Shown: piece by piece, positions 1 to 64,000 of the stretch | How the letters are laid out: the number at the start of each line of letters is the position of its first letter | How positions within the stretch are numbered: the first letter of the stretch is position 1 | Assembly: GCA_008015235.1 (NCBI GenBank) | Contig: SSFF01000008.1 | Span: 44,713 to 108,712, forward strand | Direction of reading: 5' to 3' | Length of the DNA stretch: 64,000 nucleotides | Origin: Rhodoferax sp. | GTDB lineage: Bacteria > Pseudomonadota > Gammaproteobacteria > Burkholderiales > Burkholderiaceae_C | Notes under the pieces: model-generated | Databases searched by the model: none | Seen by the model: only the letters and a program-made list of their open reading frames with translations | Told to the model about the DNA's origin: nothing | Program-made: the position numbers and the translations under genes

Positions 1-1913
1 CCGGACGGGACGATGAAGCACTCACCGGGTTGGAGCTTGTCGCGTTGTGCCAGGGCCTCTTCAAAGGAAGGGGCGGTGTAGCAGCCATGCAGCCACTCGG
101 TCAGCACAGCACGAAGGCCGGCGTCGTTGACGCGCAGCAGCTCACTCATGCGCGGCCACGGTGCGGCCGGTTCGCTGGGAGCCGCTGGTGGTGCACTGAA
201 AAAGGCCAGCTTAGCCGGAGGCACATCGTTGGCAAAGGCGCGCAGGGTTTCCAGGCGCGACACCTCCAGGGCGCCCAGACGCTCACGCAATGCACTTTCC
301 AAGGCCGTTTCCCAACCTGGCTCGATGTGGATACGGGTCCACAGGCTTTGCAGGCCGTCGAGCCCGTGCTTGGCCAGCCAGGGCGTGAGCTTGCCGTCGG
401 TCTTGACGCGTTCCTGCAAGGCCTTGAGAGCATCGATGCGGGCTGACAGGGCCGACAGCTTGGCGCCTTCGTCGTTGACCACCTGGTGTTGGGCGCGGCG
501 GCTTTCGTCCAGCGCGGGCACTGACTCCTGCAATTCGTGCAGGCGGGCATCCATCACCTCGGCCTGTTCCTTGGCTTCTTCGTGCTCGGCGCTGAGCTGC
601 TGCAGACGGGTTTCGTCCGGCTGGGCCAAGGCGCTGCGGTCGGTATTCAGGCGCTCACGGCGCTGGTTGAGCTGGCGCGACTGCTCGTCGATGCTACGCT
701 GCTCGGCCGCCAGCACCTGGATCTGCTGCTGCACCTGGGTCACGGCCTGGCGCTGGGCGTTGGCGTTGCCCTGGGCCTTGCCCACGGCCTCTTCGAGGTC
801 GGGCAGACGCATGGAGTGTTCTTCGAGCTGGGCCGCCAGCAGCTCAGCTTGCTCGTCCCCGGTCAATGCCAGTTCGGCCAGGCGTTCGGCCTCGGCAATG
901 GCGTCGTCACGGCGCACGGCCCACTGGTCAATCTGTTCCTGCAGCGTGACCAGACGTTGCTCCACGCGCTGGCGCCCTTCGACCACAAAGCGGATTTCGG
1001 CTTCCAGGCGCCCCACGTCGGTGCTGGCCTCGTACAGCAGGCCCTGCGCCTGGTTCACCTGATCGCCGGCCGCATAGTGGGCCTGGCGCACGGTTTCCAG
1101 GTCGGCTTCCACACTGCGCAGGTCGGCCATGCGGGCTTCGAGCGCATTGACGGCCGCCAGACCTTCTGTCTGTATCTTGGCCTGGTCGGCCATGGCCTCG
1201 GCGCGCTTGAGGAACCACTGCTGCTGCTGCTTGCGTGTGGCATCAAACTGCAAGGTGTTGTACTTGGCGGCGACTTCGGCCTGCTTTTCGAGCTTTTCGA
1301 GGTTGGCGTTGAGTTCGCGCAGGATATCTTCCACACGGGTGAGGTTCTCGCGCGTGTCGGACAGGCGGTTTTCGGTTTCGCGGCGGCGTTCCTTGTACTT
1401 GGACACGCCGGCCGCCTCTTCGAGGAACAGGCGCAGCTCTTCGGGCTTGGATTCGATGATGCGCGCAATGGTGCCCTGGCCGATGATGGCGTAGGCCCGT
1501 GGACCCAGGCCGGTGCCGAGGAACACGTCCTGCACATCTCGCCGGCGCACCGGCTGGTTATTCAGAAAGTAGCTGGAGGTACCGTCGCGCGTGAGCACGC
1601 GGCGCACGGCGATTTCGGCAAACTGGCCCCACTGGCCGCCAGCGCGGTGGTCGGCGTTGTCAAACACCAGCTCGACACTGGCGCGGCTGGCCGGTTTGCG
1701 GGTGTTGGAGCCATTGAAGATGACGTCCTGCATGGATTCGCCACGCAGTTCACTGGCCCGGCTTTCCCCCAGCACCCAGCGCACCGCGTCCATGATGTTG
1801 GATTTGCCGCAGCCATTGGGCCCGACCACGCCAATCATCTGGCCTGGGAGCTGGAAATTGGTGGGTTCCGCGAAAGACTTGAACCCGGAAAGCTTGATGG
1901 AATTGAGACGCAC
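1..1913 (-). CDS. smc: Chromosome segregation ATPase SMC, N-terminal part (cut by window edge)
   Basis: Structural maintenance of chromosomes protein, the bacterial condensin ATPase that compacts and segregates DNA with ScpA and ScpB. Translating the minus strand from a GTG start gives the canonical opening MRLNSIKLSGFK and a Walker A motif GPNGCGKS at residues 31-38. A long Glu/Gln/Arg-rich coiled coil follows from about residue 170, and what looks like the start of the hinge comes after residue 520. About 637 codons are present and the reading frame is still open at base 1, so the C-terminal coiled coil and the signature/Walker B half lie outside. The ORF track misses the gene because no stop is inside the window. 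No good ribosome binding site precedes the GTG; the start rests on family similarity. scpB is present 30 kb away. Confidence 0.93.
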   Translation of the reverse strand, partial: MRLNSIKLSGFKSFAEPTNFQLPGQMIGVVGPNGCGKSNIMDAVRWVLGESRASELRGESMQDVIFNGSNTRKPASRASVELVFDNADHRAGGQWGQFAEIAVRRVLTRDGTSSYFLNNQPVRRRDVQDVFLGTGLGPRAYAIIGQGTIARIIESKPEELRLFLEEAAGVSKYKERRRETENRLSDTRENLTRVEDILRELNANLEKLEKQAEVAAKYNTLQFDATRKQQQQWFLKRAEAMADQAKIQTEGLAAVNALEARMADLRSVEADLETVRQAHYAAGDQVNQAQGLLYEASTDVGRLEAEIRFVVEGRQRVEQRLVTLQEQIDQWAVRRDDAIAEAERLAELALTGDEQAELLAAQLEEHSMRLPDLEEAVGKAQGNANAQRQAVTQVQQQIQVLAAEQRSIDEQSRQLNQRRERLNTDRSALAQPDETRLQQLSAEHEEAKEQAEVMDARLHELQESVPALDESRRAQHQVVNDEGAKLSALSARIDALKALQERVKTDGKLTPWLAKHGLDGLQSLWTRIHIEPGWETALESALRERLGALEVSRLETLRAFANDVPPAKLAFFSAPPAAPSEPAAPWPRMSELLRVNDAGLRAVLTEWLHGCYTAPSFEEALAQRDKLQPGECFIVPS

Positions 1914-2045
1914 GAGCTGGCTGTATAGCGTGAAACAGTGGCTGGCAAAGCCTGCCACCCCACCCCGGACGGGGAAACGGCAATGATACCGTGGTGCACA
2001 GTCGACTCCAACCGGCCGTTTCCCCCAAAAAAGGGCCGCGTACCC

Positions 2046-2432
2046 TTACTTTTTCAGCGCGGCTTCGATCTTGGCCGACAGTGCCGCCAGCGACGGTGGC
2101 TTGACCAGATAACCCGACACCCCCAGAGGCAGCGCCTCACCGACCGTAGACGCACTGGAATCGGCGCTTAGGAAAATGACCTTGGTATTGCTGATCTGGT
2201 TGTTGGGCAAGCCGCGCAACTGGCGTACGAACTCAATACCCCCCACTGGCTGCATGTGCACATCGGTCAATATCAGGTCGGGTTTGAGCTTGATGACCTC
2301 GCGCAAGGCAGTCGCACCGTCATCAAAGGCAAACAGGTCCAATATGCCCAGTCGGCGCAGGCTGTTGAGCACAAAGGTTTGCATGATGGCTTCGTCCTCG
2401 ACCACCACCACGCGTGCCAATCGCAGATCCAT
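2046..2432 (-). CDS. Single-domain response regulator (CheY-like receiver)
   Basis: A stand-alone phospho-receiver of 128 residues with no output domain. All hallmark residues are present: acidic pair E12/D13 after the first strand (VVVVEDE), phospho-acceptor D57 in LILTDVHM, switch serine S89 in FLSADS and conserved K111 in YLVKPP. It should act by protein contact or as a phosphorelay intermediate. A good ribosome binding site (GGGAG) precedes the ATG. It lies 30 bases downstream of the Hpt gene in the same direction, so the two are probably co-transcribed and may exchange phosphate. No histidine kinase is adjacent, so the signal is unknown. Its lack of an output domain separates it from OmpR-type regulators. 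Confidence 0.88.
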   Translation of the reverse strand: MDLRLARVVVVEDEAIMQTFVLNSLRRLGILDLFAFDDGATALREVIKLKPDLILTDVHMQPVGGIEFVRQLRGLPNNQISNTKVIFLSADSSASTVGEALPLGVSGYLVKPPSLAALSAKIEAALKK

Positions 2433-2462
2433 GTTTACTCCCAGTTGCTTCGTCCGTCTTGT

Positions 2463-2819
2463 TCAAACCATGTGGGCGTCGATTTCTGCCTGCAACTTCT
2501 GCAACTTGGGTTCCAGCAGAGCGTAGGCCGCACTGATGTCAGCAGCACTGCCAGCCTTGCTGATCTGCTCCACCGATGCCACATGCGCACACAGCGGCTC
2601 AGTGCAGAAAATGGGAATAAAACCTTTGATCGCATGCAGCAGACGGTTCGCCCCTTTAACATCGCCTTGGGACAGCAACTGGCGGATCTGTGGAAGATCG
2701 CGATCCAGGCTGGCTTGCAACATGTCCAGCATTTCATGCAGTGCTGCTACGTCTCCGATCTGCTCCAAGGCGCGGTCGACATCCAGAAACTCAAACTCCT
2801 GCATCCCGGCACTGGTCAT
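2463..2819 (-). CDS. Hpt (histidine phosphotransfer) domain protein
   Basis: Small all-helical protein of 118 residues in the chosen frame. The motif LLHAIKGF places the likely phospho-accepting histidine at H62, followed by the K-G typical of Hpt domains. The ORF track begins 34 codons earlier at base 2921, but a strong AGGAGG ribosome binding site sits 8 bases before the ATG at 2819, and the longer version would overlap the divergent dapC gene. The next gene downstream, 30 bases away, is a lone receiver, so the pair looks like the middle section of a multistep phosphorelay: hybrid kinase to Hpt to receiver. The partner kinase is not in this window. The Hpt call rests on motif and size, not on a profile search. 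Confidence 0.8.
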   Translation of the reverse strand: MTSAGMQEFEFLDVDRALEQIGDVAALHEMLDMLQASLDRDLPQIRQLLSQGDVKGANRLLHAIKGFIPIFCTEPLCAHVASVEQISKAGSAADISAAYALLEPKLQKLQAEIDAHMV

Positions 2820-2911
2820 TATGGTCCCTCCTGATGGTCGGTGCCGCGGGCGGCCACCGTAAACAGCATTCAAGCCGAAGTGTACTGTTGGCTGACGGAT
2901 AATTCCGCCCC

Positions 2912-4126
2912 ATGAATCCAAATTTGTCGCGCCTGCAGGCCTACCCGTTTGAACGCCTGCGCCAGCTGTTCTCCGACGTCACCCCCAACCCGGCCCATCG
3001 CCCCATCAGCCTCGGGATTGGAGAACCCCGACACGCCACCCCGGAACTAATCAAGACCGCCTACTGCAATGCCATCATGGGTTCAGACGGCGCCCTGGCC
3101 AGCTACCCGGCCACAGCCGCCATCCCCGCCCTGCGCGAGTCCATGGCGCGCTGGATGGCACGGCGCTATGGTGTGGATGTGAACCCTGGCACCCAGATCC
3201 TGCCAGTCAATGGTTCGCGTGAAGCCTTGTTTGCCTTTGCGCAAACGGTCATTGATCCAAGCAAAACGCCCGACCAGGTGCCCCAGGTGGTGTGTCCGAA
3301 TCCGTTCTACCAGATTTACGAAGGCGCGGCCTTGCTGGCCGGGGCCCAGCCGTATTTCGCCCCGTCCCTGCCCGAGCGCAATTTCGCCGTGGATTGGGAC
3401 AGCGTGCCCGAGGACGTCTGGTCCCGGACCCAGCTGCTGTATGTGTGTTCGCCCGGCAACCCGGCCGGCGCCGTGATGCCACAGGCCGAATGGGACAAGC
3501 TGTTTGCCCTGAGCGACCGCTTCGGCTTTGTCATCGCATCGGACGAATGCTACAGCGAGATCTATTTCCGTCCCGAAGCGCCACTGGGTGCCTTGCAGGC
3601 CTGCGTGGCCGCGGGTCGCCCCGATTTCCGCAATGTGCTGGTGTTCACCAGCCTGTCCAAGCGCAGCAATGTGCCGGGCATGCGCAGCGGCTTCTGCGCA
3701 GGCGATGCCGCGCTGGTGAAGCAGTTCCTGCTGTACCGCACCTACCATGGCAGCGCCATGAGCCCGGTGGTGCAAGCCGCCAGCATCGCAGCCTGGGACG
3801 ATGAAGCCCATGTGGTTGAAAACCGGCGCCTGTACCAGGAGAAGTTTGCCCGCGTCACACCCATCCTGTCCGATGTGATGGACGTGAAACTGCCCGACGC
3901 CGGTTTCTACCTGTGGGCCGGTGGCCAGGGCAGCGACACTGCCTTTGCCCGCGACCTGCTGGCTCAATACAATGTGACCGTCTTGCCCGGCAGCTACCTG
4001 GCCCGCGAAGCCCATGGGCACAACCCGGGGGCAGGCCGCATCCGCATGGCCCTGGTGGCCGAAACCGAAGAGTGCGTCGAAGCCGCACAGCGGATTCGCG
4101 AATTCGTCCTCCAGCGCCGCACCTGA
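2912..4126 (+). CDS. dapC: Succinyldiaminopimelate aminotransferase
   Basis: PLP-dependent fold-type I aminotransferase of 404 residues. It converts N-succinyl-2-amino-6-oxopimelate to N-succinyl-LL-2,6-diaminopimelate in the lysine/peptidoglycan precursor pathway. The Schiff-base lysine is K250 in SLSKRSNVPGMRSGF. SPGNPAG and the SDECYSEIYF strand supply cofactor contacts. Aminotransferases of this class are hard to assign by sequence alone, but the gene lies 23 bases before dapD and upstream of dapE, which makes DapC by far the best call. The ATG at 2912 opens at the family's usual N-terminus. It diverges from the Hpt gene with about 92 bases between starts, which must hold both promoters. 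Confidence 0.92.
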   Translation: MNPNLSRLQAYPFERLRQLFSDVTPNPAHRPISLGIGEPRHATPELIKTAYCNAIMGSDGALASYPATAAIPALRESMARWMARRYGVDVNPGTQILPVNGSREALFAFAQTVIDPSKTPDQVPQVVCPNPFYQIYEGAALLAGAQPYFAPSLPERNFAVDWDSVPEDVWSRTQLLYVCSPGNPAGAVMPQAEWDKLFALSDRFGFVIASDECYSEIYFRPEAPLGALQACVAAGRPDFRNVLVFTSLSKRSNVPGMRSGFCAGDAALVKQFLLYRTYHGSAMSPVVQAASIAAWDDEAHVVENRRLYQEKFARVTPILSDVMDVKLPDAGFYLWAGGQGSDTAFARDLLAQYNVTVLPGSYLAREAHGHNPGAGRIRMALVAETEECVEAAQRIREFVLQRRT

Positions 4127-4149
4127 TTTTTTTACTCTCCTGAACGACC

Positions 4150-4974
4150 ATGACCCAACAACTGCAAAGCATTCTCGACAACGCCTGGGAAAACCGCGCC
4201 AACATCTCCGCCAAGTCAGCCCCGGCCGAAGTGGTGCAAGCTGTGGAACACGTGCTCGACAGCCTGAACAACGGCAGCCTGCGTGTGGCCACGCGCGAGG
4301 GCGTGGGCCAGTGGACCACCCACCAGTGGATCAAGAAAGCCGTGCTGCTGTCCTTCCGCCTCAAGGACAACGAAATCATCCAGGCCGGTGACCTGGGCTT
4401 CTACGACAAGGTGCCGACCAAGTTTGCCGGCATGAACGAAGAAGCCATGCGCGCCACCGGCGTGCGCGTAGTGCCCCCGGCCGTGGCCCGCCGTGGCAGT
4501 TTTCTCGCCAAGGGTGTCATCCTGATGCCTTCCTACGTGAATATCGGTGCCTATGTGGACGAAGGCACCATGGTGGACACTTGGGCCACCGTCGGTTCCT
4601 GCGCCCAGATTGGCAAGAACGTGCACCTGAGCGGTGGCGTCGGCATTGGCGGCGTGCTGGAGCCCATGCAGGCGGGCCCCACCATCATCGAAGACAACTG
4701 CTTCATCGGCGCGCGCTCCGAAGTGGTCGAAGGCGTCGTCGTCGAGGAAAACTCGGTCATCTCCATGGGCGTGTACATCGGCCAGAGCACCCCGATCTAC
4801 GACCGCGCCAGCGACTCCGTCAGCTACGGTCGCGTACCGGCCGGCTCGGTGGTCATCAGCGGCAGCCTGCCCAAGGATGGTGGCAAGTACAACCTGTACG
4901 CTGCCGTCATCGTCAAGCGTGTCGATGCGCAAACGCGTGCAAAGACCTCGCTCAACGACCTGCTGCGCGACTGA
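4150..4974 (+). CDS. dapD: Tetrahydrodipicolinate N-succinyltransferase
   Basis: 2,3,4,5-tetrahydropyridine-2,6-dicarboxylate N-succinyltransferase, the first committed step of the succinylase branch of diaminopimelate synthesis, using succinyl-CoA. Length (274 residues) equals the E. coli enzyme. An N-terminal helical domain of about 100 residues is followed by hexapeptide repeats forming a left-handed beta helix, for example the stretch around [17 protein letters not shown] and the [22 protein letters not shown] segment. The family works as a trimer in the cytoplasm. It sits between dapC and a pilU-type gene in one plus-strand operon. Confidence 0.97.
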
Positions 4975-5002
4975 AGCAATCCACTCCACCAAGAGGTACA
5001 CG

Positions 5003-6172
5003 ATGAGCACTACGCCGCCCCCCGCCTCGGGAACCATGGAGCGCATCCTGCGCTTGATGGCCGAAAAGAAAGCTTCGGACGTGTATCTCTCGGCCCACGC
5101 GCCGGCCATGATCCGCATCAATGGCCAGTGCGTGCCCATCAACAGCCAGATACTGCCTTTCGATGCACCCCGCAACCTGATTGCGGAAGTGCTGCCGCGC
5201 GAAAAGTTGGAAGAGTTCGAGCGCACGGGCGAGCTGAACATGGGCTTTGGCTTGGCGGGTGTGGGGCGTTTCCGCCTGAGCGCCATGCGCCAGCGCGGCT
5301 CCATGGCCGTGGTTATCCGCTTCATTGCCGTGGAAGTGCCCCCCCTGTCCAGCCTGGGGGTGCCCCCCGTGCTGACCGACCTGATCATGGAAAAGCGCGG
5401 GCTGATCCTGATGGTGGGCTCCACCGGTGCGGGCAAGAGCACCACGCTGGCGTCGATGATCGACCACCGAAACGAGAACATGTCCGGGCACATCCTCACC
5501 ATCGAGGACCCGGTGGAGTTTTTGTTCAAGAACAAGCGCTGCATCGTGAACCAGCGCGAAGTCGGCACCGATACCGATTCGCTGGAAGTCGCGCTCAAGA
5601 ACGCCCTGCGCCAAGCGCCCGATGTGATCCTGATCGGTGAAATCCGCGACCGCGAAACCATGTCGGCCGCGCTGGCCTATGCCCAGTCGGGCCACCTCTG
5701 CCTGGCTACCATGCACGCCAACAACAGCTACCAGGCGCTGAACCGCATCCTGAGCTTCTATCCGGTGGAAGTGCGCCCCACCATGCTGGGTGACCTGGCT
5801 GCAGCGCTCAAGTCCATCGTGTCGCAGCGCTTGCTGCGCACCCAGACCGGGGCCCGCACCCCGGCCGTGGAAGTGCTGCTGAACACCAAGCTGGTCGCCG
5901 ACTTCATCGAAAAAGGCGATTTCTCCAGCGTCAAGGAAGCCATGGAAAAAGCCATGGCCGAGGGCTCGCAGTCTTTCGAATACGACATCGCCCGCCTGAT
6001 TGCCGACGGCATTGTCGACCGCAAGGAAGGCATGGCGCACTCCGACTCCCCCACCAATCTCCAGTGGCGCCTGCAAAACGACTTCAACCGCGCCACCGCC
6101 AAGCCCGTGGCTGCGGCGGAAGAGGAAGAAGGCGCATCGTTTACCGAAATCACGCTGGACGTGAAAAACTGA
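5003..6172 (+). CDS. pilU: PilT/PilU-family twitching motility ATPase (PilU type)
   Basis: Hexameric secretion-type ATPase of 389 residues that helps retract type IV pili. Visible motifs are Walker [10 protein letters not shown], the Asp-box/Walker B region [14 protein letters not shown] and the His-box region [12 protein letters not shown]. The track ORF starts at 4634 inside dapD; the true start is the ATG at 5003, with AGAGG eight bases before it and the expected family beginning. The C-terminal tail ends in an acidic stretch (AAAEEEEGA). PilU proteins normally accompany PilT, but here a single copy sits between dapD and dapE with no other pilus gene nearby (pilF is 22 kb away). PilU rather than PilT is favoured by length and the extended C-terminus. 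Confidence 0.88.
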
Positions 6173-6176
6173 AAGC

Positions 6177-7388
6177 ATGAACACTTTGCGCCTGGCCGAG
6201 GAGCTGATCTCCCGCGCCTCCATCACCCCCCTGGACGCCGGATGCCAGGAGTTGCTGGCCCAACGCCTGGCCCGGCTCGGCTTCGCTTGCGAGTCCCTGC
6301 CCAGTGGTCCGGACAGCTTCCGGGTCAGCAATTTATGGGCAAAATGGCATCCAGCCCGCTTAGATATTGCGCAAACAGCTAGCAAAAGCATAGCAAATCC
6401 AGATTCCGAACTGCCCGTGGTGGTGTTTGCCGGGCACACCGACGTGGTGCCCACCGGTCCGATGGAGCAGTGGGCCAGTGACCCGTTCACCCCCACCCAC
6501 CGCGATGGCCGCCTCTATGGCCGTGGCGCCAGCGACATGAAGACCTCCATTGCCGCCTTTGTCGTGGCCGTGGAAGAGTTTCTGGCCCAGCACCCGGCGC
6601 CGAACATCCGCATCGCATTCCTGCTGACCAGCGACGAGGAAGGCCCGGCCGTGGACGGCACCGTGGTGGTGTGCAAGGAGCTGGCCGCGCGTGGCCAGAA
6701 GCTCGACTACTGCATCGTCGGTGAGCCGACCTCGGTGAAACGCACCGGCGACATGATCAAGAACGGCCGTCGTGGCACCATGAGCGGCAAGCTGACGGTC
6801 AAGGGGCTGCAAGGCCACATTGCCTACCCGCACCTGGCCAAGAACCCGATCCACCTGCTTGCCCCAGCACTGGCCGACCTGGTGCAGGTGGAATGGGACC
6901 AGGGCAATGACTTCTTTCCGCCGACCACCTGGCAGGTGAGCAACTACCACGCCGGTACCGGTGCCAGCAATGTCATTCCCGGGCAGGCTGTCATCGATTT
7001 CAATTTCCGCTTCTCGACCGAGTCCAAGCCCGAGTCGCTGCAGCAGCGCCTGTGCGCCGTGCTGGACAAGCACCAGCTCGACTACCAGCTCGACTGGACC
7101 ATCGGCGGCCTGCCCTTCCTGACGCGTCCCGGGCCACTGGTGGAAGCGGTGCGTGAAGCCATCCGTGCGGAAACCGGGCTGGAGACTGAGCTATCCACGT
7201 CGGGCGGCACCAGCGACGCGCGCTTCATCGCCCAGATGTGCCCCCAGGTGATTGAACTGGGCCCGCCGAATGCAACAATCCACCAGGTCAACGAGCACAT
7301 TGCCGTGCACGACATCGAGCCACTGAAAAACATCTACCGCCGCACGCTGGAACGCCTGCACGCGGCCCACGCCCCCAAGGCCCCATGA
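6177..7388 (+). CDS. dapE: Succinyl-diaminopimelate desuccinylase, with repeat-derived insertion
   Basis: Zinc-dependent M20 peptidase-family enzyme that hydrolyses N-succinyl-LL-diaminopimelate to LL-diaminopimelate and succinate. Metal ligands appear in order: the [11 protein letters not shown] histidine, the aspartate of GRGASDMK, the glutamates of TSDEEG and the late histidine in VNEHIAVHD. At 403 residues it is about 25 longer than the usual ~375-380. The excess lies between SNLWAKW and the strand leading to FAGHTD, where the DNA is a copy of the window's dispersed repeat read in frame with unusual codons such as ATA and ACA. The reading frame stays open and all catalytic motifs remain, so function is probably kept. 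The ATG lies 4 bases after pilU, and its stop overlaps prmB (ATGA). Confidence 0.96.
6341..6398 (+). repeat. Dispersed ~60 bp repeat, copy inside dapE
   Basis: The segment reads AAAATGGCATCCAGCCCGC, then ATTGCGCAAACAGCTA and ATAGCAAAT. It shares the order 'AGCCC - 12 to 15 bases - GCGCAA/GCGTAG - AGCTA - A/T-rich - ATAGCAA' with copies at 14.4, 36.5, 49.9, 56.6 and 61.0 kb. It is more A/T-rich than the surrounding coding DNA and matches the extra residues of this DapE. Boundaries are by eye. Confidence 0.75.
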
Positions 7389-8293
7389 AGCTGCGCGAAC
7401 TCATTGAAGACGGCGCACGCCGGTTCGAGACTGCGGGCTTGTCTTTTGGTCACGGCACCACCAATGCCTTTGACGAAGCGGCCTGGCTCACACTCTGGAA
7501 GCTCGGTCTGCCGCTCGACACCGCGCTCGACGACGCCCCCGATTCTCAGGCTAATCGACCGCTATCCCCCGAAGACATTGCGCAGGTAGCTACACTTTTT
7601 GAAGCACGAATCAGCTCGCGCAAGCCTGCCGCCTACCTTACGCGCGAAGCCTGGCTGCAAGGGTTTTCCTTTTACGTGGACGAACGCAGCATCGTGCCGC
7701 GTTCACTGATTGCCGAGCTGCTGGTGGACGGCAGCATCGACTACTGGCTCTCGGAGTCCACACACAAAATACTCGACCTGTGCACTGGCAATGGCAGCCT
7801 GGGGCTGATCGCAGCACATGTCTACCCCGACGTGCAGGTGCTGGGCGCCGACCTTTCGCCCGAGGCACTGGCAGTGGCCAAAATCAACATTGAGCGCCAC
7901 GGCATGCAGGAGCGCATGCAACTGGTGCAGTCGGACGGCCTGAGCGCTCCCGCGCTGCAAGCGGCGGGGCCATTCGATCTGATTGTGTGCAACCCACCCT
8001 ACGTCAACGCCGACAGCATGGCCGCCCTGCCGCCCGAATACCGGGCCGAGCCCTTCATGGCGCTCGATGGCAACCACCATGGCAGCTCCGATGGCATGGA
8101 CTTTGTGCGTGACCTGTTCCAAACCGTGGCCCAGCACATGAGTCCGCACGCCGTGCTGGTGCTGGAAATCGGCCACGAACGTGCTTTCTTTGAAGCAGCT
8201 TTTTCCCAACTCCATGCCGTCTGGCTCGATACCAGTGCCGGCGCCGATCAGGTGCTGCTGCTGACCAGGGACGCCCTCCTCTCCTTCCAATGA
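7385..8293 (+). CDS. prmB: Ribosomal protein uL3 glutamine methyltransferase
   Basis: SAM-dependent N5-glutamine methyltransferase (HemK/PrmB family), 302 residues, predicted to methylate a glutamine of ribosomal protein L3. The SAM-binding motif [12 protein letters not shown] and the catalytic NPPY motif in [11 protein letters not shown] are clear. PrmB rather than PrmC is favoured by the longer N-terminal domain and the [11 protein letters not shown] stretch. The start ATG overlaps the dapE stop (ATGA), implying translational coupling, and its own stop overlaps the next gene in the same way. Codons around residues 53-74 look unlike the flanks and resemble a decayed copy of the dispersed repeat. 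Confidence 0.93.
7541..7606 (+). repeat. Possible degenerate dispersed repeat inside prmB
   Basis: The run GACATTGCGCAGGTAGCTAC followed by CTTTTTGAAGCA aligns with ATTGCGCAAGTAGCTG...TTTTTTATAGCA of the copy at 56.6 kb. The upstream half is poorly conserved. Codons here (CGA, CTA, ACA, CTT) differ from neighbouring prmB codons. It is weaker than the dapE copy and could partly be ordinary coding sequence. Confidence 0.4.
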
Positions 8294-10251
8294 TTACTTT
8301 GAAAAATGTGACCTTGCGCCGCGGCGTCAAGGTCTTGCTCGATGGCGCCAGTGTGACCCTGAACCCCGGTGAAAAGGTCGGCTTGGTGGGCCGCAACGGT
8401 GCCGGCAAGTCCTCCCTGTTCGCCTTGCTCAACGGCAACCTGCACGAAGACAGCGGCGAATACTTCATCCCGGCCCAGTGGCGCATGGGCCAGGTGGCCC
8501 AGGACATGCCCGAAACCGAGCAAGGCGCCACCGATTTCGTAGTCGAAGGCGATACCGTGCTGCAGGAAGCCCGCGCCGAAGTGGCGGCTGCCGAGGCCAC
8601 CGACGACTACAACCGCATGGCCCACGCCTACACCGCCTTGCACGATGCCGGCGAGCACGACGCTGCCGCCCGCGCCCAGGCCCTGATCCTGGGCCTGGGT
8701 TTCAAGGTCAGCGAGCTCAACAACCCGGTCAACAGCTTTTCCGGCGGCTGGCGTATGCGCCTGCAGTTGGCGCGCGCGCTGATGTGCCCCAGCGACCTGC
8801 TGCTGCTGGACGAACCCACCAACCACTTGGACTTGGACGCCCTGGTCTGGCTGGAGGCCTGGTTGCGCAAGTACGAAGGCACCATGCTGGTCATCAGCCA
8901 TGACCGCGAGTTCCTGGACGCGGTGACCACTGTGACGCTGCACATCGACGCCGGCAAGCTGGTGCGCTACGGCGGCAACTACAGCAAGTTCGAAGACCTG
9001 CGCGCCGAGCAGATGGAACTGCAACAAGCCGCCTTTGCCAAGCAGCAGGAAAAGATTGCCCACCTGCAGAAGTTCATCGCCCGCTTCAAGGCCAAGGCCA
9101 GCAAGGCCAAACAGGCACAGAGCCGGGTCAAGGCCCTGGACCGCATGGAGAAGATTGCCCCACTGCTGTCCGAAGCCGATTTCACCTTCGAGTTCAAGGA
9201 ACCGGCCAACCTGCCCAACCCCATGCTGTCGATGAGCGGCATCAGCGTGGGCTACCCGGCACCGGAAGGCGCCCCGGCCGGAACGCCGCCCACCACCATC
9301 GTGCGCAACATCAGCAAGTCGGTGCTGGCAGGACAGCGCATCGGCATTTTGGGGGCCAACGGCCAGGGCAAGTCCACGCTGGTCAAGACCATTGCCCGTG
9401 ACCTGGCCGTGTTGGAGGGCGAGATCACCGAAGGCAAGGGCCTGAACATCGGCTACTTCGCCCAGCAGGAACTCGACGTGCTGCGCCCGGCCGACAACCC
9501 GCTGGAACACATGATCCGCCTGGTCAAGGACATGACGGCGGCGGGCAAGATCGCGGGACAACAGACCCGCGAGCAGGATCTGCGCAGCTTCCTCGGTACC
9601 TTCAACTTCAGCGGCGACATGGTCAAACAGGCCGTGGGCAGCATGAGCGGTGGCGAAAAAGCGCGGCTGGTCCTGTGCATGCTGGTGTGGCAGCGCCCCA
9701 ACCTGCTGCTGATGGACGAGCCCACCAACCACCTGGATCTGGCCACACGCGAGGCGCTGTCCATGGCGCTCAACGAATTCGAAGGTACGGTGATGTTGGT
9801 GAGCCACGACCGTGCCCTGTTGCGTGCGGTGTGTGACGAGTTCTGGATGGTGTCACGCGGCGGCGTGGCCCCCTTCGATGGCGACCTAGACGACTACCAG
9901 CGTTACCTGCTGGACGAGGCCAAGCGCCAGCGCGAAGAGGCCAAGGAAGCCGTGAAATCCGCAGCGAAGGAAGAGGCTGCCGCTGCGGTGCAGACTGCGA
10001 AGGCTGCTCCCCCTCCGGCGGCCGCCAAAGCCAAGGGCAACACCTCGCCGAAGCTGAAGAAAGAGCTGCAGGAAGTGGAAGCGCGCATGGCGTTGCTCAA
10101 CACCCAGGGCTCGGCATTGGAAGGCCAGCTCGCCACCAACACCCATCCACAGGAAATCGCCGAGATTGGCCGCCAACTGAAGGCCGTGACCGACGAGCTG
10201 GCCACCCTGGAAGACCGCTGGCTGAACCTGAGCGAACAGATCGGCGGATAA
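8290..10251 (+). CDS. yheS: ABC-F family ATPase, YheS-like
   Basis: Soluble protein of 653 residues with two ABC cassettes and no membrane segment, the layout of ABC-F translation factors. Cassette 1 has GRNGAGKSS, FSGGWRMRL and LLLDEPTNHLDL; cassette 2 has GANGQGKST, MSGGEKARL and LLMDEPTNHLDL. Between them lies the lysine/alanine-rich linker (residues ~245-310) that reaches toward the ribosomal P-site tRNA in this family. The C-terminal ~100 residues form a charged, Ala/Lys-rich coiled coil. N-terminal sequence and length match YheS (637 residues in E. coli) better than Uup or EttA. The ATG overlaps the prmB stop (ATGA), so it is the last gene of the dap operon. The substrate ribosome state is unknown. 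Confidence 0.9.
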   Translation: MITLKNVTLRRGVKVLLDGASVTLNPGEKVGLVGRNGAGKSSLFALLNGNLHEDSGEYFIPAQWRMGQVAQDMPETEQGATDFVVEGDTVLQEARAEVAAAEATDDYNRMAHAYTALHDAGEHDAAARAQALILGLGFKVSELNNPVNSFSGGWRMRLQLARALMCPSDLLLLDEPTNHLDLDALVWLEAWLRKYEGTMLVISHDREFLDAVTTVTLHIDAGKLVRYGGNYSKFEDLRAEQMELQQAAFAKQQEKIAHLQKFIARFKAKASKAKQAQSRVKALDRMEKIAPLLSEADFTFEFKEPANLPNPMLSMSGISVGYPAPEGAPAGTPPTTIVRNISKSVLAGQRIGILGANGQGKSTLVKTIARDLAVLEGEITEGKGLNIGYFAQQELDVLRPADNPLEHMIRLVKDMTAAGKIAGQQTREQDLRSFLGTFNFSGDMVKQAVGSMSGGEKARLVLCMLVWQRPNLLLMDEPTNHLDLATREALSMALNEFEGTVMLVSHDRALLRAVCDEFWMVSRGGVAPFDGDLDDYQRYLLDEAKRQREEAKEAVKSAAKEEAAAAVQTAKAAPPPAAAKAKGNTSPKLKKELQEVEARMALLNTQGSALEGQLATNTHPQEIAEIGRQLKAVTDELATLEDRWLNLSEQIGG

Positions 10252-10261
10252 ATCCCTGCGT

Positions 10262-10951
10262 TCAGGTGCTTGCGGCGGCTTCTTCCTGCACGCGCCCTGC
10301 ATCCACGACCAGGCGACGCTGGCAGCGCAAGGCGATCTGGCGGTCGTGGGTGACCAGCACCAGAGTGGTGCCCTGCTCCTGGTTGAGTTCAAACATCAGG
10401 TCCATCACGGTGGCACCAGTGGCAAAGTCCAGACTACCGGTGGGTTCGTCCGCCAGCAGAACGGCAGGCCGGACCACAAATGCACGGGCCAGTGCCACGC
10501 GTTGCTGCTCACCGCCACTGAGCACCTTGGGGTAGGCATCGGCGCGGGCCCGCAAACCCACCCGGGCCAGCATGTCTAAGGCCAGCTTGCGGGCGTCCTT
10601 GCGCCCATCGAGCTCCAGCGGCAGCATGACATTCTCCAAAGCTGTAAGGTTGCCTAGCAGCTGAAAGCTCTGGAACACAAAGCCCACCTTCTGCGCCCGC
10701 AGCACGGCCCGTGCGTCTTCGTCGCGGGCAAACAGATCCTGGCCACACAAGTGCACCGTACCCGTGCTGGGGGTATCCAGACCCGCAATAATCGATAGCA
10801 AGGTACTCTTTCCTGAGCCGGATGCACCGACAATGGCGACTGTCTGCCTGGCCTCTACTGCAAATGAGATGTCACGCAAGATGTCCAGCGTACCGGTCGA
10901 GTCGGTCACGGATTTGCAAAGGTTTTGAACGGAGATGATGGTTTCGGACAT
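10262..10951 (-). CDS. ybbA: ABC transporter ATP-binding protein, YbbA/LolD-like
   Basis: ATPase subunit of 229 residues (E. coli YbbA has 228) of the LolD/MacB group. It has Walker A GASGSGKST, signature LSGGEQQRV, Walker B LLADEPTG and H-loop VTHD. In E. coli ybbA also diverges from tesA, and its membrane partner YbbP follows it. Here the next gene downstream is the convergent ABC-F gene, so no permease is adjacent. The ybbA start codon overlaps the proposed tesA start codon by two bases on opposite strands, so each promoter must lie inside the other gene's 5' end. Assignment to YbbA rather than LolD rests on the tesA neighbour and the QQRVALARAF context. Confidence 0.85.
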   Translation of the reverse strand: MSETIISVQNLCKSVTDSTGTLDILRDISFAVEARQTVAIVGASGSGKSTLLSIIAGLDTPSTGTVHLCGQDLFARDEDARAVLRAQKVGFVFQSFQLLGNLTALENVMLPLELDGRKDARKLALDMLARVGLRARADAYPKVLSGGEQQRVALARAFVVRPAVLLADEPTGSLDFATGATVMDLMFELNQEQGTTLVLVTHDRQIALRCQRRLVVDAGRVQEEAAAST

Positions 10952-11606
10952 GGTGCTTTCTATTCAACGCAGACACTGTAGCGCGCTCGCTGTGGCACTG
11001 CTCTTTTCGGGGCTTTGCATGCCCTGGTCGGCGTCTGCACAGTCGCCCTTGCCCAACCTCCTGGTTTTGGGCGATTCACTGAGTGCCGAGTATGGCCTCA
11101 AGCGGGGCAGCGGCTGGGTCAACCTGCTGCAGGAACGCCTTGTGGAAGAAAAGATCAAGATCAATGTGGTCAACGCCAGCGTCAGTGGCGATACGACCTC
11201 AGGGGGGCGCAGCCGCCTGGGGGCCCTGCTGACAACACACAAGCCGCGGGTGGTCGTCATTGAACTTGGCGGCAACGATGCCTTGCGGGGACTGCCACTG
11301 GCCATGACCCGCGACAACCTTCTTTCGATGACCCGCTCCGCACAGAAAGCCGGTGCCAAGGTCGTTCTGTTGGGCATGCAGGTGCCGCCAAACTACGGGG
11401 CCGACTACAACCGCCAGTTCCAGGCCGCCTATATGGAAGCGGCGAAAGCTACCAAGGCCGCTCTGGTGCCGTTCTTCCTCAAAGGCGTGGCCGACAGTCC
11501 CAAGGCCAGTGAGTTGTTCCAGAGTGACCGTATCCATCCCACCGAAGCGGCGCATCCCATCATGCTGGCCAATGTCTGGCCCACCATCCAGAAAAGCCTG
11601 CCATGA
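10950..11606 (+). CDS. tesA: Periplasmic SGNH esterase/thioesterase I (TesA)
   Basis: GDSL/SGNH hydrolase corresponding to thioesterase I / lysophospholipase L1 / arylesterase. A signal peptide is visible (RR, then ALAVALLFSGLCM, predicted cut after SASA), so it acts in the periplasm. Block I is LGDSLS with catalytic Ser43, block III is GGNDALRG and the Asp-His dyad is in SDRIHPTEAAH. Three in-frame ATGs occur at 10935, 10938 and 10950; I chose 10950 because the signal peptide then has a compact n-region, but GGAG at 10931 could instead serve a start at 10938. The stop overlaps the mnmH start (ATGA). Confidence 0.92.
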   Translation: MVLSIQRRHCSALAVALLFSGLCMPWSASAQSPLPNLLVLGDSLSAEYGLKRGSGWVNLLQERLVEEKIKINVVNASVSGDTTSGGRSRLGALLTTHKPRVVVIELGGNDALRGLPLAMTRDNLLSMTRSAQKAGAKVVLLGMQVPPNYGADYNRQFQAAYMEAAKATKAALVPFFLKGVADSPKASELFQSDRIHPTEAAHPIMLANVWPTIQKSLP

Positions 11607-12661
11607 GCCTGCAAACCATCCCAGCCACTGAGGCCCTGGCGCGTCTGGACAGCTTCGATACGGTCATTGACGCGCGCAGCGAGGACGAATACGCCGAAGA
11701 CCACCTGCCCGGCGCTTTGAACTGGCCGACGCTCAACAACGAAGAGCGCATCACCATCGGCACGATGTACAAACAGGTCAACGCCTTCGAAGCCAAGAAG
11801 CGCGGCGCTGCCATTGCTGCACGGAACATTGCCCGGCATATTGATACCCACGTCATTGACAAGCCCAAGAACTGGGCACCACTGACCTATTGCTGGCGCG
11901 GTGGCAAGCGCAGCGGCTCCCTGTCACTGGTGCTGGGGCAGATTGGTTTTCATGTCACCCTCATTGAAGGCGGGTACAAGGCCTTTCGATCCGCCATGCG
12001 TGAAGACCTCGAACAGCGCGTCGACCAGCTGCAATGGCGCGTAGTCTGCGGCACCACCGGTTCGGGGAAAACCCGCCTTCTGCAAGCCTTGCAGGCCGAA
12101 GGCGCCCAGGTACTGGACTTGGAAGCACTGGCCTGCCATCGCAGCTCTGTGCTCGGCGCCCTGCCCGGCATCGCACAGCCCAGCCAGAAACACTTTGACA
12201 TGCGCATCTGGGACGTGGTTCGGCACTTCGATCCGACAAAGCCCGTGTTTGTCGAGAGCGAAAGCAAGAAGGTCGGCAATGTAGCGGTACCGGAAGGCCT
12301 GATCCTGGCGATGCGACGCAGCCCGTGCATCAGCCTTCAGTTGCCCGATCCATTGCGGGTAACGCTGTTGCTGGAGGATTACGACTATTTCGTGCAGAAC
12401 ACCGAGCGCTTTAGCGAGCGCCTGGAGGCATTGACCCAGGCCCGTGGCAAGACCGTGATCCAGCAGTGGCAAACCGATGTACGCGAAGGCCGTATCGGCC
12501 AGGTTGTGTTGGCCCTGCTCACCGAGCACTACGATCCGGTGTACCTGCAGTCGATGCAGCGCAACTTCCCGCAGTTTGCCGCAGCCGATACCTTGCACGC
12601 GCAAGGCATCGACGCTACCGCCATGCGCATGCTGGCGCGTACGGTCTTAGGCCAAGCCTGA
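11603..12661 (+). CDS. mnmH: tRNA 2-selenouridine synthase
   Basis: Rhodanese plus P-loop protein of 352 residues (SelU/MnmH/YbbB) that replaces sulfur with selenium at the wobble 2-thiouridine of certain tRNAs, via a geranylated intermediate. The rhodanese domain (1-130) has catalytic Cys97 in YCWRGGKRSGS, and the P-loop GTTGSGKT lies near residue 150. The reaction needs selenophosphate, so a selD gene is expected elsewhere; none is in this window. Coupled to tesA by an ATGA overlap. In E. coli ybbB also lies in the ybbA/tesA region. Its 3' end overlaps the convergent metC by 15 bases. Confidence 0.94.
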   Translation: MSLQTIPATEALARLDSFDTVIDARSEDEYAEDHLPGALNWPTLNNEERITIGTMYKQVNAFEAKKRGAAIAARNIARHIDTHVIDKPKNWAPLTYCWRGGKRSGSLSLVLGQIGFHVTLIEGGYKAFRSAMREDLEQRVDQLQWRVVCGTTGSGKTRLLQALQAEGAQVLDLEALACHRSSVLGALPGIAQPSQKHFDMRIWDVVRHFDPTKPVFVESESKKVGNVAVPEGLILAMRRSPCISLQLPDPLRVTLLLEDYDYFVQNTERFSERLEALTQARGKTVIQQWQTDVREGRIGQVVLALLTEHYDPVYLQSMQRNFPQFAAADTLHAQGIDATAMRMLARTVLGQA

Positions 12662-13852
12662 CGCGGTCAGTGCCTGGGCCAGGTCGGCGCGCAGGTCGTC
12701 GACATGTTCCAACCCAATCGAAAAGCGGATCACTGTGCCCTGGGCCAGGTGCGTCGGCCACGACTGGCGCATGGACGCCAGCTCATAGGGCACCACCAGG
12801 CTGATGGGGCCGCCCCAGCTGTAGCCGATCTTGAACAGTTTGAGGCTGTTGCAGAAGGTATCGCACTGTTCTTGGGTATATCGGGCATCCACCACCACGC
12901 TGAACAGGCCGGCGGCACCACTGAGGCCATTCACACACAAGGCTTTCCAGTGGGCATGGCCCGGAGAGTTTTCCAGCGCCGGGTGCAGCACCTGGGCAAA
13001 CGCCGCTTGCTGCTGGGCCCAGTGCGCCAGGGCGCGGGTGGCTTCGTCATGTGCGCGGTAGCGCAGGGCAATGCTCGGCAAGGCGCGCAAGACCAGTTCG
13101 GCGTCATTGGCACCCACGCCCAGCCCCAAGCGCATGTGGGTGAGCTTGAGCCGCATGTGCAGGCCCAGGTCGCGCGTGGTGATGGCCCCCATGAGCACAT
13201 CGCCCCCGCCACTGGGGTATTTGGTCAGTGCATGGGCGCTCACGTCCACGCCCAAGGATTCGCCCGGCACCAGATCAAACGCATTGAAGGCCAGGCCGGC
13301 ACCCCAGGTGTTGTCCAGGGCCACGATCACGCCCGCTTGCTTGCAAATGCGCACCTGGGCCACCAGGTCGGGAAACTCCAAGGTGACCGAACCGGCGGCC
13401 TCGACCCACACCAGTTTGGTGTCCGCTGTGATCTTGGCTTGCAAGTCGGCCGGTGACATCGGGTCGTAGTAAACCGAGCGGATACCCCAGGCCTTGAGCT
13501 CGCCTTCGGCCAGGGTCTTGCTGGGGCCATAGGCGTTGTCAGGGATCAGCACAGTATCGCCAGTCTTGAGCAGCGACAACGCCACATTGGCAATGGCGGC
13601 CAGACCGCTGGGCACCAGCAAGGTCTGCAGGCCGCCTTCAAGCGAGCTGATGCGCTCTTCGAGCGCATAAGTGGTGGGCGTGCCGTGCAGGCCGTAGGTG
13701 TAGGCGGTCTTGTCTTTCCACTCGCGCGAACGCATGTCGGCCACGGTGGGGAAAAACACCGTCGAGGCTTTGAATACCCCGGGCTGGGGGGCGTCAAAAC
13801 CGGCAGGGGGAACGTAGGGGTGGTGAATCAGCCCGGTGGTCAAATCGGCCAT
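12647..13852 (-). CDS. metC: Cystathionine beta-lyase
   Basis: PLP-dependent Cys/Met-metabolism enzyme of 401 residues that cleaves cystathionine to homocysteine, ammonia and pyruvate. The Schiff-base lysine is in SAHALTKYPSGGGD and PLP contacts occur in VPSGLAAI and LDNTWGAG. The N-terminal YTYGLHGTPTTYALE motif fits MetC rather than cystathionine gamma-synthase, though family members are hard to separate. It ends 15 bases inside the convergent mnmH, and its start is 7 bases downstream of the phosphoribosyltransferase stop, so they are probably one transcript. Translation begins at the ATG at 13852. Confidence 0.88.
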   Translation of the reverse strand: MADLTTGLIHHPYVPPAGFDAPQPGVFKASTVFFPTVADMRSREWKDKTAYTYGLHGTPTTYALEERISSLEGGLQTLLVPSGLAAIANVALSLLKTGDTVLIPDNAYGPSKTLAEGELKAWGIRSVYYDPMSPADLQAKITADTKLVWVEAAGSVTLEFPDLVAQVRICKQAGVIVALDNTWGAGLAFNAFDLVPGESLGVDVSAHALTKYPSGGGDVLMGAITTRDLGLHMRLKLTHMRLGLGVGANDAELVLRALPSIALRYRAHDEATRALAHWAQQQAAFAQVLHPALENSPGHAHWKALCVNGLSGAAGLFSVVVDARYTQEQCDTFCNSLKLFKIGYSWGGPISLVVPYELASMRQSWPTHLAQGTVIRFSIGLEHVDDLRADLAQALTASGLA

Positions 13853-13859
13853 GGAGCGC

Positions 13860-14384
13860 TCAAACGCTCCACTTTTCGATCAGCTGCTGCGGACGCAGGG
13901 AGTCGTAGGTCTCGAACGGCTGGTGGATCCAGGGGTTGGTGTGCAGGAATTCGACCTGGTAGTCGGGTGTGAAAATGGACACGGCCTTGGTCCAGATGAC
14001 GGCGCTGCGCAGTTCGGTGATCGGCGGGTAGTTGTTCTTGAGCTGGTTGATCACCGCATTGAGCGTATGGCCGGAATCGGCCAGGTCATCGACCAGCAGC
14101 ACGCGCCCGGCAATCTCGCCCTTGGGGGTGGTGATGTAGCGGGCAATGTCCAGATTCCCCTGCACGGTGCCGGCATCAGCGCGGTAGGAGCTGGTGGACA
14201 TGATGGCCAGCGGCTTGTCGAACACGCGCGACAGGATGTCGCCGGGTCGCATACCGCCACGGGCCAAGCACAGGATGGTGTCGAACTCCCAACCCGACTG
14301 GTGGATCTTGATGGCCAGCTTTTCGATCAGGTTGTGGTACTCGTCATAGCTCACATAAAGGTGTTTGCCGTCTTCAGTCAACAT
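13860..14384 (-). CDS. Purine-type phosphoribosyltransferase
   Basis: Type I phosphoribosyltransferase of 174 residues. The PRPP-binding motif is VLLVDDLADSGHTL and the flexible-loop region is around TSSYRADAG. It resembles xanthine/guanine/hypoxanthine phosphoribosyltransferases (Gpt/Hpt type), which salvage purine bases to nucleotides in the cytoplasm; the exact base is not decidable by eye. It lies just downstream of purA, which fits purine metabolism. The whole gap between purA and this gene is a copy of the dispersed repeat, whose end supplies the ribosome binding site AGGAG, 8 bases before the ATG. Confidence 0.85.
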   Translation of the reverse strand: MLTEDGKHLYVSYDEYHNLIEKLAIKIHQSGWEFDTILCLARGGMRPGDILSRVFDKPLAIMSTSSYRADAGTVQGNLDIARYITTPKGEIAGRVLLVDDLADSGHTLNAVINQLKNNYPPITELRSAVIWTKAVSIFTPDYQVEFLHTNPWIHQPFETYDSLRPQQLIEKWSV

Positions 14385-14391
14385 GCCTGTC

Positions 14392-14450
14392 GCTCCTAAA
14401 AATATAGCTATCTACGCTTTGAATACGCGGGCCAAAGCCCAGTTTGACTA
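14392..14450 (-). repeat. Dispersed repeat copy filling the purA-phosphoribosyltransferase gap
   Basis: On the minus strand it reads CAAACTGGGCTTTGGCCCGC, then AAAGCGTAGATAGCTATA and TTTTTAGGAGC. It carries the shared order 'GGCTT..GCCCGC - GCGTAG - AGCTA - T-rich'. The copy runs from the purA stop to a few bases before the next ATG and provides its Shine-Dalgarno sequence. Confidence 0.8.
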
Positions 14451-16996
<2,546 letters not shown>

Positions 16997-17047
16997 GGCG
17001 TGAGGTGGGCTGTTAAAACGTAGATTTTACGGGCTTCGGAGCGCCTT

Positions 17048-17239
17048 TCAGCGTCCGAAAGCCCAAATCAGCACTAGGCCCACCAAAATGCAGACCAGGC
17101 CGGTGCCTCGGACCTGCTCGTCTTTGAGCTGTAAAAGCTGTGCAAACAGCTTGCGCCAGCCCTGCGGGGACACAAATGGATAGAGACCCTCCAGCACCAG
17201 GACCAGGCCCAGTGCCAGCCACAACACATCTGAACTCAA
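17048..17239 (-). CDS. yjeT: Small inner-membrane protein, DUF2065/YjeT
   Basis: Short protein of at most 63 residues with two hydrophobic segments: LWLALGLVLVLEGLYPFV near the N-terminus and GLVCILVGLVLIWAF at the end. A polar middle (RKLFAQLLQLKDEQVRG) separates them. This is the pattern of YjeT/DUF2065, commonly found beside hflK-hflC. The track start at 17239 is TTG; an in-frame GTG at 17227 gives a start closer to known members, so the first four residues are uncertain. It begins only 3 bases after the hflC stop. Its function is unknown. Confidence 0.82.
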   Translation of the reverse strand: MSSDVLWLALGLVLVLEGLYPFVSPQGWRKLFAQLLQLKDEQVRGTGLVCILVGLVLIWAFGR

Positions 17240-17242
17240 GGC

Positions 17243-18145
17243 TTACTTCTTGGCGCTGTTACCGGCGCCACCGCCATTGCGCAGAACCTTGAAAAACTCG
17301 GAGTTGGCGGGATCGACCACCATCACGTCGCTCTTGTTGGCAAAGCTTGCCTTGTAAGCCTCCAGGCTGCGGTAGAACTGCGCAAACTGGGGATCACGAC
17401 CAAATGCATCGGCATAGAGTCGCGCGGCTTCAGCATCACCTTCACCTTTGATTTTTTGTGCATCGCGGTAGGCATTTGCAAGGGTCACTTCGCGTTGGCG
17501 ATCGGCATCAGCGCGGATTTTTTCACCTTCCGCAGCACCGGTAGAGCGCAGTTCGTTGGCCACGCGCTTGCGCTCAGCTTCCATGCGGCGGTACACTGAT
17601 TCGGTGATCGCCTCCACATAGTCCACACGGGTGATGCGCACATCGACCACGTCAACCCCCCAGGGCTTTTCGCCACGGACCTTCTCCAGCACTTCCCGCT
17701 TCACGTCCGCCATCAAGGGTTCTCGTTTCAGTGAGAGCAACTCTTTGACAGTGCGCTTGTTAATCTCTTCCTGGAAGGCATTGCGCACCACGCGGTTGAG
17801 TTGGCTGGCGCCTGCAGCTTCGTTCTGGCCTACGTTGCGGATGTATTCGGATGGGTCCGAAATCCGCCAGCGCACATACCAGTCAATGACCACGCGCTGC
17901 TTTTCTGCAGTCAACATCGGGTCTGCGTCGGAGCTGTCCAATGTGAGCAGCCGCTTGTCAATGTACGAGACATTCTGGAACGGTGGTGGCAACTTGAAGT
18001 TGAGGCCGGGCTCCGTGATCACTTCTTTGATCTGCCCCAACGCATAGACCACACCAAACTGGCGCTGGTCGACGACAAACAAAGTCGAACTTGCCAGCGC
18101 AATCAGCACCAGCAGCGACGAAAAAAACATTCCAATGCGATTCAT
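17243..18145 (-). CDS. hflC: FtsH protease modulator HflC
   Basis: SPFH/band-7 membrane protein of 300 residues. With HflK it forms a cage around the FtsH protease and tunes its degradation of membrane and regulatory proteins. An N-terminal membrane anchor (MFFSSLLVLIALASSTLFVV) is followed by the band-7 domain facing the periplasm and a charged coiled coil with RRMEAERKRVANELRSTGAAEGEKI. It begins 9 bases after the hflK stop, fitting matched synthesis. It is slightly shorter than E. coli HflC (334). Confidence 0.96.
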   Translation of the reverse strand: MNRIGMFFSSLLVLIALASSTLFVVDQRQFGVVYALGQIKEVITEPGLNFKLPPPFQNVSYIDKRLLTLDSSDADPMLTAEKQRVVIDWYVRWRISDPSEYIRNVGQNEAAGASQLNRVVRNAFQEEINKRTVKELLSLKREPLMADVKREVLEKVRGEKPWGVDVVDVRITRVDYVEAITESVYRRMEAERKRVANELRSTGAAEGEKIRADADRQREVTLANAYRDAQKIKGEGDAEAARLYADAFGRDPQFAQFYRSLEAYKASFANKSDVMVVDPANSEFFKVLRNGGGAGNSAKK

Positions 18146-18154
18146 CTCCAGCTC

Positions 18155-19567
18155 CTATCGGGTCTCACGCTCGCGGGTTCGTGCTGCATCCCGTCCACGC
18201 GCATCACCGGCAGAAGTCGAGAGACCTCCAGTGACTCCATTACTACCTTGACCCAACAATGGCTGGGCCGCTGCGGCAGATGCTCCTGCGTCAGGCAAAC
18301 CACCATTTTGCTGAAGCAGCTTGTCCAGTGGCAAGTACAGCAAACTGGAACCTTGGCGCGACTCAACCATGACCTTTGTCACATTGGTGTAAATCTGCTG
18401 CATGGTGTCTAGGTACATGCGGTCCCGCATGACTTGCGGTGCTTTCTGGTACTCGGCGTACACCGCACGAAAACGTTGGGCATCACCCTGCGCTTGGGCC
18501 ACCACACGGGCTTTGTAGGCTTCCGACTCTTCCTTTAGACGGGAGGCCGAACCCACAGCGCGAGGGATGACGTCATTCGCATAGGCCTGTGCCTCGTTCT
18601 TGGCACGCTCACGCTCCTGACCAGCCTTGAGAACGTCGTCAAACGCTGCCTGTACCTGTTCCGGAGGACGCACCCCACCCTGCTGCAGGTTAATACCCAC
18701 AATTTCAATGCCCACCTTGTAGCGGTCCAGTATGGTCTGCATCAGGGAGCGTACCTGTGGCGCAATCTGATCACGCTCTTCGGAAAGCGCTGCATCCATG
18801 CGCATCTTGCCGACCACTTCGCGCACCGCTGTTTCTGCCGCCTGCACAACAGCTTCCGCCGGATTTTTGCTTTCAAAGAGGTAGGCCCGTGCATCATTCA
18901 AGCGGTATTGCACTGCAAACTTGATATCAACGATGTTCTCGTCTTGGGTCAGCATGGCAGACTCTCGCAGACCCGTGGCTTTGAGGACGGTGTCGCGCCC
19001 GACGTCCACGGAGCGAATTTGGGTGACCACTACCAATTCATGCTTCTGAATTGGATACGGCAACCTCCAGTTGAAACCCGCATTGACTGTCTTGACATAG
19101 CGTCCAAACTGCGTGATCACCGCTTGCTGGCCTTCTTGAACAATGAAGAAGCCTGTGGCCAACCAGATCAGGACAACCACGCCTGCAATCAAACCCAAAC
19201 CAACACCGGCACCTTTCATGTCGGGGCCGCGTCCATCACCAGAGGGGATTGATGAACCGGGTCCTCGATAACCTCCACCAAAGAATCCGCTTAGTTTTTT
19301 GTTGAAATCTTTCCAGAGCTCATCGAGATCCGGTGGTCCGTTGGAGGTACCACGATCCTGACCACCTTTTCGCGGCTCGGGAGACGACATGGACGGCCGG
19401 GAGGATGCATCCTCGCCCTGTGGCTTTTCGGATCCACCCTCCTTGTGCCCCTCGGAAGAAGACTCACCTTCACCACCACGCCCCCAGCGGGAGTCATTCA
19501 AATTGAAAACGCTCTGCCAACTGTGCGGCAAACGCAGTTTGCGCTTCCAAGTTCCTATTGCATTCAT
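18155..19567 (-). CDS. hflK: FtsH protease modulator HflK
   Basis: Partner of HflC in the HflKC membrane complex. This 470-residue protein has a long polar N-terminus rich in Gly, Ser, Glu and Pro (residues ~28-110), a single membrane segment (VGLGLIAGVVVLIWLATGFFIV), a band-7 domain, a coiled coil (AGQERERAKNEAQAYANDV) and a low-complexity tail of Ala/Gly/Arg. The conserved family opening NLNDSRWGRG appears at about residue 22, so 21 extra residues precede it; no ATG lies closer, so I keep the ATG at 19567. hflX ends 10 bases upstream. Confidence 0.95.
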   Translation of the reverse strand: MNAIGTWKRKLRLPHSWQSVFNLNDSRWGRGGEGESSSEGHKEGGSEKPQGEDASSRPSMSSPEPRKGGQDRGTSNGPPDLDELWKDFNKKLSGFFGGGYRGPGSSIPSGDGRGPDMKGAGVGLGLIAGVVVLIWLATGFFIVQEGQQAVITQFGRYVKTVNAGFNWRLPYPIQKHELVVVTQIRSVDVGRDTVLKATGLRESAMLTQDENIVDIKFAVQYRLNDARAYLFESKNPAEAVVQAAETAVREVVGKMRMDAALSEERDQIAPQVRSLMQTILDRYKVGIEIVGINLQQGGVRPPEQVQAAFDDVLKAGQERERAKNEAQAYANDVIPRAVGSASRLKEESEAYKARVVAQAQGDAQRFRAVYAEYQKAPQVMRDRMYLDTMQQIYTNVTKVMVESRQGSSLLYLPLDKLLQQNGGLPDAGASAAAAQPLLGQGSNGVTGGLSTSAGDARGRDAARTRERETR

Positions 19568-19577
19568 TGTGTGTATC

Positions 19578-20777
19578 TCAACTATCAGGATGTTCGATCA
19601 TTCTGCCCGTTTCACCGTCAACCCCAACGCTATCAGGGCATAGGACATGCATTGCAATGGCAGCTTTTGCCTTTTTTGCCAGGAATTGACGCAAGTTCGC
19701 CAGGCCATCATGGCTTTTTGCACTCACAAACAGTCGGGGCACCTGAACACCGTCGATTTCAAAGCTGTCGATCATCTGTTGCGGCTGACGCTCCGGTGGC
19801 AAGGCATCAATCTTGTTGAAAACGAGCAACTGGGGAATCTGGTCCGCCCCGATTTCTTTCAGAACCTGCTGCACTTGCTCAATCTGGAGCGGATATTCTT
19901 CATTCGCTGCATCCACCACATGGAGCAGTAAATCGGCCGAAATGGCTTCCTGCAAGGTCGCCTGGAAAGCATCGACCAATCCATGGGGCAGATCGCGTAT
20001 GAATCCAACCGTGTCGGAAACCGAAATGGATGTTTCCAATTCAGCCAGGTACATCTGGCGAGTGGTCGTATCGAGCGTTGCAAAAAGTTGGTCGGCTGCG
20101 TAGGCCCGCGCCTTGACCAAGGCATTGAACAAGGTCGACTTCCCCGCATTGGTATAGCCAATAAGGGACACCGTGAATACCTCGCTGCGGGTACGCTGGC
20201 GTCTCTGTGTGTTGCGCTGGCGCTTGACCTTGACCAAGCGCTCACGTGTCCGCTTGATCTGTTCAGAAATCATGCGGCGATCGAGCTCAATCTGGGTTTC
20301 ACCCGGACCGCCTCGCATGCCGATACCACCGCTTTGTCGCTCCAGATGGCTCCAGCGACGCACCAGCCGTGTACTCAGATACTGCAGGCGTGCCAATTCC
20401 ACCTGCAGCTTGCCTTCATGGCTACGGGCCCGCTGGGCGAATATTTCCAAAATCAAAAAAGTCCGGTCATTGACCGGCATCTCCAGGCGCCGCTCCAGAT
20501 TGCGCTGCTGGCTGGGGCTCAGGTTTTGGTCGAACAGGATTTCATGCGCACCAACCTGGGTGGCAAGCAGCTTGATTTCGTCAGCCTTACCTGACCCCAC
20601 AAACAAGGCAGCATCCGGGGCCCGCCGTTTGCACGTGACATGACCAACTGGCTGCATCCCCGCCGTTTGCGCCAGAAGGCCCAGTTCATGGAGTTCCCCA
20701 TCGAAATGGGCATCCCCAAAATCCACGCCGACCAACAAGGTCGGCGTGGCATTCAGCTCAACTCTGGGGTTCGTCAA
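19578..20777 (-). CDS. hflX: Ribosome-splitting GTPase HflX
   Basis: GTPase of 399 residues that binds the 50S subunit and rescues stalled ribosomes under stress. The N-terminal HflX domain has the GSGKADEIK loop and the glycine-rich GGIGMRGGPGETQIE signature. The G domain has GYTNAGKST (G1), DTVGFI (G3) and FNKID (G4). The most upstream possible start is TTG at 20777, because an in-frame TGA lies two codons before it; the exact start is uncertain. It follows hfq by 30 bases, the common hfq-hflX-hflK-hflC order. Confidence 0.95.
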   Translation of the reverse strand: MTNPRVELNATPTLLVGVDFGDAHFDGELHELGLLAQTAGMQPVGHVTCKRRAPDAALFVGSGKADEIKLLATQVGAHEILFDQNLSPSQQRNLERRLEMPVNDRTFLILEIFAQRARSHEGKLQVELARLQYLSTRLVRRWSHLERQSGGIGMRGGPGETQIELDRRMISEQIKRTRERLVKVKRQRNTQRRQRTRSEVFTVSLIGYTNAGKSTLFNALVKARAYAADQLFATLDTTTRQMYLAELETSISVSDTVGFIRDLPHGLVDAFQATLQEAISADLLLHVVDAANEEYPLQIEQVQQVLKEIGADQIPQLLVFNKIDALPPERQPQQMIDSFEIDGVQVPRLFVSAKSHDGLANLRQFLAKKAKAAIAMHVLCPDSVGVDGETGRMIEHPDS

Positions 20778-20807
20778 GGTGCGTCAGTACCAGCCTGCGG
20801 GACGGAA

Positions 20808-21053
20808 TCAGGCGGCAGGAGTGTCGGTGGAAGACTGAGAATGATTGACCGCGCGTCCGGGGACAATGGTCGAAATGGCATGTTTGTATACCATCTGGGT
20901 CACAGTGTTACGCAGCAGCACTACGTACTGGTCAAACGACTCAATCTGGCCTTGAAGCTTGATTCCGTTGACCAGGTAAATGGAAACCGGTACATGTTCC
21001 TTGCGCAAGGCATTGAGGAACGGATCTTGAAGCAATTGACCTTTGTTATTCAC
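20808..21053 (-). CDS. hfq: RNA chaperone Hfq
   Basis: Sm-like hexameric RNA chaperone of 81 residues that pairs small RNAs with mRNAs. The core is nearly invariant: [11 protein letters not shown], the NGIKLQGQI Sm1 region and [11 protein letters not shown] Sm2 region. The tail after the Sm core is short (~15 residues), as is usual for betaproteobacteria and unlike the 102-residue E. coli protein. The start is GTG at 21053 with GGAGA five bases upstream. The 100-base upstream gap holds a perfect 16-base palindrome and a possible promoter (TTGTGG - 16 bases - TATCGT on the minus strand). Confidence 0.97.
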
Positions 21054-21133
21054 GATATTCTCCGTGTTGGAAATTATTGGACTTTAACGATACCACACGG
21101 GCACGCGCCCACAAGGTGCTTGGGGTAAGCAGG

Positions 21134-21149
21134 TGCATGAAATCATGCA
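21134..21149. repeat. Palindrome between der and hfq
   Basis: TGCATGAAATCATGCA has 7-base arms around AA. It lies 4 bases past the der stop and about 80 bases before hfq on the same strand. It may be a protein-binding site or a weak transcript hairpin; no U-run follows, so it is not a classical terminator. Confidence 0.4.
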
Positions 21150-21153
21150 AATA

Positions 21154-22506
21154 CTAGCTACCAGATTTGCTTTTCTCAGCGTAGGGATTAGCTGCAGATT
21201 TAAATTCAATTTTCAAGGGCGTTCCGATCAAATTGAATTCCTTGCGGAAGCGCCCTTCCAAAAAACGCTTGTAGGCGTCGGTGACGTGTTCCAGCGAATT
21301 GCCATGGATCACGATGATGGGCGGATTCATCCCACCCTGGTGGGCATAACGCAACTTGGGACGATATGCGCCAATTTTTTTGGGAGTCTGGAACTGCACG
21401 GCCTCCAGCAACAGGCGCGTCAAAATAGGCGTTGGCATCTTGCAGTTGGCCGATGCATGTGCCTGTGCAATCGAACTCCACAACGGATCCAGCCCCTGGC
21501 GTTTTTTCGCCGAAATCATGTGCAGTGCGGCAAATTTCAGAAAACCCAGACGCAGCTCCATGGATCGGCGAACCAAATCCCTCTGGTAATCGTCGACGGC
21601 ATCCCACTTGTTGACGGCGATGACGACCGCCCGACCCGACTCCAGAATGTAGCCAGCGATGTGTGCATCTTGGTCAGTTACACCCTGCGTTGCATCGATC
21701 AACAACAGCACAACACTGGCAGATTCGATCGCCTGCAAGGTCTTGACGACCGAAAACTTCTCGATGGCTTCAAAGACCTTGCCCTTGCGACGCAAGCCAG
21801 CGGTATCAATAAGCTCAAATTGCTGGCCGTTGCGTTCGAAAGGGACACTGATAGCATCGCGCGTGGTGCCGGGCATATCAAAGGCCACCAGCCGTTCTTC
21901 ACCCAGCCAGGTATTGATGAGCGTGGATTTACCAACATTGGGACGCCCTGCCACGGCCAGCTTGATGCTGTCATCTGGTGCTGCCTCCACATCTGCATCC
22001 TCGGGCTGCGCGGGAAATAACGGATCCAAGGCCAAGTCCACCAAGGAACGAATCCCTTGCCCATGGGCGGCCGACACTGGCAAGACCTCGCCCAGGCCCA
22101 ACTCATAAAAATCCACCAACTGGGCGCCATCTTTCAGGCCTTCGGCCTTGTTCGCGACTAGTACACATGGCTTGCCTAGCTTGCGCAGATAGGTTCCGAT
22201 GTCATGGTCTTGTGCCGACAAGCCAGCACGCGCATCGACTACAAACAACACCACGTCAGCCTCGGCCACAGCCTGGCGGGTCTGCTTTGCCATTTCCGAA
22301 TAGATACCACTTTCGGCATCCGGTTCGAAACCACCCGTGTCAATAACAATGAACTCGTGGCGACCTTGCCTGCCGTTCCCGTAATGCCGGTCACGCGTTA
22401 GACCCGCATAGTCGGCCACGATGGCATCGCGCGATTTGGTCAATCGGTTGAACAATGTCGACTTGCCAACATTGGGACGCCCGACCAATGCAAATACTGG
22501 TTTCAT
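21154..22506 (-). CDS. der: Ribosome assembly GTPase Der (EngA)
   Basis: Essential GTPase with two tandem G domains and a KH-like C-terminus that helps 50S subunit maturation. GRPNVGKST appears at residues 8-16 and again near residue 190. Each domain carries DTGGF/DTAGL (G3) and NKAE/NKWD (G4) motifs. The acidic linker between domains contains [12 protein letters not shown]. The C-terminus ends in Lys/Ser (KSKSGS). Length is 450 residues. It follows bamB by 20 bases in the long minus-strand operon, an arrangement shared by many gammaproteobacteria and betaproteobacteria. Confidence 0.97.
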
Positions 22507-22526
22507 GGAGTGGATTTATTCTTGAG

Positions 22527-23648
22527 TTATTCGGGTTTGAAACCAAACACACCGCCCCGCTGGGTCACCACCACCAAAGTTTGGCCAGCCAGCACCGGTG
22601 TGGAAGCGATAGCGCTGCCATCGGTTGTCATGCGTGTCAGCACCGATCCATCGATTTTCGAGAGCAGATGCACATTGCCGTCGGCATCGCCAATGACCAC
22701 CGAACGCCCCACCATAGCGGGTGCCGTGAGTTGGCGGTAGCGCAACAGATTGGTAGTCCACACACTGTCACCCGACTGCCGCTTGTAGGCACTGATCACA
22801 CCCTGCGCATCGGCTCCAACTACGGTTTCAGAATCACCAGCCAAGCCGGTAAATCCGGCGCTGGCCTTGGACCATTGGAGCATGGGTTTCGCTGTGTCGA
22901 CACAGCCCAATGAGTGCTGGTAGGCACGGACACACAACTGCTGACCATCGCGTGCCACGCCAGCGGGAATTTCAATCAATTTTTCTACCTCGTTGCTACC
23001 ACGGCTGTTTGCAACAGCGATATCCCACCGAAGTGTGCCGTTCAAGGGATTCAGTCCCTGCATACGCCCACCAATGCCAACAGCCAAGGTATCGCCAACA
23101 GCCGTCAGCAATCCAGGCTGGCGCAAGACCAAGGCATCGACGCCACGCTGTTGTTGCCAGAGCATGCGGCCTGTTGCGCCATCAAAAGCCAAAACGGTCC
23201 GGTCGCTACCCAGCACAAACACACGACCTCCAGCCACCAAAGGCGGAGTCACCACGGTGGTACCCAAATCGGCGCGCCACAGTTCCTTACCGGCACCGAA
23301 TACCAGTAAAGCATTGGTTCTGGTGACTACAGCAACGCGTTTCCCATCGAAGCCAACACCGGCCGCCAGGCCTTCTTTCGAGGCGATTCGCCAGACATCC
23401 TGCCCGGTCTTTGCATCCAAAACGGCAATGGTGCCAGCACCCGAAGCGACTGCCAGTTCGCTGCCTGCACTTGCCAGTTGGAGCGGGAATCCCACTTCGC
23501 CGATGTTCACACCCCATGCTTTTCGAACACCAAAGAGTTCAGGATTGGCACCCAGTGCTGCGGGCTTGGGTTTATCCACACTGCTGCAAGCACTGACAAG
23601 CAACAGCAATCCGACCCAACAAGCATTGCGCCAGGACTGGAAATTCAT
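22527..23648 (-). CDS. bamB: Outer-membrane assembly lipoprotein BamB
   Basis: Beta-propeller lipoprotein of the BAM complex that inserts outer-membrane beta-barrel proteins. The start at 23648 (MNFQSWRN) yields 373 residues with a lipoprotein signal peptide ending LLVSAC, which gives the acylated cysteine at about residue 21. The track ORF starts 28 codons upstream, inside the end of yfgM, and would spoil the signal peptide. Repeated PQQ-like blades are visible (for example DAKTGQDVWRI, DGATGRMLWQ, NPLNGTLRWD). BamD of the same complex is at 33.5 kb. Confidence 0.95.
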   Translation of the reverse strand: MNFQSWRNACWVGLLLLVSACSSVDKPKPAALGANPELFGVRKAWGVNIGEVGFPLQLASAGSELAVASGAGTIAVLDAKTGQDVWRIASKEGLAAGVGFDGKRVAVVTRTNALLVFGAGKELWRADLGTTVVTPPLVAGGRVFVLGSDRTVLAFDGATGRMLWQQQRGVDALVLRQPGLLTAVGDTLAVGIGGRMQGLNPLNGTLRWDIAVANSRGSNEVEKLIEIPAGVARDGQQLCVRAYQHSLGCVDTAKPMLQWSKASAGFTGLAGDSETVVGADAQGVISAYKRQSGDSVWTTNLLRYRQLTAPAMVGRSVVIGDADGNVHLLSKIDGSVLTRMTTDGSAIASTPVLAGQTLVVVTQRGGVFGFKPE

Positions 23649-23673
23649 GGCAGCTGATTTAGCGTATTTCAAT

Positions 23674-24354
23674 TCAGTTTCCGGTAGTTGAAGGCGCCAC
23701 GGCAGATTGCTCCATGTCCACGCCCAATGCATTCAGCTTGATACGTACCAGCCTTTGCAAATCAGGCTTCGCAGCAGATCCCGCGTACGCCTTCTTATAA
23801 TTCTCGATGGCCGCAGTCTTGTCGCCTTTGGCAACCAGCACGTCGCCGCGTCGGTCCTGCACAACAGCCAGGTACTCAGGGTCGGCCGGATCGCTTTGCA
23901 AGATCTTGACCGCCTCGTCCAGTTCTTTGGACTCCAGCAACACAGTACTCAAGCGCAGGCGAGCAATGGTAGCAAGCGCAGAGTCCTTGCCTTGCTCACT
24001 GGCCCAGCCCAAAGCGACTTTGGCCTCATCAACTTTATTCGACTGAACTGCAGCCTTGGCCAACAGGAGTGCAGCTTGCTGTGCGTAGATCGTGGAGGGG
24101 TATCGATTCTTCATTTCATCAAAAGCACGTTGCATCTTTGAAATGTCACCCGTTCCAACAGAACGCTCTACCTCGTCGTACAAGGCCGACGCCTGGGCCG
24201 CCTGGTTGCGTTGCCAGTATTGGAATGCATTCCAACTGGCAAAGGACACAAAAATCAACACCAGGCCCCAGGTAATGGCATTGCCATACTGCCCCCAGAA
24301 TGCTTTGAGTTGCTCTAGTTGCTCTTGTTCTTCCAGATCCAAATGGTTAGCCAT
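23674..24354 (-). CDS. yfgM: YfgM-family membrane-anchored TPR protein
   Basis: Protein of 226 residues with a cytoplasmic N-terminus ([17 protein letters not shown]), one membrane segment ([21 protein letters not shown]) and a periplasmic domain of TPR-like helices. YfgM in E. coli works with the SecYEG-associated chaperone PpiD on newly exported proteins. It lies between hisS and bamB exactly as in E. coli. Its start overlaps the hisS 3' end by 8 bases. Function is by family; no catalytic motif is expected. Confidence 0.92.
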
Positions 24355-25672
24355 GATGTGTACGCTTCACTGATAAAAATTGAGCCCATGTTGCGCCGTC
24401 TGCCATTGGGTAACTGGTTTGTGCGCCTGCGCCATCGCGTAAGGCTTTTACTGTCACCTCACCACGCTGTACTTCATCCTGACCAAAAATCAGCGCAAAA
24501 TCAGCACCCGACGCATCGGCACGTTTGAGCTGGGACTTCATGCTGCCCGCTGCACCATCAGCGCTGGCGTGCAATTGCACACTCACACCTTGTTGACGCA
24601 AGGATTCAATGCACTGCATAGCACGTGCCAAATGGCTGGTGTCGGTCACTACGGCATAGGCATTCAACGGCGCCGGAACAATTTCGGGATTGGACTCCTT
24701 AAGCAACTCCAACACCCGTTCAACACCCAGAGCCCAACCGACAGCAGGCGTGGGCTTGCCGCCAATTTGCTCGGTCAGGTAATCGTAACGCCCACCGGCA
24801 CAAATGGTACCTTGGGCACCCAGTCGGGTGGTAACAAACTCGAAGACAGTGAGGTTGTAGTAGTCCATACCACGTACCAGCCGCGGATTGACCTTGAAGG
24901 ACACGCCATTGGCAGTCAGGATGGACTGAACCTGCTGGAAGTGCACCAAGGATTCGGTCGAAAGATAGTCGATAAGACGGGGCGCTTGTTCGATGACCGC
25001 CTGCATCGCCGGATTCTTGCTGTCCAGCAAGCGCAATGGGTTCTTGTGCAGGCGACGCTTGGCCTCTTCGTCCAGCACATCCATGTGCGATTCAAAGTGT
25101 GCAATCAATGCCGCACGGTGCTGCAAGCGCTCAGGAGGCTGTCCCAGGCTGTTGATTTGCAACTCCACGTCTGGTAACTTCAATTCTGCCCACAAGGCAT
25201 GTGCCATCAAAATAAGCTCGGCATCAATCTCGGCACCGGCAAAACCAAAGGCCTCTGCCCCGATCTGGTGAAACTGACGGTAGCGTCCACGCTGGGGCCG
25301 CTCATGGCGGAACATCGGACCCATGTAGTACATCCGCTGCCCGCCAGAATACGTCAATGAATGCTCGACCACGGCACGCACCACACCGGCGGTATTTTCA
25401 GGGCGCAAGGTCAGTGCTTCACCATTGAGCCGATCCTCGAAGCTGTACATCTCTTTTTCGACAATATCCGTGACTTCACCCAAGCCGCGAACGAACAAGG
25501 CCGTGGGTTCCAGAATCGGCGTACGGACATTCTGGTACGCGTAGCAGCGCATCAGGTGGCGTACTTTTTCTTCAAGCCACTCCCAGCGCCAGGAGTCTGC
25601 CGGAAGTATGTCGTTCATGCCTTTGACGGCATTCAAGCGCTCATGGCGCTTGGGTTTATTGGTTTCACTCAT
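24347..25672 (-). CDS. hisS: Histidyl-tRNA synthetase
   Basis: Class II aminoacyl-tRNA synthetase of 441 residues that charges tRNA-His. Motif 2 is [17 protein letters not shown], the histidine-specific peptide is around [13 protein letters not shown], motif 3 is [14 protein letters not shown] and the histidine A region includes [12 protein letters not shown]. The C-terminal anticodon-binding domain runs from about 335. It follows ispG by 6 bases. hisZ at 16 kb is its catalytically inactive paralogue. Confidence 0.97.
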
Positions 25673-25678
25673 AACAGT

Positions 25679-26938
25679 TCAATTCACACCGGCGCGACCA
25701 TATCGGTTCTTGACGTAGGACTCAACGATGGCACGGAATTCGGAAGCAATGTTTTCGCCACGCAAGGTTTGTCGCTTCTCACCGTCGATGTACACAGGCG
25801 CAGCGGGTGCCTCGCCAGTACCAGGTAGGCTGATGCCAATGTCAGCATGCTTGCTTTCGCCTGGGCCATTGACAATGCACCCCATGACGGCAACCTTCAT
25901 GCGCTCGACACCGGGGTACTGCTGCGACCATATGGGCATTTGTTCGCGCAGGAAACCATCTATCTGCTGCGTCAACTCTTGAAAAGTGGTGCTGGTGGTT
26001 CGGCCACAACCTGGGCAGGCCGTAACGCTGGGCGCAAATGCACGCAAGCCCAAGGATTGCAAGATTTCAGAGGCCACCAGCACCTCCTGGGTCCTCGACT
26101 CCCCTGGTGCAGGCGTCAGGGACACGCGGATGGTGTCACCAATGCCTTCCTGCAACAAAACCGACAAAGCGGCTGTCGATGCCACGATGCCCTTCGTCCC
26201 CATGCCGGCTTCGGTCAAACCCAGATGCAAGGGAAAATCACAACGCCGACCGAGCTCGCGGTACACCGTGATCAGATCCTGAACACCACTGACCTTGCAG
26301 GAAAGGGCAATCTGGTGACTCCGCAAACCGATGTCAATGGCTCGCTGTGCAGAATCCAGGGCAGAGGCAATCAAAGCTTCGCACATCAGCTTCTTGGAAT
26401 CCCAGGGCTCTGCGCGCCTTGAGTTTTCATCCATCATGGAAGCTAGTAACTCCTGGTCCAAGCTCCCCCAGTTCACACCAATACGAATGGCCTTGTCATA
26501 CTTGGCAGCCGTCTCGACCATGACAGCAAACTGTCGGTCACGCTTGTCGCCCTTGCCCACATTGCCAGGATTAATCCGGTATTTTCCCAATGCTTGTGCA
26601 CACTCGGGATAATCCGCCAACAACTTGTGCCCGTTGAAGTGGAAGTCGCCAATCAAAGGCGCTTGGATTCCCATCCGGTCAAGCTGGTCGCGAATATGGG
26701 GGACTGCCTGCGCGGCCTCCGGAGTATTGACGGTGATACGCACCATTTCAGATCCGGCCTGGACGAGTTCCTTGACCTGAACAGCCGTTTCGATCACTTG
26801 GGCCGTATCGGTGTTAGTCATGGATTGGACACGTACCGGCGCATCTCCACCCACAGTGACGACATGATCACCGCAACGAACCAAGGACTGCTGCGACCAG
26901 CGACGCACGCTTGTCATACCTGAACCTTCTTCAGACAT
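25679..26938 (-). CDS. ispG: 4-hydroxy-3-methylbut-2-enyl diphosphate synthase
   Basis: Iron-sulfur enzyme of the MEP isoprenoid pathway that converts MEcPP to HMBPP, using electrons from flavodoxin or ferredoxin. Cluster cysteines are in TACPGCGRT and [11 protein letters not shown], which also carries the fourth-ligand/glutamate region. The N-terminal TIM barrel includes [15 protein letters not shown]. Length is 419. The ATG at 26938 overlaps the rodZ stop as TAATG, supporting coupled translation; a second ATG seven codons in is possible. ispD and ispF lie at 55-57 kb. Confidence 0.96.
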
Positions 26939-27921
26939 TACTTGACCTCAAACCGCGCTACGTTGTCCCGGGCGAAGGCAGAAAAGTCAAAGGGCTTGCC
27001 CCGAACCTCAACATCTACCGAATCCGCACGCCCGAGAATCACCACTAAGGGTAGCACCCCGCCGCATTCCACACGCTCACCGGCCGCGATATTTCGACTC
27101 AGACGAACCTCTCCTTTGGCATCCACGACCTTCACCCAGACCGATTGCTGTCGCGCTTTGAAACTCATGACGATGTCTGAACCCGGAGCACTCACCGCCG
27201 CCGCAGGCAAGGCGGACTTGGCCTCCACAGAGACAGTGCCTGCGGTGGCCATTGGAACAGTTGCTAGTACCGGAGGCTTTTCCGCCGTGAGAACAGCGCT
27301 GCTTGCTGCAGGGGCAAGCAGCGAAGCGGTGACATTTCCTGGAGCCATCTCAGATTTTGCGTCCGTCGCGGCGGGTGCAGGAATCACAACAGGCGCCATT
27401 GCTTGGGGCGCGACCACTTCTTCGGTACTTGCCATGCCTGGAGTTCCAGGCTCCTGTACGTCTTGCTGTCCCCAGAAACCAGTGGCCGCAATCACCACCG
27501 CACCAACACATAACGCCATCACCAGCATCACCGCAGGCTGGGTGAGGATTTCATTCACGGTTTTCGACTGCCCTGCAACCCGGGTTGTAAACGGTGCATT
27601 GATGCCATTGTCATCCACGTGCAATTCACGAACCACTGTTTGCGGCAAGGCTGCCAAGACAGGAGCAGGATCAATCTTCAGGGTACGGCAAACACTGGAT
27701 GCCAGTGCCCTGGTGAACACCAGATCATGGGTCCCCAGCAACTGGTCAGCCTCCAGTGCCTCTAGTTTTTTTACCGGAATTTTGATGGCAACAGCCAATG
27801 CCGCTACATGGAGCCCCGCTTTTTCGCGCGCAGCACGCAGCATGGAGCCAGCGGTATCTGGGCTGGCTCGCTCCAAGACTGTCGATTGCTGTTCGTCCAT
27901 CGGCAATTTTGTCTCACTCAT
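26938..27921 (-). CDS. rodZ: Cytoskeletal protein RodZ
   Basis: Bitopic membrane protein that links MreB filaments to the cell-wall elongation machinery. It has an N-terminal Xre-like helix-turn-helix (about residues 25-95, [16 protein letters not shown]), a single membrane segment near residue 135 ([21 protein letters not shown]), a long Ala/Pro/Val-rich periplasmic linker and a C-terminal DUF4115 beta domain ([13 protein letters not shown]). Length is 327. Its first 8 bases overlap pilF, and its stop overlaps the ispG start. The pilF-rodZ-ispG-hisS order is widely conserved. Confidence 0.93.
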
Positions 27922-28738
27922 TGAATGCGCCTCGCTCTAACCAGCCCAACTCACGCGACTGGGGAAATCTTTTACGCAATTGGGATGCCAGTTGGCTCTG
28001 TGCCTCGACATTGCCCAGCTTCTGCTCGACCTTGATACCCAGCCACAAGGTTTCAGAATTGGCCAATGCTCCGTTGTTCAATCGTCGAATATAAAACTGG
28101 GCACGGATCACCTCTCCACGCTCATACAAAAGCTTGGACAGGTTGTACGCAGTGATGGGATTTCCAGCATCCAACTCGTACGAGCGCAGATAGCTCGCTT
28201 CGGCCGCTTCTTTGCGCCCCACACTGAGCTCGCACCCAGCCTGGGCCATATGGGTCTTGGCACGTTCGGTGTAAGTGGGATCTGCAATGGCCAGCTTGAA
28301 CATTTGGATCCCCTCATTGGCACGCCCAAGCTGGCACAACAGCAAGCCATAGTTGTGCTGAACACCGGGTGCCGACGGTTTCAGCGCCAAGGCTTTACGA
28401 AAGCTTTCTTCCGCCAGTTGTGGATTATTCAGGCGCTGGTACACCAATCCACGCAAGTTGTAGGCGTCAAAGTAGGTAGGATCGGCAGCAATAGCTTGCT
28501 TGAGTTCGTCCAACGCAACAGTTGTCTGTCCATTACTGAAGTAGCCGGTCGCCAGTTCCAGGCGAATCTTGGCGCGGCGACGCGCATCGCTTTCGTCAGA
28601 AACCGTCATAACATCGTTGCTCATGGCGGTTTCCGACGATTTTGGTGCCTGGGAGCAGGCAGGCAAAGCGGACACAACACTCACCAGGGTAAACAACCAC
28701 AATAACGACCCAATCCAACGCGCTGAAATCATGTGCAT
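27914..28738 (-). CDS. pilF: Type IV pilus assembly TPR lipoprotein PilF/PilW
   Basis: Pilotin-type protein of 274 residues that helps assemble the PilQ secretin in the outer membrane. The signal peptide (LLWLFTLVSVVSALPAC) ends in a probable lipobox cysteine, although proline before Ala-Cys is unusual. TPR units follow from about residue 60, for example AYNLRGLVYQRLNNPQLAEESF and HNYGLLLCQLGRANEG. It lies 3 bases after the rlmN stop. A second ATG two codons in is possible. Naming differs between species (pilF or pilW). Confidence 0.88.
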   Translation of the reverse strand: MHMISARWIGSLLWLFTLVSVVSALPACSQAPKSSETAMSNDVMTVSDESDARRRAKIRLELATGYFSNGQTTVALDELKQAIAADPTYFDAYNLRGLVYQRLNNPQLAEESFRKALALKPSAPGVQHNYGLLLCQLGRANEGIQMFKLAIADPTYTERAKTHMAQAGCELSVGRKEAAEASYLRSYELDAGNPITAYNLSKLLYERGEVIRAQFYIRRLNNGALANSETLWLGIKVEQKLGNVEAQSQLASQLRKRFPQSRELGWLERGAFNE

Positions 28739-28741
28739 TGC

Positions 28742-29890
28742 CTATCCTCTTATTCCAGAGTCGGAAATAACCGGGATCACCCGGCGACCTTGATCACGCA
28801 ATTTTTCCATCCGATTTTTCGCATCGGTGCGATCCATCACATCGCCAGCCAACTGACCGCATGCCGCATCGATATCGTCACCACGGGTCTTTCGAACGGT
28901 CGTCACAATGGATGCAGCGTTCAACCGCGCAGCGAAAGCTTGAACAGCCGCATGGGGAGAACGCCGCAGGCCTGAGGCCGGAAACGGATTGAATGGAATC
29001 AGATTGAATTTGCACCAGGAGGTGCCGCGTCCATCTTGCTGTACCAAATGGATCAGCTGTTGTGCATGTTCCTGCGTGTCATTGACGCCATCGAGCATGC
29101 AGTACTCGAACGTCACAAAATCCCGCGGCGCATGTGTGAGGTATTGGTGGCAGGCATGCATCAATTCCGACAGCGGGTACTTCTTATTCAATGGCACAAG
29201 GTGATCCCGCAAAGCATCGTTCGGCGCATGCAGGGACACAGCCAACGCAACCGGACAATCCACACCCAGACGCTCCATCATGGGTACAACACCGGAGGTT
29301 GAAACCGTCACACGCCTGCGCGACAATCCGTACCCATGGTCATCGAGCATGGTACGCAATGCGGGAATCAACGCGGCATAGTTCTGCAGCGGCTCCCCCA
29401 TGCCCATCATGACGACATTCGAGATGACACGCTCCGATGTGCCCAGCTTCTTCCTTAGAAAGTGCTCGGCAAACCAGAGCTGGGCAATGATTTCCGCTGT
29501 GGAAAGGTTACGACTGAAGCCCTGGTGTCCGGTCGAGCAGAAGCGGCAACCGACAGCACAACCTGCCTGTGACGAAACACACAAGGTTCCACGGTCTGTT
29601 TCGGGAATGAAGACTGCCTCCACGGCATTGCCGGCACCGACATCAAACAACCACTTGATAGTCCCATCCTGGGACTCATGCTGGCTGATGACCGTGAGCG
29701 CAGTGACGCTGCAGCTCACTTTAATTTTTTCGCGCAAGGACTTCGCGAGATCGGTCATCTCGTCGAAATTAGCTACGCCTTTTTGGTGAATCCAGCGAAA
29801 CAACTGGGTCGCTCGAAAGCGTTTCTCACCCAGCCGCTCGCAAAAAACGGCCAACCCATCCAGATCAAAATCGAGTAGGTTAGTCGTCAT
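28742..29890 (-). CDS. rlmN: 23S rRNA/tRNA adenine-C2 methyltransferase RlmN
   Basis: Radical-SAM enzyme that makes 2-methyladenosine at A2503 of 23S rRNA and A37 of some tRNAs. The 4Fe-4S cluster motif CAVGCRFC places cysteines at 111, 115 and 118. The methyl-carrying C-terminal cysteine is in [16 protein letters not shown] and the SLHAPND segment are family hallmarks. Length (382) matches the E. coli enzyme (384). It starts 7 bases after the ndk stop and precedes pilF, a common arrangement. Confidence 0.97.
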
Positions 29891-29897
29891 CGCATGA

Positions 29898-30323
29898 TTA
29901 ACGCGAGTAAACGTTCATGCCGGGGAAGAAGAAAGCAACTTCCACCGCTGCAGTTTCAGCAGCATCCGAGCCGTGAACAGCGTTGGCATCGATGCTGTCG
30001 GCGAAGTCGGCACGGATGGTGCCAGGAGCAGCCTTCTTGGGGTCGGTTGCACCCATCAAGTCACGGTTCTTCAAAATGGCATTTTCACCTTCCAGGGCCT
30101 GCACCATGACGGGACCAGAGATCATGAAATCCACCAGATCCTTGAAGAAGGGGCGTGCCTTGTGCACAGCGTAGAAGGCCTCAGCTTCGCCACGCGACAG
30201 GTGCATCATGCGAGCAGCAACAACCTTCAGGCCTGCAGCTTCAAAGCGGGCGTAGATTTGGCCGATGACGTTCTTGGCAACTGCGTCGGGCTTGATGATG
30301 GAGAGGGTGCGTTCGATAGCCAT
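29898..30323 (-). CDS. ndk: Nucleoside diphosphate kinase
   Basis: Transfers the gamma phosphate of ATP to nucleoside diphosphates through a phosphohistidine. All 141 residues match the bacterial family: [11 protein letters not shown] at the start and the active-site NAVHGSD with His117. The ATG has AGGA seven or eight bases upstream. The leader between rluB and ndk contains an intrinsic-terminator-like hairpin and possible repeat remnants, so ndk probably has its own promoter. On the minus strand TGCTAGAAT (30383-30391) resembles an extended -10 element, but it lies upstream of that hairpin. Confidence 0.98.
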
Positions 30324-30351
30324 GGTGTATCCTATTTTTAGCTAAGTGAGA

Positions 30352-30372
30352 GAAAAGCACGCCCACGCGTGC
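30352..30372 (-). terminator. Possible intrinsic terminator between rluB and ndk
   Basis: On the minus strand, GCACGC - GTGG - GCGTGC is followed at once by TTTTCTCTC. The short GC-rich stem plus T-run is the usual Rho-independent pattern. A second inverted repeat (AAGCCGTTGAT / ATCAACGGCTT, 30374-30413) overlaps the rluB stop just upstream. Together they would end rluB transcription before ndk. Confidence 0.55.
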
Positions 30373-30403
30373 AAAGCCGTTGATTCTAGCATTGCATACA
30401 GTA

Positions 30404-31651
30404 TCAACGGCTTCGTCCATTGCGCCGTGCGGCACCACTACCACCCGGGCCGCGCCTGGACTTGTCTTGCCGCTGGCGTGTCAAACTGTCGGAGCCAATG
30501 TAGCCCAGTGAAGTCCGCATCGGGTCCGGCTGGACATTGCCGTTTTTTGTGCCTCCGGAAGACTTTGCACGGCCACCGGAAGATTTCTTGAACTCGGATC
30601 GGCCCGGCCTGCCGGCCGAACGCTGATTGCCTGAGCCCGCATGTTGGACTGCTCCTGGCCCCACTTCGCGGCCCGAGTCTGCCACGCGGGTTAGGGCACG
30701 GATATCTCCCTCATCCAGTTCCATCCATGCACCGCGTTGCAAGCCACGCGGCAAGACCATAGCGCCATAACGGATACGGATCAAACGGCTCACTGCATGC
30801 CCCACCGACTCCAGCATGCGCCGAACCTCGCGGTTGCGCCCTTCCGCAATGACTACGCGGTACCAGCAGTTAGCACCCTCCCCGCCTCCGTCCTCAATGG
30901 ACTTGAACTGGGCCAAACCATCTTCCAATTGCACCCCGTCCAAAAGGCGCTGCTTCTCATCGGAAGAGAGTGCACCCAGACAACGGACAGCGTATTCGCG
31001 CTCGAGGCCAAAACGGGGATGCATCAGCTTGTTTGCCAATTCCCCCGATGTAGTGAACAGCAACAAACCCTCGGTATTCAAATCAAGGCGACCGACTGCT
31101 TGCCACTTCCCCTGGTAGACCTTGGGCAGGCGACGAAAAACGGTCGGCCGGTTTTGTGGGTCGTCATGGGTCACAACCTCGCCGACTGGCTTGTGGTAGG
31201 CCAACACCCGTGCCGGTGGCGGTGCAATACGCACTTTTATGGGTTTGCCATTGACCTTGATGCTGTCGCCAAACTGAATGCGTTGACCAATGTGGGCCGG
31301 CTCGTTGTTGACTGAAATCCGGCCTTCCAGGATCAACTGCTCCATTTCCAGTCGCGACCCCATACCCGCCTGCGCAAGCACCTTGTGCAATTTGGGCGTT
31401 TCGGCCTGCGGCGTGAGCACCCGTTTGGACGGAAGGTCCACAACTGCCCCGTCTTCGGCATCAAACTGGCCCGACAGTACATCTTGAAAAACCATTTTGA
31501 CTTCGGGAGGCAATGCAGCCTTCGCCAAAGGCTGGGGGTCGCGTGCGCCAAGAATGTCATTCAACGGAGCTGCGTCGGCACTGACTGCTTGCTTGGAGCC
31601 ATGCTCATGGGCATCGCCACCGGGTATTTCATTCATCATGTTTACTTTCAT
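30404..31651 (-). CDS. rluB: 23S rRNA pseudouridine synthase RluB
   Basis: Pseudouridine synthase of the RsuA group, predicted to modify U2605 of 23S rRNA. An S4-like RNA-binding domain ([30 protein letters not shown]) precedes the catalytic domain, with the nucleophilic aspartate in [13 protein letters not shown]. The extra N-terminus (~85 residues) and the C-terminal ~90 residues, rich in Gly, Ser, Arg and Lys, look disordered; such basic tails are common in RluB. Three ATGs (31651, 31639, 31636) are possible starts and all overlap the 3' end of scpB. The RluB-scpB neighbourhood is typical. Confidence 0.92.
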
Positions 31652-32339
31652 TCAATGCGCCCGTGGCATCTTCTGTGGAATTTATTTCTTCCGAACGCAA
31701 GGCACCGCCAGCATCATCCAAAGGCATTACCAGCTGGCCATCCTCAGCCATACCCGCCACAGTAACAGGTTGATCTGCTTCTCCAACCAACAATTCACCC
31801 AATGCCTCCATGCCTTGTGTCGGCTGCGCAGGATGCTCCAGCAATGGGAGTGCATCCAGTGACGCCAAGCCAAGATCGTCGAGAAACTGCTTGGTCGTGG
31901 CGTACAAGGCCGGCCGACCCGGTGCATCCCGGTGCCCAATGACCTCCACCCAGCCGCGATCTTCCAGTTGTTTAATCAAAAGCGAACTGATCGTGACTCC
32001 GCGAATATCTTCCATGTCTCCACGCGTCACTGGCTGCCGGTAGGCAATGATGGCCAAGGTTTCGAGCGTAGCTCGGGTATAGCGCGGGGGTTTTTCCGGA
32101 TTCAGACGGTCAAGGTAGATCCTCATCTCGGGTCGACTCTGAAACCGCCAGCCCGAAGCAACACACACCAGCTCCACGCCTTTGTGCGTCCACTCCAGTT
32201 GTAACTCTTGTAGCAGCTCCTTGAGCGTATCGACCCCAATTTCATCGGCGAACAAGGTGCGCATCTCTCGCAGTTGCAAAGGCTGCTGTGCACAAATCAA
32301 AGCAGTTTCAAGGACCTGCTTGGCATCGAGCAAATTCAT
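31629..32339 (-). CDS. scpB: Segregation and condensation protein B
   Basis: Winged-helix partner of SMC and ScpA in the bacterial condensin. The 236-residue protein contains the family signature region [20 protein letters not shown] and the [18 protein letters not shown] wing. The C-terminal ~60 residues are acidic and poorly conserved. Its last 23 bases overlap rluB. scpA is not adjacent, unlike in Firmicutes; smc itself is at the left edge of this window. The ATG at 32339 gives the usual start ([15 protein letters not shown]). Confidence 0.95.
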
Positions 32340-32441
32340 AGATAGTTGTAGCGCCGCACAGAAAGTAATGGTCGGCCGAAATGGGGTACGTCAGAAGCAC
32401 ATACTCAGCGGCGCAACTGCGGCACCGCAAACCCTGGCAAT

Positions 32442-33473
32442 TCACCCAAGCTCAGGGATTGCCGATTCATTGTAGCGCAGGCCCAGCGCATGCAACTCCG
32501 CTTCAAAATCAGGGGGCGGCGGAGCCATGAACGTCAGAGGACGTTTCAGAGTCGGATGAATGAACGTCAGTTTGACAGCATGCAAGGCTTGCCTGCGAAT
32601 CACTTGCCCCGATACGCCACCGTACACGGCGTCTGCAACCAAGGGCATGCGCATGGAAGCCATGTGCACCCGAATCTGGTGGGTGCGCCCAGTGTAGAGC
32701 CGGCAGTGGACAAGCACGGCATCACCACATTGGTCCAGACACAAAAAATCAGTCTTTGCGGGTTTTCCTGCGTGCTGCCCGAGATCGACCACAGCCATGC
32801 GCAATCGGTTCGAGGGATCGCGCCCTATGGGACGCTCTACCGTTTTCGTGGCTTTGCCATACGACCAGGAGCCCTTCGCGATGGCCAAGTATTGGCGCCC
32901 CACCTCCCGGTTTGCAATAGCCACCACCAGGGCATCCATCACACTGCGGCTCTTGGCCACCACCATCAGTCCACTGGTGTCCTTGTCCAGCCGGTGAACG
33001 ATACCGGCGCGGGGAACCTCGGAAAAACAGGTGGCATACGCCAGAAGACCGTTGAGCAAGGTACCAGTCCAGTTGCCGGGTGCCGGGTGTACGACCAAAC
33101 CGGCAGGTTTGTGAATAACAAGCAGGTCAGCATCTTCGTAGACCACGTTCAGTGGCATGGCCTCGGGCAAAAAAGCCTTGCTCTGCTCGGTTGCTCGCAA
33201 TTCAATGTGCACCGTATCCCCGATGCGAAGCTTTGTTGCAGGCTTGTCGATCGGACGGGCATTGACATTCACAGCCCCCGCAGCAATCAACTGCTGCAGA
33301 TAGCTGCGTGAGAACCCTTGAATTGACAGTGCCAGAACCTTGTCCAGACGCTGTCCATGGCCGATTTCACCCACCAGGATTTGACGGCAATCAATATCAT
33401 CCAGACCCAATTCGGCATCGGCCGGATCTGACTCCAGGGGGGGCGTCGATATAATGAAATCAGTATCTTTCAA
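32442..33473 (-). CDS. rluD: 23S rRNA pseudouridine synthase RluD
   Basis: RluD makes pseudouridines at 1911, 1915 and 1917 in helix 69 of 23S rRNA. An S4 domain (GQRLDKVLALSIQGFSRSYLQQLIAAGAVNVN) is followed by the catalytic HRLDKDTSGLMVVAK motif with the essential aspartate. The ORF opens with TTG at 33473, which is 14 bases from bamD and has no ribosome binding site; a GTG at 33374 would remove 33 poorly conserved residues and leave room for the TATAAT promoter of bamD, so the start is uncertain. rluD diverging from bamD is conserved in proteobacteria. Confidence 0.94.
   Translation of the reverse strand: MKDTDFIISTPPLESDPADAELGLDDIDCRQILVGEIGHGQRLDKVLALSIQGFSRSYLQQLIAAGAVNVNARPIDKPATKLRIGDTVHIELRATEQSKAFLPEAMPLNVVYEDADLLVIHKPAGLVVHPAPGNWTGTLLNGLLAYATCFSEVPRAGIVHRLDKDTSGLMVVAKSRSVMDALVVAIANREVGRQYLAIAKGSWSYGKATKTVERPIGRDPSNRLRMAVVDLGQHAGKPAKTDFLCLDQCGDAVLVHCRLYTGRTHQIRVHMASMRMPLVADAVYGGVSGQVIRRQALHAVKLTFIHPTLKRPLTFMAPPPPDFEAELHALGLRYNESAIPELG
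33428..33455 (+). promoter_or_regulatory. Predicted sigma-70 promoter of bamD
   Basis: CTGACT, 16 bases, then a perfect TATAAT (33450-33455). Transcription would start near 33462, giving a ~26-base leader that contains AAGGA before the bamD ATG. The promoter lies inside the annotated 5' end of the divergent rluD, or in the gap if rluD starts further in. Confidence 0.6.
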
Positions 33474-33487
33474 GGAAAACTTTCACA

Positions 33488-34294
33488 ATGCAGCGTGCCA
33501 AATTATCGATTGTCTTTGCGTCCCTGCTGGCACTTGCAATGGCGACCCTTGGCGGATGCTCGTCCCAGCCAGTGGACAAGACAGCCGGAATGAGTCCGGC
33601 CACGCTGTATTCCGAAGCCAAGGATGAAATGGCCAACGGTCAGTGGGAAAAGGCCATTCCGCTGCTGGAGAAGCTGGAAGCCCGCGCCGCAGGCACCCCC
33701 TTGGCGCAACAGGCCCAGGTAGACAAGGCCTATGCCCACTACAAGGCCCAGGAACCGGCCCAGGCACTGGCCACGCTGGAGCGTTTCATGCGCCTGCACC
33801 CAGCCAGCCCGGCCATGGACTACGCTCTGTACCTCAAAGCCATCATCAACTTCAATGACGACTTGGGTATGTTTTCGGGACTGACCCGACAGGACTTGTC
33901 AGAGCGCGATCAGAAAGCTGCCAAGGAGTCTTTCGAGGCATTCAAGGAATTGGCCACACGCTTCCCAGACTCGAAGTACGCCCCCGATGCCCGCCAGCGC
34001 ATGGCCTACATCGTGAACTCGCTGGCCCAGTACGAGGTGCACGTGGCGCGGTACTACTACAAGCGTGGCGCCTACCTGGCCGCAGTGAACCGCGCCCAGG
34101 CCACGGTTGCGGAGTACCGTGATGTGCCAGCCTTGGAAGAGGCTCTGTTCATCATCTACAAAAGCTACGATGCCTTGGGTTTGACCCAGTTGCGTGATGA
34201 CGCCCTGCGCGTGCTGGAAAAGAACTATCCCCAGTCAGAGTTCCTGATCAAAGGCGAACGCACCAAGAATGATCCGTGGTGGAAAGTGTGGTGA
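33488..34294 (+). CDS. bamD: Outer-membrane assembly lipoprotein BamD
   Basis: Essential lipoprotein of the BAM complex (formerly ComL/YfiO) that contacts BamA and incoming barrel proteins. The signal peptide ends MATLGGCSS with the acylated cysteine near residue 24. The 268 residues contain five TPR-like helical pairs (for example SEAKDEMANGQWEKAIPLLEKLEAR and HYKAQEPAQALATLERFMRLHP). YAPDARQRMAYIVNSLAQYEVHVARYYYKRGAYLAAVNRA is highly typical of BamD. It has its own promoter upstream. It ends 7 bases from the convergent DUF465 gene. Confidence 0.96.
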   Translation: MQRAKLSIVFASLLALAMATLGGCSSQPVDKTAGMSPATLYSEAKDEMANGQWEKAIPLLEKLEARAAGTPLAQQAQVDKAYAHYKAQEPAQALATLERFMRLHPASPAMDYALYLKAIINFNDDLGMFSGLTRQDLSERDQKAAKESFEAFKELATRFPDSKYAPDARQRMAYIVNSLAQYEVHVARYYYKRGAYLAAVNRAQATVAEYRDVPALEEALFIIYKSYDALGLTQLRDDALRVLEKNYPQSEFLIKGERTKNDPWWKVW

Positions 34295-34301
34295 CCCAAA
34301 G

Positions 34302-34514
34302 CTAGGCTCGGTCATCGGGAATCAGCGTGCTCTCCAGCCTGGCGATCTTGTCGCGCAGGGCCAAACGCTTTTTCTTGAGTCTACGCAAGGCCAGTTCATT
34401 GAGTGGGGATGCTTGCGAAGCAGCATCAATCATCGCATTGAGGTCACCATGCTCGACGCGCAATGCAATCAGTTCCCGTGCGGGAGAGTCCAAGTCCGGA
34501 TCAATCGTAAACAA
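34302..34514 (-). CDS. YdcH/DUF465 small coiled-coil protein
   Basis: Short cytoplasmic protein of up to 70 residues with no signal peptide. The C-terminal LRRLKKKRLALRDKIARLES stretch is the Lys/Arg helix that marks DUF465/YdcH proteins. The function of the family is unknown. The ORF begins with TTG at 34514 and a weak GGGA lies upstream, so the start is uncertain. It is convergent with bamD and divergent from the phosphatase gene. Confidence 0.75.
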   Translation of the reverse strand: MFTIDPDLDSPARELIALRVEHGDLNAMIDAASQASPLNELALRRLKKKRLALRDKIARLESTLIPDDRA

Positions 34515-34608
34515 ACGTCAATTCCCACAAAATGAGGCCAAGGGCAGGCTGTAGATGGTCTGATAATACGCGTAACATTTGATCCCTACCAGCAGGCACA
34601 TATCCAGC

Positions 34609-35367
34609 ATGGCTACAGGTTACCGTCTCACCGCATCGACCGGCATACACAAGGGCGACCGCGAATACCAGCAAGACCAGGTTGCCCTGCTCAAGCATGC
34701 GCGGGCCAATGGCTGCATTCTCGGCATCGTGGCCGATGGCATGGGCGGACGCAGCGGCGGGCGCAAGGCCTCAGACCAGGTCATGATGACCGCCAAGCAG
34801 CTGTTCGAGCGCTACGACCCGCAGACAGACGACGCGGGCTCCATGCTCCAGCAGATCGTTGACGAAGCGCACATCGTTATCAAACTGACTGCCATCTCAG
34901 CGGAGGAAGAGCCGCACAGCACCATGGCGGCGTTTCTGATCAACCCGGCCGGAGACTGCCACTGGGCCCACACCGGGGATTCGCGGATTTACCATTTCTT
35001 CGGCAACCGCTTCGTCAAGCGCACCATGGACCACTCCTACGTGCAAACACTGGTCAACAAGGGCGAGTTGACCGAAGAACAGGCGCAGTCGCACCCCAAG
35101 TCCAACATCTTGATGGGCTGCCTGGGCACGGACACTGACCCACCGGTGGACCAGCACCTGATTCCAAAATTGCGGCCTGGGGATGTTCTGATGGCCTGCA
35201 GCGACGGTGTCTGGCACTACTTCACCACCGAAGAGCTGGGCTCCATCTTGTCGTCCCTGTCGGCCCGGGAAGCCACCGAATTCCTGATCGAGAAGGCACG
35301 CTCCCGCGCACGCGGGGGCGGCGATAACCTCTCACTGGTAATCGTCAAGCTCGAAAATCTGGACTGA
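34609..35367 (+). CDS. PP2C-family Ser/Thr protein phosphatase
   Basis: Metal-dependent phosphatase of 252 residues. Motifs in order are the GDREYQQDQ arginine/aspartate region, VADGMGGRSGG (metal-binding Asp), AHTGDSRIY, MACSDGVW and GGDNLSLVIV. All metal-ligand aspartates appear present, so it should be active. The track ORF adds 10 residues; the ATG at 34609 opens MATGYRLTASTGIHKGDRE, as family members do. It is soluble. Bacterial PP2C enzymes reverse the action of Hanks-type kinases; the only such kinase in this window is at 50-52 kb, so a functional pairing is possible but unproven. Confidence 0.9.
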   Translation: MATGYRLTASTGIHKGDREYQQDQVALLKHARANGCILGIVADGMGGRSGGRKASDQVMMTAKQLFERYDPQTDDAGSMLQQIVDEAHIVIKLTAISAEEEPHSTMAAFLINPAGDCHWAHTGDSRIYHFFGNRFVKRTMDHSYVQTLVNKGELTEEQAQSHPKSNILMGCLGTDTDPPVDQHLIPKLRPGDVLMACSDGVWHYFTTEELGSILSSLSAREATEFLIEKARSRARGGGDNLSLVIVKLENLD

Positions 35368-35385
35368 GCGCCTTGGCTGGCGCCT

Positions 35386-36486
35386 TCAGGCCAGCGTGGT
35401 ATCTACCAATCGATGTTCCAGCGCCAGAAATTCCTTGGACTGCATTTCGCGCAAGCGTGACACCGTGCGTGGGAATTCGTGCGACATCGGGCCCTCGGTA
35501 TAAAGCCCTTCGGGCTCGACAGCAGCCGACATTACCAGCTTGACCCGGCGGTCGTACAACACGTCCACCAACCAGGTAAATCGGCGTGCCTCTGAGGCCA
35601 TGCGCACCGGCATGTGTGGCACACCGCTGAGAAACACGGTATGGAAACGGGAGGCAATTTCCAGGTAGTCGTTCTGGGAGCGAGGACCTCCACAGAGGGT
35701 CTTGAAATCAAACCAGACCAAGCCTCCGGCGCGACGCAGGGCGCGAATCTGACGTGCCTCGATGTGCAGGATGGGATCTTCGTCATGGGTTTCGGCAATC
35801 GCATCAAACGAGGCCTTGAGCGCGGCATCGGCCTCCGCACCCAAAGGTGTGTGGTAGAGCTTGACCTGCTCCATGGTGCGTCGGCGGTAGTCGGTGCCGT
35901 TGTCCACATTGATGACTTCCAGCTTCTCATTGAGCAGATCAATGGCAGGCAGGATGCGATCACGGTGCAGACCATCCGGGTACAGGCCATCGGGCTGGAA
36001 GTTGGAGGTGGTGACAAAGCCCACGCCATTAGCAAACAAGGCTGCCAACAGCCGGTGCAGGATCATCGCGTCGGTGATGTCCGCCACGTGGAATTCGTCG
36101 AAGCAGATGAGCTTGAAGCGCTTGGCCATGCGCTGGGCCAACACATCGAGTGGGTTTTGCGTGCCCTGCAGCTCCACCATCTGCCGGTGCACCTCGCGCA
36201 TGAACTCGTGGAAATGCAGCCGGGTCTTGCGCTTGAGAGGAACCGCGTTGAAAAAGCAGTCCATCAGGAAGCTCTTGCCGCGCCCCACCCCGCCGTACAT
36301 GTAGACCCCCCGGGGAATCTCCGGGCGGTTGATGAGCTTCTTGAGCGCATTGGAACGCTGTGCCTTGTAGTGTCCCCACTCCTCGGCACAGCGGTCCAGG
36401 GCCCGCACCGCGGCCAGTTGGGCCGGGTCGGATTGGAACCCGCGTTGCACGAGCTCGGCCTCATAAATTTGCGATACCGTCGCCAT
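35386..36486 (-). CDS. zapE: Cell-division ATPase ZapE (AFG1-like)
   Basis: AFG1/LACE1-family P-loop ATPase of 366 residues, in E. coli associated with the FtsZ ring and cell division under stress. Walker A is GGVGRGKSF (residues 65-73), Walker B is LICFDEFHVADITD and the sensor region is VTTSNFQPDGLYPDGLHRDR. The leader upstream of the ATG is entirely a dispersed repeat, leaving no clear ribosome binding site. It is convergent with the phosphatase gene, 18 bases apart. lpdA lies upstream on the same strand. Confidence 0.94.
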   Translation of the reverse strand: MATVSQIYEAELVQRGFQSDPAQLAAVRALDRCAEEWGHYKAQRSNALKKLINRPEIPRGVYMYGGVGRGKSFLMDCFFNAVPLKRKTRLHFHEFMREVHRQMVELQGTQNPLDVLAQRMAKRFKLICFDEFHVADITDAMILHRLLAALFANGVGFVTTSNFQPDGLYPDGLHRDRILPAIDLLNEKLEVINVDNGTDYRRRTMEQVKLYHTPLGAEADAALKASFDAIAETHDEDPILHIEARQIRALRRAGGLVWFDFKTLCGGPRSQNDYLEIASRFHTVFLSGVPHMPVRMASEARRFTWLVDVLYDRRVKLVMSAAVEPEGLYTEGPMSHEFPRTVSRLREMQSKEFLALEHRLVDTTLA

Positions 36487-36487
36487 A

Positions 36488-36557
36488 AATTCAGGTGCTA
36501 CTCTTTTTATAGCTGCTTACGCACTATTTATGCGGGACAGAGCCCGATTTGATACCC
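36488..36557 (-). repeat. Dispersed repeat copy between lpdA and zapE
   Basis: On the minus strand it reads TATCAAATCGGGCTCTGTCCCGC, then GTGCGTAAGCAGCTATAAAAAGAGTAGCA. It has the same order of blocks as the copies at 14.4 and 56.6 kb. It occupies the whole gap from the lpdA stop to the zapE ATG. Confidence 0.8.
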
Positions 36558-36559
36558 AA

Positions 36560-37987
36560 TCAGAAGTTCAGGGTACGCTTGTCCACGGCCAAAGCCGCTT
36601 CCTTGGTCGCTTCGCTCAAGGACGGGTGGGCATGGCAAATGCGTGCAATGTCTTCGGCACTGGCCTTGAACTCCATGGCCACTACGGCCTCCGAAATCAA
36701 CTCGCTGGCCATGGGACCGACAATGTGCACGCCCAGGATTTCGTCGGTCTTGGCATCGGCCAGGAACTTAACGAAACCGGTGGTATCCCCCAGCGCACGG
36801 GCACGGCCATTGGCCATGAACGGGAAGGAGCCCGCCTTGTAGGCCACGCCATCGGCCTTGAGCTGCTGTTCGGTGCGGCCCACCCAGGCAATCTCGGGGC
36901 TGGTGTAGATGACCCAGGGAATGGTGTTGAAGTTGACATGCCCGTGCTGGCCGGCAATGCGCTCGGCCACGGCCACGCCCTCTTCCTCGGCCTTGTGGGC
37001 CAGCATGGGGCCACGCACCACATCACCCACCGCCCAGACGTTGGGCAGGTTAGTCTTGCAGTCACCGTCCACCACAATCGCGCCACGCTCGTCGAGCTGC
37101 AAGCCCACAGCTTCCACGTTCAAGCCGTTGGTGTTGGGCACACGGCCGATCGATACGATGAGCTTGTCGACGTCCAGCGTCTGGGCTTCGCCCTTGGCAT
37201 TGGCGTAGGCAATGGAAACGCCCTTCTTGCCGGATTTGATTTCACCAACCTTGACACCGAGTTCGATCTTCAGGCCCTGCTTGGTGAAGGCCTTGTGGGC
37301 TTCCTTGGCCACTTGCTCGTCCACCGCACCCAGGAACGTGGGCAGACCTTCGAGGATGGTCACGTCGGCACCCAGGCGGCGCCAGACCGAGCCCATTTCC
37401 AGGCCGATCACGCCCGAGCCGATCAGGCCCAGCTTCTTGGGTACGGCGCCAATGCGCAGTGCCCCGTCGTTGGACAGGATGTTTTCCTCGTCGAACGGTG
37501 TACCGGGCAAGGCACGGGCGTTGGAGCCCGTGGCCACGATGATGTGCTTACCGGTCACGGTTTCTTCGGCAGCGCCGGCCACCTTAATCTCGTAACCGCC
37601 ATCCACCGCCTTCACGAATGAACCACGGCCATGGAAGAAGCTGACCTTGTTCTTCTTGAACAGGTAGAGGATGCCGTCGTTGTTCTGCTTCACAACGGTG
37701 TCCTTGCGCGCAACCATCTTGGCCACGTCCATCTTCACACCTGTGGCGGTGATGCCGTGCTCGGCAAAGTGCTTGTTTGCGTGCTCGAAATGCTCGGACG
37801 ACTGCAACAGCGCCTTGGACGGAATGCAGCCCACGTTGGTGCAGGTGCCTCCAGGGGCCGCGCCACCCTTGTCGTTTTTCCATTCGTCAATACACGCGGT
37901 GTTGAAACCCAGCTGCGCGGCACGGATCGCCGCGATATAGCCACCAGGGCCACCACCAATTACCACCACATCAAACTGCTTGCTCAT
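36560..37987 (-). CDS. lpdA: Dihydrolipoyl dehydrogenase (E3)
   Basis: FAD-dependent disulfide oxidoreductase that reoxidises the lipoyl arms of 2-oxoacid dehydrogenase complexes and passes electrons to NAD+. The FAD motif [11 protein letters not shown] is at residues 10-20, the redox pair C49/C54 is in [12 protein letters not shown], the NAD motif is [10 protein letters not shown] and the C-terminal catalytic base is in CHAHPSLSE. Length 475 equals the family norm. It follows odhB after a 93-base gap containing a strong hairpin, so this E3 most likely serves 2-oxoglutarate dehydrogenase. Confidence 0.96.
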
Positions 37988-38007
37988 AAATTAATCCTGT
38001 CGGTATG

Positions 38008-38064
38008 GGAACAACAAACCCACCGAAGGCGCGTTCACACCAGTGAATGCACGGTCGGTGGGTT
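38008..38064 (-). terminator. Strong hairpin with U-rich tail between odhB and lpdA
   Basis: Perfect 10-base arms AACCCACCGA / TCGGTGGGTT (38017-38026 and 38055-38064) enclose a second nearly complementary pair (GTGCATTCAC / GTGAACGCGC) around a TGGT loop. On the minus strand the stem runs straight into TTTGTTGTT, the pattern of a Rho-independent terminator. Because lpdA lies downstream on the same strand, it would act as a partial terminator or attenuator inside the operon. Confidence 0.65.
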
Positions 38065-38080
38065 GCTTGGGTCTTTCTGA

Positions 38081-39349
38081 TCAGATATCGAACAGTAGAC
38101 GGGCTGGGTCTTCCAGCGCTTCCTTCATGGCCACCAGGCCCAGCACGGCTTCGCGGCCGTCAATGATGCGGTGGTCGTAGGACATGGCAAAGTAGTTCAT
38201 GGGGCGCACCACCACCTGGCCGTTTTCTACCATGGCGCGGTCCTTGGTGGCATGCACGCCCAGGATGGCCGACTGCGGCGGGTTGATGATGGGGGTGGAC
38301 ATCATGGAGCCGAAGGTTCCGCCATTGGAGATGGAGAAGGTACCGCCGGTCATGTCTTCAATGCCCAGCTTGCCATCCTTGGCCTTCTGGCCAAATTCGG
38401 CGATCTTCTTCTCGATCTCGGCAAAGCTCATCTGGTCGGCGTTGCGCAAAATCGGCACCACCAAGCCACGGGGCGAACCCACGGCGATACCGATGTCGAA
38501 GTAGCCGTGGTAGACGATGTCGGTACCGTCCACCGAAGCGTTCAGAACCGGGAATTTTTTCAGGGCATGCACCGCTGCCTTGACGAAGAAGCTCATGAAG
38601 CCAAGCTTGACGCCGTGTTCCTTTTCGAAACGTTCCTGCATGCGCTTGCGCATCTCCATGACCGGAGCCATGTTGATTTCGTTGAAGGTGGTCAGGATGG
38701 CATTGGTGCTTTGCGACTGCAGCAGACGCTCGGCCACGCGGGCACGCAGACGACTCATGGGCACGCGCTGCTCAGGACGATCACCCAAGTGCAGATTGGC
38801 CGGTGCAGCCACTTGGGGCAATGCAGTGGTCGGAACGCCGGTGGGAATTGCAGGAGCAGCTACCGCCTTGGGCGCAGCAGGTGCTGCAGCTGCCGCCAAG
38901 ACATCGCCCTTGGTAATGCGACCGTCCTTGCCGGTACCGGCAACATTGGCCGCGGACATGCCATTGTCGGCCAGCAACTTGGCCGCAGCGGGCATGGCCA
39001 CGCCGGCCTTGGAGTTGGAAGCCGCCGCAGCGGCCACCGGGGCGGCAGCTGTGGGAGCGGCAGCGCTGGCAGCGGCGGCGGGTGCCGCAGCGGATGCACC
39101 GGCCTTGCCTTCGGTGTCAATGCGTGCGATCAACTGACCGGCCACCACGGTACCACCGTCAGCAACTACGATTTCGGCCAGCACACCACCCGCGGGGGCC
39201 GGCACTTCGAGCACGACCTTGTCGGTTTCGATTTCGATCAGAGTTTCGTCGATGGAGACAGCTTCACCGACTTTCTTCTTCCATTGCAACATGGTGGCTT
39301 CGGCCACGGATTCCGACAGTTGCGGAACATTTACTTCTACGATTGCCAT
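38081..39349 (-). CDS. odhB: 2-oxoglutarate dehydrogenase E2, dihydrolipoyl succinyltransferase
   Basis: Core of the 2-oxoglutarate dehydrogenase complex of the TCA cycle. One lipoyl domain (lipoylated K44 in [10 protein letters not shown]) is followed by an Ala/Pro-rich hinge, a peripheral-subunit-binding domain ([28 protein letters not shown]), a second linker and the catalytic acyltransferase domain with [13 protein letters not shown]. Length is 422. It follows odhA by 42 bases. The SucB family gives the name sucB in E. coli nomenclature. The alanine linkers make the opposite strand look like a long false ORF. Confidence 0.97.
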
Positions 39350-39391
39350 ATCAATTCTTTCCGTATGAGGTTCAACAGGTGTTCTTGGGTT

Positions 39392-42265
39392 TTATTTGGA
39401 CAGGACAAAGCCTTTGAGCTTGCCGAAAGCGCCATCGACAAGCGCTTTTTGCTGGTCCTGATGCAGGTGGGAATAACCCACCGCAGGCGATGCCGAGGCA
39501 GCGCGCCCTGAATAACCCAGACGTTGACCGTCGAGCATGTTTTCGTGAATCTGGTGCTGGATGAAGAACCAGGCACCCTGGTTCTGCGGCTCGTCCTGGC
39601 ACCACACCACCTCGGAAGCATGGGGGTACTTCTTGATTTCGGCTGCGAAGGCCTTGTGCGGGAACGGATACAACTGCTCCACACGGATGATGGCCACATC
39701 GTCCTGGCCGCGCTCTTCGCGCTTCTTGACCAGGTCGTAGTACACCTTGCCAGAGCACACCACCACGCGCTTGACCTTGTCGGCCTTGCCAGCACCGCTG
39801 TCGGGAATGACAGTCTGGAAGCTACCCTTGGTGAACTCGGACACCGGAGAAGTGGCGTCCTTGTTGCGCAGCAGGCTCTTGGGCGTAAAGATCACCAAAG
39901 GCTTGCGCAGGTTGCGCACCATCTGGCGGCGCAACACGTGGAAGATCTGGCTGGCGGTGGTGGGCTGCACGATCTGCATGTTGGCGTCGGCCGCCAGCTG
40001 CATGAAGCGCTCCACACGGGCCGAGCTATGCTCTGGGCCCTGGCCTTCGTAGCCGTGCGGCAGCATCAGCGTGATGCCGTTGACACGGCCCCACTTGACC
40101 TCACCGGAGGCAATGAACTGGTCAATCACCACCTGGGCGCCGTTGGCAAAGTCGCCAAACTGGGCTTCCCAGATCACCAGGGTGTTCGGGTCATTCGACG
40201 CATAGCCGTATTCGTAGGCCAGAACAGCCTCTTCCGACAGGATGGAGTCGATGACCACGAACTTGGCCTGGTTCTCGGCCACGTTCTGCAGCGGCACATA
40301 GGTGCCCACGTCCCATTTTTCGCGGTTCTGGTCGTGGATCACGGCATGGCGGTGGGTAAAGGTACCGCGTCCGCAGTCTTCACCGGACAGGCGCACAGGA
40401 TAGCCGCTGGCCACCAGCGAGGCAAAGGCCATGTGCTCGCCCATGCCCCAGTCCACATTGGCTTCGCCACGACCCATGGCTGCGCGGTCATCCAACACCT
40501 TTTTCACCAGCGGATGCGCTGTGACGTTATCGGGCAGTGTCGTGATGCGTGCGGCCAGACGCTTCCACTCGGCCAGCGGAATGGCGGTGTCGCCGGCATC
40601 GGTCCACTTCTTGCCCAGGAACGGTGACCAGTCCACAGCGTACTTGCTCTTGAAATTGGTCAGCACCGGGTCCACCGTGTGCTTGCCCGCATCCATGGCA
40701 GCACGGTAGGCCTTGGCCATGTCGTCGCCCAAAGTGGCTCCCAGTCCCTGCGCTGCCAACTTGTCGGCGTACAGACGGCGAGTACCGGGGTGCTGGGCAA
40801 TCTTCTTGTACATCAGCGGCTGCGTCAGGCTCGGGGTGTCCTGCTCGTTGTGGCCGAGCTTGCGGAAGCAGGTGATGTCCACCACCACGTCCTGGCGGAA
40901 TTCCATGCGGTATTCCAACGCCAGTTGCGTGGCCAGCACCACGGCTTCGGGATCGTCACCGTTGACGTGCAACACCGGGGCTTCCACCATCTTTACGATG
41001 TCGGTGCAATACACCGAGGAACGCATGTCGCGCGGGTCGGACGTGGTGAAGCCCACTTGGTTGTTGATGATCAGGTGCACCGTACCGCCGGTGGTGTAGC
41101 CGCGGGTCTGTGCCAGGCACAGAGTTTCCTGGTTAACGCCTTGGCCACCAAAGGCCGAGTCACCGTGCACCAGCACGGGCAATACCTGCTGACCCAGCGG
41201 GTCGTCACGGCGGTCCATGCGGGCACGCACCGAGCCTTCCACCACAGGGTTCACAATTTCCAGGTGAGATGGGTTGAAGGCCAGCGACAAGTGCACCGGG
41301 CCGCCAGGGGTGGAAACGTCGGAGCTGAAGCCCTGGTGGTACTTCACGTCACCGGCGGGCAACTCTTCGGGGGCGGTATGGTCGAATTCGGCAAACAGGT
41401 CGGCCGGCATCTTGCCCAGGGTATTGACAAGGACGTTCAGGCGGCCGCGGTGGGCCATGCCGATCACGATTTCCTGCACGCCACGTTCACCGGCGCGCTG
41501 GATCAGCTCGTCCATGGCCGCGATGAAGCTCTCGCCACCTTCGAGCGAGAAACGCTTCTGGCCCACGTACTTGGTATGCAGGTAGCGCTCCAGGCCTTCG
41601 GCTGCAGTCAGGCGGTCCAGGATGTGGCGCTTCTTCTCGGCCGAGAAGCTGGGGCGGCTGCGGATGGATTCGAGCTTTTGCTGCCACCAGCGCTTCTCGT
41701 TCTGGTCGGAGGTGTACATGTACTCCGCGCCCAGGGTTCCGCAATAGGTTTCGCGCAGGGCGTTGAGCAGCTCGCGCAGACTCATCGACTCCTTGCCGAA
41801 GAAAGTGTTGCTGGTGTTGAACACGGTTTCCTGGTCGGCGTCGTTGAAGCCGTAGAAGGAAGGTTCGAGTTCGGGGATATTGGGGCGCTCCTGGCGCTTG
41901 AGCGGGTCGAGGTCGGCCCAGCGGTTGCCCACATTGCGGTAGGCGGCGATCAACTGCTGCACAGCCGTACGCTTGCGTCCCATTTCCGAGTCGGCGCCGG
42001 TGGCCATGACCACGGTGCTGATGCCTTGTTTGGCACGCTCGGCAAAGGCGTTGATGACGGGCAGGTGCGGAACGTCCTTGGCATCGCTACCGTCCACGGC
42101 GGGCACGTTCTGCAGCGCGTCAAAGTATTCGCGCCAAGTGTCGGGCACGCTGCCGGGATTGGCAAGGTAGTTTTCGTACATCTCTTCGACGTACGGGGCA
42201 TTACCACCGAACAGGTAGGTATTGCCTTGGTAGGCTTGATAAATCGATGCCTGTGAATCACTCAT
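39392..42265 (-). CDS. odhA: 2-oxoglutarate dehydrogenase E1
   Basis: Thiamine-diphosphate-dependent decarboxylase of 957 residues (also called sucA) that converts 2-oxoglutarate to a succinyl group on the E2 lipoyl arm. The N-terminal YLFGGNAPYVEEMYENYL motif contacts the complex. Cofactor and active-site segments include GMAHRGRLNVL, KYHQGFS, HGDSAFGGQG, NNQVGFTTS and RKLGHNEQDTP. The ATG has GGAGG ten bases upstream. The 208-base leader region before it holds two inverted repeats and may carry the operon promoter and operator. Confidence 0.97.
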   Translation of the reverse strand: MSDSQASIYQAYQGNTYLFGGNAPYVEEMYENYLANPGSVPDTWREYFDALQNVPAVDGSDAKDVPHLPVINAFAERAKQGISTVVMATGADSEMGRKRTAVQQLIAAYRNVGNRWADLDPLKRQERPNIPELEPSFYGFNDADQETVFNTSNTFFGKESMSLRELLNALRETYCGTLGAEYMYTSDQNEKRWWQQKLESIRSRPSFSAEKKRHILDRLTAAEGLERYLHTKYVGQKRFSLEGGESFIAAMDELIQRAGERGVQEIVIGMAHRGRLNVLVNTLGKMPADLFAEFDHTAPEELPAGDVKYHQGFSSDVSTPGGPVHLSLAFNPSHLEIVNPVVEGSVRARMDRRDDPLGQQVLPVLVHGDSAFGGQGVNQETLCLAQTRGYTTGGTVHLIINNQVGFTTSDPRDMRSSVYCTDIVKMVEAPVLHVNGDDPEAVVLATQLALEYRMEFRQDVVVDITCFRKLGHNEQDTPSLTQPLMYKKIAQHPGTRRLYADKLAAQGLGATLGDDMAKAYRAAMDAGKHTVDPVLTNFKSKYAVDWSPFLGKKWTDAGDTAIPLAEWKRLAARITTLPDNVTAHPLVKKVLDDRAAMGRGEANVDWGMGEHMAFASLVASGYPVRLSGEDCGRGTFTHRHAVIHDQNREKWDVGTYVPLQNVAENQAKFVVIDSILSEEAVLAYEYGYASNDPNTLVIWEAQFGDFANGAQVVIDQFIASGEVKWGRVNGITLMLPHGYEGQGPEHSSARVERFMQLAADANMQIVQPTTASQIFHVLRRQMVRNLRKPLVIFTPKSLLRNKDATSPVSEFTKGSFQTVIPDSGAGKADKVKRVVVCSGKVYYDLVKKREERGQDDVAIIRVEQLYPFPHKAFAAEIKKYPHASEVVWCQDEPQNQGAWFFIQHQIHENMLDGQRLGYSGRAASASPAVGYSHLHQDQQKALVDGAFGKLKGFVLSK

Positions 42266-42379
42266 GAACCGCTGACCTCCATTCCCCTTCAGGGAACTAA
42301 GTTTGGTTAAAAAACCTTCCGCGACACGGCTGAACCGAATGGCGGATGCGACTGTGGCTTGGGAAGGGCCTGACTAAGG

Positions 42380-42414
42380 GTGCGGATTGTGCCACTGTTC
42401 GGAACAATCCGCAC
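42380..42414. promoter_or_regulatory. Inverted repeat in the region between prpE and odhA
   Basis: A perfect 11-base inverted repeat GTGCGGATTGT / ACAATCCGCAC surrounds 13 bases. It has no T-run on either strand. Ten bases further on lies a smaller repeat GCGTGAA / TTCACGC (42423-42445). The region is 115 bases before the odhA start and 60 bases after the prpE stop. It could be an operator or a processed hairpin; I do not recognise the binding protein. Confidence 0.4.
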
Positions 42415-42473
42415 AAGGGTTTGCGTGAATCGGCGGTCTTCACGCTGCCTTTGTTTCAAATCTGAATGCCAGC

Positions 42474-44375
42474 TTACTTCGGAGCCGCCATCAGATCCTG
42501 GATCTGCTGCAGTGCCGCCGGATCGTCCATGGTGCTGAGGTCGCCCGTCACACGCCCTTCGCAGATCGCCTGGATGGCACGGCGCAGCAGCTTGCCACTG
42601 CGGGTCTTGGGCAGCACGTTGACGAACAGCACACGGGCCGGGCGCGCCACGGCACCGAGGTCGGAATCGACCTGCTTCATGACCTCGGCTTCCAGTTTTT
42701 TGCGTGCCTCGTCATTGCCCAGCACACTGGCGTCCTTGGCCACGGCAAAAGCCATGGCCACCTGGCCCTTGAGCTGGTCGGCCACACCGACCACGGCCAC
42801 TTCGGCAATATTGGGGTGTGCCGAGATGCTTTCTTCAATCTCACGGGTACCAAGGCGGTGTCCGGCCACGTTGATCACATCGTCGGTACGCCCCAGAATG
42901 AAGAAGTAGCCGTCCTGGTCGCGAATACCCCAGTCAAAAGTGCTGTACACCAGCTTGCCTGGTACGCTCTTCCAGTAGGTGTTGACGAAGCGCTCGTCGT
43001 CGCGCCACACGGTCTGCAGGCAGCCGGGGGGCAAGGGGCCTTCAATGGCCACCACACCCTTCTGGTTAGGGCCAGTCAACTCCTCGCCGGTCTGGTCGTC
43101 GAGCAATTTCACGTTGTAGCCGTATACCGCCTTGCCCGGTGAGCCGAACTTGCTGACCGCTTTTTCCACGCCATTGCACAGCGACAAGATGGGCCAGCCG
43201 GTTTCGGTCTGCCAGTAGTTGTCGATAATGGGTTTACCCAGGCTTTCGCTGATCCACTTGGCGGTGGGCTCGTCCAGCGGCTCCCCCGCCAGAAACAGGC
43301 TGCGCAGGCTGGAGAGGTCGTATTTCGTCAGGAACGCAGGATCTTGTTTCTTCAGTACGCGCACGGCAGTGGGCGCACTGAACATGACGGTGACCTTGTA
43401 TTTCTCCACCAGGCTCCACCAGATGCCACCGTCCGGCCGTGTCGGCAAGCCCTCGTACATGATGGTGGCCATGCCAGCAATGAGCGGACCATAGATGATG
43501 TAGCTGTGCCCCACCACCCAGCCAATGTCGCTGGTGGAGAAATAGGTTTCACCGGCTTTGCCACCATAGATATGCTTCATGCTGGCGGCCAGGGCCACGG
43601 CGTAGCCACCGGTGTCGCGCTGCACACCTTTGGGCTTGCCCGTGGTTCCGCTGGTGTAGAGCGTGTAGCTGGGGTGGGTGGCATCGACCCACGTGCAGGG
43701 AAGCTGGGCATTCAGGTGCTTTTCGCGCAGAGCACCCCAGAGGTGGTCGCGACCTGCTACCACATTCATAGTGGCCAAACCACGGTCCACCAGCAATACA
43801 GCGTCGGGCTTGTGGCTGGACAGGCGAATCGCTTCGTCCAGCAAGGGTTTGTATTCCACTGCCTTGCCGCCACGCGAACCGGCATCGGCACTGACAATCA
43901 GCTTGGGCTGCGCGTCTTCAATGCGCGAAGCCAGCGAACCGGAAGCAAAACCGCCGAACACCACCGAGTGGATGGCGCCAATGCGCGCGCAGGCCAGCAT
44001 GGCAAAGGCGGCTTCGGCCACCATGGGCATGTAGATCAGTACCCGGTCACCCTTCTGCACCCCCAGTTCGACAAAACTGGCCGCCATGCGCTGCACTTCC
44101 TGGTGAAGTTCGGCAAAGCTGTACACCTTTTCGGTGTTGGTCTCGGTGGACACCGCGATCAAGGCAGCCTGCCCAGCACGGTCTTTCAGATGGCGGTCTA
44201 CGGCGTTGTGGCACAGGTTGGTGGTACCACCCACGTACCACTTGGCAAAAGGCGGATTGCTGTAGTCACAAATGGTCGTTGGAGGGGTTTGCCAGTCGAC
44301 CAAATGGGCCTGTTCGGACCAAAACGCATCCTGGTCTTCAATCGACCGACGGTGAAATTCTGCATAAGAGGCCAT
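42474..44375 (-). CDS. prpE: Propionate-CoA ligase
   Basis: Acyl-CoA synthetase of 633 residues that activates propionate to propionyl-CoA through an acyl-adenylate. The adenylate-forming core includes YTSGTTGKPKGVQ, the DNYWQTETGWP segment and the C-terminal catalytic lysine in TRSGKLLRRAI. PrpE rather than acetyl-CoA synthetase is favoured by VGGTTNLCHNAVDRHL near the N-terminus and by length (628 in E. coli PrpE). The start at 44375 (MASYAEFH) has GGAGA five bases before it; the track ORF adds 11 residues. No other prp genes are nearby, so carbon flow onward is encoded elsewhere. Confidence 0.9.
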   Translation of the reverse strand: MASYAEFHRRSIEDQDAFWSEQAHLVDWQTPPTTICDYSNPPFAKWYVGGTTNLCHNAVDRHLKDRAGQAALIAVSTETNTEKVYSFAELHQEVQRMAASFVELGVQKGDRVLIYMPMVAEAAFAMLACARIGAIHSVVFGGFASGSLASRIEDAQPKLIVSADAGSRGGKAVEYKPLLDEAIRLSSHKPDAVLLVDRGLATMNVVAGRDHLWGALREKHLNAQLPCTWVDATHPSYTLYTSGTTGKPKGVQRDTGGYAVALAASMKHIYGGKAGETYFSTSDIGWVVGHSYIIYGPLIAGMATIMYEGLPTRPDGGIWWSLVEKYKVTVMFSAPTAVRVLKKQDPAFLTKYDLSSLRSLFLAGEPLDEPTAKWISESLGKPIIDNYWQTETGWPILSLCNGVEKAVSKFGSPGKAVYGYNVKLLDDQTGEELTGPNQKGVVAIEGPLPPGCLQTVWRDDERFVNTYWKSVPGKLVYSTFDWGIRDQDGYFFILGRTDDVINVAGHRLGTREIEESISAHPNIAEVAVVGVADQLKGQVAMAFAVAKDASVLGNDEARKKLEAEVMKQVDSDLGAVARPARVLFVNVLPKTRSGKLLRRAIQAICEGRVTGDLSTMDDPAALQQIQDLMAAPK

Positions 44376-44406
44376 GCCTGTCTCCATTCTGGGTGCCAAA
44401 AACTGC

Positions 44407-44422
44407 ATTCATAATTATGAAT
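44407..44422. promoter_or_regulatory. Perfect 16-base palindrome upstream of prpE
   Basis: ATTCATAATTATGAAT is fully self-complementary and lies 32-47 bases before the prpE start codon, where a promoter -10 region would be expected. The symmetry suggests a dimeric repressor or activator site. A separate hairpin GACCGGC / GCCGGTC (44456-44476) covers the stop of the upstream hydrolase gene. Confidence 0.5.
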
Positions 44423-44475
44423 AAACAACTTTCGGCAAGCTGACTGGCATCGCCTGACCGGCCCGCAATGCCGGT

Positions 44476-45087
44476 CTACTTGATCAGCGCCTGGATTGGC
44501 TTGAAATTCGGGTGCTCGGCCCCGCGCAGCCATTCGAACAAAACCATTTCGGTGGTCACCAACTCCACACCTGCCCCAGCAAGACGGTCAAAGGCCGCGT
44601 CGCGGTTGCGGTCTGAACGGCTGCCACAGGCATCCACCACGACCCACACATCCATCTCGTCCTCCAGCAGGTCCAAGGCAGTTTGCAGCAAACACACATG
44701 GGCCTCACAACCGGCCAAAACCACACTGGCGCGTTCTGGGCCCTGGACAGCAGGCTTCTGTAGGTGTTTGGGCAAACTGCGGGCGTTACCCTGCACCGGC
44801 TTTTGCGGTGGCTGCAGCCATTCACCCAGCCCCTCTTCCACGGCGCTGAACATCATCTTGGGAAAGACGCGGGCGTAATCTCCCAGGGCTGTGCGCAACT
44901 CGGCCACCGTCGGCCCCAACTTGGGTGCATTCTGTTCCGTCACGAACACCGGCACCTGCAACATCCGTGCGGCTTGCGCCAATCGTGTGGCATTGGCAAT
45001 CACTTCCTGTGCACCCGCGATGGCAGGCATCAGACGCTCTTGGTAGTCCACCAAAACCAGTTGAGACTCTTCGACTTCCAGCAACAT
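44476..45087 (-). CDS. Isochorismatase-fold cysteine hydrolase
   Basis: Protein of 203 residues in the isochorismatase-like family. The catalytic triad is visible: Asp in LVLVDYQERL, a Lys around FPKMMFSA and Cys in AGCEAHVCLLQTALDL. The closest known group by eye is the YcaC/hydrolase group, whose substrates are mostly unknown; it lacks an aryl-carrier domain, so it is not EntB-like. The ATG at 45087 has a GGGAG ribosome binding site. It is upstream of prpE on the same strand with a 100-base gap. A role related to propionate is not supported by sequence. Confidence 0.82.
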   Translation of the reverse strand: MLLEVEESQLVLVDYQERLMPAIAGAQEVIANATRLAQAARMLQVPVFVTEQNAPKLGPTVAELRTALGDYARVFPKMMFSAVEEGLGEWLQPPQKPVQGNARSLPKHLQKPAVQGPERASVVLAGCEAHVCLLQTALDLLEDEMDVWVVVDACGSRSDRNRDAAFDRLAGAGVELVTTEMVLFEWLRGAEHPNFKPIQALIK

Positions 45088-45207
45088 GCTTTACTCCCAA
45101 TCAGACAAGCCACCAAGCATAGCCAAAAAGCCCAGACTGTAAGCATTGGTAAAAAAATCGGTCTTTTTCATTTGAATTCAATGGCTTATCAACGATTTCT
45201 AAAGTTT

Positions 45208-45244
45208 CACATGACTTGACATAAGTCATGTGTGCCGCTAACCT
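45208..45244 (+). promoter_or_regulatory. Palindrome overlapping a TTGACA box before the NlpC/P60 gene
   Basis: A perfect inverted repeat CACATGACTT - GACAT - AAGTCATGTG spans 45208-45232. It contains TTGACA at 45216-45221; 17 bases later TAACCT (45239-45244) could be a weak -10. Transcription would then begin at or next to the ATG at 45251. The repeat is well placed to be an operator. Confidence 0.5.
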
Positions 45245-45250
45245 GCACCG

Positions 45251-45796
45251 ATGCGATCAATTTTTGCCCTGCTGGCCCTGAGTTTCTTTGCAATAACAGC
45301 CAGTGCAAATCCCGAAAAAAACCCGGACGAAATGGCCCAGTTTCTGGCCGAACGCGGGTTGCTGCAGCGCATCGGCGATGCCGGCTTGCAGCTGGAAGCA
45401 CGCGCTTCCGAACTGGTGGTGAACGCGATGGGTTTCTTGGGAGTGCCCTACAAGCGCGGTGGCACCAGTGCCGAAACAGGTTTTGACTGCAGCGGCTTCG
45501 TGCGCGCCATCTACGAACAAACCGCAGGGCTCATCTTGCCCCGCAAGGCCGATCAACAAGCTGCGGCGACCGAAAAAATCAATCGCAGCGAGCTCCAACC
45601 GGGCGATCTGGTTTTCTTCAACACCATGCGCCGTGCATTCAGCCATGTCGGCATCTATATCGGTAATGGCAAGTTCATCCATTCACCCAAGCCCGGAGCC
45701 GAGGTGCGGGTCGAGGACATGGGTGTCAGTTACTGGGCCAAGCGCTTTGATGGTGCCCGCCGGGTCGCCGCAGACACACCTCCGAGCAACAACTAA
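45251..45796 (+). CDS. NlpC/P60 cell-wall endopeptidase
   Basis: Exported cysteine peptidase of 181 residues that cleaves peptidoglycan stem peptides. A signal peptide (MRSIFALLALSFFAITASA) is followed by a short helical region and the NlpC/P60 domain. The catalytic triad is Cys80 in FDCSGFV, His132 in SHVGIYIG and His144 in KFIHSP. There is no lipobox, so it is probably soluble in the periplasm. No Shine-Dalgarno sequence precedes the ATG. It is convergent with relA and divergent from the isochorismatase-like gene. Confidence 0.92.
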   Translation: MRSIFALLALSFFAITASANPEKNPDEMAQFLAERGLLQRIGDAGLQLEARASELVVNAMGFLGVPYKRGGTSAETGFDCSGFVRAIYEQTAGLILPRKADQQAAATEKINRSELQPGDLVFFNTMRRAFSHVGIYIGNGKFIHSPKPGAEVRVEDMGVSYWAKRFDGARRVAADTPPSNN

Positions 45797-45883
45797 AAAC
45801 CGCCGTTGCCCGCATTCAGATTGCGTAGGTCGCTCACTTAGTCATAGCAAACCCAGGTGACAATGACCCGCTGAAGCCCCAGC

Positions 45884-48121
45884 TCAACGCCGCTTGGCCA
45901 TTTGCACTCCACGCAGCTCGGTAACCTGACCCAAGACTTTGGACAAGCGGCTTGAGTCGGCAATCTCCACGGTGAAGGTCATCCAGGCAATACCCTTGAT
46001 CGACTGGGTCTGCACACCGACGACGTTCATCTTCTCTTTGGAGAACACTTCCGAAATATCGCGCAGCAAGCCTTGGCGGTCCACCGCCTGCACCGAGACA
46101 TCCACGGGGTAAACCGCCGCATGGCGCGCCGATGCTGCCGGCTGCCCCCACTCCACATCCACCAATCGGTCGCCACTGCGCTGCACCATGTTGCGCAGGT
46201 TCGGACAATCGGCCCGGTGCACGCTGACCCCCCGCCCCCGGGTGACAAAGCCGCTGATCACATCGGGCGGCGCAGGCTTGCAGCACTTGGCCAGCTGGGT
46301 CATCAGCGAATCCACGCCCACCACCAGCACCCCACCCTTGCCGCTGCTGCTCGGTGCGCGCGATTTCTTGAGTGCAAAGCCTTCGTCCCCCGTGGGCTGG
46401 GCCTCCACCGGGCGCAGCACCGTTTCGATGTTGCGCAGCGAGTATTCGTCCTTGCCCACCACTTCAAACAAGGCATTGGCATCGTTGAAGCCCAGCTGCG
46501 CAGCGAGGTCGTCCAGTTTGATCGCTGTCTTGCCCTCGCGCTGCAGCAGCTTTTCCACCGCCTCACGGCCCTTGCCAATGGTCTCCTCCATGGCCAGTGC
46601 ATTGAACCAGGCCCGAACCTTGGCCCGCGCCCGGTGGCTGGCCAAGTAACCCAGTTCTGGGTTGAGCCAGTCGCGCGAGGGGCCACCTTCCTTGGCGGCC
46701 ATGATCTCCACCGTCTGCCCGCTTTGCAGCGGTGTCTGCAGCGGCACCATGGCGCCATCAACGCGTGCGCCACGGCAACGGTGGCCCAAGCTGGTGTGCA
46801 CGCTGTAGGCGAAGTCCACTGCTGTGGCACCCTGCGGCAGTTCAACGATGGCAGCCTCAGGGGTCAGCACATAGATGCGGTCATCCAGTGCCACATCGCC
46901 AGGTCGGTTTTCCTGCGTGCTGGACAGGTCACGCTCCCAGGCCAGCAACTGGCGCAATACGGCGATCTTGGCGTCGTAAGCGCCCGTGGCACTGACTCCG
47001 GCATAGCCTTTGGCGCCCGCCTCCTTGTAAGCCCAGTGGGCCGCCACGCCGTGTTCGGCGTAGTCGTGCATGTCCTGGGTGCGCAATTGCACTTCGATGG
47101 GCCGCCCCTGGGCATCGCGCACCACGGTGTGCAGGCTCTGGTAGCCATTGGCCTTGGGTTTGGCGATGTAGTCGTCGAATTCGCTGGTGATCGGCGTGTA
47201 GAGCGCATGCACGTAGCTCAAGGCCGCATAGCAGTCGGGTACGCTGGGGACCACAATGCGCAGTGCCCGCACGTCAAACACCTTCTCAAACGCCAGAGAC
47301 TTGCCGCGCATCTTCTTGACGATGCTGTAAATGTGCTTCGGTCTGCCCTGCACTTTGGCGCGGATGCCGTGCTGCTCCAGTTCGCGGGCAATCTCGGCAC
47401 GTAGCGCTTCCACACTGGCTTCGCGCTCTACCCGCTTTTCTTCGAGCAGGCGGGCAACCTCCTTGTAGGTCTGGGGCTCGAGGAAACGGAACGATAGGTC
47501 TTCCATTTCCCACTTGATCTCCCAGATGCCCAGGCGATTGGCCAGCGGTGCAAACACCTGCAAGGACTCCTGCGCCAAGCCAGTCGGCACCGGCTGCTTG
47601 CTGGCCGCGTAGTAGCGCAGGGTTTGCATGCGCGAAGCCAGGCGCAGCATCACCACACGCAAATCGCGCGAAAACGCCAGCAGCATCTTGCGCACACTCT
47701 CAGTCTGCGTCGCCGCTGTCTGGGCCAAGGGCGCATTGGTGCGCGAAGCAGCATTTTGGGCCACGCGCGCCATGCGCTGCAGGCGCACCAGCTTGGTGGT
47801 TTGCAAGGCCAGGTCGGCAAAGCTGTCGCCAAAGGCCTTGGCAATGACCTCATGCGGTTTGTTCAGATGGTCGCAGGCATACACCAGGTAGCAGGCCGCT
47901 TGCATGGCCTGTGAGCCGCCGATCTGGCGCAGGATGGCCGCCACGGCATCGGCGTGGGCCAAGATGTTTTCACCGGTATCGAGCGACTCGGTTGCAATCA
48001 GCGGTTCGGCAAAGGCACGGGCCCGCTCCAAGGCCCCGCTTTGACCCGGCAAACTGTCGGCCGTGGCCGTGATGACCGCCGCAGGACGCTCCAGCGAGGG
48101 TTCGGAATACAGACTCTTCAT
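45884..48121 (-). CDS. relA: (p)ppGpp synthetase RelA
   Basis: Ribosome-associated stringent-response enzyme of 745 residues (E. coli RelA has 744). The N-terminal hydrolase domain is degenerate: the first histidine region AHADAVAAIL is kept, but the HD pair is replaced by LVYACDHL near residue 82, so hydrolysis should be lost. The synthetase domain has GRPKHIYSIVKKM, the RelA-type EFDD motif (314-317, where bifunctional enzymes have RxKD) and ANGYQSLHT. A TGS domain (~415-480), a Cys-containing domain (KCCKPAPPDVI) and an ACT domain (~665-740) follow. A separate SpoT is expected elsewhere. Confidence 0.94.
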   Translation of the reverse strand: MKSLYSEPSLERPAAVITATADSLPGQSGALERARAFAEPLIATESLDTGENILAHADAVAAILRQIGGSQAMQAACYLVYACDHLNKPHEVIAKAFGDSFADLALQTTKLVRLQRMARVAQNAASRTNAPLAQTAATQTESVRKMLLAFSRDLRVVMLRLASRMQTLRYYAASKQPVPTGLAQESLQVFAPLANRLGIWEIKWEMEDLSFRFLEPQTYKEVARLLEEKRVEREASVEALRAEIARELEQHGIRAKVQGRPKHIYSIVKKMRGKSLAFEKVFDVRALRIVVPSVPDCYAALSYVHALYTPITSEFDDYIAKPKANGYQSLHTVVRDAQGRPIEVQLRTQDMHDYAEHGVAAHWAYKEAGAKGYAGVSATGAYDAKIAVLRQLLAWERDLSSTQENRPGDVALDDRIYVLTPEAAIVELPQGATAVDFAYSVHTSLGHRCRGARVDGAMVPLQTPLQSGQTVEIMAAKEGGPSRDWLNPELGYLASHRARAKVRAWFNALAMEETIGKGREAVEKLLQREGKTAIKLDDLAAQLGFNDANALFEVVGKDEYSLRNIETVLRPVEAQPTGDEGFALKKSRAPSSSGKGGVLVVGVDSLMTQLAKCCKPAPPDVISGFVTRGRGVSVHRADCPNLRNMVQRSGDRLVDVEWGQPAASARHAAVYPVDVSVQAVDRQGLLRDISEVFSKEKMNVVGVQTQSIKGIAWMTFTVEIADSSRLSKVLGQVTELRGVQMAKRR

Positions 48122-48136
48122 ACCAGCAAAGGCTCC

Positions 48137-49045
48137 TCAAGCGTTGGCTTCGCCCTGGAGCAAAAATTGGGTGACCACTGCCACCTGGTCGGGGGCAATG
48201 AGGGTGGGCGCATGGCCCACACCGGAAAACTCGACCAGCCGGGCATGGGGCCCGCGCTGCGCCATGGCCTGTGCTGTCGCAGGCGACAACAAATCGGACT
48301 CGGCGCCACGCAGCAACAGGATATCGGCGGTGATGGCATCGTACATCTGCCACAGCAGGGCCTCACCTTGCACACTGGCTTCCTGCGTCACCTGGGCAAA
48401 CGGCACTGCAATGGCGGGGTCGTAGTGCAGTTGCAGGCGTGCACTGCCGTCGTCTGCGGGCTTGACCATGGGCCGTGACAAGGCCAACCACTGCGCCGGA
48501 GTGTGCGGACCGAAGCTGGTGGACACCTGCCACATGGCATCGGCGGCCTGCTGCAGGGAGTCGAAATACACCACCCGACCGAGGTACTGACCGATGCGCT
48601 GGATCGCCTCCCACTGGATAGTGGGACCGACATCGTTGAGCACCAGGCGGTGCACCTTCAGACCCATGGCCGCGCCATGCGCAGCCACCGCCATGCCGAT
48701 GAGCCCGCCCATGCTGGTACCCACCCAATCAATTTCCTTCAAACCCAATTGCTGGACCAGCGCCAGCATATCGGTGGCATAGGTCGGAATCTGGTAGCCC
48801 ATCGGGTCGCTCAGAAAATCACTGCGGCCGCGCCCCACCACATCCGGGCACAGCACACGCAGTTGTCCGTCGCTGGCAGCCAACAGCGTCTGGGCCAGCA
48901 CGTCGAAGTCACGCCCCTGGCGCGAGAGTCCATGTACACAGACCACGGTGCGTGGCGCATCCGTAGCGCCCCAACTCCAGTACGCCATACGATGCCCGCC
49001 TTGGCTGTCAGGGCACTGTACGTAATTCAGCGTAGGTTCAGACAT
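48137..49045 (-). CDS. Alpha/beta hydrolase
   Basis: Soluble alpha/beta-fold hydrolase of 302 residues. The nucleophile elbow is GTSMGGLIG (Ser111), the acid is probably the Asp of GAESDLL and the base is the histidine of FSGVGHAPT. An HGLSRQGRDFD oxyanion region follows the first strands. The substrate is not evident. I chose ATG 49045 (MSEPTLNYVQ); the track ORF extends 31 codons further, into the start of the divergent hbdH. It lies 15 bases upstream of relA on the same strand. Confidence 0.87.
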   Translation of the reverse strand: MSEPTLNYVQCPDSQGGHRMAYWSWGATDAPRTVVCVHGLSRQGRDFDVLAQTLLAASDGQLRVLCPDVVGRGRSDFLSDPMGYQIPTYATDMLALVQQLGLKEIDWVGTSMGGLIGMAVAAHGAAMGLKVHRLVLNDVGPTIQWEAIQRIGQYLGRVVYFDSLQQAADAMWQVSTSFGPHTPAQWLALSRPMVKPADDGSARLQLHYDPAIAVPFAQVTQEASVQGEALLWQMYDAITADILLLRGAESDLLSPATAQAMAQRGPHARLVEFSGVGHAPTLIAPDQVAVVTQFLLQGEANA

Positions 49046-49068
49046 GGTGCAATGGGGCGTTTGATAAT
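49039..49068 (+). promoter_or_regulatory. Possible promoter of the 3-hydroxybutyrate dehydrogenase gene
   Basis: CAGACA, 18 bases, then GATAAT (4 of 6 and 5 of 6 matches to sigma-70 boxes). Transcription would start near 49075, about 42 bases before the ATG, with AGAGAGA as a ribosome binding site. The -35 box overlaps the start codon of the divergent hydrolase. Confidence 0.35.
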
Positions 49069-49116
49069 GCCCGCATCCTACTGGAATCAACCCCTTTATT
49101 TCAAAAGAGAGACACC

Positions 49117-49887
49117 ATGCTTCAAGGAAAAACTGCACTTGTCACCGGCTCCACCAGCGGCATCGGCCTAGGGATTGCGCACGCTCTGGCGGCCCAGGGT
49201 GCAAACATCGTGCTCAACGGTTTTGGTGACGCCGAAGGCCCCAAGGCTGCCATTGCAGCGCACGGTGTACAAGTGCGCTACCACGGCGCCGACATGAGCA
49301 AGCCGGCCGATATTGAAGCCATGATGGCCTACGCCGCCCAGGAATTCGGCCGCGTCGACATTCTGGTCAACAACGCCGGTATCCAGCATGTGGCCCGCAT
49401 CGAGAATTTCCCGGCCGAACGCTGGGATTCGATCATTGCCATCAACCTCAGCAGCGCTTTCCACGCCACACGTTTGGCGCTACCGGCCATGCTGGCGCAG
49501 AACTGGGGCCGTATCATCAACGTGGCCAGCATCCACGGCCTGGTCGCCTCGGCCGAAAAATCGGCCTACGTCGCAGCCAAGCACGGTGTGGTGGGCTTGA
49601 CCAAGGTGACTGCCCTGGAGAACGCCACCACTGGCGTGACTTGCAACGCCATCTGCCCCGGCTGGGTGCTCACGCCCCTGGTGCAAAAGCAGGTGGATGC
49701 CAAGGCACAGGCACTGGGCATCAGCAACGAAGAAGCCACCAAGAAACTGCTGGGTGAGAAAGAGCCGTCGATGCAGTTCACCACCCCCGAAGAATTGGGC
49801 GCCCTGGCCGTGTTCTTCTGTTCGCCCGCTGGCAACAACGTGCGTGGCGTGGCCTGGAACATGGATGGGGGCTGGACCGCACAATGA
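49117..49887 (+). CDS. hbdH: D-3-hydroxybutyrate dehydrogenase
   Basis: Short-chain dehydrogenase of 256 residues oxidising 3-hydroxybutyrate to acetoacetate with NAD+, a step in using polyhydroxybutyrate stores. The nucleotide motif is TGSTSGIGLGIA, the NNAG motif is present, and the catalytic residues are Ser138, Tyr151 and Lys155 (SAYVAAKHG). The C-terminal half (ICPGWVLTPLVQKQ, EKEPSMQFTTPEELG) closely follows known 3-hydroxybutyrate dehydrogenases, which makes the specific call likely. A dispersed repeat follows the stop. Confidence 0.92.
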   Translation: MLQGKTALVTGSTSGIGLGIAHALAAQGANIVLNGFGDAEGPKAAIAAHGVQVRYHGADMSKPADIEAMMAYAAQEFGRVDILVNNAGIQHVARIENFPAERWDSIIAINLSSAFHATRLALPAMLAQNWGRIINVASIHGLVASAEKSAYVAAKHGVVGLTKVTALENATTGVTCNAICPGWVLTPLVQKQVDAKAQALGISNEEATKKLLGEKEPSMQFTTPEELGALAVFFCSPAGNNVRGVAWNMDGGWTAQ

Positions 49888-49902
49888 GGGCTACGCCCAT
49901 TT

Positions 49903-49968
49903 ACCCTGCTTTCCGCCCTCTGCCCGCACAAAATATAAACAGTACGCTACTAATTCTGTAGCAAATTG
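49903..49968 (+). repeat. Dispersed repeat copy between hbdH and the kinase gene
   Basis: It reads GCCCTCTGCCCGCACAAAAT, then CAGTACGCTACT and CTGTAGCAAATTG. It matches the block order of the other copies, with GCTACT-T-GTAGCAA in place of AGCTAC-ATAGCAA. It fills the gap between two convergent gene ends. Confidence 0.7.
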
Positions 49969-49971
49969 TAA

Positions 49972-52464
49972 CTACTGCGACTGCTTGAAAGCCATGACAG
50001 CCTGATTGCGCAGGGTACGCAGCAGGGAAAGCTCTTTCTCATCCAATGTCAGGCTGTCGCGCTGGATCTTGTCGGCGTAGATCAGGCCAAACGGCGCGCC
50101 CTTGATCTGCAATGGCAACAGCAAAAAAGCCGGAGCATTCAGGCCAGTGCGGTACCAACTAGGCAAGCGCTGTTCAATGCGTGATTCACTGGCATCGCTG
50201 ATCATGGTGTCCGCACCCTTGTTGCAGACGATGGCGAACAGGTCGGGCGTCGTGGCCTTGAGATGGGTACGGAAGGTCTTCACATGCGCATCGACACCGG
50301 TGCCAAGGCCAAACCGGCCGATCATCATTTCGGTCTTGGCATCGCGCATGCAAAAGATGATGCGATCCAGCTCCATGGCACGGAACATGGTCTCCAGGAT
50401 CATGCGCAGCACATCCGTGAGCTTGAAGTCCTCCACCATGGCATTGGTAATGTCCTGGATGCCGGCAGCCAGGGTGTCCCCCATGGGCACACGCACCGTC
50501 ACGGCCCCCGTGGCCGCACCATGGCTCTCCACTACGTCCAGTGGCGCAGCAGCCGTGTGCGTAGCCTGCAATTCCAATCCAGCCAGGGCGCCATGCGTGG
50601 GCGGCCCATTGTGCCCATGGGCCTGGACATGCGCCTCCTCGGAAGGGGCCTTGAGCAATTTCGCAGCGGCAGACTGTGGCGCCACCTTGATTTCCATGGC
50701 CACCGCCAGTTCGACCAACTTCTTGCGCGCCTTGACCGTGGCGACCTGCACGTCCTTGGACGACAAGCCCATGGCACGCACGTACTTGGCCGTGGTCTGC
50801 TCGACCATGCGGTCCACGTCCTTCGGGTCGGTGTGCAACAGCACATCGGCGATGTCATTGGCTGCCAAGGCGACCCAGCGCAGACGTTCTGCAGGGTCCT
50901 GGGGAGTGGTCTGCGGCGGCGTCCCCTGGGGTTTGCTCATGCAGCGCACCATGGGTGCTGGCAGCCCCCAGGCCTTGGCAATGCCTTGGCCCAGCTCTTC
51001 AAAACTCATGCCCAGCACACTCAGTGCTGCAGCATGCTCGGTCATCGGCTCGCGGGTGTTCTGCACCAAGGTGCGCACGGCCCGCGCCTCTTCCGGAAAG
51101 TAGTACTGCACCAGCAGCCGTCCAAGGTTCTGGAACATCGCACCAATGAAGGTTTCCTCACTCTCCTTCACCGAAGGGCAGAGCTCGGCACCAATGGAGC
51201 CAGCCATGAGCGAGCGCAGGAACTCTTCCTTGAGCTGCGCCGCATGGGCCTTGTCGGCCATGTGCTCCAGCAGCACCAGGCTCAAGGCCATGTTGCGGAT
51301 GCCGTTGAAACCCACGAGGGAAACGGCCCGCGACACCGTGCTGATGCTGCCGCCCCTGGCGAAATGGGCGCTGTTGACCAGACGCAAGAGCTTGTTTGTC
51401 AGCGCCACGTCCTTCAGGATTTCGTTGGTGACCGAATTGATGCTCTCCTTGTCGGAGTTCGCCATGCTCTGGATGCGCACGATCGACTCCGAAAGCGCCG
51501 GGAAGTCACTCTTGTGGCGCATGCGCCGCAGCAGGAAGTCCAGCGTGCCGCGGTTGGTGGCATTTCCCGCCATCGACTCAGCCTTGGGCACATCGGTACC
51601 GGACTTGGACCAGGACTCCAGTTCCGCCATGAACGCCCTGGCAGTCGGAAAGCGCTGACGCGGGTCCTTGGCAAGGGCCCGGGTCACGATCGAACGCAGC
51701 CGCTCGTCCACGTCCACCGGCGCATCGGCCGGAAACATCAGCTGTTCGTGCAATACCCGGTAGATGGCACGGTACGGGTCCTTCTCGGCAATCATGGGGC
51801 GGCCCAGCAACATCTCGGCCAGGACCATGCCCACCGCGAAAATGTCCATGGAGGGCGCAGGCGATGCCCCCCCGGCCGCTTCCGGCGACAAATACCCGGG
51901 GGTGCCACCGCTGGGCGTATCGGGTTCGGTACTGCGCGCATCCTTGATACGCGCAGCAATGCCGAAGTCCATGACCCGGGCGCGACCCGCCTTGTCTACC
52001 AGGATGTTGGAAGGTTTCAGGTCCCGGTGCACCACGCCGGCCGTGTGGGCGGCCGCCAAGGCGTCGAGAACATCCAGCACCAAGGCCACTGCAGCCGGCC
52101 CTGGCATGGCCCCGCGCTCCTGCAGCAGGGCTGCCAGCGTTTGGCCATCGACATACTCAAAGACCAGATAGGGCTGCCGTTCCTGGATGTCGGCCTCATA
52201 GACCGGAACAATGTTGGGATGGGTGACACGCCCGGCGCTGCGCGCTTCCTGCAGCCAATGGGCCACCGCCGTTTCGTCCGAGCTTTCACCCAGGCGCATG
52301 ACCTTGATGGCCACTTCGCGTTCAAGGCGGGGATCAAACCCCAGGTACACGATGGACTGCGCACCTTGCCCCAGGCGCTTACGCAACTCAAACCGTCCCA
52401 ACATCGAAGCACGCGCCCCGTTGGGATTGGGACGACTATTGGAGAACTGCGGTGCCTCGGCCAT
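49972..52464 (-). CDS. Hanks-type Ser/Thr protein kinase fused to HDOD and GAF domains
   Basis: Cytoplasmic protein of 830 residues with three modules. Residues ~24-280 are a protein kinase with the glycine loop LGQGAQSIVY, VAIK lysine K54, HRDLKPSN (D148), DFG (D166) and the SPE-type APE motif; all catalytic residues are present. Residues ~318-510 form an HDOD domain (IRIQSMANS, LRLVNSAHFAR, MFQNLGRLLVQYYF) in which metal-binding HD residues are absent, as is normal for HDOD. A linker rich in Ala and His (600-650) leads to a GAF domain (~670-827, FKLTDVLRMILETMFRAMELDRIIFCMRD). No membrane segment is seen. It stands alone on its strand. Substrate and ligand are unknown. Confidence 0.93.
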   Translation of the reverse strand: MAEAPQFSNSRPNPNGARASMLGRFELRKRLGQGAQSIVYLGFDPRLEREVAIKVMRLGESSDETAVAHWLQEARSAGRVTHPNIVPVYEADIQERQPYLVFEYVDGQTLAALLQERGAMPGPAAVALVLDVLDALAAAHTAGVVHRDLKPSNILVDKAGRARVMDFGIAARIKDARSTEPDTPSGGTPGYLSPEAAGGASPAPSMDIFAVGMVLAEMLLGRPMIAEKDPYRAIYRVLHEQLMFPADAPVDVDERLRSIVTRALAKDPRQRFPTARAFMAELESWSKSGTDVPKAESMAGNATNRGTLDFLLRRMRHKSDFPALSESIVRIQSMANSDKESINSVTNEILKDVALTNKLLRLVNSAHFARGGSISTVSRAVSLVGFNGIRNMALSLVLLEHMADKAHAAQLKEEFLRSLMAGSIGAELCPSVKESEETFIGAMFQNLGRLLVQYYFPEEARAVRTLVQNTREPMTEHAAALSVLGMSFEELGQGIAKAWGLPAPMVRCMSKPQGTPPQTTPQDPAERLRWVALAANDIADVLLHTDPKDVDRMVEQTTAKYVRAMGLSSKDVQVATVKARKKLVELAVAMEIKVAPQSAAAKLLKAPSEEAHVQAHGHNGPPTHGALAGLELQATHTAAAPLDVVESHGAATGAVTVRVPMGDTLAAGIQDITNAMVEDFKLTDVLRMILETMFRAMELDRIIFCMRDAKTEMMIGRFGLGTGVDAHVKTFRTHLKATTPDLFAIVCNKGADTMISDASESRIEQRLPSWYRTGLNAPAFLLLPLQIKGAPFGLIYADKIQRDSLTLDEKELSLLRTLRNQAVMAFKQSQ

Positions 52465-52552
52465 GGATCAGCGTCATAAAAGATATACCGGGATCTTAGT
52501 ATGACACTTCGCATCCATACCGGAGCGTGAATTGCAGGAAATCAGCCGGGTT

Positions 52553-52858
52553 TCAGGGCGGGCGCTGCGCGTTGGCGTTGCGCTGCTGGCGCAATTGCTC
52601 GCGCAAGGCCATGCGCTCTTCCGGGCTGAGTTGGTGTGACCGTCGCTCGGCGGCCTGCTCCCGCTCCTCGCGCGGGGGCGGAGCTTGGTGGCGAATCAGG
52701 TCACGCAACTCTTCGCGTTGTCCCCGTGGTTCATGCTCTGCCGAACGACCTGGCTCGCTGCCACCTCGGGGCGAACGACCATGCCCACCACCCTGCTGCG
52801 CCCATGCGCTGGTGCCGGTCAATGCAATAGCAAGCAGCAGAAATGTGAGAGTTTTCAT
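52553..52858 (-). CDS. Small exported Arg/Glu/Gln-rich protein
   Basis: Not a recognised family. The 101 residues start with a clear signal peptide (MKTLTFLLLAIALTGTSAWA, probable cut before QQ) and continue as a very polar mature chain rich in Arg, Glu, Gln, Gly and Pro, with a helical LSPEERMALREQLRQQR segment near the end. The LSPEER...LR pattern recalls small periplasmic stress proteins, but I cannot make that assignment firmly. The track shows a 331-residue ORF here; its upstream part is a shadow of ompR. It diverges from ompR across 150 bases, so control by OmpR is plausible. Confidence 0.7.
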   Translation of the reverse strand: MKTLTFLLLAIALTGTSAWAQQGGGHGRSPRGGSEPGRSAEHEPRGQREELRDLIRHQAPPPREEREQAAERRSHQLSPEERMALREQLRQQRNANAQRPP

Positions 52859-53008
52859 GGAATAACAGCCTAGTCCGAAGCGTACACAGAGTGTGGGAGC
52901 TGGGGCGCATAATGAAAGTCCGCTTTTGTAACAGCTTGCAAAGCCTCCTTCGGACAAGCAGGATTCACCCAACGCATTGGCATACTCTCCCGTCAAAGGT
53001 TCGTCCCC

Positions 53009-53746
53009 ATGCAAACGCCCAGCAAACGCCCCAGCCGCATTCTCGTCGTCGACGATGACACCCGAATCCGTGAATTGCTCAAACGTTTTCTGGAACAGGA
53101 GGGCTTCGAAGTCCTGACAGCCGAAGACGGCCGCGCCCTTAACAGGGTTATGCAGCGAGAAACCGTCGACCTGCTGGTGCTCGATGTCATGATGCCCGGA
53201 GAAGACGGCTTGTCCATCTGCCGTCGCCTTCGCGCCGCGAATGAGCAGGTGCCGATCATCATGCTCACTGCCAAGGGGGAAGACGTGGACCGCATCGTAG
53301 GCCTGGAGATCGGTGCCGACGATTACATGGGCAAGCCATTCAATCCGCGCGAGTTGCTCGCACGAATCCATGCGGTGCTGCGCCGTCGCCCGGCCAGTGA
53401 AGTGCCTGGAGCACCTTCCAGCGAACCCGAAAACGTGCGTTTCGGTCCCTTCACCCTGGATCTGGCCGCACGCACCCTCCACAAGGATGAGCAGGCCCTG
53501 AGCCTGACCACGGGTGAATTTGCCATGCTCAAGACCCTGGTGCGTCACCCGCGGATTGCCCTTTCTCGCGAAAAACTGGCCCAGTTGTCGCGCGGGCGCG
53601 GATTCGAGCCGTTCGACCGCAGCCTGGATGTGCAGATTTCACGCCTGCGCAAGATGATCGAAGAGGATCCGGGCAATCCGCGCTACATACAGACCGTCTG
53701 GGGCGTGGGCTATGTTTTCGTACCCGATGGCGGCACGGCCGGCTGA
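53009..53746 (+). CDS. ompR: OmpR-family response regulator
   Basis: Two-domain transcription factor of 245 residues. The receiver has acidic residues D15/D16, phospho-acceptor D59 in LLVLDVMMPGEDG, T87 and K109. The C-terminal winged helix (~140-240) includes LSLTTGEFAMLKTLVRHP, and the end IQTVWGVGYVFVPDG is characteristic of OmpR. It is followed 15 bases later by an EnvZ-like kinase gene that is frameshifted. The start ATG at 53009 has no strong ribosome binding site. Confidence 0.93.
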   Translation: MQTPSKRPSRILVVDDDTRIRELLKRFLEQEGFEVLTAEDGRALNRVMQRETVDLLVLDVMMPGEDGLSICRRLRAANEQVPIIMLTAKGEDVDRIVGLEIGADDYMGKPFNPRELLARIHAVLRRRPASEVPGAPSSEPENVRFGPFTLDLAARTLHKDEQALSLTTGEFAMLKTLVRHPRIALSREKLAQLSRGRGFEPFDRSLDVQISRLRKMIEEDPGNPRYIQTVWGVGYVFVPDGGTAG

Positions 53747-53761
53747 GGCCCCACATACCCC

Positions 53762-55164
53762 GTGAAGTTCCGCACCGAGTCGTTCAACGTCGATACCGAG
53801 GCCACGCCGCTGGATGCCCCGCGGGCGGTCAGCGCCCTGCTGCCCAAGGCACCCATGGCAGGCATGAGCCTGTTCTGGCGCACCTTCATGCTGCTGGCCC
53901 TGCTGCTGCTGGGCAGCATCCTGGCTTGGCTGCAGACCTGGCGCTCGCTGGAGCTGGAACCCCGGGCCCGACAGACCGCCCAGCAACTGGCGTCCCAGGT
54001 CAATCTGAGCCGCGCCGCTCTCGTGCATGCCGATGCGATTGCCCGGGTGTCGCTGCTCAAGACCATGACCCAGGAAGAAGGCCTGCGCATTGTGGTGCGC
54101 GAAGCCGATGACCGGATCGAACCCTTTGAGAATGACGCCCTGGGGCGCGCCATCCATGCCGAACTGGTGAAACGTCTGGGGCGCAACACCCTGACTGCCA
54201 GCCGCGTCAACGACCAAGATGGCTTGTGGGTAGGCTTTGACATCGAAGGGGACGACTACTGGCTGCTGGCCGACGAAGCACGCTTCGACACTGCTGGCGG
54301 AAAGATATGGACCATCTGGTTGGTAGTGGCCGCGGTGTTGTCCCTGGCCGGTGCCGCAGCCATTGCCAGCCTTATCAACCGGCCACTCAAACAGCTGTCC
54401 TTTGCGGCCAGCCGGGTACGCGAGGGTGACTTCGACGCCAGCAAACTCGACGAAGAGGTCTACACCAGCGAGATCCGCGAGGTCAACATGGGATTCAACC
54501 GCATGGCCCAGCAATTGGCCAAGGTCGAACAGGAGCGTGCCGTCATGCTGGCCGGCATTTCGCACGACCTGCGCACCCCGCTGGCACGCTTGCGCCTCGA
54601 AACCGAACTCAGCGTAGCTGACCTCGACGCCCGCGCCCACATGGCCGCTGACATCGCCCAGCTCGACGCCGTCATCGACAAGTTCCTGGACTACGCCCGT
54701 CCTGGCAAAACCGTGCTGGAAGGCGTTGACGTCGATGACGTGGTCTACAACGCTGTGTTCCCCTTTGAAAAGCAAGACAACGTACGGGTACAGGTTCGCG
54801 CCTGAAGGTGCTGGCCGACCCGGTGGAGTTGGGCCGTGTCCTGTCCAATCTGCTGGAAAACGCCTGCCGCTACGGCAAGACCCCTACCACCGGCCTTGCC
54901 GTCATCGACATCACGGCGCGGGAAGAAGACGAGTGGGTGCACATCAAGGTGCGCGACCACGGCCAGGGCGTTGCCCCCGAACAACTGGCCCACCTGACAC
55001 AACCCTTCTTCCGGGGCCAGACCGCACGCACGGCAGCCAATGGCGCTGGCTTGGGGCTTGCCATTGTCGAAAAAACCGTGCAACGCATGGGCGGCCAGCT
55101 GTGGCTGGCGAATTCCAGTACCGGAGGTCTGGCGGTGCGCATCCGCCTCAAACGCGCTACCTAG
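53762..55164 (+). pseudogene. envZ: EnvZ-like sensor histidine kinase, split by a one-base frameshift
   Basis: Two overlapping-frame ORFs together encode one OmpR-partner kinase. The first (53762-54805, GTG start) has membrane segments near residues 41-60 and 182-205, a periplasmic domain between them, a HAMP region and the phospho-acceptor H268 in ISHDLRTPLARLR. It ends at TGA after VQVRA. The second frame resumes at CTG 54802 with LKVLADPVELGRVLSNLLENACRYG (N box), DHGQGV and GAGLGLAIVEK (ATP-binding G boxes). One missing base near 54797-54803 explains the break. If real, the kinase lacks its ATPase domain. It could instead be a sequencing error; no slippery heptamer is present. Confidence 0.88.
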
Positions 55165-55182
55165 AAGCCTGTCCCGCCCGCA

Positions 55183-55662
55183 CTAGGGTTTGAGCAAGAG
55201 CGCAATGGCGCGCGCTTCCATGGCCTCACCGGCCCCCACGGGACCCATTTTTTCGGCCGTCTTGGCTTTGACGTTCACTTGGTCGACCCCGATTTCCAGC
55301 AGCTGGGCAATGCGCGCGCGCATGCTGTCAATGTGCGGGGCCAGCTTGGGGGCCTGGGCAATCACGGTGCTGTCGATGTTGCCAATTTCAAAGCCTTGTG
55401 CACGCACCCGCCGCGCCGCCTCGGCCAGCAGAACGCCCGAATCCGCCCCTTTGAACTGGGCATCCGTGTCTGGGAAATGACGCCCGATGTCCCCCAGTGC
55501 GGCTGCGCCGAACAAGGCATCGGTAATCGCATGCAGCAAGGCATCGGCATCGGAATGGCCCAGCAGCCCCTTGGAATGCGGAATGGTCACTCCCCCCAAC
55601 ACCAACGCACGCCCCTCCACCAATGCGTGGATGTCCCACCCTTCACCTACACGAAACTGCAT
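55183..55662 (-). CDS. ispF: 2-C-methyl-D-erythritol 2,4-cyclodiphosphate synthase
   Basis: Zinc enzyme of the MEP isoprenoid pathway, 159 residues (identical in length to E. coli IspF). The metal site DIH appears in GEGWDIHAL, with the second histidine in [18 protein letters not shown]; the C-terminal [21 protein letters not shown] is diagnostic. The true start is ATG 55662 ([13 protein letters not shown]); the track ORF extends 101 codons too far. ispD is on the same strand but separated by a hydrolase gene on the opposite strand, breaking the usual ispDF pair. Confidence 0.96.
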
Positions 55663-55749
55663 GCCACTCCACCTTGTCTGATTAGGGAAACCGCCCCTGT
55701 GCCCGGTACACCCGAAACGGTAGACTGTAGCGCACGAAAGGACCACCGC

Positions 55750-56610
55750 ATGCGTTTCTCTGAAGACAAACTGGCCCCGCTGACCTGTACCGATGGCGTT
55801 CAACGCACCATCCACATCTGGGAGCCTCAAGCTCCGAAAGCGGTGATCCTCGCCATCCATGGCGGCATGGCCCATGCGGGTGACTATGTGACACCGGCCC
55901 TGTATTTCCGCCCCCATGGCATTGCCACCGTCAGCTTTGACATGCATGGCCATGACGGCAAGCAACGCGTTGACATTCCGGGTTTCGAGACCTTCCTAGC
56001 AGACATGGCGCTCATGCTGCAGTGGACCAAGGCCAACTACCCAGGCCTGCCCATTTTCATCATGGGGCACTCCATGGGCGCCCTGATTGCCACCCATTTG
56101 GCCCTGGGGCGCTTTGCCAACGACACCGACATCAAGGGCTTCGTGCTGTCTTCGCCCTACTACGTCAATGCCGTCAAGGTGCCCAAGATCATGCTGGCGC
56201 TCTCCGGCATCCTGGCCAAGCTCTTTCCCACCGCCAAGGTGCCCATGGAAGCCGTCACCGACCTGCTGACGCACGACCAGGCCATCACCGCGCGCCACTA
56301 CGCCGACGAGAAGGACAACATCCGCGCCAGTGAAGCCAGCTTCCGCTTTGCCACCTCATTACTGGGAGCCCAAGCTGCGCTGGCTGGAGGCTTGAGCGGG
56401 ATCAAGCACCCGGTGTTTGCCGTGGTAGCCGGTGACGACAAGCTGGCCAATGCCCAGGCATCACAAACGTTGCTGGCCGGAATCGCTCCGGCCCAGCTGG
56501 AATTCCACTACTACCCCAAGAATTACCACGAGAACTTCAACGAAGTGAACCGTGACACCATCTTCGCCAACATCCTGACCTGGATGCGCAAACAGGCCGC
56601 CGGCCTGTAA
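55750..56610 (+). CDS. Monoacylglycerol lipase-like alpha/beta hydrolase
   Basis: Serine hydrolase of 286 residues in the lysophospholipase/monoacylglycerol lipase (S33-like) group. The nucleophile is Ser108 in IMGHSMGAL, the oxyanion region is [12 protein letters not shown], the acid is in VVAGDDKLA and the base histidine in KNYHENFNE. No signal peptide is present, so it is probably cytoplasmic. The ATG at 55750 has AAAGGA eight bases before it; the track ORF starts far upstream inside antisense ispF. It lies between ispF and ispD on the opposite strand, with a dispersed repeat behind it. Confidence 0.88.
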
Positions 56611-56611
56611 A

Positions 56612-56676
56612 TTCAAGCGTTTTTTGCCTTTAGCCCGCGTGGATATTGCGCAAGTAGCTGCGTTTTTTATAGCAAC
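56612..56676 (+). repeat. Dispersed repeat copy between the lipase-like gene and ispD
   Basis: It reads TTTGCCTTTAGCCCGCGTGG, then ATTGCGCAAGTAGCTGCG and TTTTTTATAGCAA. It is one of the clearest copies and fills the gap between two convergent gene ends, next to the break in the ispD-ispF pair. Confidence 0.85.
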
Positions 56677-57399
56677 TCAAGACTCTCGGCTGCACAGCAC
56701 CGCTTCGGCCAGGGCAAAGTCCTGCGGGTAGGTCACCTTGAAGTTTTGGGCGCTGCCTTGCACCAGCAGCGGGGCATGGCCCGCCAGTTCCATGGCGCTG
56801 GCTTCGTCGGTCACCGCATCGCCTGCCGCCAGCAAGGCGCTGCGCAAGGCACCCAACCGGAACATCTGGGGGGTCTGGGCCAGCCACTTGTCGCTGCGGT
56901 CCACGGTCTGGGCCACGCGGCCATCCACTTCGCGCTTCAAGGTGTCGGGCAGTTTCAAGGCCAGCAAGCCACCTACCGGGTCGGGTAAACAGGCATCGAT
57001 CAGGCTGTCGACCTGCTGCGCAGTGATCAGGCAGCGTGCAGCGTCGTGTACCAGCACCCAGTCTTCGGGCTCGGCCCCCCGGTCTAGCAAGGCAGACAGC
57101 CCATTCAAAACGCTTGCAGCCCGCGTGGAACCTCCGCAGTCAGCTACCAAAACAGAAGCACCTGACTGCGCAGTGTGATCTGCGAAAAATGAGTCCCCCG
57201 CACTCACCACCACCAGCACGCCTGCCAGGCGCGGCACGGCGGCAAACGCAGCCAGCGTATGCAACACCATGGGCTGGCCCGCCACAGGCTGGTACTGCTT
57301 GGGGCCCGCGGCGCCCGAACGCGAACCGTTGCCGGCACAGGGAAGCAGGGCCCAAAGACGCGGAGAGGCCGGTATGGATTCGGGTAATTGCGTAGTCAC
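56677..57399 (-). CDS. ispD: 2-C-methyl-D-erythritol 4-phosphate cytidylyltransferase
   Basis: Cytidylyltransferase of the MEP pathway that joins CMP to methylerythritol phosphate. Substrate motifs are WALLPCAGNGSRSG, GPKQYQPVAGQP, GGSTRAASVLNGL, VLVHDAARC and KVTYPQDFALAE. The start is uncertain: ATG 57456 is only 6 bases from the divergent mfd start, ATG 57444 is also possible, and I prefer GTG 57399 because it gives a normal-length N-terminus (240 residues). No convincing ribosome binding site decides between them. Confidence 0.93.
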   Translation of the reverse strand: MTTQLPESIPASPRLWALLPCAGNGSRSGAAGPKQYQPVAGQPMVLHTLAAFAAVPRLAGVLVVVSAGDSFFADHTAQSGASVLVADCGGSTRAASVLNGLSALLDRGAEPEDWVLVHDAARCLITAQQVDSLIDACLPDPVGGLLALKLPDTLKREVDGRVAQTVDRSDKWLAQTPQMFRLGALRSALLAAGDAVTDEASAMELAGHAPLLVQGSAQNFKVTYPQDFALAEAVLCSRES

Positions 57400-57462
57400 A
57401 GGATGAAGTGATGCCAAAGTGGCCCAAGGGGCAAAGGCCCCCATTCTAAAATCCACCCCGAC

Positions 57463-60400
57463 ATGGATTTACCCAAACTGACCCCGGGCAAGCGCTACAC
57501 CCTGCCCCGCCCCCCCGCCAACGCCGACGCCCTGCTACTGGCCCAGTTGGCACAGCGCGAAAAAGCACAAGGCCGCACCACGGCCATCGTGACCGCGGAC
57601 GCCACCGACGCCCAGCGCCTGGTGGAGGAAATCGCGTTCTTTGCCCCCGACATCCGCTGTGTGCTTTTCCCCGACTGGGAAACGCTGCCCTACGACAGTT
57701 TTTCTCCACACCAGGACCTGATCAGCGAGCGCCTGGCCAGCCTTTGGCGCATCAGCCAGCGCGGCAAGGATTCGGCCGACGTGATCCTCATGCCAGCCAC
57801 CACGGCGCTGTACCGCCTGGGGCCGCCCTCCTTCCTGGCGGGCTACACCTTCGAGTTCAAGGCCAAGCAGCGGCTGGACGAGGCCAAGCTCAAGGCCCAG
57901 CTCACCATGGCGGGCTACAACCATGTGAGCCAGGTGGTCAGCCCCGGCGAGTACGCGGTACGCGGCAGCCTGATCGACCTGTTCCCCATGGGTTCGCTGG
58001 TGCCCTACCGCGTGGACCTGTTCGACGACGAGATCGACTCCATCCGCACCTTCGACCCCGACAGCCAGCGCAGCCTGTACCCGGTGCCCGAAGTGCGGCT
58101 GCTGCCGGGACGCGAGTTCCCGATGGACGAGACGGCACGCGCCAAGTTCCGCAGCCGCTGGCGCGAACTGCTGGACGGTGACCCGACCAAGAGCCGCATC
58201 TACAAGGACATGGGCAACGGCGTGGCCACGGCCGGCATCGAGTACTACCTGCCGCTGTTCTTTGAAGAGACGGCCACGGTATTCGACTATGTGGGCGCAG
58301 AGGCCACCGTGGTGCTGCACGGCGACCTCGAAGCCGCCATCCAGCACTTCTGGCAGGACACCAAGGAGCGCTACCGCCTGGTGCAGGGCGACCCGGAACG
58401 CCCGGCCTTGCCGCCCGAGAGCCTGTTCCTCGGCGTGGAGCAGTTCTACGGCCTGACCAAAGCCTACGCACAATTGGCCCTGCGCCCGCCCGAGGCCCCG
58501 AGCGCCGACAGTGCCCCCTTTGCCGAACTGGGCCCCCTGCCCGACCTGGCCGTGCTGCGCGGCGTGGAAGAGCCGCTGACCAAGCTGCAGCGTCACCTGG
58601 CCAACTCGGCACAGCGCGTGCTGATCCTGGTGGAAAGCGACGGCCGCCGCGAAAGCCTGCTGGACTTCCTGCGCGCTTCCAAGCTGGACCCACCGGCCTT
58701 CGATTCGCTCGCAGAGTTCCGCACCAGCTCCGAAAAGCTGGGCATTGCCACCTCGCCCATGGGTGCGGGTTTTGCCTGGCTGGAAGCCGGGATTGACCTG
58801 GTCACTGAAACCGAGCTCTTTGCAGCCAGCGCCACGACCCGTCGGCGCAAGAAGCAGGAGCAGGTCAGCGACGTCGAAGCGCTCATCAAGGACCTGAGTG
58901 AGCTCAACGTGGGGGACCCGGTGGTCCACAGTGCCCACGGCATCGGGCGCTACCGTGGCCTCATCAACATGGATGTCGGCAACAAGGACGAGGACGGCAA
59001 TCCAGCACTGCAGGAGTTCCTGCACCTGGAATACGCCGACAAGGCCACGCTCTATGTGCCTGTGAGCCAGCTGCAGCTGATTTCCCGCTACACGGGGGTG
59101 AGCGCCGACGAAGCGCCGCTGCACAAGCTCGGCTCCGGCGCCTGGGACAAGGCCAAGCGCAAGGCCGCCGAACAGGTGCGCGACTCGGCCGCCGAGCTGC
59201 TCAACATCTACGCCCGCCGCGCAGCCCGTGAAGGCCACGCCTTCCGCTACAGCCCCAACGACTACGAAGCCTTTGCCAACGACTTCGGCTTCGAGGAAAC
59301 GGCCGACCAGAACGCTGCCATCCACGCCGTCATCCAGGACATGATTTCGCCGCGCCCCATGGACCGCCTGGTCTGCGGCGACGTGGGCTTTGGCAAGACC
59401 GAAGTCGCCTTGCGCGCCGCTTTCGTGGCCGTGACCGGCGGCAAGCAGGTGGCCTTTCTGGCACCGACCACGCTGCTGGCCGAACAGCACTACCAGACCC
59501 TGGTCGACCGTTTCTCCAAATGGCCGGTGAAGATTGCCGAAATGAGCCGCTTTCGCAGTGGCAAGGAAATCAGCGCCGCGCTCAAGGGCGTGGCCGACGG
59601 CACCGTGGACATTGTGGTGGGCACGCACAAGCTGCTGAGCGAGGCCACCCAGTTCAAGAACCTGGGCCTGCTCATCATCGACGAGGAACACCGCTTCGGC
59701 GTGCGCCACAAGGAGCAGATGAAGGCCCTGCGTGCCGAAGTGGACGTGCTCACGCTCACCGCCACCCCCATCCCCCGCACGTTGGGCATGGCGCTGGAGG
59801 GCCTGCGCGACCTGAGCGTGATCGCCACGGCGCCGCAACGCCGCCTGGCCATCAAGACCTTTGTACGCACCGAAGGCAATGGCGTCATCCGCGAAGCCGT
59901 GCTGCGCGAGCTCAAACGCGGCGGCCAGGTCTACTTCCTGCACAACGAGGTAGAAACCATCGAAAACCGCCGTGCCAAGCTCGAAGAGCTGCTGCCCGAG
60001 GCCCGCATCGCCGTGGCCCACGGCCAGATGCCCGAGCGCCAGCTGGAAGCGGTGATGCGCGACTTCACGGCGCAGCGCAGCAACCTGCTGCTGTGCTCGA
60101 CCATTATCGAGACCGGTATCGACGTGCCCACGGCCAACACCATCGTCATGAGCCGTGCCGACAAGTTCGGCCTGGCCCAGCTGCACCAGTTGCGCGGGCG
60201 CGTGGGCCGCAGCCACCACCAGGCCTACGCCTACCTGCTGGTGCCCGACGTCGAAGGCCTGACCAAGCAGGCCCAGCAGCGCCTGGATGCGATCCAGGCC
60301 ATGGAGGAACTGGGCAGCGGCTTTTATCTGGCCATGCACGACCTGGAAATCCGCGGTGCCGGTGAGGTGCTGGGCGAAAACCAGAGCGGCAACATGCTCG

Positions 60401-60942
60401 AAGTGGGCTTCCAGCTCTACAACGAAATGCTGTCCGAAGCGGTGCGCTGCCTCAAAGCGGGGAAGGAGCCTGACCTGCTCGCCCCCCTGAACGCCACCAC
60501 CGACATCAACCTGCACGCCCCGGCACTGCTGCCCGACGAATACTGCGGCGACGTGCACCTGCGCCTGAGCTTCTACAAGAAGCTGGCCACGGCCAAGACC
60601 ACAGCCCAGGTGGACACCCTGCTCGAAGAAATCGTGGACCGCTTCGGCAAGCTGCCGCCCCAGGCCCAGACCCTCATCGACACCCACCGCCTGCGTGTCA
60701 TCAGCCAGCCCTACGGTGTGGTCAAGGTGGATGCAGCGCCGGGCGTCATCAACATCACCTTCAAGAAAGACGCCCCCATCGACCCCATGGGCGTGATTGC
60801 GCTGATCCAGAAGAACCGGCACATCAAGCTGGTGGGCAACGAAAAACTGCGCATCGAGCGCGAACTGCCCGAGGTGAAAGCCCGGGTGCAGATGGTGCGC
60901 GACGTGCTGCGCTCTCTCGGCACACCGGTGTCTGCCGCCTGA
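57463..60942 (+). CDS. mfd: Transcription-repair coupling factor
   Basis: ATP-dependent translocase of 1159 residues (E. coli 1148) that removes RNA polymerase stalled at DNA damage and recruits UvrA. Modules in order: a UvrB-like region (1-350), an RNA-polymerase-interacting CarD-like domain around residues 485-545 (VGDPVVHSAHGIGRYRG), helicase motor with GDVGFGKTEVA (~642), IIDEEHRFGVRHKE (~738) and QLRGRVGRSHHQAYAYL, then the C-terminal TRCF domain. The antisense 1095-residue ORF is a GC-bias artefact. It diverges from ispD with a very short gap. Confidence 0.98.
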   Translation: MDLPKLTPGKRYTLPRPPANADALLLAQLAQREKAQGRTTAIVTADATDAQRLVEEIAFFAPDIRCVLFPDWETLPYDSFSPHQDLISERLASLWRISQRGKDSADVILMPATTALYRLGPPSFLAGYTFEFKAKQRLDEAKLKAQLTMAGYNHVSQVVSPGEYAVRGSLIDLFPMGSLVPYRVDLFDDEIDSIRTFDPDSQRSLYPVPEVRLLPGREFPMDETARAKFRSRWRELLDGDPTKSRIYKDMGNGVATAGIEYYLPLFFEETATVFDYVGAEATVVLHGDLEAAIQHFWQDTKERYRLVQGDPERPALPPESLFLGVEQFYGLTKAYAQLALRPPEAPSADSAPFAELGPLPDLAVLRGVEEPLTKLQRHLANSAQRVLILVESDGRRESLLDFLRASKLDPPAFDSLAEFRTSSEKLGIATSPMGAGFAWLEAGIDLVTETELFAASATTRRRKKQEQVSDVEALIKDLSELNVGDPVVHSAHGIGRYRGLINMDVGNKDEDGNPALQEFLHLEYADKATLYVPVSQLQLISRYTGVSADEAPLHKLGSGAWDKAKRKAAEQVRDSAAELLNIYARRAAREGHAFRYSPNDYEAFANDFGFEETADQNAAIHAVIQDMISPRPMDRLVCGDVGFGKTEVALRAAFVAVTGGKQVAFLAPTTLLAEQHYQTLVDRFSKWPVKIAEMSRFRSGKEISAALKGVADGTVDIVVGTHKLLSEATQFKNLGLLIIDEEHRFGVRHKEQMKALRAEVDVLTLTATPIPRTLGMALEGLRDLSVIATAPQRRLAIKTFVRTEGNGVIREAVLRELKRGGQVYFLHNEVETIENRRAKLEELLPEARIAVAHGQMPERQLEAVMRDFTAQRSNLLLCSTIIETGIDVPTANTIVMSRADKFGLAQLHQLRGRVGRSHHQAYAYLLVPDVEGLTKQAQQRLDAIQAMEELGSGFYLAMHDLEIRGAGEVLGENQSGNMLEVGFQLYNEMLSEAVRCLKAGKEPDLLAPLNATTDINLHAPALLPDEYCGDVHLRLSFYKKLATAKTTAQVDTLLEEIVDRFGKLPPQAQTLIDTHRLRVISQPYGVVKVDAAPGVINITFKKDAPIDPMGVIALIQKNRHIKLVGNEKLRIERELPEVKARVQMVRDVLRSLGTPVSAA

Positions 60943-60952
60943 ACTTCATGCA

Positions 60953-61011
60953 GAATCAACCCCTAGCCCTCACGGAATCTGCGTAGATAGCTACTTTATT
61001 CATAGCAAATC
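60953..61011 (+). repeat. Dispersed repeat copy between mfd and serB
   Basis: It reads GAATCAACCCCTAGCCCTCA, then CTGCGTAGATAGCTACTT and ATTCATAGCAAATCA. It has the same block order as the other copies. It ends 11 bases before the serB ATG, so the serB translation start region is formed by the repeat. Confidence 0.85.
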
Positions 61012-61022
61012 ACTTGAACCTC

Positions 61023-61748
61023 ATGTCCACACCCCAGGAAATCGCCCCCGGCCTTGTCGTCCAGAACCTCCCCCAAGCGCTGAAGCTGAGCGACTACAAG
61101 CTCATCGCCTTCGACATGGACTCCACCCTCATCAACATCGAGTGCGTGGACGAAATTGCCGACGCCGCCGGGCGCAAGGCCGAAGTCGCGGCCATCACCG
61201 AAGCCGCCATGCGCGGTGAAATCACCGACTACAAGGACAGCCTGCGCCAGCGCGTAGCCTTGCTGCGGGGCGTGACCGTGGCCCACATGGAAGAGGTCTA
61301 TACCCAGCGTCTGCAGCTGAACCCCGGCGCCGAGGCCCTGGTCAAGGCCTGCAAGGCAGCGGGACTGAAGGTGCTGCTGGTGTCCGGCGGATTTACCTTC
61401 TTCACCGACCGCATCCGCGAGCGGCTGGGTATCGACTTTGCCCGCTCCAACGTGCTCGAAGTGGAAAGCGGCCCCAACTGCGGCCAACTCACCGGCCGCA
61501 TGGTGGACCAGCCCTGGGGCGACATCTGCGACGGCGCCGAGAAGCGCCGCACCCTGCTCGAAGTGTCCACCCTGCTGGGTATCAGCCCCGCCCAGTGCAT
61601 AGCCATGGGCGACGGCGCCAACGACCTGCCGATGATGGGCGTGGCCGGCCTCTCGGTGGCCTACCACGCCAAGCCCTCGGTGCGCGTCAAGGCCCAGGTG
61701 GCCATCAACAGCGGCGGGCTGGACCGCTTGCTGGAAGTGCTGCGCTGA
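61023..61748 (+). CDS. serB: Phosphoserine phosphatase
   Basis: HAD-superfamily enzyme completing serine synthesis by dephosphorylating phosphoserine. The nucleophile motif is FDMDSTLIN, motif II is LLVSGGFTFF, and motif III/IV is MGDGANDLPMM. Length is 241 residues; it lacks the N-terminal extension of the 322-residue E. coli protein, as is common in this order. The ATG at 61023 is preferred over the TTG at 61014 used in the track. The upstream leader is a dispersed repeat without a clear ribosome binding site. Confidence 0.95.
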   Translation: MSTPQEIAPGLVVQNLPQALKLSDYKLIAFDMDSTLINIECVDEIADAAGRKAEVAAITEAAMRGEITDYKDSLRQRVALLRGVTVAHMEEVYTQRLQLNPGAEALVKACKAAGLKVLLVSGGFTFFTDRIRERLGIDFARSNVLEVESGPNCGQLTGRMVDQPWGDICDGAEKRRTLLEVSTLLGISPAQCIAMGDGANDLPMMGVAGLSVAYHAKPSVRVKAQVAINSGGLDRLLEVLR

Positions 61749-61775
61749 ACGGGGCCGATGCGGAGTGCTGCCAGT

Positions 61776-62288
61776 TCAGCGGCGCGCCAGGGGTTCCAGC
61801 AAGGATGCAATCCAGGCGCGTGCCTCGGCTTCCTCCCGAAAGCAGCGCATGGGCACACCGATGCTTTCAAAATTAGCTTGGTAGAAGCTGGCCATTAGTT
61901 CAAACCCCTCGACATCACCTTGTGCAACCCATGCCACGGCAACTGGCGGTCGCACATTGTCGACAAAGCTTTCCCGCAGCCCCTCGCGGTGTGCTTCGAT
62001 CCCTTCCGGCGAAGTCAGCATGCTTTGCCGACACCGGCCCAAGATCGCCCAGGCCCGCTGAGGGGGATACTGGCGCAGATACACCAAGCGGGCAAGGTTG
62101 CTGGCCCGTATGGCCTCTACATTGAACGGTCCTTCGAGCAGCGAAACACCCAGATCAACCCCACCCATGATCTCGACGCGCCCATGGGCGCCAAAACGGC
62201 CCTGTGCGAAGTCGTCGATGGAGAACGGCATGAAGGGCTGCATGCTGGATAAGGGAATCTCGACTGATATGACCCACTGCGCATTCAA
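61776..62288 (-). CDS. Uncharacterised cytoplasmic protein
   Basis: I do not recognise this 170-residue protein. It has no signal peptide or membrane segment. A mixed alpha/beta pattern is seen, with a strand-like core (PPVAVAWVAQGDVEGFELMASFYQANF) and a C-terminal helix EEAEARAWIASLLEPL that vaguely recalls STAS/SpoIIAA-like proteins; this is only an impression. The longest ORF starts at a TTG overlapping the stop of the YeiH-type gene (TTGA); ATG codons at 62243 and 62231 are alternatives. It is convergent with serB. Confidence 0.65.
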   Translation of the reverse strand: MNAQWVISVEIPLSSMQPFMPFSIDDFAQGRFGAHGRVEIMGGVDLGVSLLEGPFNVEAIRASNLARLVYLRQYPPQRAWAILGRCRQSMLTSPEGIEAHREGLRESFVDNVRPPVAVAWVAQGDVEGFELMASFYQANFESIGVPMRCFREEAEARAWIASLLEPLARR

Positions 62289-63295
62289 TGGGTGTAGGCC
62301 AGCATTGCCAGCGTCAAGCCAGCGAGAAAGGCTGTTTCTACCACCATGAGCGCAATCGGCCGGATCCCCACGGAAACCAGCTCACCCAGGCGCGTTTTGA
62401 ATCCAATCGCCGAGATGGCGATGACCAGACACCAGCGTGAAGCATCATTGCCCGCACTTTGAACAATAGCCGGTATCCAGCCCAGGCTGCCCATTGCCAC
62501 CAAGACTGCAAACACGACCACGAACCAGGGAAGAATGGGAGGGCGTTCACTCTCTTCGGACTGCCCGCGGTACAGGGCTGCCAACACCACAATGACCGGC
62601 ATGAGCATGGCCACGCGCATGAGTTTGACCACTGTGGCAGTATCCCCAGCATCGGTAGACACCCCGTAGCCAGCGCCGACGACTTGCGCCACATCATGGA
62701 TGGTGGCCCCCAAAAAGATGCCGGTCGCATGGTCAGAATAGCCCAGTGCATGGGCCACCATCGGATAGGCGACCATGGCCAGGGTCGACAGTGCACTCAC
62801 ACCGATCACTGTGAACAGGGTCGCCTGCTCTTTGCGGGAATGTGCGGGTAGCACGGTGGAGATGGCCAATGCCGCCGAAGCACCGCAGATGGCGACAGCA
62901 CCACCGGTCAACACACCGAACACGGCCTGGAAACCGGCCAGACGTGCCATGAGAACCCCCACCAAGATGGTCACCACCACCAATCCCGCCACCATTGTGA
63001 TGGTGGACCACCCCATGGCAGCGATTTGCCCATAGGTGATGCGCAGCCCCAGCAGGGCCACACCTGCCCGCAACAGCTGCCTGGCCGCCAGTTCGATGCC
63101 GGGGCGGCATATCCCCTCTTGCGACAGGAAGTTCATGGACATGCCCAACAGCAATGCAAACAGCATGACCGGTGCGCCATAGTGCTGCGACAGAAAATTG
63201 GCCGCAGCCGCCACAGTGGCGCTGGCCATCAGGCCGGGAAAGATGGTACGGGCGTAGCTCCTCCCCTGTTGCCAGGTCAAGTTGGTCCGATCCAT
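62285..63295 (-). CDS. YeiH/UPF0324-family integral membrane protein
   Basis: Polytopic inner-membrane protein of 336 residues with about ten hydrophobic segments. Family hallmarks include LLGMSMNFLSQEGICRPGIELAARQLLRAGVALLGLRI, GGAVAICGASAALAIS and GATIHDVAQVVGAGYGVS. Members are putative anion or sulfonate-related transporters, with function mostly unproven. It lies 5 bases downstream of the acyl-CoA ligase stop on the same strand and is probably co-transcribed with it. The ATG at 63295 opens with the expected short hydrophilic leader. Confidence 0.9.
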   Translation of the reverse strand: MDRTNLTWQQGRSYARTIFPGLMASATVAAAANFLSQHYGAPVMLFALLLGMSMNFLSQEGICRPGIELAARQLLRAGVALLGLRITYGQIAAMGWSTITMVAGLVVVTILVGVLMARLAGFQAVFGVLTGGAVAICGASAALAISTVLPAHSRKEQATLFTVIGVSALSTLAMVAYPMVAHALGYSDHATGIFLGATIHDVAQVVGAGYGVSTDAGDTATVVKLMRVAMLMPVIVVLAALYRGQSEESERPPILPWFVVVFAVLVAMGSLGWIPAIVQSAGNDASRWCLVIAISAIGFKTRLGELVSVGIRPIALMVVETAFLAGLTLAMLAYTH

Positions 63296-63300
63296 GGCGT

Positions 63301-64000
63301 TTACGCTGTCGGCAACTGGTATTCAGCAAACTGCTCGCGCAGCCTGACCTTCATCATCTTGCCGGTAGCCCCCAGCGGAATGGCGTCCACAAACACCACA
63401 TCGTCCGGCGTCCACCATTTGGCGATGCGGCCCTCGAAGAACCGCAGGATGTCTTCCTTGCTCACCTCCGCTCCCGGCTTCTTGACCACCACCAGCAAGG
63501 GGCGCTCGTCCCACTTGGGGTGCTTGGCTGCAATGCAGGCGGCCATGGCCACGGCCGGGTGGGCCATGGCAATGTTTTCCAGGTCGATGGAGCCGATCCA
63601 TTCGCCGCCCGACTTGATGACGTCCTTGCTGCGGTCGGTGATCTGCATGACGCCATCGGCGCTGATCCTGGCCACGTCACCCGTGGGGAACCATCCCTTT
63701 CCGGCGTCATCCGTCACCAACGGACTGTCCTTCTCCTGCTTGAAATAGGTATCGATGATCCAGTGCCCGCGCACCAGCAGGTCGCCGGAGACCGCGCCGT
63801 CGCGCGCCAGCTCCTTGCCCTCGGGGTCGACAATCTTCATGTCCACGCCAAAGACCACCCGGCCTTGCTTGGCCTGTACGGCCAGGCGTTCCTCGGTGCC
63901 GAGTTGGAGGTGCTCGGGCTTGAAGGCCATGACGGTGCCCAGGGGGCTCATTTCGGTCATGCCCCAGGCATGCAGCACGTGCACGCCATAGGTTTGCTCA
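63301..64000 (-). CDS. AMP-dependent fatty-acid-CoA ligase, C-terminal part (cut by window edge)
   Basis: C-terminal 232 residues of an adenylate-forming acyl-CoA synthetase; the start is beyond the window. Visible motifs are HAWGMTEMSPLGT (A5 region), GWFPTGDVARISADG and the hinge DRSKDVIKSGGEWI, followed by the mobile C-terminal domain with catalytic lysine in LGATGKMMKVRLR. The WGMTEMSP motif and the SGGEWIGSIDLEN stretch suggest a medium/long-chain (AlkK-like) ligase rather than an acetyl or propionyl enzyme. The yeiH-type gene follows 5 bases later. Confidence 0.9.
   Translation of the reverse strand, partial: EQTYGVHVLHAWGMTEMSPLGTVMAFKPEHLQLGTEERLAVQAKQGRVVFGVDMKIVDPEGKELARDGAVSGDLLVRGHWIIDTYFKQEKDSPLVTDDAGKGWFPTGDVARISADGVMQITDRSKDVIKSGGEWIGSIDLENIAMAHPAVAMAACIAAKHPKWDERPLLVVVKKPGAEVSKEDILRFFEGRIAKWWTPDDVVFVDAIPLGATGKMMKVRLREQFAEYQLPTA

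Follow-up and report, generated by a model that had tools for sequence, protein, structure and literature searches.

A risS sensor kinase gene lacking ten bases lies beside an intact risA in a Rhodoferax genome

Analyzing a 64,000-nucleotide stretch of contig SSFF01000008.1 from Rhodoferax sp. (hereafter the window), we found an intact OmpR-type response regulator gene followed by a sensor kinase gene whose two halves lie in different reading frames. Domain content and gene order identify the locus as risA-risS, the ompR-envZ pair of Burkholderiales, and it comprises the following features.

53009..53746, + strand: risA, OmpR-type response regulator of 245 aa, intact (PF00072 and PF00486)
53762..54805, + strand: 5' part of risS, ending in a premature TGA at 54803-54805 where homologues continue without a stop
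53966..54283, + strand: periplasmic sensor domain of RisS (PF16524, RisS_PPD)
54362..54517, + strand: HAMP domain (PF00672)
54542..54703, + strand: DHp (HisKA) domain (PF00512)
54799..54805, + strand: deletion junction, 5 nt where homologues have 15 nt (from the spacing in 113 homologous loci)
54817..55155, + strand: core of the HATPase_c (CA) domain, out of frame with the 5' part (PF02518, 91.9 bits)

The risA product scores 408 bits against the OmpR equivalog NF007005 (cut-off 331) and, as read in the sequence, keeps the acidic pocket D15/D16, the phospho-acceptor D59, T87, and K109. Directly downstream of risA/ompR, after 15 nt, begins the 5' part of risS (ORF A, 53762-54805; 347 aa with a GTG start), which encodes, in order, TM1, the periplasmic domain, TM2, HAMP, DHp, and the first helix and strand of the CA fold. 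The periplasmic domain matches RisS_PPD at 129 bits against a cut-off of 27.5, and the HAMP domain shares one frame with the HisKA phospho-acceptor, whose His codon (54563-54565) lies within the SHDLRTP motif of DHp. For an intact homologue, structural matches include the solved RisS domain 3te8 for the periplasmic part and the EnvZ DHp-CA structures 4cti and 4kp4. The first-pass annotation of this DNA had named the kinase envZ; it is indeed of EnvZ type, and the RisS_PPD and 3te8 matches refine its identity to the Burkholderiales RisS subtype. Intact Burkholderiales RisS/EnvZ proteins have the same domain order as the window's copy and up to ~75% identity to it over the 5' part. The window's copy differs in missing ten bases and in stopping short of the ATP-binding core. 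The HATPase_c and HisKA domains are not in one frame here, with TGA 54803-54805 between them. Beyond that stop, the rest of the kinase continues in a second frame (ORF B), which is open over 54769-55164, has intact N, G1, F, and G2 boxes, and offers GTG 54808 as its first ATG/GTG/TTG in a start-codon scan. The upstream stop, the open frame to 55164 with its N, G1, and G2 boxes, and a base, 54802, common to both frames had all been described before, and all of them hold.

Elsewhere in the window, positions 49972-52464 (- strand) encode an 830-aa protein that combines Ser/Thr protein kinase, HDOD, and GAF domains in one chain. Positions 16001-36000 have a G+C content of ~56%, compared to 62% elsewhere in the window, yet the genes tested there have housekeeping roles (HflX- and Der-like GTPases, histidyl-tRNA synthetase, RodZ, and pseudouridine synthases) and are not those of a mobile island.

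The length of the junction between the two risS halves sets the window apart from its relatives. Spacing was taken as the distance from ORF A residue 346 to the first B-frame residue, with both halves placed by tblastn, in the 113 homologous loci where it was measurable, which span ~54% to 75% identity and count at least one genome twice. It is exactly 15 nt in every one of these loci, where the intervening codons form a genuine five-residue loop (e.g., LEDNL or VAIDT), and 5 nt solely in the window's own copies. On this comparison, risS in the window is missing ten bases relative to its homologues. The first-pass annotation had ascribed the break to a single missing C and proposed a comparison with close relatives; that comparison, with its invariant spacing, rules out a one-base loss and reveals a ten-base gap instead, the loop of the relatives being three residues longer than a one-base loss would imply. 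Frame arithmetic could not have told the two apart, because -10 equals -1 modulo 3. Reads carrying an extra C, which had been put forward as the sign of an assembly error, would not fit either, because the lesion is a ten-base deletion. The annotation had placed the break between the acceptor and ATPase domains, which is not exactly where it falls. HisKA ends at ORF A residue 314 and the frame runs on for 33 residues, through the helix and beta strand that open the CA fold. The break therefore sits within the catalytic fold, at the loop preceding the strand leading to the N box. A two-step history of nine bases and one base is less economical than a single loss, because the length of this loop never varies among homologues. 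A search for direct repeats flanking the junction, which would point to slippage, found no repeat pair in the sequence that is left.

Surveying the family for risS by its periplasmic domain, we detected the gene in 367 of 401 genomes. An open frame of at least 442 aa is present in all of the approximately 150 family genomes listed, except the window (352) and one other genome (G381), whose short risS is a copy cut by a contig edge. Taken with the 15-nt spacing, these open frames mean that the disruption, as in a pseudogene, is not seen in homologues. Of the 103 genomes in the genus, 55 carry risS; the window's copy alone is truncated away from a contig edge, the copy of G463 being truncated at one. 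The nearest risS copies are only ~75% identical to that of the window, and a search of its own genome for a second intact risS returned none, with the next-best matches at ~35% over part of the length.

The regulator gene follows the same pattern, risA being present in 56 of the same 103 genomes. Both genes are absent from the other 47, mostly small genomes of 2-3 Mb. Since risA and risS are almost always present or absent together in the genus, the pair is gained or lost jointly, and it is rare for an intact risA to adjoin a broken risS. We rejected G485, a 2.5-Mb genome of the same genus, as a case of risA without risS, since its risS is present (L165, G485:C19:9000-15789) and lacks the periplasmic domain. 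At about 5600-6610 of that locus, TM1, a short loop, and TM2 are followed by HAMP, DHp, and CA in one frame.

Neither half of the window's risS has further stops, and domain and catalytic motifs are kept in both. The deletion looks recent, because motifs and frames are clean on both sides of it. Branch lengths were fitted on one topology for the genus sample, and the window's share on its terminal branch is 0.046 for risS-A, 0.109 for risS-B, 0.108 for mfd, 0.046 for ispD, and 0.162 for risA. The risS-A share is no larger than that of other species, and the risS-B share is about that of mfd. An excess is seen for risA, the fastest-evolving copy of its kind in the sample. A long-dead pseudogene was rejected on these grounds: both frames and their motifs are clean, and the risS branch shares are not clearly inflated.

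No RisA in the genus sample is more divergent than that of the window (53009-53746), whose mean identity is 78.8% (next, 84.2%) and whose receiver domain carries many conservative changes. It departs from 12 of 170 near-invariant columns, and the next-highest copy from 4. This pattern is suggestive of relaxed selection on RisA, which we do not claim, because the species is a fairly long branch in mfd too. Fast RisA evolution might mean that change in the pair began earlier than so clean a lesion implies.

Compared by position, each of the 12 OmpR-type regulators of the genome has an adjoining HATPase_c gene, and just two such kinases were found broken, that of RisA among them. The other (L186, G000:C42:11800-15200, at 1096-2532) is a CreC-like sensor kinase beside an intact CreB-like regulator. 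An in-frame TAG interrupts it at 2191-2193, within the loop that precedes the N box and near-homologous to the risS break; the frame goes on past the TAG through an intact N box and beyond, with an ATG 12 nt later, and the relatives of this gene in the genus are uninterrupted. That the two breaks nearly coincide in the structure may be chance, with a probability that we put at around the one-per-cent level for a randomly placed break.

The organism could hold an intact risS, with ten bases lost in assembly or consensus. The genome is a draft in 48 contigs, and an otherwise healthy operon with both frames perfectly preserved is what such an artefact would leave. However, ten missing bases in a stretch free of repeats and homopolymers are atypical of short-read or long-read error, and a coding-frame scan of the 64 kb, coarser than a gene-by-gene inspection, revealed no other evident split gene. 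Moreover, the CreC-like kinase is interrupted by a substitution-type stop, and one artefact does not explain both broken kinases, because their lesions differ in type. An assembly error is unlikely on this evidence, and a genuine mutation is likelier than the first-pass annotation could know, because a gap of ten bases resembles a base-call error less than a gap of one does.

Two other readings take the broken genes as functional. RisS and the CreC-like kinase are cut in the same loop with membrane sensor, HAMP, and DHp intact, as would be found if the lineage were turning EnvZ/CreC-type kinases into signal-controlled phosphatases or into in-trans pairs with a re-initiated ATPase chain, a conversion that we regard as improbable. 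The split-kinase or phosphatase reading is kept in play for the sole reason that the two genes are interrupted at near-identical positions. Improbable too is a functional split kinase in risS itself, whose 3' part would be re-initiated after the stop, at GTG 54808 following TGA 54803, with the pieces working in trans. Separated EnvZ domains are reported to do so in vitro (Park et al. 1998, as cited in PMC6023141), as do the pieces of CheA3/CheA4 of Rhodobacter (PMC3591291). In these systems, acceptor and ATPase are on separate chains, and the same would be true of the window if ORF B were made. The stop and the possible GTG start are 2 nt apart, ORF B matches the complete Pfam HATPase_c profile, and the CreC-like kinase has its own stop at a near-homologous position with an ATG 12 nt on. 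However, Shine-Dalgarno pairing before GTG 54808 is weak (-3.2 kcal/mol), and the two-ORF layout was seen in no relative examined. The cut also falls inside the catalytic fold, so that the putative ORF B product would miss the helix and strand with which the fold begins, in contrast to the engineered EnvZ A/B domains; nor does the window share a conserved two-gene layout with two-domain EnvZ or CheA3/CheA4. Programmed -1 frameshifting that joins the frames into a full-length kinase is scarcely credible, since the frames do overlap in a -1 relation but the junction GTT CGC GCC TGA contains no slippery heptamer, the surrounding RNA shows no stronger folding than shuffled versions (z = +0.66) and so offers no stable structure, and all relatives are single-frame and need no shift.

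We favor a real disruption of risS that is probably genuine and recent. Quite probably, a recent ten-base deletion ends RisS before its ATP-binding core, so that kinase activity would be lost and RisA would be left unphosphorylated or served by another kinase. The deletion, located in the loop that follows the catalytic domain's first beta strand, shifted the frame onto a new TGA. The truncated RisS would keep the membrane sensor, HAMP, and the phospho-acceptor helices, and from this domain content autophosphorylation should be impossible. Loss of the kinase beside an intact OmpR-type regulator, as the first-pass annotation proposed, remains the best reading of the locus, although the missing C that was to explain it does not stand.

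The disruption is of a known kind, a fairly ordinary gene loss with a close precedent in the whooping-cough bacterium. As described in PMC5020355, PMC12805831, and PMC8489951, risS of Bordetella pertussis is a pseudogene inactivated by a frameshift, and RisA function there requires RisK, a kinase encoded together with a different regulator; phosphorylation of RisA by RisK is reported in PMC5020355 and PMC12805831. The same pair thus shows a frameshifted kinase beside an intact regulator in both organisms, but the B. pertussis loss is independent and in another family, and the window's lesion is a ten-base deletion. In the window's genome, RisA should function without phosphorylation or receive its phosphate from another kinase, as it does from RisK in B. 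pertussis. Cross-phosphorylation had been suggested from the window alone; it has a direct precedent in RisA/RisK (PMC5020355, PMC12805831), and in this genome we only infer it. Among 30 HATPase_c loci examined from the genome, the kinase L153 has the most RisS-like H-box, with 14 of 22 residues shared, and would be the first candidate, as a lead, for cross-talk to RisA. This gene (G000:C36, ~73.9 kb; 1498-2835, - strand) has the H-box LLAISHELRSPLTRARLNTELL and adjoins its own OmpR-type regulator.

The remnant of RisS may have a role of its own. The DHp domains of EnvZ and HK853 are described as phosphatases that stay active when the catalytic domain is absent (Zhu et al. 2000, as cited in PMC3510030 and PMC5727384). 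Since the H-D-L-R-T motif is kept and isolated DHp is known to have this activity, it is possible that the RisS remnant acts as a phosphatase only, with the leftover DHp still binding and dephosphorylating RisA~P.

Because risA and risS are otherwise nearly always present or absent together, a pair with one gene broken looks like a step on the way to losing both. If the kinase loss is true, it would add a second natural case, this one outside Bordetella, in which RisS is lost while RisA is kept, and would provide a test case for whether an OmpR-type regulator without its own kinase is silent, is cross-phosphorylated, or is kept in check by the phosphatase activity of a kinase remnant.
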